From positions 3,519,144-3,583,143 of the forward strand of contig NC_049996.1 in NCBI RefSeq assembly GCF_000003815.2: a stretch of 64,000 bases of DNA. The letters are read 5' to 3'. Under the pieces are notes generated by a model, which saw only the letters and a program-made list of their open reading frames with translations, was not told where the DNA came from and ran no database searches. The position numbers and the translations under genes are program-made. Shown piece after piece: positions 1 to 64,000 of this stretch. The stretch comes from Branchiostoma floridae. Lineage: Eukaryota; Chordata; Leptocardii; Amphioxiformes; Branchiostomatidae. Numbering within the stretch: position 1 is the stretch's first letter; each line of letters opens with the position of its first letter.

Positions 1-160
1 GGTCTCTTTGCTAATGAAATCAATCTGCTGTGTATATCATTTACACTTGTTGACAGCTATGGTATAGTATTTAGCATGTAAGTTTTCCCGCCTGTTTTTC
101 GATACACCAATAAAATAGCAATTTTGTCGCCAAAATCCAACGTTTATTGGGATTTTATGT

Positions 161-373
161 TCAGATTATGAAATTATGGAACGGTTTGGTACTTAACATG
201 GTTCGGAAACCCCGCTGGTAAGAGATTTTGTAGAGCGCGTACGGAATGCAGAAACTGCCTAGGTACACAAAAAAGCACATCCAATCCGCGCCCATATACC
301 CCGTTAATAGATAGGCATGATACTCTAAGAATAACTTCGGTACATCCGAAATCTTTCCCGGTGCCGCAGCCAC
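161..373 (-). CDS. possible small single-pass membrane protein, 70 aa
   Basis: I do not recognise this protein. The ORF begins MAAAPGKISDVPKLF and has one hydrophobic stretch at about residues 30-48 (WMCFFVYLGSF..ALY) followed by basic residues, the layout of a small mitochondrial or secretory membrane protein. An AATAAA-like signal lies shortly after the stop on the same strand, and the sequence around the ATG is GC-richer than the flanks. Against it: the ORF is short, an opposite-strand ORF starts just beyond it, and no intron or paralogue is visible. It could be a complete small gene, the last exon of a longer gene, or chance. Confidence 0.3.
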   Translation of the reverse strand: MAAAPGKISDVPKLFLEYHAYLLTGYMGADWMCFFVYLGSFCIPYALYKISYQRGFRTMLSTKPFHNFII

Positions 374-713
374 TAACGCCTACCCCTCCAACGAATTGAA
401 ACACTATTACAAGAAGTACAAGAAAGAAAAGATGTCGGCGGAAACTGCAATAAAGGGACTTAACCATGACTGCGTTTTTGCAGGGGCGAGGGGAAGAAGG
501 AAGTATTTCTGCCACGATGTGTACGTGTGTTTTCCCCCGGTTTATCATGGTGACGTGAAGCAGCCCCGTTTGCAGCAAGCCGGCAGCTATACCCCGAGTA
601 ACTATGCCGTAAGGTTGCACCAGAATAGACTGGAGGGCGTCAGGCGTAGGTAAGTAGCAAAAATGATATTCTCAATGTTGTACTACAATGTGAGGTAGCC
701 ATCTGAGTTATAC
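374..713. other. no supported gene
   Basis: An 85-codon plus-strand ORF (396-653) ends beside a GGTAAGT donor-like sequence, but its composition is basic and irregular and no domain is recognisable. I see nothing else here. Confidence 0.3.
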
Positions 714-943
714 CCCCTTTCTACTAAGACGGCGCTCTCGCCGCGCTCTCTCTGCGACCTATAATTTCGCAGATCGCTCAACGAATCGTATAGAAACGAA
801 ATAAATCTTTTTATACTTTGCGTCTTTTGTAGTCTTCTCTGGCACACTTTTACATTTTGTACTCCGTATGAAATCAAAGGTTGCACATGTTCTATTTAGG
901 TCGCAGTGAGAGCGCAGCGCGATCGCCGTCTAGTGGAAAGGGG
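714..943. mobile_element. MITE with about 46-bp terminal inverted repeats
   Basis: The left end CCCCTTTCTACTAAGACGG is the inverted complement of the right end CCGTCTAGTGGAAAGGGG, and the complementarity continues inward through a GCGCTCTC/GAGAGCGC block to AGGTCGCA/TGCGACCT. The 230-bp element has no coding capacity. This is the architecture of a non-autonomous DNA transposon; I cannot assign the superfamily because no clear target duplication is visible. Confidence 0.75.
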
Positions 944-958
944 ACCTTAGGCCTATGT

Positions 959-1010
959 CACATTTCCAAGCAAACCGGGGCCCGGCCGGGCAGCTTTCGG
1001 GAACGAAAAG
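959..1010 (-). repeat. copy of a dispersed GGGGCCCGGCCGGG element
   Basis: A roughly 50-bp segment (CACATTTCC..CCGGGGCCCGGCCGGG..TTCGGGAACGAAAAG) recurs on either strand at 37893-37995, 38085-38145 and 58668-58722. It is a dispersed GC-rich repeat, perhaps one half of a palindromic element seen in full near 37.9 kb. Confidence 0.65.
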
Positions 1011-1161
1011 TATGATATAAAAGACAACAAACTATACGCATAAGGATGGGAATTGTTTTTGTATATTTTTACGTTTTCGTTTCAACAAATGTGACGTTAG
1101 CCTACTCGAACACGGTACCGCTATTTTACACCCCTCCCTTCCGAATACATCTCCAAGCAGT

Positions 1162-1262
1162 ATGCCCTAGCTTCACAGGATTCGAACCAAGGTCTCCAAG
1201 TTACCAACTAACTGGAACCAGAAGTACAACTGTGAACCGCTACCAGTTGAGCTACAGGGACA
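1162..1262 (-). repeat. tRNA-like sequence (pseudo-tRNA or SINE head)
   Basis: Read on the minus strand it has a tRNA A-box-like block (TAGCTCAACTGGTAGCG) and a B-box (GGTTCGAATCC), so it resembles an RNA polymerase III internal promoter. The distance between boxes is about 20 nt too long for a normal tRNA, and the acceptor and T stems pair only partly. I take it as a tRNA-derived relic; an intron-containing tRNA is less likely because no clean anticodon arm can be drawn. Confidence 0.45.
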
Positions 1263-1322
1263 TATATACCCGATTCTTTAAATGCATGTGGGTCTCAGTT
1301 TGGATGCCTGTAGCAATATAAC

Positions 1323-1837
1323 GTTATGTTTCTAAGCCTTGAAATATTTACTTGTAAACTTTTATCACGATTTAAACTCTGGAAACGTAAGATTCTCGAC
1401 TTTACGGGTCTGTGTACCCCTCTTAACCCCAGTAAAGATGAAAGTCTTAACATTTATAGTGTTTACATACCTATTATATTGATGTGACTTTACGAGTACA
1501 TATTACAGGGCCACCTACAGCATACTGTATAGTTTGGTACTTCGCTATATGGTATTTGATATACCGATGATGTAGCATGTGGAACGAAAACATCTAACAT
1601 TTTGGCACGGCAAAGTGAAACGTTCCTGTGAAACATTTTTGTTGAAGGCATATATATATATATTAGGAAATAGATATCATTTAGAAATAAAATTTCCTGG
1701 TATAGTTAGTTCTTACCAAGGTGAAAAACAAGTGATGATTTCAGATACATTTGATGTCGGAAAGAATCAATTTATCGACATCAAAAATTGGTAAAACCAC
1801 CCACAAAGTTTAGTGGATATCAAAGATTGCAGTTCAA
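1323..1837. other. AT-rich intergenic, no gene seen
   Basis: No ORF with recognisable protein character, no tRNA and no long repeat was found. A 71-codon ORF at 1579-1794 has no domain-like features. Confidence 0.4.
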
Positions 1838-2180
1838 CAGAGAGAGAGACAGAGACAGGGACAGAGAGAGAGACAGAGTTAGGCAGAAAGAGATAGAGAC
1901 ATGCAGAGACAGAGAGAGAGAGAGAGGCGCAGAGAGACAGAGACACGTAGAGAGATAGAGAGAGATAGTTGTAGAGAGACACGCAGAGAAAGAGAGAGAG
2001 AGAGAGCTATAGGGAGACGGAGAGAGAAAGAGACTCAGAGAAAGAGACAAAGTCAGAAATAGGCAGAGAGAGAGAGAGACAGAGAGAGAGAGAGAGACAT
2101 GTAGAGAGAGAGCCAGCCAGCCAGCTAGCTGGACAGACAGATAGACAGACAGATAGACAGACAGAGTGAGGTAGAGTCAG
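1838..2180. repeat. purine-rich (GAGA / GACAGA) low-complexity tract
   Basis: About 340 bp dominated by GAGAGA, GACAGA and GATAGACA units. The minus-strand ORFs across it (Ser/Leu repeats) are a product of the simple sequence, not genes. Such a purine strand can form a triplex or act as a GAGA-factor-type site, but nothing here shows function. Confidence 0.9.
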
Positions 2181-2189
2181 AGATAGCGA

Positions 2190-3400
2190 GTGGGGAGGGG
2201 GATATGAACCTGTTCAGGACAGAAATAGCCCCTCCAGTTTATGGGGTTGTTTTGATGACATTTGATGAGGATCATTTACCTATATAGCTATATCTTGCTG
2301 CTATACAAGTTTTTATGTTCTCTAATCTTTTCCGTGCTTAACACCAATTTCGGCTTTAACATTTCATATTCTAATGTTGTATGTATTGGGCTAACTTTGT
2401 TAGATTGTGTTCAAACTGCAAGTTACCTTCGCCAGAAGGATATGTTTTCGGTTTTGCTATTGTGGTGTGGATACATTGTGGGTTTGATGTCAAGAGCATA
2501 ACTCAAGAAGCTGTAGATGGATGTTCATGAAATCTAGTAAATAAGTAGATGCTGGTAAGACGGGGGTAAACTAAGAGAATGAACCTCCTAGCGGCTTCCA
2601 ATGTCACTGCAGTGGAACTTCAATCTTTCAGTTCAATTTTCCGGAAGTATACTATTACATCGTGGTTTTTCCGTAACGGATAGCTTGTGACTAGCCTTTC
2701 TCCATCATAACATAGAAATGCAAAATGAAACATAAATTCAAGGTGCAAAAATTTGACGCACATTCAACCACTGTACTCCCCCATTCGTTGAACCGCTAAT
2801 TGTCATTACCTCATTGGTTGAACTGTTAATTGTGATTGACAGTCGAGACTGACAACCGACTGTCAGAATGGCTGCTAGAATAAGAATCTTGATTTGGTCA
2901 TGCTAGCTATACGTGCCCGGCAGAAACACATACGCATGTGTGCGATTATTTCAGCTGGTGTGGTAGTAAATTGTACCCAACCCCACCCGAAAAGGTCGCG
3001 CAATTTCCTATTTTGATTCCACCCTACTGAGTAAGTCCTATCTTCAAAGCATTGCAGACGATATCCGATCCACAACTTGCTATTTGTTAGCAGTGGTCCA
3101 TGACATTGAGTACATGATAGCCTCCACCGGGCCTTTCCGTGGGGTTATGAATAGTAAAATTCAGCAAAAATAGAGTGAATTATTGGCTAGTAGTCAGTAC
3201 GCAAGAAGGGTCAAACTCACCCCTCAGAAGAGCGCTGGCAATAGACGTCCATTCTGGCTGTCCATCTAAATTATCGGTTCAACCAATGACAGGTTGGCAA
3301 TTATCGGTTCAACCAATGAGAGACACTCTGTGAATTATTTGCATCTTTGTGTGTCATTGTGCATTTCTACTTTTTTTGATGGAGATGGTCGGGACCGTAA
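2190..3400. other. intergenic with scattered short repeats
   Basis: No gene was recognised. The phrase GGTTCAACCAATGA and its complement recur at about 2770-2830 and 3280-3320, sometimes with ATTATCG in front, suggesting fragments of an old repeat. Otherwise I see nothing supportable. Confidence 0.35.
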
Positions 3401-3407
3401 ATGGGTA

Positions 3408-3545
3408 TCAGGACAGTTCGGCACATGGACACTTCGGCCCGGACACTTCGGCCCCAAGACCAGGACACTTCGGCCCCAAGTCCAGGACACTTCGGCCCCA
3501 AGTCCAGGACACTTCGGCCCCAAGTCCAGGACACTTCGGCCCTGC
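3408..3545 (+). repeat. 22-bp minisatellite (GGACACTTCGGCCCCAAGTC type)
   Basis: About five to six units of a 22-bp repeat with core GGACACTTCGGCC. The 22-bp period is not a multiple of three, so each translated frame cycles through the same three peptide fragments, which explains the overlapping ORFs here. The array is the inverted partner of 4000-4158. Confidence 0.9.
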
Positions 3546-3999
3546 TAGTTCCTGTGTGCGTGGGCATGCTATGCAATGTACAAATTAATCTCTTAGCTCG
3601 CAGTTGTAAGGACATTGATTTCGATATTTACGATGAACAGTTAATGCCAGTCGGGTGTTTTGAGCAGTAGATTCATTTTTAAGCTGTACATGTAAGTTAC
3701 CTATGTTGTACATTAAAAAAAATATCCGTAACAGGTCGCGTTGTGGAGTACTTTATAGGACTGTTTAAGACGGCTAACTATACATCGCAGTAGGTAAGAC
3801 TTCAAGTAAGCTAGGGTCATCCAGAAAAAAGGGATCTTCATGCCCCGAAAACGCAAAAAAATTGTTATCACTAATGACTATTTCCTCGAGTAAACAGGAG
3901 AACACTATATAATATACTGTACAAGTAAAATCATACGTCCTAGAATTATACGTTATTTAGTCAACTAAGGCTACGTGTTAGATAAATATTGTGGAGTAG

Positions 4000-4158
4000 A
4001 CTCGGGGCCGAAGTGTCCTTGGCTTGGGGCCGAAGTGTCCTTGGCATGGGACCGAAGTGTCCTCGGCTTTGGGCCGAAGTGTCCTCGGCTTGGGGCCGAA
4101 ATGTCCTGATTGCCAGGGGGCCGAAGTGTCCATGTGCCGAAGTGTCCGACATTCCCGT
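4000..4158 (-). repeat. inverted partner of the 22-bp minisatellite
   Basis: About six units of GGCCGAAGTGTCC(T)TGGCTTGG, the reverse complement of the array at 3408-3545. The outer junction GTCCATGTGCCGAAGTGTCC mirrors ACAGTTCGGCACATGGACAC in the left array, so the two arrays derive from one inverted duplication rather than independent expansion. They are separated by about 450 bp of unique AT-rich sequence. Confidence 0.9.
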
Positions 4159-4389
4159 AAATGGATTGGTCTATTGTTACCTTCCAATGCACAATGGTCA
4201 GCCTCCCTTGGCGAATCCTTCTCATATAAATCTTTATATGTGGCTTAACAAGAACGTTCAATGCAAAGTGTCATTTGGTGATAACTACTCATCGGCGTAA
4301 AACAGAATTTGGGACAGAGAATGTAAGGTCAACTGTTATGCCTACAGGGTAAGGGATGGGTGACTTTAGGGGATACATCTGTATCGTAT

Positions 4390-4890
4390 AACGGGATACT
4401 GTAACATGATTCTGGTGGGCTGGACCTAGCTTCAGGGTCAAGGTCATATAATGGATGATAGGGATGGTACTGTCCTTTGTCACATTGTCACAGGGTCACA
4501 GGGTCATGGGCGGGGGGTGATATAGACTTCCTGAGTCTTTTGACCAATGACGTCACATCTTCGTAAAACCAAGATTCTGCTGTTGGGCCTATCCTCAGGG
4601 TCAGGTCATAATGGAGGATATGGATGGTACTGTCCATCATCTACATTATTTAAGGAGTGTCACAGGGTTATGGGCGGGGGGTGATATAGACTTCTTGACT
4701 CTTTTAACCAATGACGTCACGGGTCCGTAAAACGTGATTCTGGTTGAGTAGGCCTAGCTTCAGGGTCATAATGGACAGGAATGGCTGGCATACAAATGGT
4801 CGTTTGTGTGTGTGTGTGTGTATGTGTGTGTGTGTGTGTGTGTGGGGGGGTCGTATGGCCTTCCTGACACTTTTTACCAATGACGTCACT
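4390..4890 (+). repeat. three imperfect tandem copies of a 165-bp unit
   Basis: Three diverged units each contain an AGCTTCAGGGTCA/TCCTCAGGGTCAG block, a run like GGGCGGGG, a TTCCTGA..CTTTT block and a CCAATGACGTCAC end. The TGACGTCA octamers lie at 4548-4555, 4712-4719 and 4881-4888, giving periods of 164 and 169 bp. The third unit is expanded by a (TG)n run. Confidence 0.8.
4804..4844. repeat. (TG)n microsatellite
   Basis: A roughly 40-bp GT dinucleotide run with one TATG interruption, inside the third 165-bp unit. Confidence 0.95.
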
Positions 4891-5335
4891 TGATGTAGGC
4901 AATATAAGGTCACGTGATGAAGTCGACGTAATGTAGTCTTAAGTTTGCCTTTGTTCATCCCGTATTCTGGATCTGGACTTTTTGCTATGTTACACAAGAA
5001 TGTCTTCTTCGTGTATCGTTTCAGGCACGCACCGCTGAACGTTCGCAACTTCACCGTACCAGGGTCGCAAGTGAGTCTCCACTGATGACGCCGTCGGAGG
5101 CCACGACACATCACACCGAAGAACAACCACCACACACACGAGACGGAGAAGACTGGGAAGAAAGAGAGAGAGAAGACTGAAGATCTGAAAAAGCAAGAAC
5201 ATGAAAGACACTGAGAAACAGAGATTATAAGAGAGAGACAGTTTCTTAAAGAGAGAATAAGGAAGTTCATGATACTAAGCTTAAGTGTACATGCGCAAGG
5301 TCAAGGGTGAAGGCCCCTGACACATAAACAAATCA

Positions 5336-5434
5336 TTATGCAAATGACCAATGGTTATGCAAATCTGCCGATGGTTATGCAAATTGAACGACATTTATGT
5401 AATTCGACCGATGGTTATGCAAATCAACCGATGG
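5336..5434 (+). repeat. five 20-bp repeats, four carrying ATGCAAAT
   Basis: Five successive units start TTATG(C/T)AA(A/T)T and end near CCGATGG; the first is 19 bp and the other four are 20 bp. Four contain a perfect ATGCAAAT octamer, the consensus site of POU (Oct) homeodomain factors; the fourth unit has ATGTAATT. The array is real; a regulatory role is only inferred. Confidence 0.85.
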
Positions 5435-7168
5435 GGGCTTTTACTTTTGATTTTGCGCATGCGTGCTTAACGTCGTGAACCACATTGTTGGAGAAGTGCG
5501 TTCGGGAAACGTCGGTCTTTTCCGTTGACGTTCCCGACGTTGTAACGATCCACGTTTGGTGGATCTCAAAAGCTTCTGTGACGTCATGCCAATCAAATGT
5601 ATAAGTATAACAGGAGGCAAATCTGATTGGCTAGCTCGAAATGATGAGATTAAAGTAAGATGCAGTCGCGAGGCACCACAGGATAAAAAGGTAGTGAAGA
5701 GTCTTTAAAAGTCAGAGATCTTGTAGACAAGACATATTGTAGAAATCATACAGCTACAGAACCTTATCATTTTTGTATACTTTTATTGCTGTAATTACTA
5801 AAGAGATGGTAGCATCATATCCAGCTCTTAAAGGGACTTTCCACGAATTCTAATTTTATGCTACATAGATGGTGGCCAATTGCATATTTAAATCGATACC
5901 GCATTGCATGTTGGGAAATATGTAAAACCACCATAACAATCTTGTCACTCCTTATAAGGAAACCAAAGATTACTGTCAACATTTGTTTACATCGATTTAT
6001 TCGATGCTTGTTTCAAAATAAACTACAACAGTAACTGCTTCGATCATGAATACCTAATTGCATATGAAAATAATTTCATCAGGTTGGTAGATCATAGGAC
6101 ATAGTTTTCTTTTACACTTCATTGCATATCTGCCATACTATCTAAACAAATGCCTGTCTAGCAAACTGCCCTTAAAATTGTTCACTGTGTAAAAACAGAT
6201 GTTGGTCCATCGTAGTTGATAAAAACTTTGACTGCCCTGGTGTATCTGGTATTTTCACGTGACGTCAGGCTGTGTTTGGACGTCAACCATGATGTTGGTG
6301 TCCTATTTGTGTTTCGATCGATCACCTGATTTGTGAGCACGTTATTTTAAAATCCAACCTTTGAGACGTTTTAGTCAAATCTTACTGTCACGTTTTATGC
6401 AGCTTGAGCTTACTGTCCAAAACTGGACTGTGTTTTGTTTAAAGGTTTACCAGTAATGCAAAACAAACAAAGAAATTATGGAACTGGAATGTAAGGGATG
6501 AAGAGATCATGGCAGAAATGTACAACTAACTCCTCCTAACAATTTGTAAACAACTTGAATAGAGGATCGCAAGTTTCACAACAAGATTCAATATTTCCTG
6601 ATACTCTGAAACATGAGCCTCAAAACAAAATGATTGGCATATACATGTATATCTCTGCAATGTCACTAATGTACCTTATTATGTTCAGTCCGGATCCGCT
6701 CTGCCCTTTTCAGCTTACACTGTTGAACAATTGAACTCCAATGCCAGTGGCACACAGAATACTAACAAGTTTCTTTGCTTCAATAAGTTTCTTTGCTGTT
6801 TCAGTTGGGTTTACGGAAAAGCCTGGGCCCAGCAGGCTAGCCTGCAGGCTAGCCAGGCCACCCTTTTTGGGCCCCAAGGCTATGGATGGGGTTTGGGCCC
6901 ATAATGGATTTTTTTTAAAGTTCAGGGTAACCGACAATTTCATTGCATGCAGGGTGCATTGGACAGAAGGCCACAGTTTGGTCATATCTATGGGGATTGG
7001 GTTTGGTTTACAATTATAATACAGCAATGAACAATCAACATCCAGTACAGTAACCCCCAGGCTTAGTGTATTTACTTTTCCTTCGACTATGATAACTGCC
7101 AGTCATTCCTACAATACTTATAGTGGCTATCAGTTATGGTCCTGCATGAGAGAAACAGATAACACAAA
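5435..7168. other. intergenic, no gene recognised
   Basis: No ORF has protein-family character. At about 6815-6900 a segment with CCTGGGCCCAGC and GGCTAGCC..GGGCCCCAAGGC is the inverted counterpart of 18030-18125, so the rolling-circle cluster between them is bracketed by copies of another repeat. Confidence 0.35.
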
Positions 7169-8407
7169 CTAGAAAGGCCGACATTTGCTTAAGAGCAAAT
7201 ACAGCATATTTCAGCCATACCCCTTCCCACGCAACATTGGACTGTTCCAAATCACCCCTGCGCAAAAATGGAACATCCTCTTAACAGTACATTATCCCCC
7301 AAAGTGGACTGGTATTGTGAATTGATTCCAGGTAAAAACAGAGCTTGCTTCTATTTTTCAGAAAATGACAATAATCACACCTTCCATTCAGAAAATTTTC
7401 ATCATGACTGAAAATTGTTGAATGACTTCATGTAATGTCATTAACAATTTTCAGTACGATAACTAGGTGTAAGTTTAAAAAAAGTATAAGCTCCTTGTGA
7501 TGTGGGTACATTTATTATTGCAATGAACTTTTTTTATTCAAGTAGGGCATACGATTTAATAATTATCAAGCAGGTGCAGGTACTGTAGGAGCGTTTGTTT
7601 TCTTCAAGCTGTAAAACTGTTAAACTGTTTTACTTTGTATGCAATCAGCCATCGAGCGTATTCTTATTTTAGTTTAACAACTTCCTGCCAGACCCGGAAG
7701 ATACGATTGAACCTTGTTCGAGGATTTATTTTCGTCTGTCTGGTCAGTCTGTTCATACCCTCGAGGCTGGCGCTGAGAGTGTTTTATTGGGCTGAAACTC
7801 TGGCAGTTTAAAGTTACTTACAATTTAAATGTTCAAAGTTTATGTCAAACAACAACAGCACTAGGAAATGTGGCCACTATAGACAGGTGGTCACTATAGA
7901 GAAAATGCTGATCTATTGACTAGGAGCCATACGTTACACATGATCATTAATCATATAAACATTGCACAGGTAAGCCAATTGTTTAGATGTACAATTAAGT
8001 TCAAATAATTCTGAAGAGAAATATTGATGAGAAAATAATCATTCTCGCCACTGTCTAACTTATAATTACGTATCAAAACTAAACGCAGATTTTCTAACTA
8101 ACGCACCTTTCGCCGACTTCATCAAAGGACCGCCGGCTATCAATCAAACACGGCTGTTGATTAGACTTAGAGTTTCAAACAGCCATGTGCTGTGTGCCAG
8201 TTGACAGCGAACTTCATGCTACGTGATGTTTTACATTGCTTGGACCTTCTTTCCTACAGCGGTGCTTCTACAAAATATTTAGACTGTAACACTGAGTCCC
8301 ACATGTTTTATGGAATAGAATTTGACGCAGAACAGCGTTTTTTGCTGGGTATTTTTCTTGAAACATGTTCGTGGGAATATCAGCGAGGCGGCGACGTAGG
8401 GATATCA

Positions 8408-9729
8408 GACCGTCAACAAAAGTCGCACGGCGGCTAACGGCGCATCGAAGATACTAGCGCTATAAATAAGCGCTTCAACTAAGGATGGCAACCCGTACAA
8501 CATTTTTGTATACTGTTGAGCTAAGTAAAGTTTGTTGTTTATGAGGTTTTAGTTGTCTTTGAAGCTTTGACCCGAAATATTTTAAAGTCAAATTGCTGAA
8601 GAGAAGTAAGTGACTGCTACGATTATCGTAGATATGGCCCAAAAAAACTGATAAAAGAAGCCTTCTCAATAGTCTAAAATGCAAGAGCTTCCGGGGGGGC
8701 TTCGCCCACCTGGGTCCCCCCCCCCCACAGTGGCCCTGCCCCTGGACCCCGCCAGGGACATTCGGCGGCCCCCGGACCCCTGTCCGACGCTTTGAAAAAA
8801 TCCTGGCGAGAAGTCTGTACGACCTGAGTCTTCAAGATAACGTATTGTGTGGTCCCGCTTATGAATATTAATTAGCCTTCGCTTTCCTCTTCGCTGATTG
8901 GCTGAACCATTAATTGAATTAACTCTTCCTGCCGGCTAGACGCAGGTGCAGATGTCGGCTCTGTGGGGTGAACGTCCGAAAGATCATGGCATGGAGAACG
9001 AAAGAAAACCAATTTCCCCTAAAAAAGTGCTGTAATTAAGCCTTTTACAGTACTTTATGCCAAAAATTTTACTTGGATCATTTTACCAACTATATTATGC
9101 CTATCCATACCAAATGTTACTCATACCAGGGTACAGGGGTGCAAAATATACCGTTATAAGACCGTCAACAACAGTCGCACGGAGCTAACAGCGCAGCGAA
9201 AATACCATCGCTAGCGTTTCAACTTCGGATAACAAGTTATAAGTACTGTTGAACTCAGTAACGTTAAAGTTTGTTTTTAGTTGCCTTTGACGGTTTGACC
9301 TGAAATAGTGTTACGCTAAACTCCTGAATAGAAGTTAAGTGACTGCTGCGATTATCATAGATATGCCCCTAAGAACTGATACAATATAAAGCCTTCTGAA
9401 TAGTGTAAAATGCGAGAGCCTTAGGCGGGCTTCGCTCCCCCTGGCGGGAACACTGCTATATACGGGATCATGAGGCCCCGCTTATGAATATTAATTAGCC
9501 TTTGGCCTCCTCTTCGCTGATTGGCTAGGTCTTTGATTCAATCAACTCTCCGGCTGACGCGCACAGGTGTGGCTCTGTGTGGGGTCACGGAAGGTCACGT
9601 CAGGAGGCCAAAAGAAAACAAATTTCCCCTCAGAAAAGTGCCAAAATTAATCATTTTAAAGTTGTTTATGTCAAAAATTTGACTTGAATCTTGTTACCAA
9701 GTATCCAGTGCCTATCTATACCAAATTTC
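8408..9729 (-). repeat. internal 752-bp direct duplication within the element
   Basis: Two diverged units begin GACCGTCAACAA at 8408 and 9160. Both then carry a TCGCACGG block, a CGATTATC block, an AATGC(A/G)AGAGC block, GCTTATGAATATTAATTAGCC and a CTATACCAAAT end. The second unit runs into the gap. The same pair is present in copies B and C, so the duplication predates the spread of the family. Confidence 0.75.
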
Positions 9730-10304
9730 NNNNNNNNNNNNNNNNNNNNNNNNNNNNNNNNNNNNNNNNNNNNNNNNNNNNNNNNNNNNNNNNNNNNNNN
9801 NNNNNNNNNNNNNNNNNNNNNNNNNNNNNNNNNNNNNNNNNNNNNNNNNNNNNNNNNNNNNNNNNNNNNNNNNNNNNNNNNNNNNNNNNNNNNNNNNNNN
9901 NNNNNNNNNNNNNNNNNNNNNNNNNNNNNNNNNNNNNNNNNNNNNNNNNNNNNNNNNNNNNNNNNNNNNNNNNNNNNNNNNNNNNNNNNNNNNNNNNNNN
10001 NNNNNNNNNNNNNNNNNNNNNNNNNNNNNNNNNNNNNNNNNNNNNNNNNNNNNNNNNNNNNNNNNNNNNNNNNNNNNNNNNNNNNNNNNNNNNNNNNNNN
10101 NNNNNNNNNNNNNNNNNNNNNNNNNNNNNNNNNNNNNNNNNNNNNNNNNNNNNNNNNNNNNNNNNNNNNNNNNNNNNNNNNNNNNNNNNNNNNNNNNNNN
10201 NNNNNNNNNNNNNNNNNNNNNNNNNNNNNNNNNNNNNNNNNNNNNNNNNNNNNNNNNNNNNNNNNNNNNNNNNNNNNNNNNNNNNNNNNNNNNNNNNNNN
10301 NNNN
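9730..10304. other. assembly gap (575 N)
   Basis: By alignment with copy B, the missing part corresponds to about 11137-12040, the 163-bp tandem array. ORFs spanning the gap are meaningless. Confidence 1.
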
Positions 10305-10495
10305 TTAGAGGCAGATATGAAAAAAACTGAGAAAAAAGCATCAAGGTATTGGCCCATTCTACCCCTGTGCCAAATTTCAGGTCATTCGGTCCAGGAACGG
10401 CGGAGATGAATCACTTTGAAGATTTGACAGGAGAAAGAAGAAAGAAACATTACGAATACAATATATTTCACCATACTATGTATGGCTGAAATATA

Positions 10496-10893
10496 ACAAC
10501 AGTACACATCATATACAACCCCTTCCCCCTCAGTAGTGGCAAGGTGAGTGGCAAGGTATTGGACCTAGCTGAGCAGAGCATGGGGCATTAACAAACATAC
10601 AGGTTGACACATAAAAACATGTAACATACATTCATTCCTGCATCTTAATGCTAACTGACACTTGATGGTTGGGACATCTGTTTCAAATTTGATGTTTTGG
10701 CAAACAGCCCTCATCCTAGGGGACCAACTGTTGTCTTGGGTTAATGTTACCACTGACCCAGTTTTTCCACAATTAGCAAGGAAATTTCATAAGAGGCCCA
10801 ACAATCCTTTCTGTACTTATTAGGCCTGACTGGAAGTATAACCAAAGAGAACATACTGTGTTCATATGTCAAAGAACTGTGGATGCTGGTTGT
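10496..10893. other. spacer between copies A and B
   Basis: Roughly 400 bp of unique-looking sequence separates the facing 5' ends of the two elements. No gene is visible. A phrase CACTGACCCAGTTTTT here recurs right of copy C (about 17994), which hints at an older repeat at the insertion locus. Confidence 0.4.
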
Positions 10894-13800
10894 TATATTT
10901 CAGCCATACATAGTATGGTGAAATATATTGTTATATTTCAGCCATACATAGTATGGTGAAATATATTGTATTCGTAATGTTTCTTTCTTTCTTTCTTTCT
11001 TTCTTTCTCCTGTCAAATCTTCAAAGTGATTCATCTCCGCCGTTCCTGGACCGAATGACCTGAAATTTGGCACAGGGGTAGAATGGGCCAATACCTTGAT
11101 GCTTTTTTCTCAGTTTTTTCATATCTGCCTCTAAAATGATTTTATTGAGATTTTTTGGTCAATTTTAGACCAAAACTGTATATTTTGGCCCCTGTACCCT
11201 GGTATTACAACCAAATGAGCTGAAATTTGACAGAGATGTGCCTTGATAATGCTCCCATATAAATTCGATAACACTTTTGGTGTACAGTACAACAAAATGC
11301 TTATTTTTGCGATTTTTTGACCAATTTTTGACCAAAAAAGGACACTTTTGGCCCCTGTACCCTGGTATTACAACCAAATGAGCTGAAATTTGACAGAGAT
11401 GTGCCTTGATAATGCCCCCATATAAATTCAATAACACTTTTGGTGTGCAGTACAACAAAATGCTTATTTTTGCGATTTTTTGACCAATTTTTGACCAAAA
11501 AAGGACACTTTTGGCCCCTGTACCCTGGTATTACAACCAAATGAGCTGAAATTTGACAGAGATGTGCCTTGATAATGCTCCCATATAAATTCGATAACAC
11601 TTTTGGTGTACAGTACAACAAAATGCTTATTTTTGCGATTTTTTGACCAATTTTTGACCAAAAAAGGACACTTTTGGCCCCTGTACCCTGGTATTACAAC
11701 CAAATGAGCTGAAATTTGACAGAGATGTGCCTTGATAATGCTCCCATATAAATTCGATAACACTTTTGGTGTACAGTACAACAAAATGCTTATTTTTGCG
11801 ATTTTTTGACCAATTTTTGACCAAAAAAGGACACTTTTGGCCCCTGTACCCTGGTATTACAACCAAAATGAGCTGAAATTTGACAGAGATGTGCCTTGAT
11901 AATGCCCCCATATAAATTCAATAACACTTTTGGTGTACAGTACAACAAAATGCTTATTTTTGCGATTTTTTGACCAATTTTTGACCAAAAAAGGACACTT
12001 TTGGCTCCTGTACCTTGGTATTGCAATCGAATGAGCTGAAATTTGGTATAGATAGGCATTAGATACTTGGTAACAAGATTCAAGTAAAATTTTTGACATA
12101 AACAGCTTTAAAATGATTAATTTTGGCACTTTTCTGAGGGGAAATTTGTTTTCTTTTGGCCTCCTGACGTGACCTTCCGTGACCCCGCACAGAGCCACAC
12201 CTGTGCGCGTCAGCCGGAGAGTTAATTGAATCAAAGACCTAGCCAATCAGCGAAGAGGAGGCCAAAGGCTAATTAATATTCATAAGCGGGGCCTCATGAT
12301 CCCGTATATAGCAGTGTTCCCGCCAGGGGGAGCGAAGCCCGCCTAAGGCTCTCGCATTTTAGACTATTCAGAAGGCTTTATATTGTATTAGTTCTTAGGG
12401 GCATATCTATGATAATCGCAGCAGTCACTTAACTTCTCTTCAGGAGTTTAGCGTAACACTATTTCAGGTCAAACCGTCAAAGGCAACTAAAAACAAACTT
12501 TAACGTTACTGAGTTCAACAGTACTTATAACTTGTTATCCGAAGTTGAAACGCTAGCGATGGTATTTTCGCTGCGCTGTTAGCTCCGTGCGACTGTTGTT
12601 GACGGTCTTATAACGGTATATTTTGCACCCCTGTACCCTGGTATGAGTAACATTTGGTATAGATAGGCATAAGATAGTTGGTAAAATGATCCAAGTAAAA
12701 TTTTTGGCATAAAGTACTGTAAAAGGCTTAATTACAGCACTTTTTTTAGGGGAAATTGGTTTTCTTTCGTTCTCCATGCCATGACCTTTCGGACGTTCAC
12801 CCCACAGAGCCGACATCTGCACCTGCGTCTATCCGGCAGGAAGAGTTAATTCAATTAATGGTTCAGCCAATCAGCGAAGAGGAAAGCGAAGGCTAATTAA
12901 TATTCATAAGCGGGACCACACAATACGTTTACTTGAAGACTCAGGCCGTACAGACTTCTCGCCAGGATTTTTTCAAAGCGTCGGACAGGGGTCCGGGGGC
13001 CGCCGAATGTCCCTGGCGGGGTCCAGGGGCAGGGCCACTGTGGGGGGGACCCAGGTGGGCGAAGCCCCCCCGGAAGCTCTTGCATTTTAGACTATTGAGA
13101 AGGCTTCTTTTATCAGTTTTTTTAGGGCCATATCTACGATAATCGTAGCAGTCACTTACTTCTCTTCAGCAGTTTGACTTTAAAATATTTCGGGTCAAAG
13201 CTTCAAAGACAACTAAAACCTCATAAACAACAAACTTTACTTAGCTCAACAGTATACAAAAATATTGTACGGGTTGCCATCCTTAGTTGAAGCGCTTATT
13301 TATAGCGCTAGTATCTTCGCTGCGCCGTTAGCCGCCGTGCGACTTTTGTTGACGGTCTGATATCCCTACGTCGCCGCCTCGCTGATATTCCCACGGACAT
13401 GTTTCAAGAAAAATACCCAGCAAAAAAACGCTGTTCTGCGTCAAATTCTATTCTATAAAACATGTGGGACTCAGTGTTCCAGTCTAAATATTTTGTAGAA
13501 GCACCGCTGTAGGAAAGAAGGTCCAAGCAATGTAAAACATCACGTAGCATGAAGATCGCTGTCAACTGGCACACAGCACATGACTGTTTGAAACTCTAAG
13601 TCTAATCAACAGCCGTGTTTGATTGATAGCCGGCGGTCCTTTGATGAAGTCGGCGAAAGGTGCGTTAGTTAGAAAATCTGCGTTTAGTTTTGATACGTAA
13701 TTATAAGTTAGACAGTGGCGAGAATGATTATTTTCTCATCAATATTTCTCTTCAGAATTATTTGAACTTAATTGTACATCTAAACAATTGGCTTACCTGT

Positions 13801-14667
13801 GCAATGTTTATATGATTAATGATCAGTGTACTGAAATCATGTGTAACGTATGGCTCCTAGTCAATAGATCAGCATTTTTCTCTATAGTGACCACCTGTCT
13901 ATAGTGGCCACATTTCTATCACTGGACTGGAACTTGCGAAAACTGCTGTATTTTCTCCAGAGCAAATGTATGTGTTCCTAGTGCTGTTGTTGTTTGACAT
14001 AAACTTTGAACATTTAAATTGTAAGTAACTTTAAACTGCCAGAGTTTCAGCCCAATAAAACACTCTCAGCGCCAGGGTATGAACAGACTGACCAGACAGA
14101 CGAAAGAAATCCTCGAACAAGGTTCAATCGTATCTTCCGGGTCTGGCAGGACTGAGTTGTTAAACTAAAATAAGAATAGGCTCAATGGCTGATTGCATAC
14201 AAAGTAAAACAGTTTAACAGTTTTACAGCTTGAAGAAAACAAACGCTCCTACAGTACCTGCACCTGCTTGATAATTATTAAATCGTATTCCCTACTTGAA
14301 TAAAAAAAGTTCACTGCAATAATAAATGTACCCACATCACAAGGAGCTTATACTTTTTTAAACTTACACCTAGTTATCGTACTGAAAATTGTTAATGACA
14401 TTACATGAAGTCATTCAACAATTTTCAGTCATGATGAAAATTTTCTGAATGGAAGGTGTGATTATTGTCATTTTCTGAAAAATAGAAGCAAGCTCTGTCT
14501 TTACCTGGAATCAATTCACAATACCAGTTCACTTTGGGGGATAATGTACTGTTAAGAGGATGTTCCATTTTTGCGCAGGGGTGATTTGGAACAGTCCAAT
14601 GTTGCGTGGGAAGGGGTATGGCTGAAATATGCTGTATTTGCTCTTAAGCAAATGTCGGCCTTTCTAG
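10894..14667 (+). mobile_element. Helentron/HINE-like rolling-circle element, copy B
   Basis: This is the most complete copy, about 3.8 kb. The 5' end has a palindromic hairpin (TATATTTCAGCCATAC..GTATGGTGAAATATA) present twice in tandem (10894-10931 and 10932-10969). A CTTTCTTTCTTT tract and a 163-bp tandem array follow, then the internal 752-bp duplication, then a subterminal GTATGGCTGAAATAT (14616-14630), the hairpin ATTTGCTCTTAAGCAAAT (14636-14653) and the terminal CTAG (14664-14667). The 15-bp subterminal block is the exact complement of 10895-10909. No helicase or Rep coding sequence is present, so it would depend on an autonomous relative elsewhere. Confidence 0.78.
11137..12060 (+). 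repeat. 163-bp tandem array inside copy B
   Basis: Units start at TTATTTTTGCGATTTTTTGA at 11301, 11464, 11627, 11790 and 11954, with diverged units at both edges (about 5.6 units). The period is 163 bp, with one 164-bp unit caused by an extra A. Neighbouring units are almost identical, pointing to recent homogenisation. The repeated 94-106 residue minus-strand ORFs are by-products. Confidence 0.92.
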
Positions 14668-17600
14668 TATTCGTAATGTTTCTTTCTTTCTTTCTTTCTT
14701 TCTCCTGTCAAATCTTCAAAGTGATTCATCTCCGCCGTTCCTGGACCGAATGACCTGAAATTTGGCACAGGGGTAGAATGGGCCAATACCTTGATGCTTT
14801 CTTCTCAGTTTTTTCATATCTGCCTCTAAAATGATTTTATTGAGATTTTTTGGTCAATTTTAGACCAAAACTGTATATTTTGGCCCCTGTGCCCTGGTAT
14901 TACAACCAAATGAGCTGAAATTTGACAGAGATGTGCCTTGATAATGCTCCCATATAAATTCGATAACACTTTTGGTGTACAGTACAACAAAATGCTTATT
15001 TTTGCGATTTTTTGACCAATTTTTGACCAAAAAAGGACACTTTTGGCCCCTGTACCCTGGTATTACAACCAAATGAGCTGAAATTTGACAGAGATGTGCC
15101 TTGATAATGCCCCCATATAAATTCAATAACACTTTTGGTGTACAGAACAACAAAATGCTTATTTTTGCGATTTTTTGACCAATTTTTGACCAAAAAAGGA
15201 CACTTTTGGCTCCTGTACCTTGGTATTGCAACCGAATGACCTGAAATTTGGTATAGATAGGCATTAGATACTTGGTAACAAGATTCAAGTAAAATTTTTT
15301 GACATAAACAACTTTAAAATGATTAATTTTGGCACTTTTCTGAGGGGAAATTTGTTTTCTTTTGGCCTCCTGACGTGACCTTCCGTGACCCCGCACAGAG
15401 CCACACCTGTGCGCGTCAGCCGGAGAGTTAATTGAATCAAAGACCTAGCCAATCAGCGAAGAGGAGGCCAAAGGCTAATTAATATTTATAAGCGGGGCCT
15501 CGTGATCCCGTATATAGCAGTGTTCCCGCCAGGGGGAGCGAAGCCCGCCTAAGGCTCTCGCATTTTAGACTATTCAGAAGGCTTTATATTGTATCAGTTC
15601 TTAGGGGCATATCTATGATAATCGCAGCAGTCACTTAACTTCTCTTCAGGAGTTTAGCGTAACACTAGTACTATTTCAGGTCAAACCGTCAAAGGCAACT
15701 AAAAACAAACTTTAACGTTACTGAGTTCAACAGCACTTATAACTTGTTATCCGAAGTTGAAACGCTAGCGATGGTATTTTCGCTGCGCTGTTAGCTCCGT
15801 GCGACTGTTGTTGACGGTCTTATAACGGTATATTTTGCACCCCTGTACCCTGGTATGAGTAACATTTGGTATAGATAGGCATAAGATAGTTGGTAAAATG
15901 ATCCAAGTAAAATTTTTGGCATAAAGTACTGTAAAAGGCTTAATTACAGCACTTTTTTTAGGGGAAATTGGTTTTCTTTCGTTCTCCATGCCGTGACCTT
16001 TCGGACGTTCACCCCACAGAGCCGACATCTGCACCTGCGTCTCGAGCCGGCAGGAAGAGTTAATTCAATTAATGGCTCAGCCAATCAGCGAAGAGGAAAG
16101 CGAAGGCTAATTAATATTCATAAGCGGGACCACACAATACGTTTACTTGAAGACTCAGGCCGTACAGACTTCTCGCCAGGATTTTTTCAAAGCGTCGGAC
16201 AGGGGTCCGGGGGCCGCCGAATGCCCCTGGCGGGGTCCAGGGGCAGGGCCACTGTGGGGGGGACCCAGGTGGGCGAAGCCCCCCCGGAAGCTCTTGCATT
16301 TTAGACTATTGAGAAGGCTTCTTTTATCAGTTTTTTTAGGGCCATATCTACGATAATCGTAGCAGTCACTTACTTCTCTTCAGCAGTTTGACTTTAAAAT
16401 ATTTCGGGTCAAAGCTTCAAAGACAACTAAAACCTCATAAACAACAAACTTTACTTAGCTCAACAGTATACAAAAATATTGTACGGGTTGCCATCCTTAG
16501 TTGAAGCGCTTATTTATAGCGCTAGTATCTTCGCTGCGCCGTTAGCCGCCGTGCGACTTTTGTTGACGGTCTGATATCCCTACGTCGCCGCCTCGCTGAT
16601 ATTCCCACGGACATGTTTCAAGAAAAATACCCAACAAAAAACGCTGTTCTGCGTCAAATTCTATTCTATAAAACATGTGGGACTCAGTGTTACAGTCTAA
16701 ATATTTTGTAGAAGCACCGCTGTAGGAAAGAAGGTCCAAGCAATGTAAAACATCACGTAGCATGAAGTTCGCTGTCAACTGGCACACAGCATATGACTGT
16801 TTGAAACTCTAAGTCTAATCAACAGCCGTGTTTGATTGATAGCCGGCGGTCCTTTGATGAAGTCGGCGAAAGGTGCGTTAGTTAGAAAATCTGCGTTTAG
16901 TTTTGATACGTAATTATAAGTTAGACAGTGGCGAGAATGATTATTTTCTCATCAATATTTCTCTTCAGAATTATTTGAACTTAATTGTACATCTAAACAA
17001 TTGGCTTACCTGTGCAATGTTTATATGATTAATGATCAGTGTACTGAAATCATGTGTAACGTATGGCTCCTAGTCCATAGATCAGCATTTTTCTCTATAG
17101 TGACCACCCGTCTATAGTGGCCACATTTCTATCACTGGACTGGAACTTGCGAAAACTGCTGTATTTTCTCCAGAGCAAATGTATGTGTTCCTAGTTGTTT
17201 GACATAAACTTTGAACATTTAAATTGTAAGTAACTTTAAACTGCCAGAGTTTCAGCCCAATAAAACACTCTCAGCGCCAGGGTATGAACAGACTGACCAT
17301 ACAGACGAAAATAAATCCTCGAACAAGGTTCAATCGTATCTTCCGGGTCTGGCAGGAAGTTGTTAAACTAAAATAAGAATAGGCTTGATGGCTGATTGCA
17401 TACAAAGTAAAACAGTTTAACAGTTTTACAGCTTGCAATTGAAGAAAACAAACGCTCCTACAGTACCTGCACCTGCTTGATAATTATTAAATCGTATGCC
17501 CTACTTGAATAAAAAAAGTTCACTGCAATAATAAATGTACCCACATCACGAGGAGCTTATACTTTTTTAAACTTACACCTAGTTATCGTACTGAAAATTG

Positions 17601-17876
17601 TTAATGACATTACATGAAGTCATTCAACAATTTTCAGTCATGATGAAAATTTTCTGAATGGAAGGTGTGATTATTGTCATTTTCTGAAAAATAGAAGCAA
17701 GCTCTGTCTTTACCTGGAATCAATTCACAATACCAGTCCACTTTGGGGGATAATGTACTGTTAAGAGGATGTTCCATTTTTGCGCAGGGGTGATTTGGAA
17801 CAGTCCAATGTTGCGTGGGAAGGGGTATAGCTGAAATATGCTGTATTTGCTCTTAAGCAAATGTCGGCCTTTCTAG
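14668..17876 (+). mobile_element. Helentron/HINE-like rolling-circle element, copy C
   Basis: The copy starts directly after the CTAG of copy B at TATTCGTAATGTTTC and so lacks the 5' terminal hairpin. The rest is collinear with B: a (TTTC)n tract, a shorter 163-bp array (about 14853-15290, roughly 2.6-3.6 units), the internal duplication, the subterminal GTATAGCTGAAATAT, the hairpin ATTTGCTCTTAAGCAAAT (17845-17862) and CTAG (17873-17876) followed by T. The head-to-tail arrangement with B is what rolling-circle replication past a terminator can leave. Confidence 0.78.
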
Positions 17877-18657
17877 TTGGAATTTAGTTTATGATTGTTT
17901 TCTTCCAGTCTTGGATGAGTTATTCTTTGCAAGCGGCCCCAGCAATATGATCAACTGTTACCTTTCCCCATCCCACCCACAGCTGGAATTGTCACTGACC
18001 CAGTTTTTACTAAGGAAAAACTTCAGCTACAGGCTAACCCCCATGCATAGCCTTGGGGCCCAGAAAAGGTAGTCTTTCAGGCTAGCCAGCCCAGCTCCTG
18101 GGCCCAGGCTTTTCCGTAAACCCGTTTCAGTTACATGGTATATAGTTACATGGAGGGTTTGCTTATAATTAAGCCCTTTGAATAACATGTTTGAGGCATC
18201 ATTTTACATCCCATCTGAAAAACCTGTGCAGCCCCAACCAAGATATCCTCACCTTGGATTGAACAGGGGTCTCCTAAAAACTACTCCCAGAACCAGGAGC
18301 TCAAAGTCTTTGGTTTGAACCTGCAACGTAATTAATGCAAAGCAAGCACCAGGCTAATTGCATTGGATGAATAAAAAAAGAAGTTAAAAATTTTTTCTAA
18401 TCACGTGCACCTTGGTTGAATTACATAAAATTTGGTTACAAACTCTCATCAAGTGTAGTAATATGTTAGCAGCAACACTATACAGTAGCAAATTAGATTC
18501 TTCTCTGTTCTTCCATAACAACTTGATGCACATCGATAAAACATTGAGCAGCATCACAGGTGAGACAGGTCCACCTCCTCCCAGAAAAATATGTTGTGGT
18601 GATTTATAAGCTAAAACCCTTGTGTACCGTTTCATTAATAGAGAAGTCATTTTAGTC
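17877..18657. other. intergenic, no gene recognised
   Basis: Contains, at about 18030-18125, the GGGGCCCAGAA..AGGCTAGCCAGCCCAG..GGGCCCAGGCTTTTCC segment that is the inverted counterpart of about 6815-6900. The short ORFs near 18.4-18.6 kb have no recognisable features. Confidence 0.35.
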
Positions 18658-18805
18658 TACTGTAAATTCATTGAAGTTTGCGGGGATTTAACTTCACGGT
18701 AGCGGGAAAAAGGTCTTTTCACGGTGGTTTTAAGTTCGCGGTGAAGTGGCCACCGCGAAAAACCACGAACATTAAACCACCGCAAACATTTCTGCATTTA
18801 CAGTA
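18658..18805. mobile_element. palindromic MITE, TA target site
   Basis: The 148-bp element starts TACTGTAAATTCATTGAAGT and ends ATTTCTGCATTTACAGTA, with a strongly self-complementary centre (TTCGCGGTGAAGTGGCCACC). The terminal TA on both sides fits a Tc1/mariner-type target duplication. It lies just downstream of the phosphodiesterase stop codon. Confidence 0.75.
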
Positions 18806-18968
18806 ACTTGCCCCTCAATAGTTTCAGAGGTTCAAGATTTCAAAATGATCACGGGTAGGCTACCTATCCCTCCAAGAATTTCAAAATAATTTATCAGAAA
18901 TAACTCTAAAGGCCCCCCCCCCCCCCCAAGACTTTCTACTGCTGCCTTTGTTGATGACCCTTAGAATG

Positions 18969-21900
18969 TTACACTTTGAGCTGAAACACAGCTTTGAGTG
19001 AGAGATGGTCGGAAGGGAAGACCCTGTTGGGACAGCCGGTGAGTGGCGCAATGGCTGACTCCGGTACCGTGTCCAACACCTCTGTCACGCGTACGCTGTC
19101 CGAGCTGTACCAGATGTAGTCCAGGCACTCCACAAACGCACCATCGTAGTCTGTGAAGTCTGGTTCTTTTCCCTGGTAGAATTAAAACATTGTTAGATAT
19201 GGGCTATTGATTGTAGCGTCTTGTTGGCATAACTGTGAGTTAGGATGTTTGGCCCCAAAACCATCTACATGTAATTAGGTCCTGGGTTCAAATCCCATGA
19301 CATGCCACTGATGTTGTGCCTGAATGCCAAAGGAAAGGCACTTAGGCCAACTTTCCTCACTTCACCCAGGTATAAAAATGGGTACCTGACTTTAGTTGGG
19401 CAGTACAAGGCAGTGGAAGGAGAGGTTTGGGCTCCAATTACATACCCTAGACACAGTGGATATTAAAAAACCCACCTGTGGTCTCAAAAAGGCTATGGGA
19501 CCTTTACCGTTACCTTTTTATCTTATTGATGATTTTCAGAAGCAATGCTTTTAATAAGGGCCTCATTCAAGTGTAGCAATCCCTGAGTATAGAGACCAAA
19601 ATTGAATTTGTGTGATCCTCGGTTCCTTAATTGGCATATGATAAAATACATACTAATATGGCTTAAAAACAACAAAATGCTTAAAACACGCCAAAATTTG
19701 TCACATCTCTGGTCACAGGTTTTTGCCAGAGTTGGTTGCTGGGTAACTGAAACACAACATTTTGGTAGGTAGATATAGACTACAACACAGGATATTCTGT
19801 AATGCCTGAGGTACGGCCCAACCACATTACAATGCTACAAAATGCTCCAGTATTAAGAATGATTTTTAATGGCATTTTCAAACAACAGGAAAAGTGTTTA
19901 TATTTGTTGCAAATGTGTATGTGTATACTAGCTGAATAACACTGGCATTGTTGTGAAATATAAAAAGAAAATGTTCAAATTGCATTCATATGAACTTAAA
20001 CTAATCAAACTGAACGACTGTACCTTGACTTCAGCATAGGCACTCTTCAGAGACTTAGATGGATGTGAGAATACGCTGGATGGCAACAGTTCAATCAAAC
20101 ACTTACTCTGGAAGGAAGGAACAAAAAAAGAACAATTTCACAATTTCATTGACATCTACAATATCATGCAGCAGAAGGTAATAGTCGATGCGCATGAGCT
20201 TCATGTCTAAATCACTAGAGGGCACTGCTGCATGGTGTTTGGAGATATATAAAGCACTGTACTGATACATGTAAAGTGCACCTTTAGGTACAAATGGTGT
20301 TTTGAAAATGATAATAGCAGTGCCCCTAGTCTTTATTTCTCCAACGTTAGCAGTAGCTTTCAATGAGAGTTATCATTTTAGTATTTGATGAATCAATTAA
20401 AGAGGTGAGAATAGTCCGGCTAGAACCAAAAAACTGAAACAGTTTGATTTGTTGGTTCTAAGTTTCAAAATTAAATGCTCAACCAGAAAAACATAATGAA
20501 AACAAAGCCTGATGACAAGGTTTATGTCTTGATGCACAGAGTTTTATGGAGTGAATGCAGTCACATTAAAGTTTTCTCCCCTGCCATGATTGGTTAAAGA
20601 CCCCCAACTGTATTTTTTTAATCCATAACAGTGACCACTAAGTCCCTGATTCGCTACTGTGAAAGCCTGCTGACCAACTGTGGTGTGTTGTAGCTGGCTA
20701 CCTGGCTACCTGTGGTGTGAGTGGTCATCAATCCTAAGTTCTCCTCCCTCTGATCAAGGGCCTTGGAGAACCTTTCTACAAGCATCCTGCCATACCCCAA
20801 CACGAAAGATATTTGAGGTTGGGGTATGGTATCCAGGCTATCTGTTTTTCTGATGTCTGCTTGCTACGGGTACCTAACCTAACTTTTAAGTCCCCAAAAA
20901 ACAAGGAAATTGGCTGGTGTTGCCTAAAATACATGAAGTACATAGAACTGTGGGATTGTGTGGGGCAGGGTTGTAGCCAGCCTGAAATCATTTTCAGTCC
21001 CCTTGATTTTGAATGGGAATCCTATCGAGCACCAAAGGCATGGTGTGACGTTGCACGTCATTTCTAGGGGATCTGGGTCCCAGAAAATTTTTAAATCCAG
21101 ACCCTCTGAAACACTATTTCCTGCATTTTGAGGTGCAAATTTTGCTTGTAGACTAAGTTGTTCAATTATAGCATCTGTTTTGGTGAAGAAGAACACATGG
21201 GTTTCAGTTTTTTTTTTATATCTTTACATATCAATTTTTGTCTGTCCCAGAGGATGGAATGGGAAAAACTTTTTTCAGTCCCCAGCTGCAAAATTCCTTC
21301 AAAGGACTGAAGGACAGGTGCTGGCTACAACCCTGGTGTGGGGTAACTCCAGAACCCAGAAGCACAAAACATGAAACTTCACCCAGGGGTCAAAATGGGT
21401 ACACTTCAGTTGGGGAGGTAAAAGGTGATAGAAACAGAGGGATGGGCTCTGACTTCCAATACCGTACCCGAAACACAGTGGATAACAACTAACTGAGGCC
21501 CAACGTCCTCAAAAAGGCTATGGAACTGCCTTTAGGCCACAGCAAGTAAATTTTATGGATGACATCCGCGCTCATTAATTTTTGCCTGATTTCAGAAAAA
21601 AAAACAAGAATTTTTTTCTTCTTCAGGGAAGGCTGGATAGGCGAAAATGGGTAAAGGTTGTACCCTAATTATTGCATGTAGAATTGACACTAGAGACTCT
21701 GTAGCATTGACTGTAGTTGCAGAAGTGAAACTTGATAGATAGTTGTAAGAGTGGCACAACTATGGAAGCTATGAGTGTAGTTGCCAAGATGGTTAATGAT
21801 ACCAGTCTACCACACTAGTGTCACTTTAACTACACTGGTGCGCTTCTTAAATACAGGAATGAATGCCTTGTTGGCTGTGATGCCATATTTTGTCACATCA

Positions 21901-23915
21901 AGTCTTGTTACAACGTCTATTTTGAAAATATGCCATCTTGTTTTTTTTGCCCATCTTGTTTTTTTTTTGCCCTATCTCATTATTTTTGTAGTCTGCAGAG
22001 GATGTCATCCATAGAATTTACTTGCTGTGGCCTTAGTAACCATTCACCTTTACATGGACACAACCATATGAAAATCTGCTAACCCACCTGATTGTCGGAC
22101 ACCTTGAACGGCCGAAGAGCGCGGAACATCTCGTACCCTCCCCCGCCGAGGTATCCCCTGGTGAGGATCCCGTACGCTGGACTGAACGGGCTCGAGTTGA
22201 AGTCTCCGCACAGGATGTGCGGTTGGTCCACGCCTCCCGCAAACTTCACCAACTCGTTCATGGCCACAGAGATCTGTAGAAATTTTTTAACAAAAATGCT
22301 TCTGCTGTTCCAGAGAAAGCTGCTAGGGAGACGAAACATACACCACTTCTTCCTTACATCAAAGGCTATCAGCCCATTTAGACCATAGCATGTCCTGGAC
22401 AAAAGATACAAAAAACAGAATTTCTGCTGCAGTACCAAGGTCATAAACAGGGGGCCATAACTGGCCTTGACGTTCGTCTTTCCAAGACCTATCCAAATAC
22501 CAAATATTATGATCATAACCAATCCAGACTTAAGGTAAATTGGCATTTTGATCTTCCATTGTTTTCTTATTAATGAATTAAGAAAGAATTGAGCCGTAAC
22601 GAATATTGATAGATGGGCATGAAATATTTCTAAATCTAATTTTTGGGGAGCCAAATCGATGACGTCATCAGGTTTTATTGCCTCTAATATTATTTTTCTA
22701 TGACAAAATACAGCACTTTGGCACATAACACTGCAATGAAACTTCGTTTTTCGTTGCATAATGATGAAAGCTACAAACTCACGGTTGCGCAAATTGATAT
22801 CTAGTTATCTGTAGTAATTAGAAAATGTTTGTTTTCATATAATTAAAAAGATAATAATTCTTCATAACTACAGATCGTTAGTAGATATCAATTTGCGCAA
22901 CAGTGAGTTTGTAGCTTTCATCATTATACACATGAAAAACATAGTTTCATTGCACTGGTATGTACCAAAGTGCTGTATTTTGTCATAGAAAAAATAATAT
23001 TAGGGCAATAAAACCTGATGACGTCATCAATTTGGCTCCCAAAAAATCAGATTTAAATCTTTTTAATGCCCATCTATCAATATTCGTTACGGCTCAATTC
23101 TTTCTTAATTCATTAATGAGAAAACAATGCAAGGTCAAAATGCCAATTTAGCCAACCTAGATACCTTAATCTAGAATTATTCTGACCAAAATATGAAAAC
23201 ACAAACACACCAAAAACAATACCTCCATTCATGGACGTAATGATTACATTACATAATGTACTTTAGCCTGACATACCTGCAGAGACTGCACATCCACCTC
23301 CACATGCTGGGGGGCGCTTGGTATCAGTCCCATCCACCAGATCACATGTAAGGTCCCCACACTGACCTCACGACCCGTCTCCTTACAGCAAAGCTTACAC
23401 ATCATCATCACGCTAGACTTCTCCAAGTACTTGTAAACGTAAACTCTCTCCGATTCCGCCACATGACTCTTGATTAGTTCTTTGAACTTGGAGTTGAAGT
23501 CAAAGGAAGCAAAGTCCACGACACTAAACCTAGATGTCCGAAAAAACATTGCGACTCCTTCCGGAGTCCCAAGAACTTTCTCTTTGAATCTGTATCCATC
23601 GTAGCCTTGTTCTTGCATCATGGGTAAGAGGCTCTCGTTGTAGTAGGTTGTTCCAACTTCTTGTAGACAGACGATGTCGCCGTTAAGGTAGCGTAATTCC
23701 GCTTCTAGCTGTCGCTGGCGAGCGGACATCGGGAGGCATTCTTCGGGACAGTACGGGTACATTTGAGGCGTGACGTGACAGTCGGCTAGGATGTTGTAGG
23801 AAACGATGGAGAAGTTTTGGGACTGGTTTTCGACGGGGTCTTTGTCGTTGAGTGGACGGCGAAGAACTTTTCTGTTGAAGAATGCTTCAGAGCTAGTGTC
23901 TGTTGTTTGGTCCAT
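18969..23915 (-). CDS. PDE12-like: PDE12-like 2',5'-phosphodiesterase (EEP-fold nuclease), 4 coding exons
   Basis: Coding exons on the minus strand are 23915-23277, 22273-22088, 20107-20024 and 19172-18969. All junctions are GT..AG in phase 0 and give 370 aa. Motifs of the exonuclease/endonuclease/phosphatase fold: YNILAD (40-45), CLQEVG with the metal-binding Glu86, a TLHV block (188-191), CGDFNSSP (Asp237, Asn239) and PSDH (His359). The end resembles PDE12 (LKSAYAEV..CLDYIWYSS). PDE12 degrades 2',5'-oligoadenylate and trims mitochondrial poly(A). I chose the second ATG because an acceptor (TTTTTAACAG) lies eight bases before it. Compared with PDE12 the protein lacks the long N-terminal region with the mitochondrial presequence, and the usual NTHL block reads TLHV. 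It could be a cytosolic paralogue. Confidence 0.85.
19215..19515 (+). mobile_element. tRNA-derived SINE in the last PDE12-like intron
   Basis: A B-box (GGGTTCAAATCCCATGAC) lies near the head, followed by a body with CACTTCACCCAGGTATAAAA, CACAGTGGATATTA and TCAAAAAGGCTATGGGACC. A second, 5'-truncated copy of the body is at about 21375-21540. The two shared bodies and the pol III box support a SINE family. Confidence 0.6.
21375..21540 (+). mobile_element. 5'-truncated copy of the same SINE
   Basis: Shares CACCCAGGGGTCAAAATGGG, CACAGTGGATAACA and CTCAAAAAGGCTATGG with the element at 19215-19515 but lacks the tRNA-like head. It lies in the intron between the second and third coding exons of the PDE12-like gene. 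Confidence 0.55.
22536..23150. repeat. intronic long inverted repeat, arms about 265 bp
   Basis: The left arm (from TAAATTGGCATTTTGATC) and right arm (to GGTCAAAATGCCAATTTA) are complementary over most of their length, including a GATGACGTCATC block on each side and an inner TTGCGCAAATTGATATCTA pair around a loop of about 80 bp. It lies between the first and second coding exons of the PDE12-like gene. The arms differ by small indels, so it is an aged fold-back or MITE-type insertion. The transcript would form a long hairpin. Confidence 0.8.
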
Positions 23916-23989
23916 GTTGATTCTGTTAAAAAGATCCATACACAATTGAATAGTTTAAAGAGTTTAGTGCCAATGATACAACGAATGTA

Positions 23990-24642
23990 CATGGCAGCCT
24001 TGTCAAAAACTTTTAGAGTAGTAGGAGCATAATATCTGAAAGTAGCAGGCAAGCCGCAAAGCGGGTTGCGGCTCGCCACGAAGTGGTGAGCAGGGGGTAG
24101 GTACGGGAAGGGGGTCGCTCCCCTCCTGTAGGGGGGTTTGGGGGGCCTCCCCCAGGAAAAATTTGTAAATTTTGACCCCGAAACATGGTTTTTGGTGTAT
24201 TCTGGGCAATTTTTCTTGTCAGCTTATATCTTTAATAGTTTACATCTTGGAATTAACCTCTACCATTTTGTGAAAGAATCCATCCACAATGAGGCATGTT
24301 GTGTTTCTAGTTATAGTCCAGAAAATAGTCACAGGCACACAGAGCTAGATATGTGCACTCAAAGGTCCAGATATTAGAACTCCGCCTCCTTGGAGGTGTG
24401 GTGGCAGTGCCTGCTGCAATCTCAGATAATATAAACAACAGAGAAAACCTAATACATGTGTGGGACATTCGTCAAAATGACAGTTTTCAGATCCCGGGAA
24501 GACCCAGTAAGCTATCAGAAAACTGCCAGAGGTTTATCAACACAAATTGCTGGGGGATTTTGTAACAAAAGTAGGCGGCTGAAAAATGTAAAGTAGGCGG
24601 GGAAAATAGCCGGCAGCCGGCTTGATTTGACAAGGCTGCATG
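23990..24642. mobile_element. non-autonomous element with CATGCAGCCTTGTCAAA ends
   Basis: The left CATGGCAGCCTTGTCAAA and right TTTGACAAGGCTGCATG are inverted repeats of 17-18 bp enclosing about 650 bp with a GC-rich block (GGGGGTTTGGGGGGCCTCCC) and no ORF of note. It is inserted in the 5' intron of the PDE12-like gene. Confidence 0.55.
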
Positions 24643-25271
24643 GCCTTCAAGTGTGATTTAATGAATGTATATTGACAGAGCATTCAATTATTGAGTAACT
24701 TCTAGGCCATTTTGATTTGATTATAACTTATCATGATAAGGATGACATTTTCAGAGAACCCCAAAACAAATGCGACCATACGAAAAGAAAAGACTTTGGC
24801 AAAAAAAGTTGCCTTAAATGATATTATGAATTAGCTAAGTGGTCAGGAAGATTGAACAAATGCCTAACAAGCAGATAGGCATGCTGATAGGGCTCCCTTG
24901 GAAATCAGTTACTACGTTAACTGAAGGGACTACCCTAAAGATCAATAAATAAAAATAAATAGATAGGCAAATGCCTAACAAACAATGGTATTTGTTACCA
25001 ATCAACAATAATCAACAATAGATTAAGTTTTGTTCTTTTATGGTGCAATTTATAGTACAGCGTGACTGTATATAGAATTGTTCAAGTACAAGCTGAAAAA
25101 GTGTATTGAATTCGACGTGATCGTATGGACATACACGCCCCCCTCCCCAAAACTAAAATCAAAATGTCTTGACCGAAAAAAAGAAGTTTAGGAATTCTGA
25201 GTCGTGTTTTTGGGCTTCAAGAAGTATAGAAAGATCTTGTTCATGTTCAAGAACATAAAATCAAAGCATAC

Positions 25272-25400
25272 CTGCAGTCTGTAACTCCGTAAGTCCCGTT
25301 CAAAGTCCCGTCCAAAGTTCCCAACGGTTTATGACTTACCGCAGCAAAAAAGTCAAGACTTTACTTCCGGGTTAGGTCGTTGACCTCATTTGAGTCAAGG
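25272..25400 (-). promoter_or_regulatory. probable first (non-coding) exon and promoter of the PDE12-like gene
   Basis: On the minus strand the stretch ends ACAGACTGCAG|GTATGC, a good splice donor that can join the acceptor eight bases before the PDE12-like ATG. Just upstream is ACCCGGAAGTAAA, an ETS/GABP-type site common in promoters of genes for mitochondrial or housekeeping proteins. No TATA box is evident. The exon is inferred from splice signals only. Confidence 0.4.
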
Positions 25401-26924
25401 ACAAGAAAATCGCCTATGGGGATTTTTCATGGTTAAGGATTCCAACGTCAAATTGAGAAGCTTTGACGCTCAAAAATTTATAGAAATGTGTACGAGAAGG
25501 TTGCACAAATAGATTATGATTTATTTCGTGATACAATGAACATAATATGTAAAGATGGACTTGAAAAAGTACCGGGTCTTTCCTTTTCGTCGCCCTCTTT
25601 TATGGGACGCTCAGCGGAGATCATGTGAACTGCAGCCGGCGCATGGTCGTTGATGGTATAAAGTTGGTATCTCACTGCACTTGGGGCACAGGTACGGCAC
25701 TGCGGGGTTCGAAAGATGACTCAGCGAATTTTAGACATAAAGAACGAATTTTCTTACGTTTGTGTATTTTTTTTGTCTTTTAAGTCATACCTCTATGTAC
25801 TAAATGTCTACTTTAATTAACGTTATGTGTGTTATGTTTGAGATTCCTATCATTGAATGCTACGAAATGTTCACATTAAATTGTGCAAATAGCTTCTGAT
25901 TTGCCTAATTAGCATCTGATTACTTGCACTACTCGCAGTGCTCGAAAAATACGGACCTAGATAATTGGAAATCGCAAGAAAAACTGACGACTGAAGGACA
26001 AATATGATATCAATGAATGACTGGTTTATTTCAATAGGATCATATTCAATACCATAACAGTTATAATGAAGCTGAATTGAGGTATGACTCACAGTTCAGT
26101 TCACAACATTAAGAATATTAAAAATTTACAATTTTGCAGCCAAAGAAAAGCTCGGTATGAATACAAGTTAGTCAAGCAGCAGCAAGAGTGCAGTGAAGCA
26201 TAGGTCATCAGTAGCTTGTGAGGATATTCTTGTGTATATTTCGCAATTCATGTTACATTTTGTTATATATGTTATAACATAACAATACAATTTACAGGCA
26301 CAGCAATACTGTTTTTTTACATCTTTTCATACTTGTTTACGACAGTTATACATTGTACAGTTATTTTTTCAGGCCGAGAAGCCACTTTTAAGTAAAGAAA
26401 GAAAAGCGGCTTGGTTAATTGAAAAAAAAAGATTATCCAGGTCTAGATCTTTGCCAAAGCACAATTAAAATTTTCGTTAGATGGCGACATTACAGGTAAC
26501 GTAATTTCTATTGTCTATTTTAAACTTCTTGGCATTTCACCTTCTTGTTATAGCAAATACAAATGTGAAACCAAAACCTACAAAATGTTTTTTTTTCAGT
26601 TTATCTGTACTATGTACAAACCTTAGCGAAATAGACAAAATGATTGCCAAGCTTCATACTAAAAGACTCTGACATGTATCCACGAACAGTAAAATTAAAA
26701 ATTGAAAACATATCATTCAAAGTTACAACAAATACAGAGCAACTGTACAGCAATAGCATTTAAACAAATGCTATCATCAACTGCAGCGAACAACTAAGAT
26801 ATATAAAACAGTACACAGTTCATCATTGGAAATTGTTTCCTCAAAACCGTCTATTGAGAAGAATATGAATAGGTATGTAGTTTTGTAATTTAAATAAAAA
26901 CTAAAAAAGATAAGCAAATTGAAC
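25401..26924. other. intergenic, no gene recognised
   Basis: AT-rich sequence with no ORF showing family features and no clear repeat. Near 26030-26250 there are phrases (CAATACCATAACAGTTATAATG, GTTAAGAATATTAAAAATTT) resembling 56690-56790 in reverse, probably part of an old repeat pair. Confidence 0.35.
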
Positions 26925-27165
26925 CAGTTTACATCTCCGAAAAACTTAGTAACACTATGTACAGTATGTACAGGTTCATTGCACGGGGGAAGTTCCCCTA
27001 GCTCTTTTCCACAAGCACAACAGACAGTTGACCACAGGTTAACGTCCTGTCCAAAGAACTGCAACCTTTTCCGGTAGTGTGCATGTCGGGTGAGCGACGA
27101 ATTCGGTGTTCCACCTTTTGGTTCAAATGCTGGATCACTAGCCACTGGACTACGTCCGCTACGCT
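26925..27165 (-). mobile_element. tRNA-derived SINE (same family as 55.3 kb)
   Basis: Read on the minus strand, the head has an A-box-like TAGTCCAGTGGCTAGTG and a weak B-box. The body has TCGCTCACCCGACATGCACA, GTTGCAGTTCTTTGGACAGG, CTTCCCCCGTGCAATGAACC and TACTAAGTTTTTCGGAGATG, ending in an AT-rich tail. The body is shared with the copy at 55336-55640. It resembles the published amphioxus tRNA-derived SINEs, an assignment I cannot check here. Confidence 0.7.
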
Positions 27166-27807
27166 AAAGCTAAGGGTACAAACGGCGCCGTACGTGCAAA
27201 TACGTGCTGTCTACGTGCCAAAACGTGGGCAATCTTTTGGGATCCGTAAGTGGTAAGTGCCGCCTGCTTACGAACTCGTAGGGAATCCGACGGATTTGGG
27301 AGCACGCAGACACGCCGTAGAACTTTACGTGCACCGGGCAAAACTTTGTGTGCCGTCGGGCTGCGGATTCGCCCCCCGGGTTAATTGTGCCCTTAGCCTT
27401 TAAGACAATGTCAAGATGTCGCCACAAAGTGATTCTGATATAAGGTATCATAGACATCTGTTAGAGCTTATAGTAGCACACTGTTCAACGTAGTGTTGTA
27501 CCTTTGCCAGTCAAACTGTTACGTCGCACAAATCGGCTGCACCCAAACAAACTGAAATAATGTATACTATTTCATTTTACAACAAATATATGAATCTCAT
27601 ATAAAATATGTTGACATTTAATTCCTAAAATGAACATAAAAACTTGGTATATATTCTTTCTGTGAAACTTAGATAAGCAAATACTTAAAGACAAATATGA
27701 CAATTTACCACTCAATGAAATTAATGGCCACTGGTCAATTTGCAAACTATGTTATTCCTTTTCCAGTCAAATTGTTACGTTGCGCCTGAACAAACTGAAA
27801 AAGTAAA

Positions 27808-27810
<3 letters not shown>

Positions 27811-27881
<71 letters not shown>
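27811..27881. repeat. (TA)n microsatellite
   Basis: A perfect TA run of about 70 bp. The ORF of alternating Tyr/Ile across it is spurious. Confidence 0.97.
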
Positions 27882-27883
<2 letters not shown>

Positions 27884-27989
27884 GTAAATATAACAAATAG
27901 ATGAATATAATCCAAAAGATGATAATATGTAGTACTTAGAAATTGAAATAAAAACTTGTAAATATTCTGAAAGACTGATATTGACTGGC

Positions 27990-28445
27990 AATTACAGAAG
28001 CTGTATGTGTAGTGTTTGTGTTGGATTGAGTGAGGGCCTAAGACTACCTCTAGGTATACCCTGTATGATCATGACCGCTGGTCACTACAGCAACTGTTGT
28101 GTTTGTGCCATTGGATTAAGTGATGGTATGAGACTGTCTCATGGTTTTGTACAGAGAACTTTGCCTTGAGACAGTCTGCCCTGTGCCTTAAAATAGATTT
28201 CCAGCTTCAACCATAACGTGAGACTGACCATTTCCGGACTGATCATGGCCACTGGTCACTACAGCTGCTGCAACTATGGTGTTTGTGTTAGATTCAGTGA
28301 TGGCTTGAGACTGGCCCTGCCCTGACTGACTTTGACCACTGGTCACTAGAGCAGCTGTGGTGTTTGTGTTGGATTCAGTAATGGTCTGAGACTGCCCCAT
28401 TGCTTTGTACAGAGAACTTTGCATTGAGAAAGTCGGTCCTGAGCC
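27990..28445 (-). pseudogene. decayed 3' continuation of the LRR receptor tail
   Basis: Directly after the stop of the LRR receptor, the same reading frame continues for 85 codons of recognisable tail repeat (SLYKAMGQSQTITESNTNT and further units) to a second TAA at 28188-28190, then decays further. Both stops sit where other units read SYG, that is TAT changed to TAA. This is former coding sequence now downstream of the stop, unless there is readthrough. Confidence 0.75.
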
Positions 28446-31151
28446 TTAAGATAGATTTCCAGCTTCAATGATAGCTTGAGACTGACCATGTCCTGTCTGA
28501 TCATGATCGCTGGTCACTACAGCAGCTGTGGTGGAGGATTCAGTAATGGTCTGAGACTGCCCCATTGCTTTGTACAGAGAATTTTGCATTGAGCTAGTCT
28601 GCCCTGAGCCATAAGATGGATTTTCAGCTTCAATGATAGCCTGACACTGGCCCTGCCCTGTCTGATCATGAATACTGGTCACTGCAGCAGCTTCGGTGTT
28701 TGTGCTTAACTGGCTTTGAGGCAGTCCGTCCTGTGCTATAAGTGGGACTTCTAGCATCAATGATAGCTTAAGACTGGCCCTTCTCTGATCATGACCACTG
28801 GCGGTGTTTGTGTTGGATTCAGTGATGGTCTGAGACTGACCCTGCCCTGTCTGATCATGACCACTGGTCACCACAGCAGCTGTGGTGTTTAAGCTGGATT
28901 CAGTGATAGCCTGAGACTGACCCTGCCCTGTCTGATCATGACCACTGGTCACTACAGCAGCTGTGGTGTTTAAGCTGGATTCAGTGATAGCCTGACACTG
29001 GCTTTGCTCTGTCTGATCATGACCACTGGTCACTACAGCAGCTGTGGTGTTTAAGCTGGATTCAGTGATAGCCTGAGACTGACCCTGCCCTGTCTGACCC
29101 TGACCACTGGTCACTACAGCAGCTGTGGTGTTTAAGCTGGATTCAGTGATAGCCTGAGACTGACCCTGCCCTGTCTGATCATGACCACTGGTCACTACAG
29201 CAAATGTGATGTTAGTGTTGGAGCCAGTGATAGCCTGAGATTGGCTCTGTCCTGTCTGATTATGTTGGCTCATGTTTTCATACTGGTGATCTTGACCACT
29301 AGTTACTACAGTAGCCGTGGTCTTTGGATTGGACTCAGTGGTGGTCTGAGACTGACCCTTCCCTGTCTGATCATGACCACTGGTCAAAATAGTAACTGGG
29401 GGTTGGTAAAAGGCGTTCGACACAAATTTAGAACGTTTGATCGAAGGAGGATTTCTGCCTTTCTTCTTGCACCAAATCACGAGAAAGATGACAACAATGA
29501 GAGTTACCATGATTGAACCAATTACAGATGAAATGATAACAGCTAAGTTCAGACTAGTACCGGATCCATCTGAAGTACCTTTGGTAGTAATTACATCTGA
29601 ATTTGGTGCCATAACTGTTAGATTTGTCATCACATCATCTGACAGTCCGGCAAATATCGAGTCAACATTGCGTTTGAAGTACCAATGATAGCGAGGAGTG
29701 ACAGTGCCATTGTTACAGTTGACTGGTAGTGTGGTAAGGGTCAAAGAAGTACCTGGGTGATTTGCTGTTGGACTAGAATTGCTTTCAGTATTGCCAAATG
29801 AATATGTTGACACTACAGATGAGCTGACTGGGAGTATGACAAAGGCCATAGTTGAGCCCGGAACATTGGGTGTTGGGCTAGTACTACTTTCTGTAGTACC
29901 GAGTGAAGATTTTGTAGATGAGCTGATTGGGGCTTTGATAAAATCATCAGCTGCAGGCGTTGATTTGGTCCGGTATTTACAGATCAGATCTTTGGGATCA
30001 ACATCTTTGAGTTTTTGCCCTAAGAGTTTGGTAGGTTCAGCACATGTTATCCGTGTCATAAATGAGTCGATCTGTTTTTGCATAATTTGCAGCATTCTAC
30101 AGTCACATCGCCAGGGGTTGTCGGCAATATGCAAATCAGGAACGGATCCCAAAATTTCATAATGTAACTCAGGAAGGGAAGATATCTGGTTGGAGGACAA
30201 CTCTAAATATGCGAGCTTGGGTAGATTTGAGAGTGCATCGGCCGTGATGCTGGTTATATTGTTGGAATGCAGGAACAACCGTTGGAGCTGCGGTAGATTT
30301 GAGAATTCACCCGTCTGAATTCTTGTAACCCTGTTAAAGGAAAGATTTATAAAATCAAGCCGGGATTGATTTGAGAATGTACCTGACTGGATGTGAGTTA
30401 ACTGGTTGCGCGCCAGTTGCAAACAGTAGAGGCCGGGTAGCTTTGAGAATGTACCAGCATAAATACTGGTTATCTTGTTGGAGCTCATGTGCAACTCTTG
30501 GAGGTTGGGTAGATTCGAAAACGTCCCAGACTGGATATTAGGTATCTGGTTATTGCTCAGATGCAAAATTTGCAGCTGAGGTAAATTTGAGAATACACCA
30601 GCCTGAATTACAACTAACTTGTTGGATCTCACATCCAAAATGCTGAGATTGGGTAGATATAGATGGGAGAACGTATCGGCCTGAATATTACGTATGCTGT
30701 TGGAGTTTAGCTGCAACTGTTTGAGCCCAGGCAGATGTCCGAATGTACTCGATTGGATGTGAGTTAATTGGTTGTTGGATAGATGGAGGGATTCGAGAGC
30801 GGGCAGAGCTAAGAATGCATCGGCTTGAATACTGGTTATCTTGTTATAGTTCAGGTACAACCGTTGTAGCTCGGGTAGATTTGAGAATGTACCAGCTTGA
30901 ATACTGGCTATCTTGTTAATGTTCAGATACAATTTTTCGAGCTTGGGTAGATTTGAGAATGTATTGGACGGAATGCCCGTTATCTGATTACTGCTCAAAA
31001 ATATCTGATTGGTAGATGTTGGGATCTGTGGAATACTGGTGAGCCCCTTGCGGGAACATCTGCAGCATGTACAGCTAGCTTCTGGCGTGTTGTGCTCCTT
31101 CATGATGATGGTGATGAGGAAAATTAGTATGTGTTGTAGCTTTCGTCCCAT
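28446..31151 (-). CDS. LRR transmembrane receptor with tandem-repeat tail (paralogue 1), 901 aa
   Basis: One coding exon. Signal peptide (MGRKLQHILIFLITII), a Cys-rich LRR N-cap, 12 LRRs of about 24 residues with the pattern LxxLxLxxNxIxxIxxGTFSNLP, and an LRR C-cap (NPWRCDCRM..CAEP..LIC). Then a Ser/Thr/Pro-rich stalk, a juxtamembrane module with CNNGT and YHWYFKRNVDS, one transmembrane helix (about 534-558) and a 340-residue tail. The tail consists of 27-residue units (VVTSGHDQTGQGQSQAITES) with YENM and YKAM. The LRR block is typical of cell-surface recognition or adhesion proteins; the ligand is unknown. I start at the second ATG because an acceptor (GGTGGTAG|GG) lies just before it and the paralogue starts at the same place. 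There is no TIR, Ig or kinase domain. Confidence 0.88.
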   Translation of the reverse strand: MGRKLQHILIFLITIIMKEHNTPEASCTCCRCSRKGLTSIPQIPTSTNQIFLSSNQITGIPSNTFSNLPKLEKLYLNINKIASIQAGTFSNLPELQRLYLNYNKITSIQADAFLALPALESLHLSNNQLTHIQSSTFGHLPGLKQLQLNSNSIRNIQADTFSHLYLPNLSILDVRSNKLVVIQAGVFSNLPQLQILHLSNNQIPNIQSGTFSNLPNLQELHMSSNKITSIYAGTFSKLPGLYCLQLARNQLTHIQSGTFSNQSRLDFINLSFNRVTRIQTGEFSNLPQLQRLFLHSNNITSITADALSNLPKLAYLELSSNQISSLPELHYEILGSVPDLHIADNPWRCDCRMLQIMQKQIDSFMTRITCAEPTKLLGQKLKDVDPKDLICKYRTKSTPAADDFIKAPISSSTKSSLGTTESSTSPTPNVPGSTMAFVILPVSSSVVSTYSFGNTESNSSPTANHPGTSLTLTTLPVNCNNGTVTPRYHWYFKRNVDSIFAGLSDDVMTNLTVMAPNSDVITTKGTSDGSGTSLNLAVIISSVIGSIMVTLIVVIFLVIWCKKKGRNPPSIKRSKFVSNAFYQPPVTILTSGHDQTGKGQSQTTTESNPKTTATVVTSGQDHQYENMSQHNQTGQSQSQAITGSNTNITFAVVTSGHDQTGQGQSQAITESSLNTTAAVVTSGQGQTGQGQSQAITESSLNTTAAVVTSGHDQTEQSQCQAITESSLNTTAAVVTSGHDQTGQGQSQAITESSLNTTAAVVTSGHDQTGQGQSQTITESNTNTASGHDQRRASLKLSLMLEVPLIAQDGLPQSQLSTNTEAAAVTSIHDQTGQGQCQAIIEAENPSYGSGQTSSMQNSLYKAMGQSQTITESSTTAAVVTSDHDQTGHGQSQAIIEAGNLS

Positions 31152-32834
31152 ATTGCCAACCCTACCACCAGAATGGAACAAGTATTAACAGGACTGAAAC
31201 TAGGCAATTTTTAAAAACCTTTTTTTTGCATATTTTACATGAGGTATTGTAATTCATGTGAACAAATAATGTTTGATCTCAAGAAACTGATCTATAGAAT
31301 TGAAAATAGCACCCCCACCCCTAAGTTTGACCGCATCTAATCACAACAGGAATTTCTTAATTTATTGTGAAAGGAAAAAAAAACGATACTGACATACCTC
31401 ATACCAAACCATCATGGCAAAATAGCAATTTGTCATGGAATTAAAATGGAAACAAAAAATGCCAGAGGAAGATACACTTTCTCCCCATTTTGTTTTATAC
31501 CTTGCTACAATTGATATTTTTAAAGGAAAAAAATCTTTGCACAAATCCTATTGCTTGCCATGATATGAGACACAGGGCAATATGAGTGCACCCGAAATTA
31601 AATGATACGAAATGGAACTAAATGAAATTAAATGAGCCAAAATGGAATTAAACGGAAATAAATGGAATTTACAGAAGATGCGAAATGGAACGAAATGTAC
31701 ATTCCATGTCGTTCATTTTCACACTTCAGCTTTCTGTACACCCCTTGAATGTATGTGTGTGTGTTTTGTAATGGCATAGAATTTTCTAATGACATAAGGC
31801 CACTATTACTATAGCAGTGATTTATTTGCCCCTGCATTACCCATAGAACCCCGCGTCTCCCAGCATGCGATAGGATCCGTCAAATGTCTATGATGACCAT
31901 TCCATAAATGTATGATAAGGCTGTACAAGCTCTGATCAGTTCTACCTTAAAATGTTTTCATACACTGCGTGACAAACAGTTCTAAATTAGTCTGAGTTTG
32001 GCCTATTTGCATATCAATATTGATCAATATGTATTTTTCACTCACTAGGCTCTGCGTTGCTTTTACATCAACAACACTAACCTCTAAACATCTTATCTAT
32101 TTATTCAGATATGTATTCACCCATAAACAAACTATGGGAAAGACAAAACAGGTGAAACTTCACCCGTTCAAGTTGTCTCCTACAAAATGATGGAAAAAAA
32201 TTGATGACAATACTGAAAACAATTCTAAACAAGAACAATAACTACTGATAATAGTGGTAAAGAATGATAATAATAATCATGATATCAACAACAACAGTTT
32301 ATTGGTTTTGCGCGATATACCGGTAATACCCAACTTCCGGTGACATGCCAAAAAAAACAAACAACCGAGCGTAATATGTAGAACCTTTCGGTTTTTACAG
32401 AAAAAATATTAGACTATGTGTTATCTGCTTCCATTCAGACAACCTCCAATGTTGGTGATACAATATAATTTTGAACCTGAATCGCTGATTTGAGCGCAAC
32501 ACAAGCTATATAGAAGGACACAAAATATTGCACGACAATTGTACATGGTACAATGTATGACAACAGCTAAACCAACGTGCAGCGTACATATTACTGTAAA
32601 TCATAGAATTTTCACACTGTTTTCAAATCCACCACGAACTTCTCACAACAGTGAACATGCGTTCTGTCTTGCAATGTGTTACTACATTATATAACTGTTT
32701 TACCTTCGAAGTCAAAGATACTGCACACTCTTGATTATTGCCATGTAAAGCGCCGCAGATCTAAATGAACTTTCAGTAATTTACAAGATATGCGATCTAG
32801 AAAATGAAGCATTGTTGAACAAAACGATACTTAC

Positions 32835-32985
32835 CTTGAGGTTATCTAAACTTACCCATCAACCTAGTCGCTGTATCTTCAGTTCGTTCTTTCTTTACTA
32901 GCGAGTCAGAAAGGAGTTTCGTCGACGCGTCGGTCTTCTAGTGGCACTTGAGTCTGTAAACTGCGAACTCTGGGTAGCATTTCCG
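32835..32985 (-). other. non-coding first exon and promoter of LRR paralogue 1
   Basis: On the minus strand a block with CAAGTGCCACTAGAAGACC and GAACGAACTGAAGATACAG ends at a donor CTCAAG|GTAAGT (exon end 32835). It matches 45000-45130 upstream of paralogue 2, including the flanking promoter sequence (AATCTTGTTTATCACATTTT). The strong conservation beside drifting intron sequence supports an exon and core promoter. The transcription start is not determined. Confidence 0.6.
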
Positions 32986-33059
32986 TGAAAATGTGATAAA
33001 CAAGATTGCATTAGTCGTATACGAATAGGGTGGCCTTGATTGTCTGAACATACCTTCAT

Positions 33060-33680
33060 GATTATTGAATTTATTACCTTAGCCAAGAAGGTTATGATTT
33101 CAGGTACGTGTATCTGTTGACATGGACATCATAACTTGAAAAGTCGCGAATGAAACTACATGATATTTGCTATGTTGTAATGTGACATAAGTTTAGGCCC
33201 TCTGGTAGATTTTTCTAGGAACTGCAGGTGCCTTTTAGTTGCAAACTTGCAAACCTTTTAGTTGCAAACCTTTTAGTTGATAAGCCAAGAAGGGAAAAAT
33301 GAGCGTTGATGATCTCTGACCTGTAGTTAATGTTGATGAAGACTTACGTAAATGTGTGTCGATTATGCAAATAAGGGCCTCAATTGCATAAAATGTGTAT
33401 GTCGATTGTGGTAAATGACAGCAACTTCATATTCACTACATGGTATGTAACGTTATGATTGTGATAATGTAAGTTTTACTTGTATCTCATGTTCTTTCTT
33501 TCTTTTCTTTCTTTATTGACAATGAAACAACTCATAACACGGGTCTGCCTAGGCAGCTTTGGGCTGGTAGCAGCAGACCCATACATATGCAGACGAACAT
33601 ACACAGAATTCATAACAATAAACATTATAGTATGATACAATATAAAATAATCAACAACTATGAAATGTGCCATGCATCGT
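33060..33680. other. intergenic, no gene recognised
   Basis: AT-rich, with a short TTTAGTTGCAAACCTTTTAG duplication near 33235-33275. I see no coding or RNA gene. Confidence 0.35.
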
Positions 33681-33681
33681 A

Positions 33682-33790
33682 GATATCTATCTATCTATCT
33701 ATCGGTCGGCCGCGAGGCGGGCGACTGCAAGTCTCCACTGTTTCTTGTCGGCAGCCAGGGTTTTGATCTGCCCCGGTATCAGGGAAGATA
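33682..33790 (-). mobile_element. 3' end of a truncated LINE with (GATA)n tail
   Basis: The minus-strand translation of about 33700-33780 reads PGQIKTLAADKKQWRLAVAR, the extreme C-terminus typical of endonuclease/reverse-transcriptase polyproteins of non-LTR retrotransposons, followed by a stop and a GATAGATAGATA tail. Only about 100 bp remains. Confidence 0.55.
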
Positions 33791-33914
33791 TCAGGTAGAT
33801 ATCAGGTAGATATCAGGGAAGTTGATCTATTTGTTTACCACCAACATGTAGTGCAGAAATTGAACAGCATGTACCTGAAAATTATCTTGTGCATTAATTA
33901 AAAAATGCAAGTAA

Positions 33915-36484
33915 CTAGAAAGGCCGGTATTTGCTTAGGAGCAAATTCAGCTATTTTCACTCCGCTCTCCCTTTTATGCAAAAATGGACTTTTCCAAAAT
34001 TGAACTTGAAAAATCCAATGTGAGTACTGTACGGTAATCAAACTTTTATTTCTTTATTACAACACGCACACAGCATGCTAATGTTTCACACATTAACAAA
34101 GCAAGCACCATTTTACTTCAAGAAAAAAAAATTATGTCACAAACGGAAATTTTCTACAGATGCAACACGTTATGTGACCCTAAACGTTGGCATTACGTAC
34201 CCACAGCAGACAATAGCGTGGTTATGATTAAAGTTTTCCTGCTTATTTACACAAGGCAAGGGCAATTACTGCACTTATTCAAGGTTGTCACAAGCATAAC
34301 TAATCTTCATACAAGCAGACCTCTCCAAACAAACTGCACTACACTTTTAACTCTTTACCAAGATATGCTTATTAGCCGTTTTTAGCGAAGTGCAATTTTA
34401 AAAAAAATCCAATTGGATATCATGGCTGCTCTGCAATTACATTATCATTACAAATACATATAAATGTATGCACATTGTATTCAGACAAAAAGGATCGCAC
34501 TCTGTTTTTATACTTAGAGTTAATCAGCTAATACAGTATATTGATGAACAAAGCTAATTAGCGACTGTATGTTTGCACGGAGTCTGTTTTGCATATCTAA
34601 ATGTTTTGCATGCTTTTTGTCTGAAAAAAGGATGCAGCAATTGCAGTTATTATACGTCTGTTATAAACTTAACGTCCCATTTATTTTCCACATAAACTAA
34701 TCAGTTTATGATTATCTAATTATTCTGATTAACTGTTTGTAGTACAGTGCATTACTAAATTACACAGCATATACCATGACGTGGTGTCTGAAAAGTCATA
34801 AAAACTTATTCATGTCTGTCATGAAATACAATGTTTGAACTCATGGTTGGTATAATAATATCTCTAATTGTCACTTAGTTTACTAGTTACAATATTGTCC
34901 CAAATAGCCTAATCATACATAAAGCTGGTGTTTCTGTCACAGTAACGCTTCTTGTACGTGACTTTGCTATCCTCTCCTTGGTGTCTGTTGATGCCACCTT
35001 TGTAGCCAGTTGACTATTGTGTTCTCTGACAGGCCAGACTTTGTGGCATTAGTTGAGTTCGAGCACCCGACCAATAATGAATTTAGCACTGTCAAATTGA
35101 CACCCTCTATCAAGGCACAACCCCACCTGTCTGCACAACAGTCCTGGTGGTGTATCCTCTTCCTCCAGTAGAAAATAGAATAGAATACAATAATTAGTAT
35201 TTCCTTTGTGTAATTTCATGTACTGCCACCCAGAGTAAAAGGAAGATCCTTTTTGTTTGTTGATTAGAAAAAAAGCCACACCTGATTACATATATTCTTG
35301 TACAACCAACCTGAATGGACAATTCACAACATAGTGTAACGTTTGTACTAGTAGATTTGCCCTTGAAAATCTGTACTATCATATAACGTTACTATGGAAG
35401 AGAACTACTGTACACTTTTCACTGATAATTAGTAGAATCATATCATAATGTTTAATTAGTAGAATTGTAAGATATACTCTGTATTCTTTCTTTTTTCGGT
35501 GCAGTTTAAAGTTGGCCATACAAAATTGACTGTCCTTTTTGTCGTGTCAATAAAGCTTGATGATACAATACTAACGTTAGTACTGTCTCATCAGTCACTG
35601 CAAAGCGCAACAATATTCCATGCATGCGCTCCCACTTACCGCGGCATTCTGACGCTACGGTATCGCTTATCCAGACACTCTAAACGTGGGTAAATCAAAC
35701 AAAAACTACACAATAACGACGACAAGTTACACAAATTTGTTACTGCGTTTGTGTATTGTTGCCAATTTTAAGATAAACAGTACAATTTTTCACTTACTTT
35801 TAACGGACTTCTTCCCGGCGACATATATGTACTCCCAGCCGCTAAGTTGAAAAACCCTTCCTCATTGGCTGTACCCGAGCTGACCAATCAGGTCATCGCT
35901 TCCGCTAAGTGTCGGGCGCATATTGGTTCCCTTCTAAATTCAATTAGCCACAATGCACAGCTGCAGGTAAACAGCTTACGTCACGCGCGGAAACGTCCAT
36001 AACCATATATGGTGCAACGGACGCACGTGCAAACGTGACCATATATGGTTACACGCGCGAAACGCGAGCTCGGTGAAAATATGCGTAGATACCCCACCAA
36101 ATTGGCTTTTAAATGATTTTGAAGTGACGATTGGCCAAAAATAATACCGGGGTCCTTTTAATAAGTATCTCACGCAGTATCATACCAACTTTCAAGTCAT
36201 CTGGACGTAATACCTGGGCACGGGAGACATGAATATACAGCCGGGCCAGAAAACGACCTTAAAACATCCCTAAAATCATTGTAAAGGTATCTATCAAGAA
36301 AATGAGAAAAACGGGTCTGGGTATTGGCCCACTGTACCCTTGCGCCAAATTTCAGGCCATTTGGTCCAGGAACGACGGAGAGGAATCACTTTAAAGGTCG
36401 CGACAGGAGAAAGAAAGAAAGAAGAAACCGTATGAAAACAATATTTTCACTCGAAGCGTACCTACGGTACGCGGAGTGAAAATA
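33915..36484 (-). mobile_element. Helentron/HINE-like element, diverged copy D
   Basis: Same orientation as copy A. The 3' end is CTAG (33915-33918, complement) with the hairpin ATTTGCTTAGGAGCAAAT (33929-33946); its loop differs from A-C but both stem arms are kept. The 5' end at 36484 is a hairpin TATTTTCACTCCGCGTACC..GGTACG..AGTGAAAAT. The inverted block CGGAGTGAAAAT/ATTTTCACTCCG takes the place of the GTATGGCTGAAATAT pair of A-C. A GAAAGAAAG tract and the AAATTTCAGGCCATTTGGTC block are shared with the others, while the middle is largely different. It has no transposase ORF. Confidence 0.7.
36003..36048. promoter_or_regulatory. two perfect CArG boxes (CCATATATGG)
   Basis: CCATATATGG at 36003-36012 and 36039-36048, 36 bp apart, within element D, flanked by ACGT-containing repeats and a GCGCG pair. 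The motif fits the serum response factor consensus CC(A/T)6GG. Function is not shown; there is no adjacent gene start. Confidence 0.4.
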
Positions 36485-36729
36485 ATTAAGTGTTTTGCGA
36501 GATACAATAGTAAATATGCGTGTGAAATGCATACGTTTTGTTTTGAGATTTTGTTGATTGTCTGGTCTCGATATTTTAATATTAACATTTTCACGTTGTT
36601 TACTCCACGTTGCCTTTGAATATTTTAATGCTATCATATGAGTTTTGCGGAAAAAAATCTTAGGGTATCATTCTATGTGGGGCCTGAATTTGTTTCAATC
36701 GCTCTTCTTGACACTGCGAAATAGGTTCA

Positions 36730-36950
36730 TATACGCGTCACATAGTTATTCATGCGTATCACATAAAGTCCGTACGTTTTTGCATTGCACGTGATTCGTG
36801 CGGTTTTCATAAGATTCGAGCGTTTTCGCATAGTGATTCGTGCGGTTTTCATAAGATACGAGCGTTTTTGCATAGTTATTCGTGCGCATCACATTAGATT
36901 GGTTACGAATTGCATAAGATGCGTGCAAATGCTTAGGCACCCCTGAATAG
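36730..36950. repeat. diverged tandem repeat of about 42 bp
   Basis: Units of the type GATTCGTGCGGTTTTCATAA followed by GATTCGAGCGTTTTCGCATA recur about four times; the two central units are nearly identical and the outer ones diverged. The small minus-strand ORF of repeated NRTNHYAKTL is a by-product. Confidence 0.7.
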
Positions 36951-37892
36951 TGCCTCCGGGCGTTAACAGAACAAGTTGGACGGGTTTCAAGGTTTGCGCG
37001 ACCTCACTTGTGCTGCCTACGTCACCTGTGACCTTTGACATTAAAGTTGTAGTGCAACTTTTCGAAAAGTGCATTATTATAGACAGAAGTGACTCCGTGA
37101 CAGGTCATCGCTACTATACGTTAAGATATGACCTTCAACGTTGTCGTCCATATTGTCTCAAAGGTGAGAGAATGTTAACAGTACAGATTCTAGATCTAGG
37201 AATGAAGGAAGTATTCTGCCACCGTTAAAAGGGTTGGAGAAGCTACTAGACAAAGAAAGTTCTTAATCATTATATATTATATTATTATAGCCAACACAAG
37301 TATTAGAGTAGAATATTATTCATAACTGTTCATTGTCACTTGTATATCTCCTATATTTATACCATGTACTTGTAATTTGCCCTCGGGCACAAACTTACAA
37401 ATAAACTTCTCTATTATAGAAAGCTTGCAGATTGGGTGTTATCGTATATCCTCCAGGGGCGCTGTAGAAACAAGAAGTGAAGGTAGAAAGCATGTGCTGA
37501 TAACTATCAATGCTGTGTAAGGCTTAGGTATACGTCCTAATGGAGAATAGGGGCACTGGGCTGTTTTGTGGTGCTGTAAATTTCGGACGTGATCCCTACG
37601 TGGCCCGTGGGACACTATTGAGGCTCTTATGGTATTTTTGGGGCCGGCCGGGCACCGAGTAGAATTTAAGTCGGACTTAAAATCAACACGGGACCCGGTA
37701 ACAAATAGACGCCGTGACCTACCTGTGGGGAACACCGAGCCCCCCCCCCCCCACACGGGACAAATTTCTTATGTTTGTGAAAAGGAAAAAAAAATTACGT
37801 AAAAATATACATAAAATACATGTGATGCCTATTACTATTACATTATTACTATCCTTTTACGTCTTGTGTAGTTTGTGTCTTCTATATCAGAC
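36951..37892. other. intergenic, no gene recognised
   Basis: No supported gene. A short AT-rich stretch with AATAAA near 37400 and a GGGGCCGGCCGGGC block near 37640 are the only landmarks. Confidence 0.35.
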
Positions 37893-38145
37893 TTTTCGTT
37901 CCCGAAAGCTGCCCGGCCGGGCCCCGGTTTGGAAATGTGAAGTAGGCCTAAGGCTAACGTCACATATCCAAAACGGGGCCCGGCCGGGGATGTTTAAGAA
38001 AAGAAAAATTGAAATTTATACGTAAAAATATACAATTGTAATGTCCAAGACTATTCTCTTAACGTATTGTGTAGTGTGGTGTCTTCTTCGTTCCCGAAAG
38101 CTGTCCGGTCGGGCCCCGGTTTGGAAATGTGACGTAGGCCTAAGT
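37893..38145. repeat. palindromic GC-rich dispersed element, two adjacent copies
   Basis: At 37893-37998 a left half (TTCCCGAAAGCTGCCCGGCC..GGTTTGGAAATGTGA) faces an inverted right half (TCACATATCCAAAACGGGGC..GGGATGTTTAAGAAAAG). A further left half follows at 38085-38145. Single halves occur at 959-1010 and 58668-58722. The block sits about 60 bp upstream of the NXPE-like start codon, so it may contribute to that promoter. Confidence 0.7.
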
Positions 38146-38201
38146 AGTTGTAAATCTTCTATTCTATCTAGATTACAGTATCGACATATCCGTTGTTAGC
38201 A

Positions 38202-41200
38202 ATGAGAGCCATAACTTGGAGGAGGACTGTATCTGCAACCGGTGTGCTGATCATGATTTCCATGACGGTATGTTTATTTTCACGTTGCTATGGCTGCGTC
38301 TTAACTTTTTATTCCATGCAGTCTCGTAGAAGGCGTTTTTACTTCACAAAGAGCATGACATACTAGTATCATCATGACCTATGGTATGTAGATATTTTGT
38401 ATATGTTAAATTTGATACAATCAAGTTCTTTTTTCCTTGAGCAGAATACATGCAATTTACATACCTACCTACCTGCCTAGTCCCTTGACCTAACATAATC
38501 AAGAAGAAAATTGTCTAAACCCTCTAACGTTACGTTCAATGGTAGGACTCTCAAACATGTGACATGTGTAACTGAGAAAGCAAAAACGTCGATGCTAGAA
38601 TGACCATTTTGTCATGATAAGACTTTCATTGGAAAACTTCTGTGATTTGGATGGAAAATATGATCCACTGATATCATTCGTGCAAATGAGGACATACTTA
38701 GTAATTTGCATAATCAATATGTAGCCTTTGTGATACGTCAGTCGTAAAGGCCTACATCATTTGGCAAAGCCGTGAGGTCGAGGAAATGGGAACATACAGA
38801 AGTAACTGAATCACGATCATACAAGTATATCAAGTAATGGTACTGTATCGTTCTTGTAACGTTATGTCCTACAGGCGTGGTGGATTTTCTATCTACGATT
38901 TAAGCCCTGGGGCCAATACACTACATACTATCAGGGTGTTCTAAATCCACTGTTGTCGAAACGTCGCCTCGTCATGGAGCCACCAGTTCAACCTTGCCTC
39001 CTCAACCAGTCTCTTCACTTCGACCAGACCACATACCCAACCTACACGGAGGTTTTCGTCTTAAACAGGGACCGCCTGTATCGCAAAGGAGACGTCCTTA
39101 CCGTCAAGGTGGTGGCAAGAGATAAAGAAGGAAGGCCGAAGACGTACGGAGGAGACTTTTTCCGTGTCAGACTGGTCAGCAGTGACCGTTCGCTACAGGC
39201 CAGTAGTGCCGGTCACGTCACTGACCACTGTAACGGCACCTACACCGTGCAGTTCCCACTCTACTGGGTAGGGGGCGTTTCGGTGAGTCCAAATCACGGT
39301 GTTCTATGATGGAAAAGTGCATGTGGTTGCTTTTATTTCACCTTCGCCTAGAAGGTTGTGTTTTCGTGTGTGTGTGTTCGTTTGCTTGTCTGCTCTTGAT
39401 GATATTTGTTGGTAAGGGGTTAGCAACTTTACCAATAGCGGCTTTCTTGTGAACTGCAGCAGAACTTCTGGCCTTGATGTCTCGTTTTCTGCTTGTTAGT
39501 TACATCTTTCCTGGCCACCGGTAATGCATTTTTGGCGACGACTCAATGGCGAGCCTAATAGTATAGTGTGCGTCCGCTTGACAAGAATTCCCAAAAATCC
39601 GTAGGCATGTGTGGAATTTTCCCCCGCATGCGTAGTAGTATAATCTAAATATTCCCCTGGAAATTTGTTTTGATGACGTTTTCTTTGCCATTGTCCCTCC
39701 CCGAATTTGAGTATTTGAGAATGTATTTTGCATTTGCTGCACAGATAGATGGCTTAATATGTGTTCTTTTGCGACGCATATGCTGCTGTCGTCAAATACT
39801 TCTTTTCCTGACCTTATATTACAATTGTAAGACCATATATATATCCGTGCACAAAATAAAGCGCTTACCAACAAGCTTTCGATCAGTCCTCTGATCCTTC
39901 TCAAGTTGAAATGACCCAGAGCCTAAGTCGCACATCCGGAACGGAAGCGTGACGTCAGTAAAGGGTCAAAGGTGCTTGGCAGTCGGTATCGGCCCCCGTC
40001 ACTGTTGAGGGAAGGTGGATGTGCTCTGATGTAGATGGCCTCTTTTACTCCCCTGAGAAATTAATCAGAAAGTACTACTTTACCTGAACTTTTGATGTTT
40101 TTTGCTTTACAAATTTCTATGACAGGACCAATATGTAAAACGTTACAACTTTCTCTGTCTACTTCTCCTTCCTTTGACATAGTCTGCAATTCAAACAGTA
40201 TGCATCGCAAAAGCAAGCTTTTAAAAAAAAGGTACATGTTAAATTTCACACCAGATAAAGATCCAGCTTGTCCATCCTAGCGAGGCAGTGAAGGTTCTAC
40301 AGAGACTGCGACAAATTCCGAACAAGAGAGTCTTCTACTGCAAATTCGAGGATCAGAAGACCAATTCTAAATCTAAACAGCAATGCTTCAGCTCTAACAA
40401 CCCCAGCCTACCACCCCACCGACAGTGCGATTTCTCACAACCAGAGGCAAACGGAACCTGGATTTGTGAGAAACCGGAGAAACTACCGTGTTCCGCCATC
40501 ACAAAGTGCCAATGGTACTATAAGGGCATAACAAGGGTACTGGGATTCGTGTCTGAAGCGGAAAAGAAACTTTCCAAAAAGTAAGTTTTAAATTTTGTGA
40601 AGATTTCCACCAATAACTGTATAAATTTATCAGATAATTATCTCTTTGTAATGCTTATAAAAGTATATATTGTGTTTCCGATAGCAGTAGGTAAAACAGC
40701 TTACACATGGCCCAAGTATGAAGTTCGCATACTTTACCATTAAAGTACATTTACACATTCACTGTAGCTATGTAAATTAACCCATAATTTGCATATTTGT
40801 CGCCTGTATGCCCCACCTGTCACAAATGGTATACGTATCAGATGTGCTATTATGGAAAACAGTGGAATTATGTTTCTTCTCATTAATCATGTATGTCCAT
40901 TCTTAATTTGCATAATTTATTTACGTCTGGTCCAGCATCTGTTGAATGTTGTTATCTAGTAAATATTCACGGGAGCTTACATTGATTCTAACGTCTTGTG
41001 CCACACAGGCCATATCTTGAGACTGAACTTGACGTAGATCCCAAGGAGCCCATACGAGTCCTTGAGACAGAACTGCCCACACCAGAACACCTTCCAGCGT
41101 GTACCGGGAACACGCGTGAGTCCGGAGCTTCGCTGGGACATTGGTCAGGCAAGGTGTGGAAGTCAGCGGTCTGTAATGTCCGAGTCTTCACTAAGGAAGA

Positions 41201-43613
41201 CATCCGGCAATGCCTGGCTAACAAGACCGTGTACATGCAAGGTATATATCAGTAGTGTTCTAGTGGTCAGCAGTTCTAGAGTATCAATACTATTATAGCT
41301 ACTTGTAGATAGTTGGAAGTACGTGTAAAGTCTAGGGGTACCGGTACAATACCGTTTTTTCTTAATGGACCGGTCCAGGAAAACCGGACCTGAAAAATTC
41401 TGTGGACCGGATAATGAACCTATTGGAAAATGAACACATACTATGATCAGCCATTCACACGTTTCGGGGCTTACCGGTCGAGGACAATAACAAGAACGAA
41501 GTACTTAGAGTATATATATTGAAGTTTTACAGCCAATAATACAAAGGTAGTTGTCCTTGTAGGATTTTAAAACGCCAGTTGGAGTCGAATACTCAAAAAA
41601 GACTTCTTTGTTGCGAACTGGATCATTGTTTTGAGTATCGTCCCTTCACAACTTTTCACATGCTGAATCAGGTCCAGGTCCAGGTCCAAACTGGGACCTG
41701 ATCATCTGGACCTGAACCGGACCTGGACCTGAAGTTTCATTCTGTATCGGCACCTACCCCTAGCTAACGTTCACTGTGTTGACTTAACCTTCGCAGGGAA
41801 GATTCTATTGTCAGAGCTGTGTGATTGTATAACTCGGGAAGTCTTGGGTGGATGATATTCTGTACTAATATGCTCGTACGTGTTGACAAGGGTAACAAAC
41901 GCCCCCTAGTCTCTTTTAATACGGTGCTGCAGTGGAACTTCCGGTTTTGATATCTATCCATATTTGATGCCATCCATATAATCAAATAAGCATGGCCTAA
42001 CATATCGTATTCAAATTTTATAAATGTTCAACGGCAACATATTTTCATATATGTTTCAAACATGTTTCTATATCCTAGGTGACTCTACCATTAGGCAATG
42101 GTGCGAGCGTTTGCAGAAGGTTGTACCGCTGCACAACGACGACAGAACCATGGATTCTGATGGTTTGCCAATCTTTTCTTTAAGACTTACTAGGACTCTT
42201 TTGGTCAACAACACGTTTTCGAATAAGCAGCATGTACAACGGTGTCCTGGATACTTTCTTTTTCTGACAAAGCCAAAAAATTGACATTTAACCTTATCCA
42301 GACTGGGCTTTTTGGCATTCCCTTTCCTGGGTGGGGGTGGGGCTCATTTGCCCCCCCCCCCCTTTCGTAATTTCAAAACGGCTTACTGTACGATCATCAA
42401 ATTGACAGAAAGTGATGTGCTCATTAAGGTTTTTATTTCTGAAATTTTGATATCGTTATGACGTAGCATGACGTAATTATGACATCTTTGATTGACTTTA
42501 TTTGCTAAATCTGGGAATTCCCATAATACCAAAAGAAATCACACAAAATGTTAACACTAAAGGGTTTCTTATCAATAGTTAAGTCTTCTAAGACTTTTGT
42601 TGTGAAAGGCCAACTTCATGACGTCAAAATGACGTCATGAAATGACGTCATATGTGTTTCAGCTATCACTTTCAATCCGCCATCTTGGATCATCAACCTA
42701 AAATGTCTAAGTATTGATACATGTTTGTCAACATATATCCCCAAAGCCCCACAGAAATGGATCATGGATTGAAAAACGTTCCCATGAATGTTTTTTTTGT
42801 AAGAAAATACAAAATTATAGTAAAATCCGATCAAAAATAAGCTGATTATACTTCTTATCATGATACGGTCGGCCATCTTGGATTCTGACCGATTACGTCA
42901 TATCATTAGCATTAAATTCACCCCCGTGAACTACACGACAGGGCGTCTTTTCCAACTTGGGACCTAAGCCTAAACGGGAGGCTTAGATACATGCGACGAT
43001 CCAAAGAATGCCTTCAATTTTCAATCGTTTGATGAATGAGACAACGCTGTAAGGAAGATGACTAACCCGTAATTGGTACATTTTTGTTGCAGTTTTTCAA
43101 GTAAGTCACAACCTCCAGTGGAACATCTCTGTTCGCTTCCGGTTCCATCACCTTCCAGTACAATTACGAGCTTGGGTAAATTTTCATGGCTACCATTACA
43201 CTGTTGATGAGCTAGACGCCGCCCAAGGAGGCCCAAATATGGTGATAGTCCTAAGTTTGTGGTCCCACTTTACGAAAGAGCCACTGGACATGATTCGATC
43301 TCGTCTGTACGCCATACGGGGCGCCATACATCGTCTCCTGCGCAGGAGTCCCGGCACGCGAGTTTTCGTGAGAACTGGGACAACGCGACAACACAAGGGA
43401 GGACTGTTGGAGTACTACCTGCTAAATAGCGACTGGCTAGCTTACGAAATCACGGAGGCGATACGAGAAATATTCCGGGAGGATCCAGACGTGGTCGTGT
43501 TGGACACGTGGGACATGAGTGTTTGTCAGCCGGGGGAAGACAACGTTCACCCAGATCAAACAATGGTGGACAATCTACTTAACAGGCTGTTGTCTCATAT
43601 CTGCCCAAACTAA
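38202..43613 (+). CDS. NXPE-like: NXPE-family protein (neurexophilin + PC-esterase domains), 6 exons, 541 aa
   Basis: Exons 38202-38267, 38875-39282, 40267-40580, 41009-41241, 42079-42162 and 43093-43613 join with GT..AG borders and matching phases (0,0,2,1,1) into 542 codons including the stop. The N-terminus (ATGVLIMISM..AWWIFYL) is a signal anchor, broken by intron 1. Residues about 60-160 are the neurexophilin-like domain (YGGDFFRVRL, DHCNGTYTVQFPLYW); LVHPSEAVKVL follows. The C-terminal GDSL/PC-esterase-like domain starts at GDSTIRQW with the nucleophile Ser, then VIVLSLWSHFT, and ends with D-x-x-H in EDNVHPDQ. Length and order are typical of NXPE proteins (about 550 aa), type II Golgi/ER proteins thought to modify glycoproteins. 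An AATAAA lies at 43743. It is flanked on both sides by the LRR paralogues. Confidence 0.92.
41332..41763. mobile_element. MITE in NXPE-like intron 4
   Basis: Ends CTAGGGGTACCGGTACA and TGTATCGGCACCTACCCCTAG are inverted repeats. Inside, clusters of GGTCCAGGTCC and GGACCTGGACC are themselves mutually complementary. About 430 bp, no ORF. Confidence 0.65.
42619..42650. promoter_or_regulatory. three TGACGTCA (CRE) octamers in 32 bp
   Basis: Perfect palindromic cAMP-response elements at 42619-42626, 42630-42637 and 42643-42650 in NXPE-like intron 5, with looser ATGACGTA sites near 42460. They would bind CREB/ATF dimers. The same octamer is frequent in other repeats of this window, so it may be part of a repeat rather than an intronic enhancer. 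Confidence 0.4.
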
Positions 43614-43742
43614 GAGGTTTGGGCAGGTGTATGGCTATTATGATTTGCATCTTTAGTATATTTTGATGTATGTCGAAACCCATTTCATGATTTCCCCCTG
43701 TTTATGGACTCATACCGGACTTATGCTGTCCCATGTATTTGA

Positions 43743-43748
43743 AATAAA
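43743..43748 (+). terminator. polyadenylation signal of the NXPE-like gene
   Basis: AATAAA 130 bp after the stop codon, with a second copy (AATAAAG) 15 bp on and a T-rich stretch downstream. Confidence 0.5.
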
Positions 43749-43769
43749 TAAAAAATCCAATAAAGAAAC

Positions 43770-44930
43770 AGTTCTGCTGGAGATGTTTTATTTTATATTG
43801 CAAGAGAATTGTTATGCTACCACGTACACGTACAGTACGTACCTTAGAATATATGCATTAGAATTCGAATCTTGAAAAATGAAAATAAACAATTGTTTTG
43901 GGAGGTACAATAGTAATAAATACGGACGTGGCTTACAAAAAGCGTACGGAAAAAAGTGGTTGTCGCAGAGGAACAATTGAAGCAAATACACAACTTTGGA
44001 GAAATTTGCTCGTTCATCTTGGACGGTGCTCGATGCTGCAAATATTGTCTGATTCCTAAAGTTGCATAGTGATTGAGGGTAAAACGGCCATGTTGTTGCC
44101 AAAAATGCAATCTCAGAACTGTTTCCTTATTCATTGTCAATGACATTTAGGCAGAACTGATTAAGCTCTACAAATTCGGTGTGTCTATCAACCTATTTCT
44201 TGGTGTCCAGAGGTGACAATAAAAGCAAATGCACAAATTCAGGACCAAGGATGCTATGAACACGCGAGTTCAGAAGACAACATGGAGTAAACAACCTGGA
44301 AAATGTAAATATTCAAATAGGCAAATTCAAACAAGAAAACCTTCTCTCATAAAGTAAGACACAATCAACGTATTTATTAATATTGTACCTAACAAAACAC
44401 TTGGTTGATCACAGTTTGAGATTAGAATTTCCATGCATAGATTTTAGGCTCATACTGTTTAGGGTCTAAACCCCATACATGTTGTCGCAGAGCAATTCAG
44501 AGCCTAACATTTTGAAAAACAAGTCGTATTAACATTATCACAATTATACCAAAGTACATAAGTAGCGAGTATAAAGTGTCTGTCATTTAGAAAACCGTGA
44601 TATTCTCTTAATCAACTATGCAGATGAAGTCCTTATTTGCTAGTCAACAAAAGATTACGTTGGTCTTCAACAACGTTACGTACAGAAATCATCAACGTTC
44701 GTTACTGCCTTCTTGAATTATCCTGTGTCAAAGTTTGCAACTAAAAGGCCCCTGCAGTTCCAACAGAAAGCTGCTAGAGGGCCCAAGCGTATGTCACTTC
44801 ACAGCATATCAAATATCAATAGCATATCAAATATCCACGACTTTTTACCTATGATGCCCATGGTTACAGATACACGTACCCGAAACCATAACCTTTTTGT
44901 AGAAGGTAATAAATTTCCATAATCATGAAG
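43770..44930. other. intergenic, no gene recognised
   Basis: AT-rich. The overlapping minus-strand ORFs at 43.8-44.1 kb have no domain-like character. A short AGCATATCAAATATC duplication is at about 44805-44840. Confidence 0.35.
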
Positions 44931-44999
44931 CTTTGCTCAGACAATTAACCCCACCCTATACGTATATGACTAATCCAATCTTGTTTGTCACATTTTGAC

Positions 45000-45130
45000 G
45001 GAAAATCTACCCAACGTTCGCAGCTGACAGACACAAGTGCCACTAGAAGACCAAAACCTTCTTTCTGACTTGCCAGCCCGGAAAGGACGAACTGAAGCTA
45101 TTAAGACTAGCTTAAAAGGTAAGTTTAAAG
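45000..45130 (+). other. non-coding first exon and promoter of LRR paralogue 2
   Basis: Contains GACACAAGTGCCACTAGAAG and AAAGGACGAACTGAAGC, matching the first exon of paralogue 1 in inverted orientation, and ends at two possible donors (AAAAG|GTAAGT, exon end 45118, or AAAG|GTGAGT, exon end 45130). Upstream, ATCTTGTTTGTCACATTTTG matches the paralogue's promoter. Confidence 0.6.
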
Positions 45131-45316
45131 GTGAGTATAGTTTTGTTCAGCCATACTTCATTTTCTAAATTGCGTATCTTGTAACTTACTGTAAGTCAAT
45201 GTAGGTCTGTGGCGCTTGACATGGCAAAAATCAGGAGTGTGCAGTATATTTGAGTTTGAAGCTGAAAACAATCATATAATCTAGTAACACATTGGAAGAC
45301 AGAACGCATGTTCATT

Positions 45317-46627
45317 TTTATTTATTTATTTATTTATTCACATATATTTTGCGAGTATGAGGCGGAAAGCACAAATTGCTTATATTAAGCCTTCTACTCA
45401 AGAAACATACGCATAAAACAAGAATAGTAAACGACATTACATACATAAGTACAAAATGGATAACAGAAAAATAAATTTAAACAAGACAAGTTGGTGCTGA
45501 ATCAATTAGGAGAACCTGCCTGTACAATGGATATAGGTAATGACAAGATCAAAAATGTTACAGTTCTGTTGATGTGAGAGAGATGTTGATCCTGATAACA
45601 GTAAAGTACATAAAGTAGTGTCGTTGAGGTGCTTTAGGTCTACTATAATATTTGAGACAGCCGATAACAAAGAACTTCTTTGGCTAGTATAGAGTGTGCA
45701 GTGTAGTAGATAATGTTCGGTTGTTTCACAATGATAGCCGCATTTACATGTAGGATAATCAATACAATGGTGTTGAAATAGATGGTAGTTTAACTGACTG
45801 AAGTTTAGACGGAGCCTTGTAAGATGAACTGCGGAACGACCTTGGCCATGAGAGAAATGGGAGTATTTTGTCGACTTGTTGAATAGTGAGTCCAGCTCTT
45901 TTTTGAAAGTGTTGATCGAAAGGACGGCTTTAGCATTCGTAGGCAGTTCATTCCACAAGTGAACAGTTGAAGGTAGGAAGGATCTTTTATACTTTTCAGT
46001 TTTACAGGCAATGGAAGTAAGGTTTTGGTTTGCGCGAAGGTTGTAAGGGACCGTATCACAGATACGTGGAGGGATAATATTATGTAAGTACAGTGGTGCG
46101 AGACCATTCATAATTTTCCAAAACTGAATCAACTGATGCTTTTTCCTTCTGTCCGCTAGTGTGTCCCATGCAACCTCGGCTAACAAGCTCTCATGTTTAG
46201 TGCCTCTCATGGCTCCGGTACAAACTCGTGCCGCGGCCATCTGGACAGACTCAAGAAGATCACAATCTTTGCCGAGAAGGCCACACCAAACAATGTCAGC
46301 ATATTCAAGTAATGGACGAATCATAGTGACATACAGAGTTTCTAATGTTCCCCGAGGAACAAAATATGATATCCTCTTCAGAAGATTGATTCGCTTCATT
46401 GCCTTGGTAATCAATGTAGACACGTGATATGACCAGGACAAGTCACGTTTCAAGTTTAAGCCCAAATGCTTGTGAGAGTCAACTTCCTTAAGCACAACTC
46501 CTTTAAACACTAATGGTGGGTGATAGACTTTGACCCTTTTCATGGAGAATGTCATCAGTTCAGTTTTAAGGGGATTAAAAGTTACCAGCCACTGGTCCGA
46601 CCATTCACCCACCATTCTAAGATCATG
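45317..46627 (-). mobile_element. 5'-truncated CR1/L2-type LINE with 11-bp target duplication
   Basis: The element lies in the intron of LRR paralogue 2. Its minus-strand ORF (46615-45506, about 369 aa) is the C-terminal part of a non-LTR reverse transcriptase, covering the thumb region and beyond: WLVTFNPLKTELMTF, HKHLGLNLKRDLSW, LYVTMIRPLLEYADIVW, AARVCTGAMRGT. The ORF is uninterrupted. The 3' end is a (TAAA)n tail and the 5' end is truncated. GCATGTTCATT is present at 45306-45316 and 46628-46638, an 11-bp target duplication. The inverted paralogue has the same sequence without the insertion, so the boundaries are secure. The catalytic YADD box is not included, so it is dead. Confidence 0.9.
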
Positions 46628-46639
46628 GCATGTTCATTA

Positions 46640-48639
46640 TTGGGAGTAGTTCGTGGTGAATTTGAAATTCTACAATTTACAGTATTACATGTGCCCCACA
46701 AGTTGGATAAGGTAAAGATACATAGCTACAGTTCTATAAAGCTGATCTACTGAATACAAGGGCGCATAGTATGGGATGAAAATAAATTGCTTTGTGCTCA
46801 AATTGTCGATTCAGGTTCAAAATTAAGTTGGAACACCGGCATTGTTATTTGACTTAATCGAATTAGATAACACATAGTCTTGGTTGTTTGTTTTTTAAAT
46901 CGAAAGCTTCTACATATTGCACTCGGAAGGTTTTTGTATGCAAACGCAAGTTTGGTATTTTGCGAAAATCTGAACTAGATAAAGTTCCAGATACCTAAGT
47001 TCTGATGATAATTTGTTTTCACTCAAACTTTAGATGTACTGAAAATATCGATTTCATTATCCCAATGCTATAGAATTTGTTTTCAGTTTCATTCAAGATT
47101 GATGTCCACATTATCAAAAATGTGAAAGAACCCAAAAGTGCGTCAAAAAGCAATGCCAAATCTTTTTCTTTCGGTTTATGTCAGCAAATCGTAAGATTCT
47201 AAAAAAAAAGAAACACGTTACATGCAAAAGTATAATCTATCAGGGAGAAAAAGAATAACTTAAGATTGATATTCAAAAATTTCGAATCAGACAATTAGCC
47301 AGCCATCGTTTTTATCATCATCATTACTTATTGTTAATTATTACTATTATTTGGTAGGTAAGACTACTAGGAGAGGTGTTTTTTCACCAGTTTTGTCTTT
47401 CACACCATTTGATGTTGTTTGTTTATGGTTGAATACATAAATAAATAAATAAGTAGATAAAATGTTTACATGTTAGTGTTGTTGATGTAATAGCGAAGTA
47501 CGTGACAGCATCTACTGAGTGTGAAATACATATTGATCAATATTGGTATGCAAATAGGCCAAGCTCAGACTAATTTAGAACTGTTTGTCACGCAGTGTAT
47601 GAATAAATTTTAAGGTGTAAATGATCAGGGCTTGTACAGCCTTACCATACATTTATTGAATGGTCATCATAGACATTTGACGGACCCCATTGCATGCTGG
47701 GAGACGCTGTGTTCTATGGGTAATGCAGAGGGCAAATATATCATTACCATAATGTTCTTATATAATTACAAAACACACACACATATTACGTACATTCAAG
47801 GGGTGTACAGAAAGTGTGAAATGGAGCGAAGTGGAATGTAATTTTTTATTCCATTTCGAATCTTCTGTACATTCCATTTCGTTTCGTTTCATTCCATTTT
47901 GTGGGATTTTACGCCGAAGATGGCGTGTTACGTCGAAGGGTGGTTATAGGAGCTATATAGGTACAGATACAGATTCGATTTCAGTTCGTTCCATTTCGTC
48001 CCATTTCGTTCCCGTTCGTCCAATTTCTTAATTTCGGTCTACCAATCTCGGGTGCGCCCATATTTTCCTGTGTCTCCTAGCATGGCATGTAGTAGGATTG
48101 GTGAAAAGCTCTTTTTTCCCTTTAAAAGCATCAATTGTAACATGGTATAAAGCAAAATGGGGAGAGTTTGTCTTCCTCTGCCATTTTTTGTTTCCATTTC
48201 AATTCCATGACAAATTGCTTTTAAAAATTTGTGATAAGCTGATAAATATACCTTCATGCTATTTAGCCATGATGGCTCGGTATGAGATATGTCAGTATAA
48301 TTTATTTCCTTTTACAATAGATCAAGAAATTCTTGTTGTGATCAGATGCGGTCAAACTTTGAGGTTTCTATTTCCATATTTATATATCAGTTCCTTTTGA
48401 ATTCAAAGATATTTGTTTACATGAACTACAATTTGAAAGAACTCAGTGTAAAATATTCACACATTATATGTCTGTAGCCACGATACCAGCCATGCTACCT
48501 AGTGCTCATAGTGTATTGTCTTGTTACAACCTGAATAAAGTAAAGTAAAGTGTAAAATATGACCCCCCCCCACCCCCCAAAAAAGAGTACAAAATGCGTC
48601 CTTTCAGTACTGTTAATTCTTCTTCCATTTTGGTGGTAG
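46640..48639 (+). other. intron of LRR paralogue 2, homologous to the upstream region of paralogue 1
   Basis: Blocks here match 31160-32600 in inverted order: ATTGATCAATATTGGTATGC with the TTAGAACTGTTTGTCACGCA segment, GGGTGTACAGAAAGTGTGAA, CATTTCGTTTCGTTTCATTC and GGTATGAGATATGTCAGTAT. No further gene is recognised. The acceptor is GGTGGTAG|GG at 48638-48639. Confidence 0.6.
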
Positions 48640-48649
48640 GGTTGGCAAC

Positions 48650-51600
48650 ATGGGAAGAAGGCTACGACACAAGCTGATTTTCCTCCTCCTCATCGCCAGC
48701 ATGAAGCCCAACACGCCAGAAGCTAGCTGTGCATGTCGTACTTCATGTTGCAAATGTCCCCACAGAGGCCTTACCAGCATTCCACAGATCCCAACATCTA
48801 CCTATAAGATAGATTTGAGCAATAATCAGATAGCTGGCATTCCGTCCAATACATTCTCAAATCTACCCAAGCTCCAACAGTTGTGCCTGAACTATAACAA
48901 GATAACCAGTATTCAAGCTGGTACATTCTCAAATCTACCCGAGCTACAACGGTTGTACCTGAGCCTTAACAATATAACCGGTATTCAAGCCGGTGCATTC
49001 GTAGCTCTACCCACTCTCGAATTACTTCAGCTGTCCTATAACCAATTAACTCACATCCAATCGGGTACATTCGGATATCTGCCTGGGCTTGAACAGTTGC
49101 AGCTAAACTTTAACAACATAAGTAATATTCAGGTTGATACGTTCTCCAAACTACCCCATCTCCGCATTTTGGATTTGAGTTTAAACAAGCTGATTGTAAT
49201 TCAGGCTGGTGTATTCTCAAATTTACCAAAGCTGCAAACTTTGAAACTTAATATCAACCAGATAATTAACATCAAGCCTGGTACGTTTTCGAATCTACCC
49301 AACCTCGAACGCTTGTTCTTGAGCTCCAACAAGATACCCAGTATTTATGCTGGTACATTCTCAAACCTACCCAAGCTTAAAAATTTGCAACTACATTTAA
49401 CTCACATCCACTCTGGTATATTCTCAAATCAACCCCGACTTGAGATTATAAATCTTTCCTTTAACAATCTGACTAGAATTCAGACGGGAGAATTCTCAAA
49501 TCTACCCCAGCTAAAACGGTTGTTCCTGAATTCTAACAAGATAACCAGCATCCAAGCCGATGCATTATCAAATCTACCCAAGCTCGCATATTTAAAGCTG
49601 TCCTCCAACCAGATATCTGCCCTTCCCGAGCCATATTATGAAATATTGGGATCCATTTCTAGATTATATATCAACGAAAACCCCTGGCAATGTGATTGTA
49701 GAATGGTGGCCATTATGAAAAAACAGATCCACTCATTAATGACACAGATAACATGTGCCCAACCTGCTAGACTCTTGGGGAAAAAACTCCAAAATGTCGA
49801 TCCCAAGGATCTGATCTGCAATGACCGAACCAAATCAACTCCTACACCTATCCAAGCCCCAATCAGTACATCTACATTGTCAACATCTTCACTTGGTACT
49901 ACAGAAAGGAGAACTAGCCCAACACCTAATGTTCCGGGCTCAACTGTAGCCTTTGTCACACTACCAGTTAATATGAAAACCCCAGCCAGCGCATCTGTAG
50001 TAACAGCATCTTTGTTTAGCATATCAAATCCTCCAGACTCCGCAGTGTCCTTTGCCACACTACCAGTTGATATGAAATCCCCAATGTCATCTGTAATGTC
50101 AACATCTTCTCTTGACAAAGCAGAAAGTAAGACTAGCCCAATACCTAATTCCCCAGGTTCTATCGAGGCCTTTTCCACACCATCTGTTGATAGAAAAGCC
50201 TCTTCAGTGTCAAAATCTTCATTTGGCAATTCAAGCCCAACGCCAAATCTTACAGGCCCTCCTTTTGCATTTGCCACACGACCAGTCAATTGTCACAATG
50301 GCACTGTCAAATCTCACTATCATTGGTATTTCAAACGCAAAGTTGACTCGACACTCTCTGAAGATGTGCAGACAAACCTAATAGTTACGGCACCAAATTC
50401 AGACGTAATTGCTACCAAGGGTACCTCAGATGGATCCGGCACTAGTCCCATCTTTGTTGTTATCATTTCATCTGTCGTTGGTTCAGTCATAGTAACTCTC
50501 GCTGTTGTCATCCTTCTCGTGGTTTGGTACAAGAAGACAGGCAGAAATCCTCTTTCGCGCAAACGATTTAAATTTGTCTCCAACAACTTTTACAAATCCG
50601 CAGATACTGCAGTGACCAGTGGTCAGAAAGAAAAGGGTCAGTCCCAAGCCATCACTGAATCCAACACAAACACCCCAGCTGGTGTAGTGACCAGTGGTCA
50701 TGATCACCAGTATGAAGACATAGACCGACATACCAACCTAAGGCAGGGTCAGTCGCAGACAATCACTGAATCCGACACAAACACCACAGTTTCTATAGTG
50801 ACCAGTGGTCGTCATCAGACGGGTCAGGGCCAGGCTCAGGTCATCACTGGCTCCAACACAAACACCACATCTGCTGTAGTGACCAGTGGTAATTATCAGA
50901 CAAAGATGAGCCAGTCTCGTGCCATTGTTGAAACTGGAAATCTATCTTATGGTACAGGGCAGACTGCCTCAATGCAAAGTTCTCTGTACAAAGCAATGGG
51001 GCAGTCTAAGACCATTACTAAATCCACCACCACCACAGCTGCTGTAGTGACCAGTGGTCATGAGCAGTCAGGACATGGTCAGTCTCAAGCTGTCATTGAA
51101 ACTGGAAATCCATCTTATGGCACAGGGCAGACTGCCTTAGTACAAAGTTCTCTGTACAAACCCAGTGGTCATGATCAGGCAGAGCAGGGTCAGTCTCAGG
51201 CCATCACTGAATCCAACACAAACACCACAGCTACTGTAGTGACCAGTGTTCATGATCAGACGGGGCAGGGTCAGTCTCAGGCCCTCACTGAACCCAAGAC
51301 AAACACCACAGCTGCTGTAGTGACCAGTGGTCAGGGTCAGACAGAGCAGGGTCAGTCTCAGGCCATCACTGAATCCAACACAAACACCACAGCTACTGTA
51401 GTGACCAGTGTTCATGATCAGACGGGGCAGGGTCAGTCTCAGGCCATCACTGAACCCAAGACAAACACCACAGCTGCTGTAGTGACCAGTGGTCAGGGTC
51501 AGACAGAGCAGGGTCAGTCTCAGGCCATCACTGAATCCAACGCAAACACCACAGCTACAGCAATGACCATCACTAAATCTAACACAAACGCCACGGCGGC

Positions 51601-52012
51601 TCTAGTTACCAGTGGCCATAATCAGATAGTGCAGGGTCAGTCTCAGACCATCACTGAATCCAACACAAACACCGCCAGTGGTCATGATCAGAGAAGGGCC
51701 AGTCTTAAGCTATCATTGATGCTAGAAATCCCACTTATAACACAGGACGGACTGCCTCAAAGCCAGTTGAACACAAACACTGAAGCTGCCGTAGTGAATA
51801 GTAGTGGTCATGATGATCAGACAGGGCAGGGTCAGTCTCAGTCCATCACTGAATCTAACACAAACACCATAGTTGCAGCAGCTGTAGTGACCAGTGGTCA
51901 CGATCAGTCAGGACATGGTCAGTCTCACGCTATTGTTGAAGCTGAAAATGTATCTTATGGCACAGGGCAGACTGCCTCAAAGCAAAGTTCTCTGTACAAG
52001 CCAATGGGATAG
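48650..52012 (+). CDS. LRR transmembrane receptor with tandem-repeat tail (paralogue 2), 1120 aa
   Basis: Same plan as the gene at 28.4-31.2 kb: signal peptide (MGRRLRHKLIFLLLIAS), Cys-rich N-cap (CACRTSCCKC), 12 LRRs, LRR C-cap (NPWQCDCRM), a longer Ser/Thr/Pro stalk with repeated LGTTE and FATLPV segments, the module CHNGTVKSHYHWYFKRKVDS, and a transmembrane helix (about 598-622, VVIISSVVGSVIVTLAVVIL). The cytoplasmic tail is about 495 residues of 27-residue units (81 bp in DNA) plus SYGTGQ..SSLYK units. LRR 9 (KLKNLQLHLTHIHSGIF) is three residues short and lacks the consensus Asn. Tyrosine motifs include YEDI, YKAM and YKPM. The stop TAG replaces the CAG seen at the same place in another unit, and the frame continues with repeat sequence beyond it. 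Ligand and signalling partner are unknown. Confidence 0.88.
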   Translation: MGRRLRHKLIFLLLIASMKPNTPEASCACRTSCCKCPHRGLTSIPQIPTSTYKIDLSNNQIAGIPSNTFSNLPKLQQLCLNYNKITSIQAGTFSNLPELQRLYLSLNNITGIQAGAFVALPTLELLQLSYNQLTHIQSGTFGYLPGLEQLQLNFNNISNIQVDTFSKLPHLRILDLSLNKLIVIQAGVFSNLPKLQTLKLNINQIINIKPGTFSNLPNLERLFLSSNKIPSIYAGTFSNLPKLKNLQLHLTHIHSGIFSNQPRLEIINLSFNNLTRIQTGEFSNLPQLKRLFLNSNKITSIQADALSNLPKLAYLKLSSNQISALPEPYYEILGSISRLYINENPWQCDCRMVAIMKKQIHSLMTQITCAQPARLLGKKLQNVDPKDLICNDRTKSTPTPIQAPISTSTLSTSSLGTTERRTSPTPNVPGSTVAFVTLPVNMKTPASASVVTASLFSISNPPDSAVSFATLPVDMKSPMSSVMSTSSLDKAESKTSPIPNSPGSIEAFSTPSVDRKASSVSKSSFGNSSPTPNLTGPPFAFATRPVNCHNGTVKSHYHWYFKRKVDSTLSEDVQTNLIVTAPNSDVIATKGTSDGSGTSPIFVVIISSVVGSVIVTLAVVILLVVWYKKTGRNPLSRKRFKFVSNNFYKSADTAVTSGQKEKGQSQAITESNTNTPAGVVTSGHDHQYEDIDRHTNLRQGQSQTITESDTNTTVSIVTSGRHQTGQGQAQVITGSNTNTTSAVVTSGNYQTKMSQSRAIVETGNLSYGTGQTASMQSSLYKAMGQSKTITKSTTTTAAVVTSGHEQSGHGQSQAVIETGNPSYGTGQTALVQSSLYKPSGHDQAEQGQSQAITESNTNTTATVVTSVHDQTGQGQSQALTEPKTNTTAAVVTSGQGQTEQGQSQAITESNTNTTATVVTSVHDQTGQGQSQAITEPKTNTTAAVVTSGQGQTEQGQSQAITESNANTTATAMTITKSNTNATAALVTSGHNQIVQGQSQTITESNTNTASGHDQRRASLKLSLMLEIPLITQDGLPQSQLNTNTEAAVVNSSGHDDQTGQGQSQSITESNTNTIVAAAVVTSGHDQSGHGQSHAIVEAENVSYGTGQTASKQSSLYKPMG

Positions 52013-52520
52013 TCTCAGGCCATCACTGAATCCACTGATCAGACAGGGCTGGCCTCCGTTGCTCCGTTCCAGTCTTCGAACGGGGCTGTTTTTTCATTGG
52101 GGGGGGGGGGCAGGTTCTCTTGTGCCGAGAAAGTTTTCCAAGTTTACCGAGGAAGAGATTTTGCCAAGGAAGCGAGTTTACTGTGGAAGGGAGTTTGCAG
52201 TGGAAGGGAGTTTCACCACGAACACAAACACAATAAAAACCAGCCACGCTCTGGACTGCAAAAGAGGCTAAGACGGGGCTGGGTCAGGGTCAGACCATCA
52301 CTGAATCCAATAAAATATGTACCTCTTCTGTAATTGTCAGTAGTCATGGTCAGGGCAAGTATGAGATAAATTTGTCTCAACTTGAAAGTTCAACTGTGTT
52401 GGAAAAAATCAGTATGAATAGGGTTAAACTGTAATTTTCAACACAGCAATATTGGACTTTTCCAAATTTTTGACTGATCGACTCCAGCCTTTTTTAAGGA
52501 AAGGACAATCCACTGCTTCA
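52013..52520 (+). other. 3' flank of LRR paralogue 2
   Basis: The first 40 bp continue the tail repeat in frame after the stop (SQAITESTDQTG). A poly-G run (52100-52110) and a GAAGGGAGTTTGCAGTGGAA duplication (52185-52215) follow. No separate gene is seen. Confidence 0.5.
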
Positions 52521-52529
52521 GTGACGTCA

Positions 52530-52725
52530 CGTTATGAAGGTAGCACACGTGACTCCTTGAGCAGTGGATCAAACAAGCCATCTACATTGGATATTTATAA
52601 CCATCAGAAAGTGGAGACGGAGGGCGCCATAGGCTTCTGCAACTTATGACCCACTACTCGGGGAGTCCCGTGTGCTATCTACATAATGTGACGTCATTGA
52701 AGAAGTTAATTGTCCATTCTTTGAC
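52530..52725 (+). pseudogene. degraded Penelope-like retroelement C-terminus
   Basis: In one plus frame the sequence reads LLEQWIKQAIYIGYL, stop, PSESGDGGRHRLLQLMTHYS. This resembles the end of Penelope-like polyproteins (K-x-AI-x-I ... PSLNRDGGR-x-x-L). A stop codon interrupts it. Short and decayed, so the family assignment is tentative. Confidence 0.4.
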
Positions 52726-52774
52726 AAAGTCCATCAGTCCAATATCTTGTGTTTGAAATTGCGGTTTAACTCTA

Positions 52775-52976
52775 CAGTCAAACGTGTCTATAGCGACCAC
52801 TCAAGGGACTGGTCAAAATTGGCCACTATAGAGAGATGGTCACTATAGAGAAAATGCTGATTAATTGGCCGCTAAGCCTATTTCTTAATCATTAAGAATC
52901 CAAGGGACGGACAAAAAATGGCCACTATGGCCAGGTGGCCGGTATGCAAAGGTGGCCGCTAATACAGGTTTGACTG
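52775..52976. mobile_element. Tc1/mariner-like MITE, TA target site
   Basis: CAGTCAAACGTGTCTATAGC at the left and GGTTTGACTG at the right, flanked by TA on both sides. The interior has repeated GGCCACTATAGAG and GGTGGCCGCTAATAC phrases. Part of this phrase (GGTCACTATAGAGAAAATGC) is also inside the rolling-circle copies (7890-7910), indicating a shared source. Confidence 0.7.
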
Positions 52977-52981
52977 TATTC

Positions 52982-54470
52982 AGAACAAATTTAACTCTGA
53001 ACAAGCTCCTCCAGCAAAACATCTGTGTAACAGCTGTGTCTATAGATATGATGGCTGTTTCTTGGTGTCCGAAGATCAATGGGAGGCAGACAAGTTTGAT
53101 TAGACGACCAGTCTACCTGGCCTGCACGTGACTTTTTAAGGTGAAGGAGGGGTGTGCACTCCCTTCTCCACCCTCTCGTCTACTGGCGCACTAAGTCCTA
53201 CAGGGACAGAACTGTTTGCCACATAAGACGGCCCCAGCAGATGCAGGTTTATTATTTGGAGTTTCCGTCTCCTAGGAGGACTTCCGACCAAGGATGCAAG
53301 GGATTCCTCCTACCCCTGACTCGTGTGTCATGGCGGGTGCGTCATGCCCGAACATGCCCCTAAGGCCTACCACTGCCACAAAGGCATGTCACTGCCACTA
53401 CTACAAGAGTTACAACAACCAGTAACGCCTGTCAAAATGAAGGCCCTAAAGTATATGTTACTTATAAGCCTCTTCTATTTCTCACTTTTCGTAAAAGTCA
53501 GACAAACATTGCTGCTTAGTTGAAAAACAAGCACATGGCCACCAGAACAAACACATACGTTTATGTACTGTATAGGTATGGACTTGAGCCTGAACATACA
53601 GGGTTCTCCCCAGAATTTTTTAGTATAGTGGAAAAAACCCCGAACTAACGCACTGCGCTTTCGTGAAAACGGGTTCATTTTGCAATGATAGAGGGCGTCA
53701 AATACTACAAGTATAATATATTATAGTGATTCCTTTGTTGTTAAGTGGCAAAACGACTATTGTTTTGATTAATGCCCATTCACAAGTTTTTGCAGACAAT
53801 GCCGACTGGAAAAGTGATGCTACTTGGCATAAAAATCTGTGAATTTTCATGAATTTTAGTAAAACTAACCAAGAAAATAGGGAATATTTTCTAAAGTAGT
53901 ATAGTGGAGCTGGGCCAGGAGTATAGTGGAGGGCCTCTGTTATTCCGTCCTCTGGGGAGGACGCTGACATACATATTGTCAAAAAGTTTAGCCAATTATT
54001 TGAAAGTTGTTAACACTTACTAAAGCCAACTGTATGTCTTATTAAGTGGCTGATACTCATGTTGTTTTACGTATCTTAGTCTCGAAAAAAGAACATCTAC
54101 AAGTTTTTATGTTACTTTCTAAGTACTGAATATGATTATCTTTGAGATTGTACTCACCTAATTGTTGTATTATGGTATACATAGCATTCATTATTTCAGT
54201 TTGCTGAGGTGCATGCTACTGCTGCAACATAACAATCTCACGGGCAAAGGAACAACAACGTTTTCAAGTTGTACATATTTACTAAAAATAACTGTATGCC
54301 TTATTTTAAAGGTGGTAAATTGTCATTTTTGTTTACATATTTTATAAGTATTTACATACCTAAGTTTTGAAGCAAGAATATATATAAAGTTTTTAAAGTC
54401 ATTTTCAAGAACTAAATGTCAGCATCTTCTAGATGATTAGCATGAAAGTTCATCTGTACCGGTAAATGAC
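52982..54470. other. intergenic, no gene recognised
   Basis: Short ORFs lack domain features. At 53595-53960 the phrases TTCTCCCCAGAATTTTTTAGTA, ATAGTGGAGCTGGGCCAGGA and GTCCTCTGGGGAGGACGC suggest a repeat with complementary edges, but I could not fix its ends. Confidence 0.35.
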
Positions 54471-54747
54471 ATTGTGGAAAAGACTAAACTTAACGTAACC
54501 AACAACAAGTTAGATTGGGACTTACCCCAAATTTTCAGCCGACTCCGTCAGCCTTGTTCACGGAATGGACCCGTCTGCTGTAGCTTCCGGACGTGACGTC
54601 AGGGACACACGACGGCAGCAGAGGGACGTGAATACCAGATAACCTGTGTCGCCCCCCCCCCCCCCGCTGTCTCTGTTCAGCGAAAAGTTGGGGCAAGTCC
54701 CAATCTAACTTGGTGTTGGTTACGTAAAGTTAAGTCTTTTCCACAAT
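54471..54747. mobile_element. MITE with about 60-bp terminal inverted repeats
   Basis: The left arm ATTGTGGAAAAGACTAAACT..GTTAGATTGGGACTTACCCC and the right arm GGGGCAAGTCCCAATCTAAC..GTCTTTTCCACAAT are complementary nearly throughout. The centre has a poly-C run. About 277 bp, no ORF. Confidence 0.85.
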
Positions 54748-54936
54748 ATTCTAGATGAGACTTATCTATTTGTTGTAAAAGAAAAGGGTATACACAATTC
54801 ATTTTTTTACAGTTACAGCCCTAAACTCTGCAGTGTGTGTTCCATCAAAGATAAATCAGAGAACAGTTGATGTTCATGATACCTTACATTAAAATCACTT
54901 TGTGGTCACATCTTGAGATTGCCTTAGCGTAGCGTG

Positions 54937-55117
54937 CTAGCCTCCTTCACCGGCGTCTCTAGGGCCTTGGCGAAAGTTTTTTTTGTCGATTAGCGATTTT
55001 TGTCCGGGAATACGACGGTAAAGGATGATATGCCGGGAAAGGAAAAATGCCGGGAGAGGAATATATACCGGGGGGCTTGCACCGGCCCAAGCACTAGGGT
55101 CGGTGAAGGAGGCTTAG
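54937..55117. mobile_element. short MITE, CTAGCCTCCTTCACCG ends
   Basis: CTAGCCTCCTTCACCG and CGGTGAAGGAGGCTTAG form inverted ends of a 181-bp element. The interior contains GCCGGGAAAGG and GCCGGGAGAGG. Confidence 0.65.
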
Positions 55118-55147
55118 AAGCGTACGTAGTACAGTGGTCAGTAATTC

Positions 55148-55327
55148 TAATCTCCAAGCAGATCCTATGGTAGCATAAGACAGTATGAAAAGCTGCCAGA
55201 GGAGTGAATCTGGCTTAGGAGTGTGTTTTGCTACCATCTACATGGCAAATGTACACCTCTTAGCTGACTACACTCCTTGGTCAGTTTGGTACTATCTTAT
55301 GCCATTGTAGGATCTGCTTGGAGATTA
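55148..55327. mobile_element. MITE with 38-bp TIRs and 8-bp target duplication
   Basis: TAATCTCCAAGCAGATCC and GGATCTGCTTGGAGATTA are the ends. Complementarity continues to GCATAAGACAGTA/TACTATCTTATGC. AGTAATTC flanks both sides (55140-55147 and 55328-55335), an 8-bp target duplication as made by hAT-type and some other transposases. Confidence 0.85.
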
Positions 55328-55335
55328 AGTAATTC

Positions 55336-55640
55336 AGCCTCTGAACCTAGAGGTCGTGAGTTCGAATCCCGGCTGTGTCGCTCACCCGACATGCACACTA
55401 CTGGAAAAAGTTGCAGTTCTTTGGACGGAACGTTAACCTGTGGTCCACTGTTTGTTGTACTAGTGGGAGCTTCCCCCGTGCAGTGAGCCTGTAAATACTG
55501 TACATAGTGCTACTAAGTTTTTCGGACATCTTAACTGGTTCAATTTCCTTGTCTGTATTAGTTTTTCCTTTTTTTTTTCTAATTTAAAAGGTGACAGCTT
55601 GTATACCTTTTCTATTCAAATTCTTCTCAATAGAAGGTCT
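55336..55640 (+). mobile_element. tRNA-derived SINE
   Basis: B-box GAGTTCGAATCCCGGC, then TCGCTCACCCGACATGCACA, GTTGCAGTTCTTTGGACGGA, CTTCCCCCGTGCAGTGAGCC, TACTAAGTTTTTCGGACATC and a T-rich tail. Same family as 26925-27165, opposite orientation. The 5' end abuts the target duplication of the neighbouring MITE, so part of its tRNA head may have been displaced. Confidence 0.7.
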
Positions 55641-56104
55641 TAAATAAACAAGTTTGAATTATGAACTTTGTAAAAGATGCGTAATGTTCTATATAATTAT
55701 CATAGTTTTTTTTTGCTGAAGTTTATGATACTATTTGTTTAATGCTGCTGTTGAAGTTGTTCTGTAATTGTTGTATTTCTGAACGAAAAGTCTCAGCAAA
55801 TATTATCGTTGTGGTGATACAGTCATAGTACTTCTGAACTATTTTGTATCTCTTAGGTCTGTATATAAGACAAATGCAAAAAAACTTTTTCCCAATCTCA
55901 TATTTTTTCCAAGTCCGTATATGCTACAAAAAGCAAGGAAGATAAGCGTAAATCAGGTCAGGAAGTATTTTTTCTGTTACCTGTAAAGTTGAAATCTAAT
56001 GAAACATTTAACTGGTTTTTTTTTTCAATCAACCATGTCGCTTTTCTTTCTTAATTACTAAAAACTAGCTTCTAGTACATTGTACAACTGTAGTAAACTA
56101 TTAT
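55641..56104. other. intergenic, no gene recognised
   Basis: AT-rich, with nothing beyond short T runs. Confidence 0.35.
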
Positions 56105-56545
56105 GTAAAGATGTACAAAACAGTTTTGGAATCTGGGTCTACAAATTGTATTGTAAAAAACGACTTGAGAAAAAAACTTGTCGGCAATTACCCTAAGATG
56201 CTACGTGCGGCTCTAAACATCTCATGGAGAACACATCCTACAAAAAACCTGTTGTATGGAGATCTACCACCGTTATCTCAAGTCATACGGGAAAGAAGGC
56301 TGAGGTTTGCTGGTCACGCATGGCGCAGTAAAGATGAGATCATCAGTGACGTTCTGCTGTGGACACCCAAACAAGGTCATGCAAGCAGAGGTAGACCACG
56401 CAAAACATTTGTACATCAACTTTGTGAAGATACTGGTTGCTCGGCTGAAGAACTGCCCAAAGCTATGGAGGATAGGGAAGGCTGGAGGAAGAGAGTCGTG
56501 GCCATCCGTGTAACCAGCTCGCCCGGATGATGATGATGATATCAA
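56105..56545 (+). mobile_element. 5'-truncated LINE 3' end (RTE-like) with (GAT)n tail
   Basis: A 139-codon ORF is the C-terminus of a non-LTR retrotransposon polyprotein: MLRAALNISWRTHPTKN, LYGDLPPLSQVIRERRLRFA, GHAWRSKDE, SRGRPRKTFVHQLCEDTG and a W-R-K-R-V near the end. A stop and a GATGATGATGATATC tail follow. The catalytic RT core is missing. The short triplet tail is typical of RTE-type elements; CR1/L2 is possible. Confidence 0.75.
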
Positions 56546-57261
56546 ACTGTGTCATCATGAGAGAATATAACAAGAATTGCGAAATATACAAAAGAATATC
56601 CTCACAAACTAAGTGAAGTACTAATGACATAGCTTTCACTACACTGTCACTGCTGCTGGACTAACTTGTATTTCATTATATCAGGCTTGAATTTTCATGC
56701 TGCAAGATTTTAAATTATTGATATTTATAATTTTGTGAGTCATACCTCAATTCAGTTGTATCATAACTACTATTGAGTGTGGTTTTATGGAAATAAACAA
56801 CCAGTCTTTTATTCATTCATATCTCGTCTGCAGTCCTCTTCTTTTCTGAGAATTCCGAGTTGCAGGTCGGTATTCTTTGAACGCTGCCTGTGGAGTAGGT
56901 AATTAGCTAATTATACAAATAATGGGAGCTAATTTCTTAAATCAATTTGGATGCTTCATAAACTCACTAAATTTCATGATAGGACTCTTACACATGTCAC
57001 ACATGTAACTCTGATACTGACATACATCATTTATGCAAATGAAGTCATAATTCTTTTAGGAATGACCTTCCTTGCTCAGATAATACTTTCATTTTTATGA
57101 AAAAATTGTATTGAGGAGAGGACCTTACTTTCATGATCAATAAAAACACGTTATGATACAAGTAAACATAAATATTTTTTAAAAAGGTATGAGGTCGTGC
57201 ATGGAGCTCTAGTTTTGAATGTTAATGCTAGTTCACCTTTATCCGTTGGGTAACCTTTATC
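56546..57261. other. intergenic, no gene recognised
   Basis: At 56600-56810, phrases such as GTCATACCTCAATTCAGTTG and GAAATAAACAACCAGTC mirror 25990-26100 in reverse, suggesting an old dispersed repeat. No coding signal. Confidence 0.35.
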
Positions 57262-57409
57262 CGTTGTTTTATAAAAGAACAGGGCATTTCAAAATATCAA
57301 GTCGACGGACAGTGGTTTCAAAGTGCAGTATTTTGAAAATAAAGTTTTGCAATTTGAAACCATCGCCCGTCGACTTAACATCCCTAAATACCCTGTTTTA
57401 AGAACAACG
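57262..57409. mobile_element. short palindromic MITE
   Basis: The left CAGGGCATTTCAAAATATCA..AGTCGACGG and the right CCGTCGACTTAACATCCCTA..TACCCTG pair. Outside them GTTGTTTTATAAAAGAA and TTTTAAGAACAAC pair weakly, so the full element is about 148 bp. An ORF running out of it (to 57532) has no recognised features. Confidence 0.6.
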
Positions 57410-58660
57410 TATAACTGGGGCCGCCCTAAGACGGTTCCCGTCGTAAGACGGAACGGATTTTTTGCTGATCTTATTATCCATAAGTACACCGTGTTTGTTG
57501 CCACTGACTATGCTGATTACAAAGGTAAATAAACCAAGTCCATGCACACAGCTTTAATTTGCATTCCAAGTATACTTTAACATATTTACTTCATGTTTTA
57601 AAAAAACACAGAATTCTAACAGTAATGTTGACAGTGCTGAATCACTGCGGTCACCAGCCTCTGCGTATTGGCGGCTCGTGTCGCTAACTATACGAACTCT
57701 TTCAAGCAGTCACACAACTGCCATGATACACATAAATAAATCTCCATAAAACACTATGAATATGGGTCTTCAAATGTCTGTTGAGTAGAAAAGCAACCAA
57801 AAGGAAGCGACATAAACATTGCCACCATTGTACTCCCAAGGGAGTGTGGCCGTGAAGGTGACAGACTAGAGAACGCTCCAAAGATTCATTTGACTGTAAC
57901 AAATGATTCGTGCTGTCTATGAAAATAAGACTTGATAGAGAGATGTAGATGATATTTTCATATAATCAGACCGAGTTTTGTTGATGTTAGCGGTGTCTTT
58001 TTTTCGTAATGGTTTTTTTAGTCGGGCATTCACAATCAGTGCATTCAGCCCATTGCCCGTAAAAACATGAGCTGGATTGTTCTAGGTACAGCCTTCCTCA
58101 TGTGAGACAAGAAGTACATACAGTCACGATTTTACTGTCAAAAGAAAGCTAAATTATCATATTATTAATTTTTTTCTGTGTACTTAAATTTACCACTTAC
58201 TTTTGAAGAGAGCAAAATGTAAAAAAAGCGTACCGAGTTAGGCACACTGTCCAGCGTAGCACAAAATTGGAAGGTTACATACACGAAATTGTCTCACAGT
58301 GTTTGCCGCTTGTAACATGCAGCGCGAAAGGTTCATGAACCACATGAATGCATTTCTTATTCAAGTATGTTGTTCAAATCCATATGTCTAAAAAATTCAG
58401 TCATCAAAATTTGACCACTCTCAGGCAACTAGCGATGGAGCGCCATGAGTTTGAGCGCAAGAAAAAGCGTACCGTGTTGGGGCACCTCCCGTTATAGGTT
58501 ACCCCGCGGAGATAAGTGAATTAGCGTTTCCTGGACACATACAGGTGTGTAGGGGAAAAGCGACCCCTAAACATCAATGGTTCATAACTAGTCTGTGATT
58601 GTTTGATGTGCAGTATGATATCACCTACACAAGACATTGCCATGGTAACACCCGCCATGG
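57410..58660. other. intergenic, no gene recognised
   Basis: AAAAAGCGTACCG(A/T)GTT occurs at about 58226 and 58465. No coding or RNA gene was recognised. Confidence 0.35.
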
Positions 58661-58667
58661 CCTCTCC

Positions 58668-58722
58668 CTGAGGTCACATTTCCAAACCGGGGCCCGTTCG
58701 GGATGTTTAAAGAAACGAAAAA
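58668..58722 (+). repeat. half copy of the dispersed GC-rich element
   Basis: GGTCACATTTCCAAACCGGG..CGGGATGTTTAAAGAAACG matches the right half of the palindromic element at 37.9 kb. Confidence 0.65.
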
Positions 58723-58979
58723 TTAATTCGGGGTTAGAACAACTCCTACTCACCTTTAATAGCACCAAACACCATGTTAATCTCTCCAGCGGTTCTTGAG
58801 ACATATTCCATACATTATCGTGACATAAAACAAAAATGAAGGTATTACCTGTTATTTAGTTAAGCGAAACAAAAAAATATCCAGAGTCTCAGAAAACGCT
58901 ACAAAAGACCCACAGAAGACCCCCACCATACATCTGCTTGAAGATTAATCGTTGTCGTCATCAACTCTCTGCGACCGGA

Positions 58980-59069
58980 CAGACCGGTTTTCTGGCGATG
59001 ACGTACTTCCGGTGCTGACATATCCACTTGCTTCCTGTTGACCTAATTCACAAATACCTGTTAACAAAG
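58980..59069 (+). other. possible non-coding first exon of the sulfotransferase gene
   Basis: ACAAAG|GTAAAT gives a donor at 59070, downstream of a GACGTACTTCCGG promoter-like stretch (ETS-type site). The acceptor CTTTTTCAG|C at 59839 opens the exon that holds the whole coding sequence. Inferred from splice signals only. Confidence 0.3.
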
Positions 59070-59952
59070 GTAAATACACTGTTTTCTATGCAAAAGTAAG
59101 ATCTCCTCAAAGTCGTGTGCTTGTCGGGAACTTTGCTACAGAATTGGGTGTGCATTTGCTGATCAACCGGCCATTTATTTCAAATTTGTCTTGTAGTCAG
59201 ACAATATTTGACCCGGCTTGTTGTCGCCATAAGGCCATATCTTCCTCTGTGTGACCAACCTCCTTGGTGTGACATAGCGCTAATTAATTACTACTAATTA
59301 GTATGTACAAGGAACTCCAAACTGCACCTGCGTACCGAATTATAGTATCATTCTAGATCTGTGTAAAGCTTTGAACTATAACGTTATATCCTCGGCGAAA
59401 TTAAACTAGTAAATGCAGACTTGTCTAGAGCATAGTCGGGCTTCAAAATGGCGTCACCATTTTGAAGTGACGTCATGTATAACGTAACCCCGTTTTTGAT
59501 GACGTCACAGCTAGAGACCTGTTGTTATGCATAGTAAACGTCAGAGCGATGTACTTGGAGGTACAGTAATAAGGGAGGGGTGAAAAAAAACGTGAAAAGG
59601 TAATTTGCTGTTGTAAATTCTGTGACATATAGAACTATTGTAGAGTGGAATCCGTTGCCACAAAGTACTGTAGCGGAAACCTCTCAGCTCATTAGGTAGC
59701 TTTAGACAACGCTTACATGCAAAAGTTAGGTGTGACAGGTTGTTCGGTGCACTAGTCATATAACCAGCTTTTGCCTGCATATAATTGCTTTATCAAGTTA
59801 ATCTATGTCTTTATAACCCTTTTATTATGTCTTTTTCAGCTATAGAAATATGAATCCACGGTAGAAGATACTCTAACTACCATCTACCAACAAAGAACAA
59901 CTGAATTCTTGCTGAAATACTCGCAATGCATGTACTCCCATAAGGCATAAAT

Positions 59953-61164
59953 ATGACAAGAAAGTCGCTATTTCGGAATCCTAGAACACTGTTACTTGCC
60001 ATTCTTCTGGTTGCATCTTCGGGTTACTTGTACTTTTCGCTGACTCTCTCATGCCTGGCATCGGAGCAAAATAAGATACGAGATTTGCCTGAACTTGTAG
60101 TAAGTCAACCCTTGGAAAAGAAGAAATCAGTAACACCAGCGCCTCTAGCAATTCGCAAGCGAACTGCAGTCATAATCATAGCTCCAATGCGAAGTGGCTC
60201 AACGTTCGTTGGCGAACTATTCAACCAACATCCCAACGCCTTTTACGTCTTCGAACCATTCTGGGCCCTTGAGAATTATGCAAACAAGACTTACGACATC
60301 ACTACGGAAACGAAACTCACATTCCTGGAGGGAATATCGTCATGCAAATTCCAGGGAATTCAGGGTGTTATGAGGTTCTATCTTACTACTAAAGGCATGG
60401 GGGTTTACAAAACATGTAAAGCGATAGAAAGTATGTGTGCTCGATACAGAAACCAAACGAAGGGAAAGATCACACTAGCACAAAGATGTCCTGTGCCACC
60501 TTCATCGCTACCAAGTGTTCTAAGATCAACTTGCGAGGCAAAACAATTCACCGCCATCAAGACGATACGTTTGGACGACCTGACGATTCTACAACCTCTC
60601 ACCCTTGTCGATGACCTTGACTTCAAGGTTATACAGCTTGTTAGAGACCCAAGGGCTGTCATCTCCTCAAGAATCGCGCTGGGTAGGAAAAACATTTCCC
60701 TCCTGTCATCTTTAAACACCAAAGTCGACAAGAAGGAAGTACGTCAACTCTGTGACCGAATGGTAAGAAATGCACAACCCTACAAAGACAACGCTAGCTG
60801 GCTACGCGAACGATACGCTTTAGTTCGCTACGAGGACGTTGGACTAAAACCTCTGGATATGATGCAGAAATTTTACAATTTCATCGGCGTTACTCCAAAT
60901 AAAAACGTCACTGATTGGATCAAAACACACACCAAGACAGCCAAAAGGAAGAAAGATAGGAACGATCCATTTGGAACTATCAAAGACCCACTTCAGGCTT
61001 GTAACCAATGGAGAACAAGACTCACATTCGATGAAGCCAAAGTGATACAGTCGGAGTGTAAAGAGGCGATGACCATATTTGGCTACGAATATGTCACTTC
61101 CGCCAAGCAGATGAGAAACAAATCTGTGGATCTTTACGATACGAGAGCGCCTATAGTGCTCTGA
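59953..61164 (+). CDS. CHST-like: carbohydrate 6-O-sulfotransferase (CHST1/3-like), 403 aa
   Basis: A Golgi type II enzyme predicted to transfer sulfate from PAPS to a 6-hydroxyl of Gal, GalNAc or GlcNAc in glycans such as keratan or chondroitin. Cytoplasmic basic N-terminus, signal anchor at about 11-32 (RTLLLAILLVASSGYLYF), a short stem, then the 5'-phosphosulfate-binding loop APMRSGSTF (77-85) and EPFW (101-104). The 3'-phosphate-binding motif VIQLVRDPRAVISSR is at about 226-240, followed by the late conserved block YALVRYEDVG. Several N-glycosylation sites are visible. Full length for the family; single coding exon, as common in this group. The start ATG follows an in-frame stop and a splice acceptor at 59839. 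The substrate cannot be told from sequence. Confidence 0.9.
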   Translation: MTRKSLFRNPRTLLLAILLVASSGYLYFSLTLSCLASEQNKIRDLPELVVSQPLEKKKSVTPAPLAIRKRTAVIIIAPMRSGSTFVGELFNQHPNAFYVFEPFWALENYANKTYDITTETKLTFLEGISSCKFQGIQGVMRFYLTTKGMGVYKTCKAIESMCARYRNQTKGKITLAQRCPVPPSSLPSVLRSTCEAKQFTAIKTIRLDDLTILQPLTLVDDLDFKVIQLVRDPRAVISSRIALGRKNISLLSSLNTKVDKKEVRQLCDRMVRNAQPYKDNASWLRERYALVRYEDVGLKPLDMMQKFYNFIGVTPNKNVTDWIKTHTKTAKRKKDRNDPFGTIKDPLQACNQWRTRLTFDEAKVIQSECKEAMTIFGYEYVTSAKQMRNKSVDLYDTRAPIVL

Positions 61165-61689
61165 TTTCCATTGTTTATATTAGCTTGGTAACCATTCTAT
61201 CGGGAGGTCCGTGGTAGCTCTACGGTGCTGGCCATGGTTGCGTTGCCCGCCCACCCAGTTTATTAGTACAAGCCGGTGAATTTTCACGGGGTTGTTTTCA
61301 ATTAGTTAGCTTTATACCCAATGAATAATAACAAAAGTCCGACTCAAAAGATAGGTTGTCATAAAAAAGGACATTGCTTAGTTAGTAGGGCTTGTGCCTG
61401 TATGGAATGGTTACCAGGCAAGCACATGTATTCTTGAGGCTGTATATTTATTGAAAGACATTACAACATTAGATCAACTTTCGATATTCAACCATTTAAA
61501 AGGACTTGAAAAAAAATCCACATCATGCAAGACATGAATTCTGAAACCGGGAACTCAGAAAAGTGTGAACTAATTGTCTAGTTTTTCCACCCGGTATGAT
61601 GAGGATGAAAAATTGTAATTATAGATAAAAGTACCTATTCTCTCACAGACTCCCTAGGTCACTGTGAAAAAATATTAGAAACTGGCCTA
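61165..61689. other. 3' flank of the sulfotransferase gene, no gene seen
   Basis: AT-rich, no ORF of note and no clear AATAAA close to the stop codon. Confidence 0.4.
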
Positions 61690-61789
61690 GTGGACAGATA
61701 ACATACTAGAGGAGCTTAGCTGGCCTAGCAGTAGGTCGCAAACTGGAATCTTAGGCAGGCCAACTCCCTCTGGTGTGTTATCTGTCTAT
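61690..61789. mobile_element. short inverted-repeat element (MITE-like)
   Basis: GGACAGATAACATACTAGAG and CTCTGGTGTGTTATCTGTC are inverted ends about 100 bp apart, with a CTAGGCCAGC-type pair inside. Confidence 0.55.
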
Positions 61790-62030
61790 TTGGTTAATTT
61801 CCACTATTATTCCAGCGACCTGTGGAGTCTGTCAGAGAACAGAAACTACGAGTAGCTAGCTATGCTGGTGTGTTGGTCGCGGCCACAGCATGCTTTGTAA
61901 GACTACACGTGTATGTACAAATTTTCGTGATTTGTAGTTCACACCCAATTGCAATTTCTGATATGTTGATGTTATACACCTTTATTAACCGTTCTCTTCG
62001 CTTGTAATTGTTTGTACTGAATAGATATGG

Positions 62031-62757
62031 CAGAAGTCTGAAAACAAGACGTTTTACAGATGGGTTCTGTGATTACAATACATGACGGTGTCTAGTAACG
62101 TCTGTTTTGCTGGACCTTTTTTTCTGTTCGCCCTCCTGCATTAGTTTTGGGGTTCTCTAATTTTTCGTAGGTTTGGTCTGTCTTATGCCCACCTCTAGTA
62201 AGACTGCGAAAAGCAATCATCGTCAAAGCAATCATGTTTTTATTGCTATTCTTGTTGAAGAGATTCATTAGTCACGTATGTAAAACAGTTACTAGTCTAA
62301 GAGTTTTTCATCAATCAGTGACTGGTTTTGACAGGTAAAGTACACATGGCTCCAAATTTTCGATGACTGTCAGTCCATCATGTTCACGGAGGGACCTAGT
62401 TCTCGCGAGAGTTGCGAGAACTAGGTGGAGACTTGCATGGATCTTCTGTCACAGTCACTGATTGATGTAAAACTCTAGTAATTGCTATTCTTGTTTTAAG
62501 AGGGAAACAAGGGCGCTGTGGCCCCATGCCCTTGCCATGTGCCCCTACCCCTATCCTGGGAAGCAGATCCTCTAGCAAGCATAATTTTTTTGTTAACCAA
62601 GGATGCTATTTGGTCACATGTGGCCACAGTTTTTTTAGCGCTGATGTCATGCATAGAATTAAGCCAGTGTGGCCTTACAAAACAGACGTCAATAGGCACC
62701 ATCACACGTACTGTAATCAGAGAACTCATCTGTAAAACGTCTTGTTTTCAGACTTCT
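62031..62757. mobile_element. fold-back element with nested inverted repeats
   Basis: The outer arms start GAAGTCTGAAAACAAGACGT and end ACGTCTTGTTTTCAGACTTC, extending about 75-85 bp. An inner pair (AGAGTTTTTCATCAATCAGT/GACTGATTGATGTAAAACTC) lies at about 62299-62480, and a perfect 12-bp stem CCTAGTTCTCGC/GCGAGAACTAGG sits at the centre. About 730 bp, no coding capacity. Confidence 0.75.
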
Positions 62758-62759
62758 AC

Positions 62760-63249
62760 CAAGATTGGTTTTGAAGTGGAGGCGTATGTACGTAAGTAAA
62801 GTTCACATCGAAGGGAAAGAAAATCACATTGTCTGTACTTATGCTTATGACTATGTATATGTATATTTTTTTGCAAATCGTGTCCCTGTTGTTGAATTGA
62901 TCGTAGTTGTAAACAGTGTAAAGGCACAAACTTGAGAAACCTTTCTGATCTTGTAGCCAAATATTTGCTAACTGGCGGTATGAAATAATTGATCTTGTAA
63001 TCGTGTAGATAATACGAACTATTTCATTTCCATTTTTTTTCCATTCTAGAACCACAAAAGAACACACCAGCAAAACCAATATGTTTTCCCTACTAGAAAA
63101 ATGATGCAAAGTCATAACGATATGCATATTCATCGATGTGCCACCAAGATCGCTGCTTCAGACAGAAACCGTTTAATTTTACCGCAGCACCTACTGTTGT
63201 AGGGCGCTGTTCTGAACCAGTCTAAAACAACAACAGCAAACTTTAAAGG
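62760..63249. other. intergenic, no gene recognised
   Basis: Nothing supportable on either strand. Confidence 0.35.
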
Positions 63250-64000
63250 GTTTATTAGTCTGTGACCAGACCCTCTGGTCGACAGACTTTTAGTTTTGTC
63301 ACGTTTACGCGCGTTCGCAGCTGTATCTGTATGTTCCCGTTGTCTGAATTCTATGTGGTTTGGCAGGTCCTTTGTACTGAGGTTGACGATGATGCACGTG
63401 AACTTTTTTTTGCGGCAGGTGGTTTTATTATGGATTTTATAAAAATAACACCCCTACAATTTGTTCGTCTTGCGGTGTTTTGGTCCAGATCCTCTGTATG
63501 TGGGTCATGGTGTCATTGGAATTTGTCAAGCAGATGCGTGGTGTTACCTGATCGTCAAAGTTATTCGCGTTCGCATCGGTATCTGCATGTTCCCGTTGTC
63601 GCATACGTACGTTGTTTGGCAGGTCATCTGCACTGATGTTGACGATGATGCACGTTGTTTTTGTTTTTTTGTTTTTGCGGCAGTTGGTTTTATTAGGGAC
63701 GCAATAAAAATAACACCCCTACAAAATGTTCATCTTTCGGTGTATTAGTCCAGATCCCCTGTATATGGGTCATGCTGTAATTGAGATATTGCAAGCAGAT
63801 GCGTGATGTTCTCTGGTCGTCAATGTAACGCGCGTTCGCATCTATATCTGCATGTTCCCGTTGTCGCATACGTTTGTGGTTTGGCGGGTTCTCTACACAT
63901 AGTTGGACGATGATGCAAGGTGTTTTATTTTTTCGGCAGCTGTTTTTATTATGTATGTAATAATTTCAGATATCACCCCTGCAAATTGTACGTTTCACAG
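63250..64000 (+). repeat. tandem repeat of about 260 bp, at least three units, open at the window end
   Basis: The landmark GCGTTCGCA(T/G)C occurs at 63311, 63567 and 63832 (periods 256 and 265). Each unit also has ATGTTCCCGTTGTC, GACGATGATGCA, GGTTTTATTA and ATAACACCCCTAC(A)AA. The units are clearly diverged and the ORFs across them are by-products. The array continues past 64000. Confidence 0.85.

Follow-up and report, generated by a model that had tools for sequence, protein, structure and literature searches.

A non-coding element family of probable Helentron/Helitron2 type, with one copy apparently nested in another, in the amphioxus Branchiostoma floridae

In a stretch of 64,000 nucleotides of Branchiostoma floridae DNA (the window, to which all coordinates refer), we found four non-coding element copies of apparent rolling-circle type, three of them closely similar (c1, c2 and c3) and one diverged (e4). 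We are fairly confident that they represent a rolling-circle transposon family of the Helentron/Helitron2 type, putatively mobilised by a RepHel protein from another locus, and the best reading is that the family is HINE-like, i.e. non-autonomous and moved in trans by this putative RepHel. It is a further member of a well-known kind of transposon, not a new kind, and apart from the nesting, the matched ends and the array growth described below, the element is an ordinary genomic parasite. c1 lies on the minus strand (7169..10496, with its 3' CTAG end at 7169 and its 5' start at 10496) and carries a gap of 575 Ns at the position of the array (9730-10304). c2 is a complete copy of 3737 bp on the plus strand (10931..14667) that appears to lie inside c3, behind the 5' hairpin of the latter. 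The two pieces assigned to c3, both on the plus strand, are a 38-bp 5' hairpin unit of its own (10893..10930), identical to that of c2 and continued at base 14668, and a piece of 3209 bp (14668..17876) that starts with TATTCGTAATG and ends with CTAG. Pairwise identities, computed with gap and N columns excluded, are 98.87% for c1-c2 (2742 sites), 98.63% for c1-c3 (2694 sites) and 98.84% for c2-c3 (3193 sites). In a three-way alignment 2647 of 2693 sites agree, the odd copy being c1 at 22, c3 at 15 and c2 at 9, and the three copies are roughly equidistant from each other. Over the terminal 120 bp, c1 (7288-7169) and c2 (14548-14667) both show 99.2% identity to c3 (17757-17876), and all three 3' ends read TTTCTAG followed by T. 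A preliminary description of this DNA had reported three near-full copies with CTAG ends followed by T; these were recovered as claimed (98.6-98.9% identity), while the fourth relative and the nesting of c2 in c3 had been overlooked.

The fourth copy, found by a blast search of the window with c3, lies on the minus strand (e4; 33915..36485). It agrees with the others in its 3' hairpin and in ending with CTAG, the 3' end reading GAATTTGCTCCTAAGCAAATACCGGCCTTTCTAG followed by TTAC. With c2, e4 shares about 275 bp of the 5' side and the terminal 84 bp, each at 75% identity. Unit-like matches reach base 375 of e4; between its bases 375 and 2489 no match to c2 was found at E 1e-3. The left flank of e4 ends with AA and the right one starts with TT. 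At all four ends the first flanking base 3' of the element is T, and at three of them the flank reads TT.

The c copies and e4 are two families whose subterminal inverted repeats (subTIRs) have been kept in step with each other despite sequence change. In c1 and c2 the 5' hairpin contains ATATTTCAGCCATAC, which recurs near the 3' end as its reverse complement, giving a 15-nt match (in c2 at 10933..10947 and 14616..14630 of the plus strand), whereas the 3' subTIR of c3 carries one substitution and the exact match is 10 nt of 15. In e4, TATTTTCACTCCGC is found at both corresponding places, in the 5' hairpin and near the 3' end (36471-36484 and 33952-33965 of this minus-strand element), giving a 14-nt match. 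The 5' end of e4 is unlike that of the c copies, yet it matches the 3' subterminal repeat of e4 itself; when the pairs were crossed between the c family and e4, the longest exact match was only 5-6 nt. In both c2 and e4 the 3' subTIR ends 37 nt before the terminus. The 14-nt match of e4, to which alone the controls apply, was equalled in 1 of 20,000 mononucleotide shuffles and in none of 18,910 random segments (20,000 drawn from the window, those with N or near e4 being discarded). That the subTIRs change in sequence yet stay matched argues for a functional pair of ends and places the 5' boundary near the hairpin.

The 3' hairpin (ATTTGCTC/AAGCAAAT; 14636..14653 of the plus strand in c2) comprises 18 nt with a 7-bp stem and a 4-nt loop and ends 14 nt before the terminus at all four ends, in agreement with the 11-14 nt given previously. 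Folding as single-stranded DNA was computed for five stretches, namely the 5' and 3' ends of c2 and e4 and a relic 3' end inside the element (see below). The 5' ends folded with z = -6.3 (c2) and -6.9 (e4) and the 3' ends with z = -3.9 (c2) and -3.6 (e4), 0 of 200 shuffles being as good in each case; the fold of c2 bears out the 5' terminal palindrome noted before. HINEs are characterised by subTIRs of at least 11 bp, which here measure 15 nt in c1 and c2 and 14 nt in e4, and by a 3' palindrome 8-35 bp from the end, which here lies at 14 nt in all four copies. Helitron2 is characterised by an asymmetric terminal inverted repeat together with hairpins at both ends, which is the arrangement found.

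The same 3' end invites assignment to the canonical Helitron (Helitron1) branch, as non-autonomous elements that terminate in CTAG and have unusual hairpins at the 5' end. CTAG with the 18-nt hairpin 14 nt upstream comes near the description of canonical Helitrons in the text of PMC4067079 and PMC4778049 (a hairpin some 11 nt ahead of a CTAG/CTRR end), and the AA and TT flanks of e4 would permit an A^T target. We consider this assignment distinctly unlikely, however: the c copies begin with TTATATTTC instead of a 5' TC, the single resolved target, that of c2, reads TTG^T, T^G or T^A and not A^T, and matched subterminal repeats are, in the relevant passages of PMC5148889 and PMC4067079, a property of the Helitron2/Helentron branch. 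The Helentron/Helitron2 type is well supported by subTIRs matched within and not between families and by hairpins at both ends, as well as by the microsatellite, the central repeats of about 160 bp and the precise insertion without target duplication. Because the termini of Helitron2 and Helentron are alike, as PMC5148889 describes them, the ends leave these two branches undivided.

As judged from the sequence, the most likely origin of the c2-c3 arrangement is an insertion of c2 into c3 immediately after the 5' hairpin of c3, without gain or loss of bases. Directly before the start of c2 stands the second, identical 38-bp hairpin unit, and the main piece of c3 follows the CTAG of c2 at once, opening without a hairpin. 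Joining 10893-10930 to 14668 onward reconstructs a c3 start, with the junction at base 38, that is the start of c2 for 74 exact bases and that of c1 for 59. Among 49 cut pairs within 3 bases around the junctions, three restored the c3 start, all of them one cut slid by a base, and none of the 49 gave a target duplication at the c2 site. Insertion of c2 in c3 would account for both the doubled 38-bp palindrome and the missing start of c3, and two separate insertions would fit the finding that the similarity of c2 to c3 is not above their similarity to c1. The comparison with an empty site that had been suggested earlier came out in favour, at this one site and with paralogous copies as reference, in that the flanks of c2 rejoin to an intact c3 start without duplication; the extent previously given for c3 has to be revised, its true 5' terminus being the first palindrome, split off by c2. 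Furthermore, c1, c2 and c3 are all preceded by TTG before TTATATTTC (e4 is preceded by TTAA), so that the boundary between target and element carries an ambiguity of up to three bases; a start of the element at most three bases ahead of TTATATTTC is conceivable and would imply a small loss of target at the c2 site. In its longer context this single resolved target reads ATATTG^T, which is not plainly T^T and differs from the Helitron2 target between TTTT and T or C. In Fusarium, according to the text of PMC5148889, one copy sits 2 bp upstream of the 5' end of another, and two-headed composites are proposed to arise by self-insertion at a 5' end. The present locus shows an apparent self-insertion exactly at the 5' terminus, i.e. 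the proposed step toward two-headed rolling-circle elements.

Head-to-tail order is known from rolling-circle elements, as recorded in passages of PMC4067079 and PMC7492417, and c2-c3 could accordingly be read as one rolling-circle concatemer formed by missed termination, the doubled hairpin being a separate local duplication. This reading is highly improbable: in a concatemer, CTAG should be followed directly by the start of the element, whereas the c3 piece takes up the sequence only after the hairpin; this piece is completed exactly, over 74 bases, by the additional hairpin in front of c2; the identity of c2-c3 (98.84%) is not above that of c1-c2 (98.87%); and two events are needed versus one for nesting. 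On this comparison of junctions and identities, nesting ranks above a concatemer as the probable origin of c2-c3. Foldback elements can have palindromic ends, and both haplotypes of a heterozygous genome can enter an assembly as duplicates. A MITE-like or foldback element of cut-and-paste type, which the palindromic ends would fit, or an assembly artefact duplicating one element, which the gap inside c1 and the reading of the nest from assembled sequence would allow, is hardly credible, given that the inverted repeats are subterminal and not at the extreme ends as in MITEs, that no cut yields the target duplication of cut-and-paste elements, that the outer flanks of c1, c3 and e4 differ, and that the c2-c3 junction falls exactly at the element end, where an erroneous join is not preferentially expected. 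The preliminary description's own rolling-circle reading draws its strongest support from the nesting and the fourth copy.

Analysis of the interior confirmed the (TTTC)n tract on the plus strand of c2 (10980..11008) and c3 (14679-14703). The claimed 163-bp array is present in both of these copies, also on the plus strand, and its position in c1 falls in the N gap. It consists of five full units in the order a-b-a-a-b in c2 (11183..11998) and of two units, a-b, in c3 (14878-15203), the total lengths being 5.6 and 2.6 units, and the unit types a and b are told apart by two linked sites. The 163-bp unit pattern can also be aligned with diverged units at the flanks of the array and with two single units of e4, and e4 appears to retain an unexpanded state of the array. 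The difference between two units in c3 and five in c2 illustrates how an array resembling a satellite can expand within a transposon. A direct repeat, described before as a 752-bp duplication, exists on the plus strand of c2 (12031..13362) but is old and diverged, with units at about 12031-12612 and 12643-13362 whose two matching blocks, 78% and 75% identical, are separated by 26 bp in the first unit versus 130 bp in the second. Toward the 3' end lies a decayed copy of the 3' end that has lost its hairpin (13936..13981 in c2 and 17149-17194 in c3, plus strand). In a search of the window it matches the 3' end at 75% identity over 44 bp (nhmmer E = 2.9e-5); it folds with z = 0.7 and is absent from c1 through a 61-column gap. 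This relic may be a former terminus that was once bypassed, as described for Helraiser (PMC4778049). A candidate remnant 5' end behind it (TTTCAGCC, c2 position 3115) was rejected, its 8-nt match being too short to claim.

No coding was detected in the c copies, in agreement with the earlier claim. Behind the array of c2 no stop-free frame exceeds 101 aa, a length reached in 197 of 500 mononucleotide shuffles (mean 98). The region 7169-17876 holds 36 stop-to-stop frames of at least 70 aa, six of them running through the N gap, and the eight of these 36 that were scanned against Pfam, including the longest N-free one (194 aa, across the array of c3), gave no credible match; two matches of 13.3 and 13.2 bits, against curated cut-offs of 27 and 22, were rejected as chance. 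For e4, 26 frames of at least 50 aa are listed, and its longest stop-free frame of 115 aa (shuffle mean 91.5) was reached by 50 of 500 shuffles. Rfam gave no matches in the window at gathering score.

We propose that a RepHel protein, presumably encoded elsewhere in the genome, acts on the family in trans. It would nick at the 5' hairpin/subTIR and peel off one strand, displacement would end once the 3' hairpin and CTAG are reached, and the copy would be joined by strand transfer into a T-containing site without target duplication; the older 3' end inside the element may have been bypassed at some time. Helentron proteins are recorded in Cephalochordata in the text of PMC4067079. A literature search joining amphioxus with Helentron returned no paper, though the family may be catalogued in Repbase, and one joining amphioxus with HINE returned only papers unrelated by title; the word 'helitron' is absent from the text of PMC5802833, on amphioxus transposons at opsin genes. 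It is also conceivable, if rather unlikely, that the copies belong to a chordate rolling-circle lineage combining Helentron-type palindromic subTIRs with a Helitron-type hairpin-CTAG terminator, related to the oomycete Helitron-Helentron intermediate and inserting at its own 5' hairpin foot, c2 in c3 then representing the opening step of the cycle by which composites are proposed to form among Fusarium Helitrons.

Among known systems, HINE/DINE-1 elements (non-autonomous Helentrons), as the text of PMC4067079 describes them, share the lack of coding, palindromic subTIRs (12-15 bp), a 3' palindrome 8-35 bp from the end, a microsatellite and central repeats in some of them, and insertion without target duplication. 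Unlike them, the amphioxus copies have a CTAG end with hairpin spacing of canonical type, a length of 3.2-3.7 kb, an old internal duplication and, for c2, a target that is not plainly TT; in the text of that paper, which shows HINE ends in figures, CTAG occurs once, for a Helitron-like 'proto-Helentron'. The earlier statement that the family matches HINE/DINE elements point by point thus holds for the subTIRs, the 3' palindrome, the microsatellite, the central repeats and the absence of duplication, and fails for CTAG with its canonical-Helitron spacing; likewise, the non-autonomous Helentron reading stands as rolling-circle and of Helentron/Helitron2 type, while point-by-point identity with HINEs was too strong. 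Cg_HINE and Pearl of bivalves have the same order of subTIR, inverted repeat, microsatellite, array of units of about 160 bp, 3' subTIR and palindrome in the passages of PMC7492417, but a right flank consensus of 60 bp against a right-hand part of >2 kb here; the microsatellite and array of oyster HINEs are like those found here by description, array sequences aside (PMC7492417). The Helitron2-type FoHeli of Fusarium shares asymmetric terminal inverted repeats, end hairpins and self-insertion at or near the 5' end, whereas these fungal elements end with ATTTT or CTCCTGT and have other target preferences, as given in the text of PMC5148889. Helraiser/Helibat, a canonical Helitron, has a CTAG end and a palindrome 11 nt upstream as terminator but begins with 5' TC, and in the account of PMC4778049 an end lacking its palindrome was bypassed to yield a new 3' end, which is comparable to the internal relic described here. 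Unlike in that bypass, the new end here resembles the relic (75% over 44 bp) and so is not random new sequence.

Comparison of the interior of c2, a complete non-coding copy of the probable rolling-circle element, revealed a 54-bp stretch (13862-13915) with 89% identity to 52867-52816, near 52.8 kb, and this stretch is perhaps a fragment of a different transposon that was picked up by the element.

Two long leucine-rich-repeat frames, at 28446-31184 (-) and 48617-52012 (+), look like an inverted gene pair as judged by eye. The frames lie in opposite orientations, their starts are alike in appearance by eye, and the tails of both carry 81-bp-type tandem repeats. An NXPE4-type C-terminal domain is found at 43062-43613 (+) and a frame with a sulfotransferase domain at 59944-61164 (+). 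The endonuclease/exonuclease/phosphatase match of the frame at 23244-23954 (-) was marginally below the Pfam cut-off (24.4 versus 24.5 bits).
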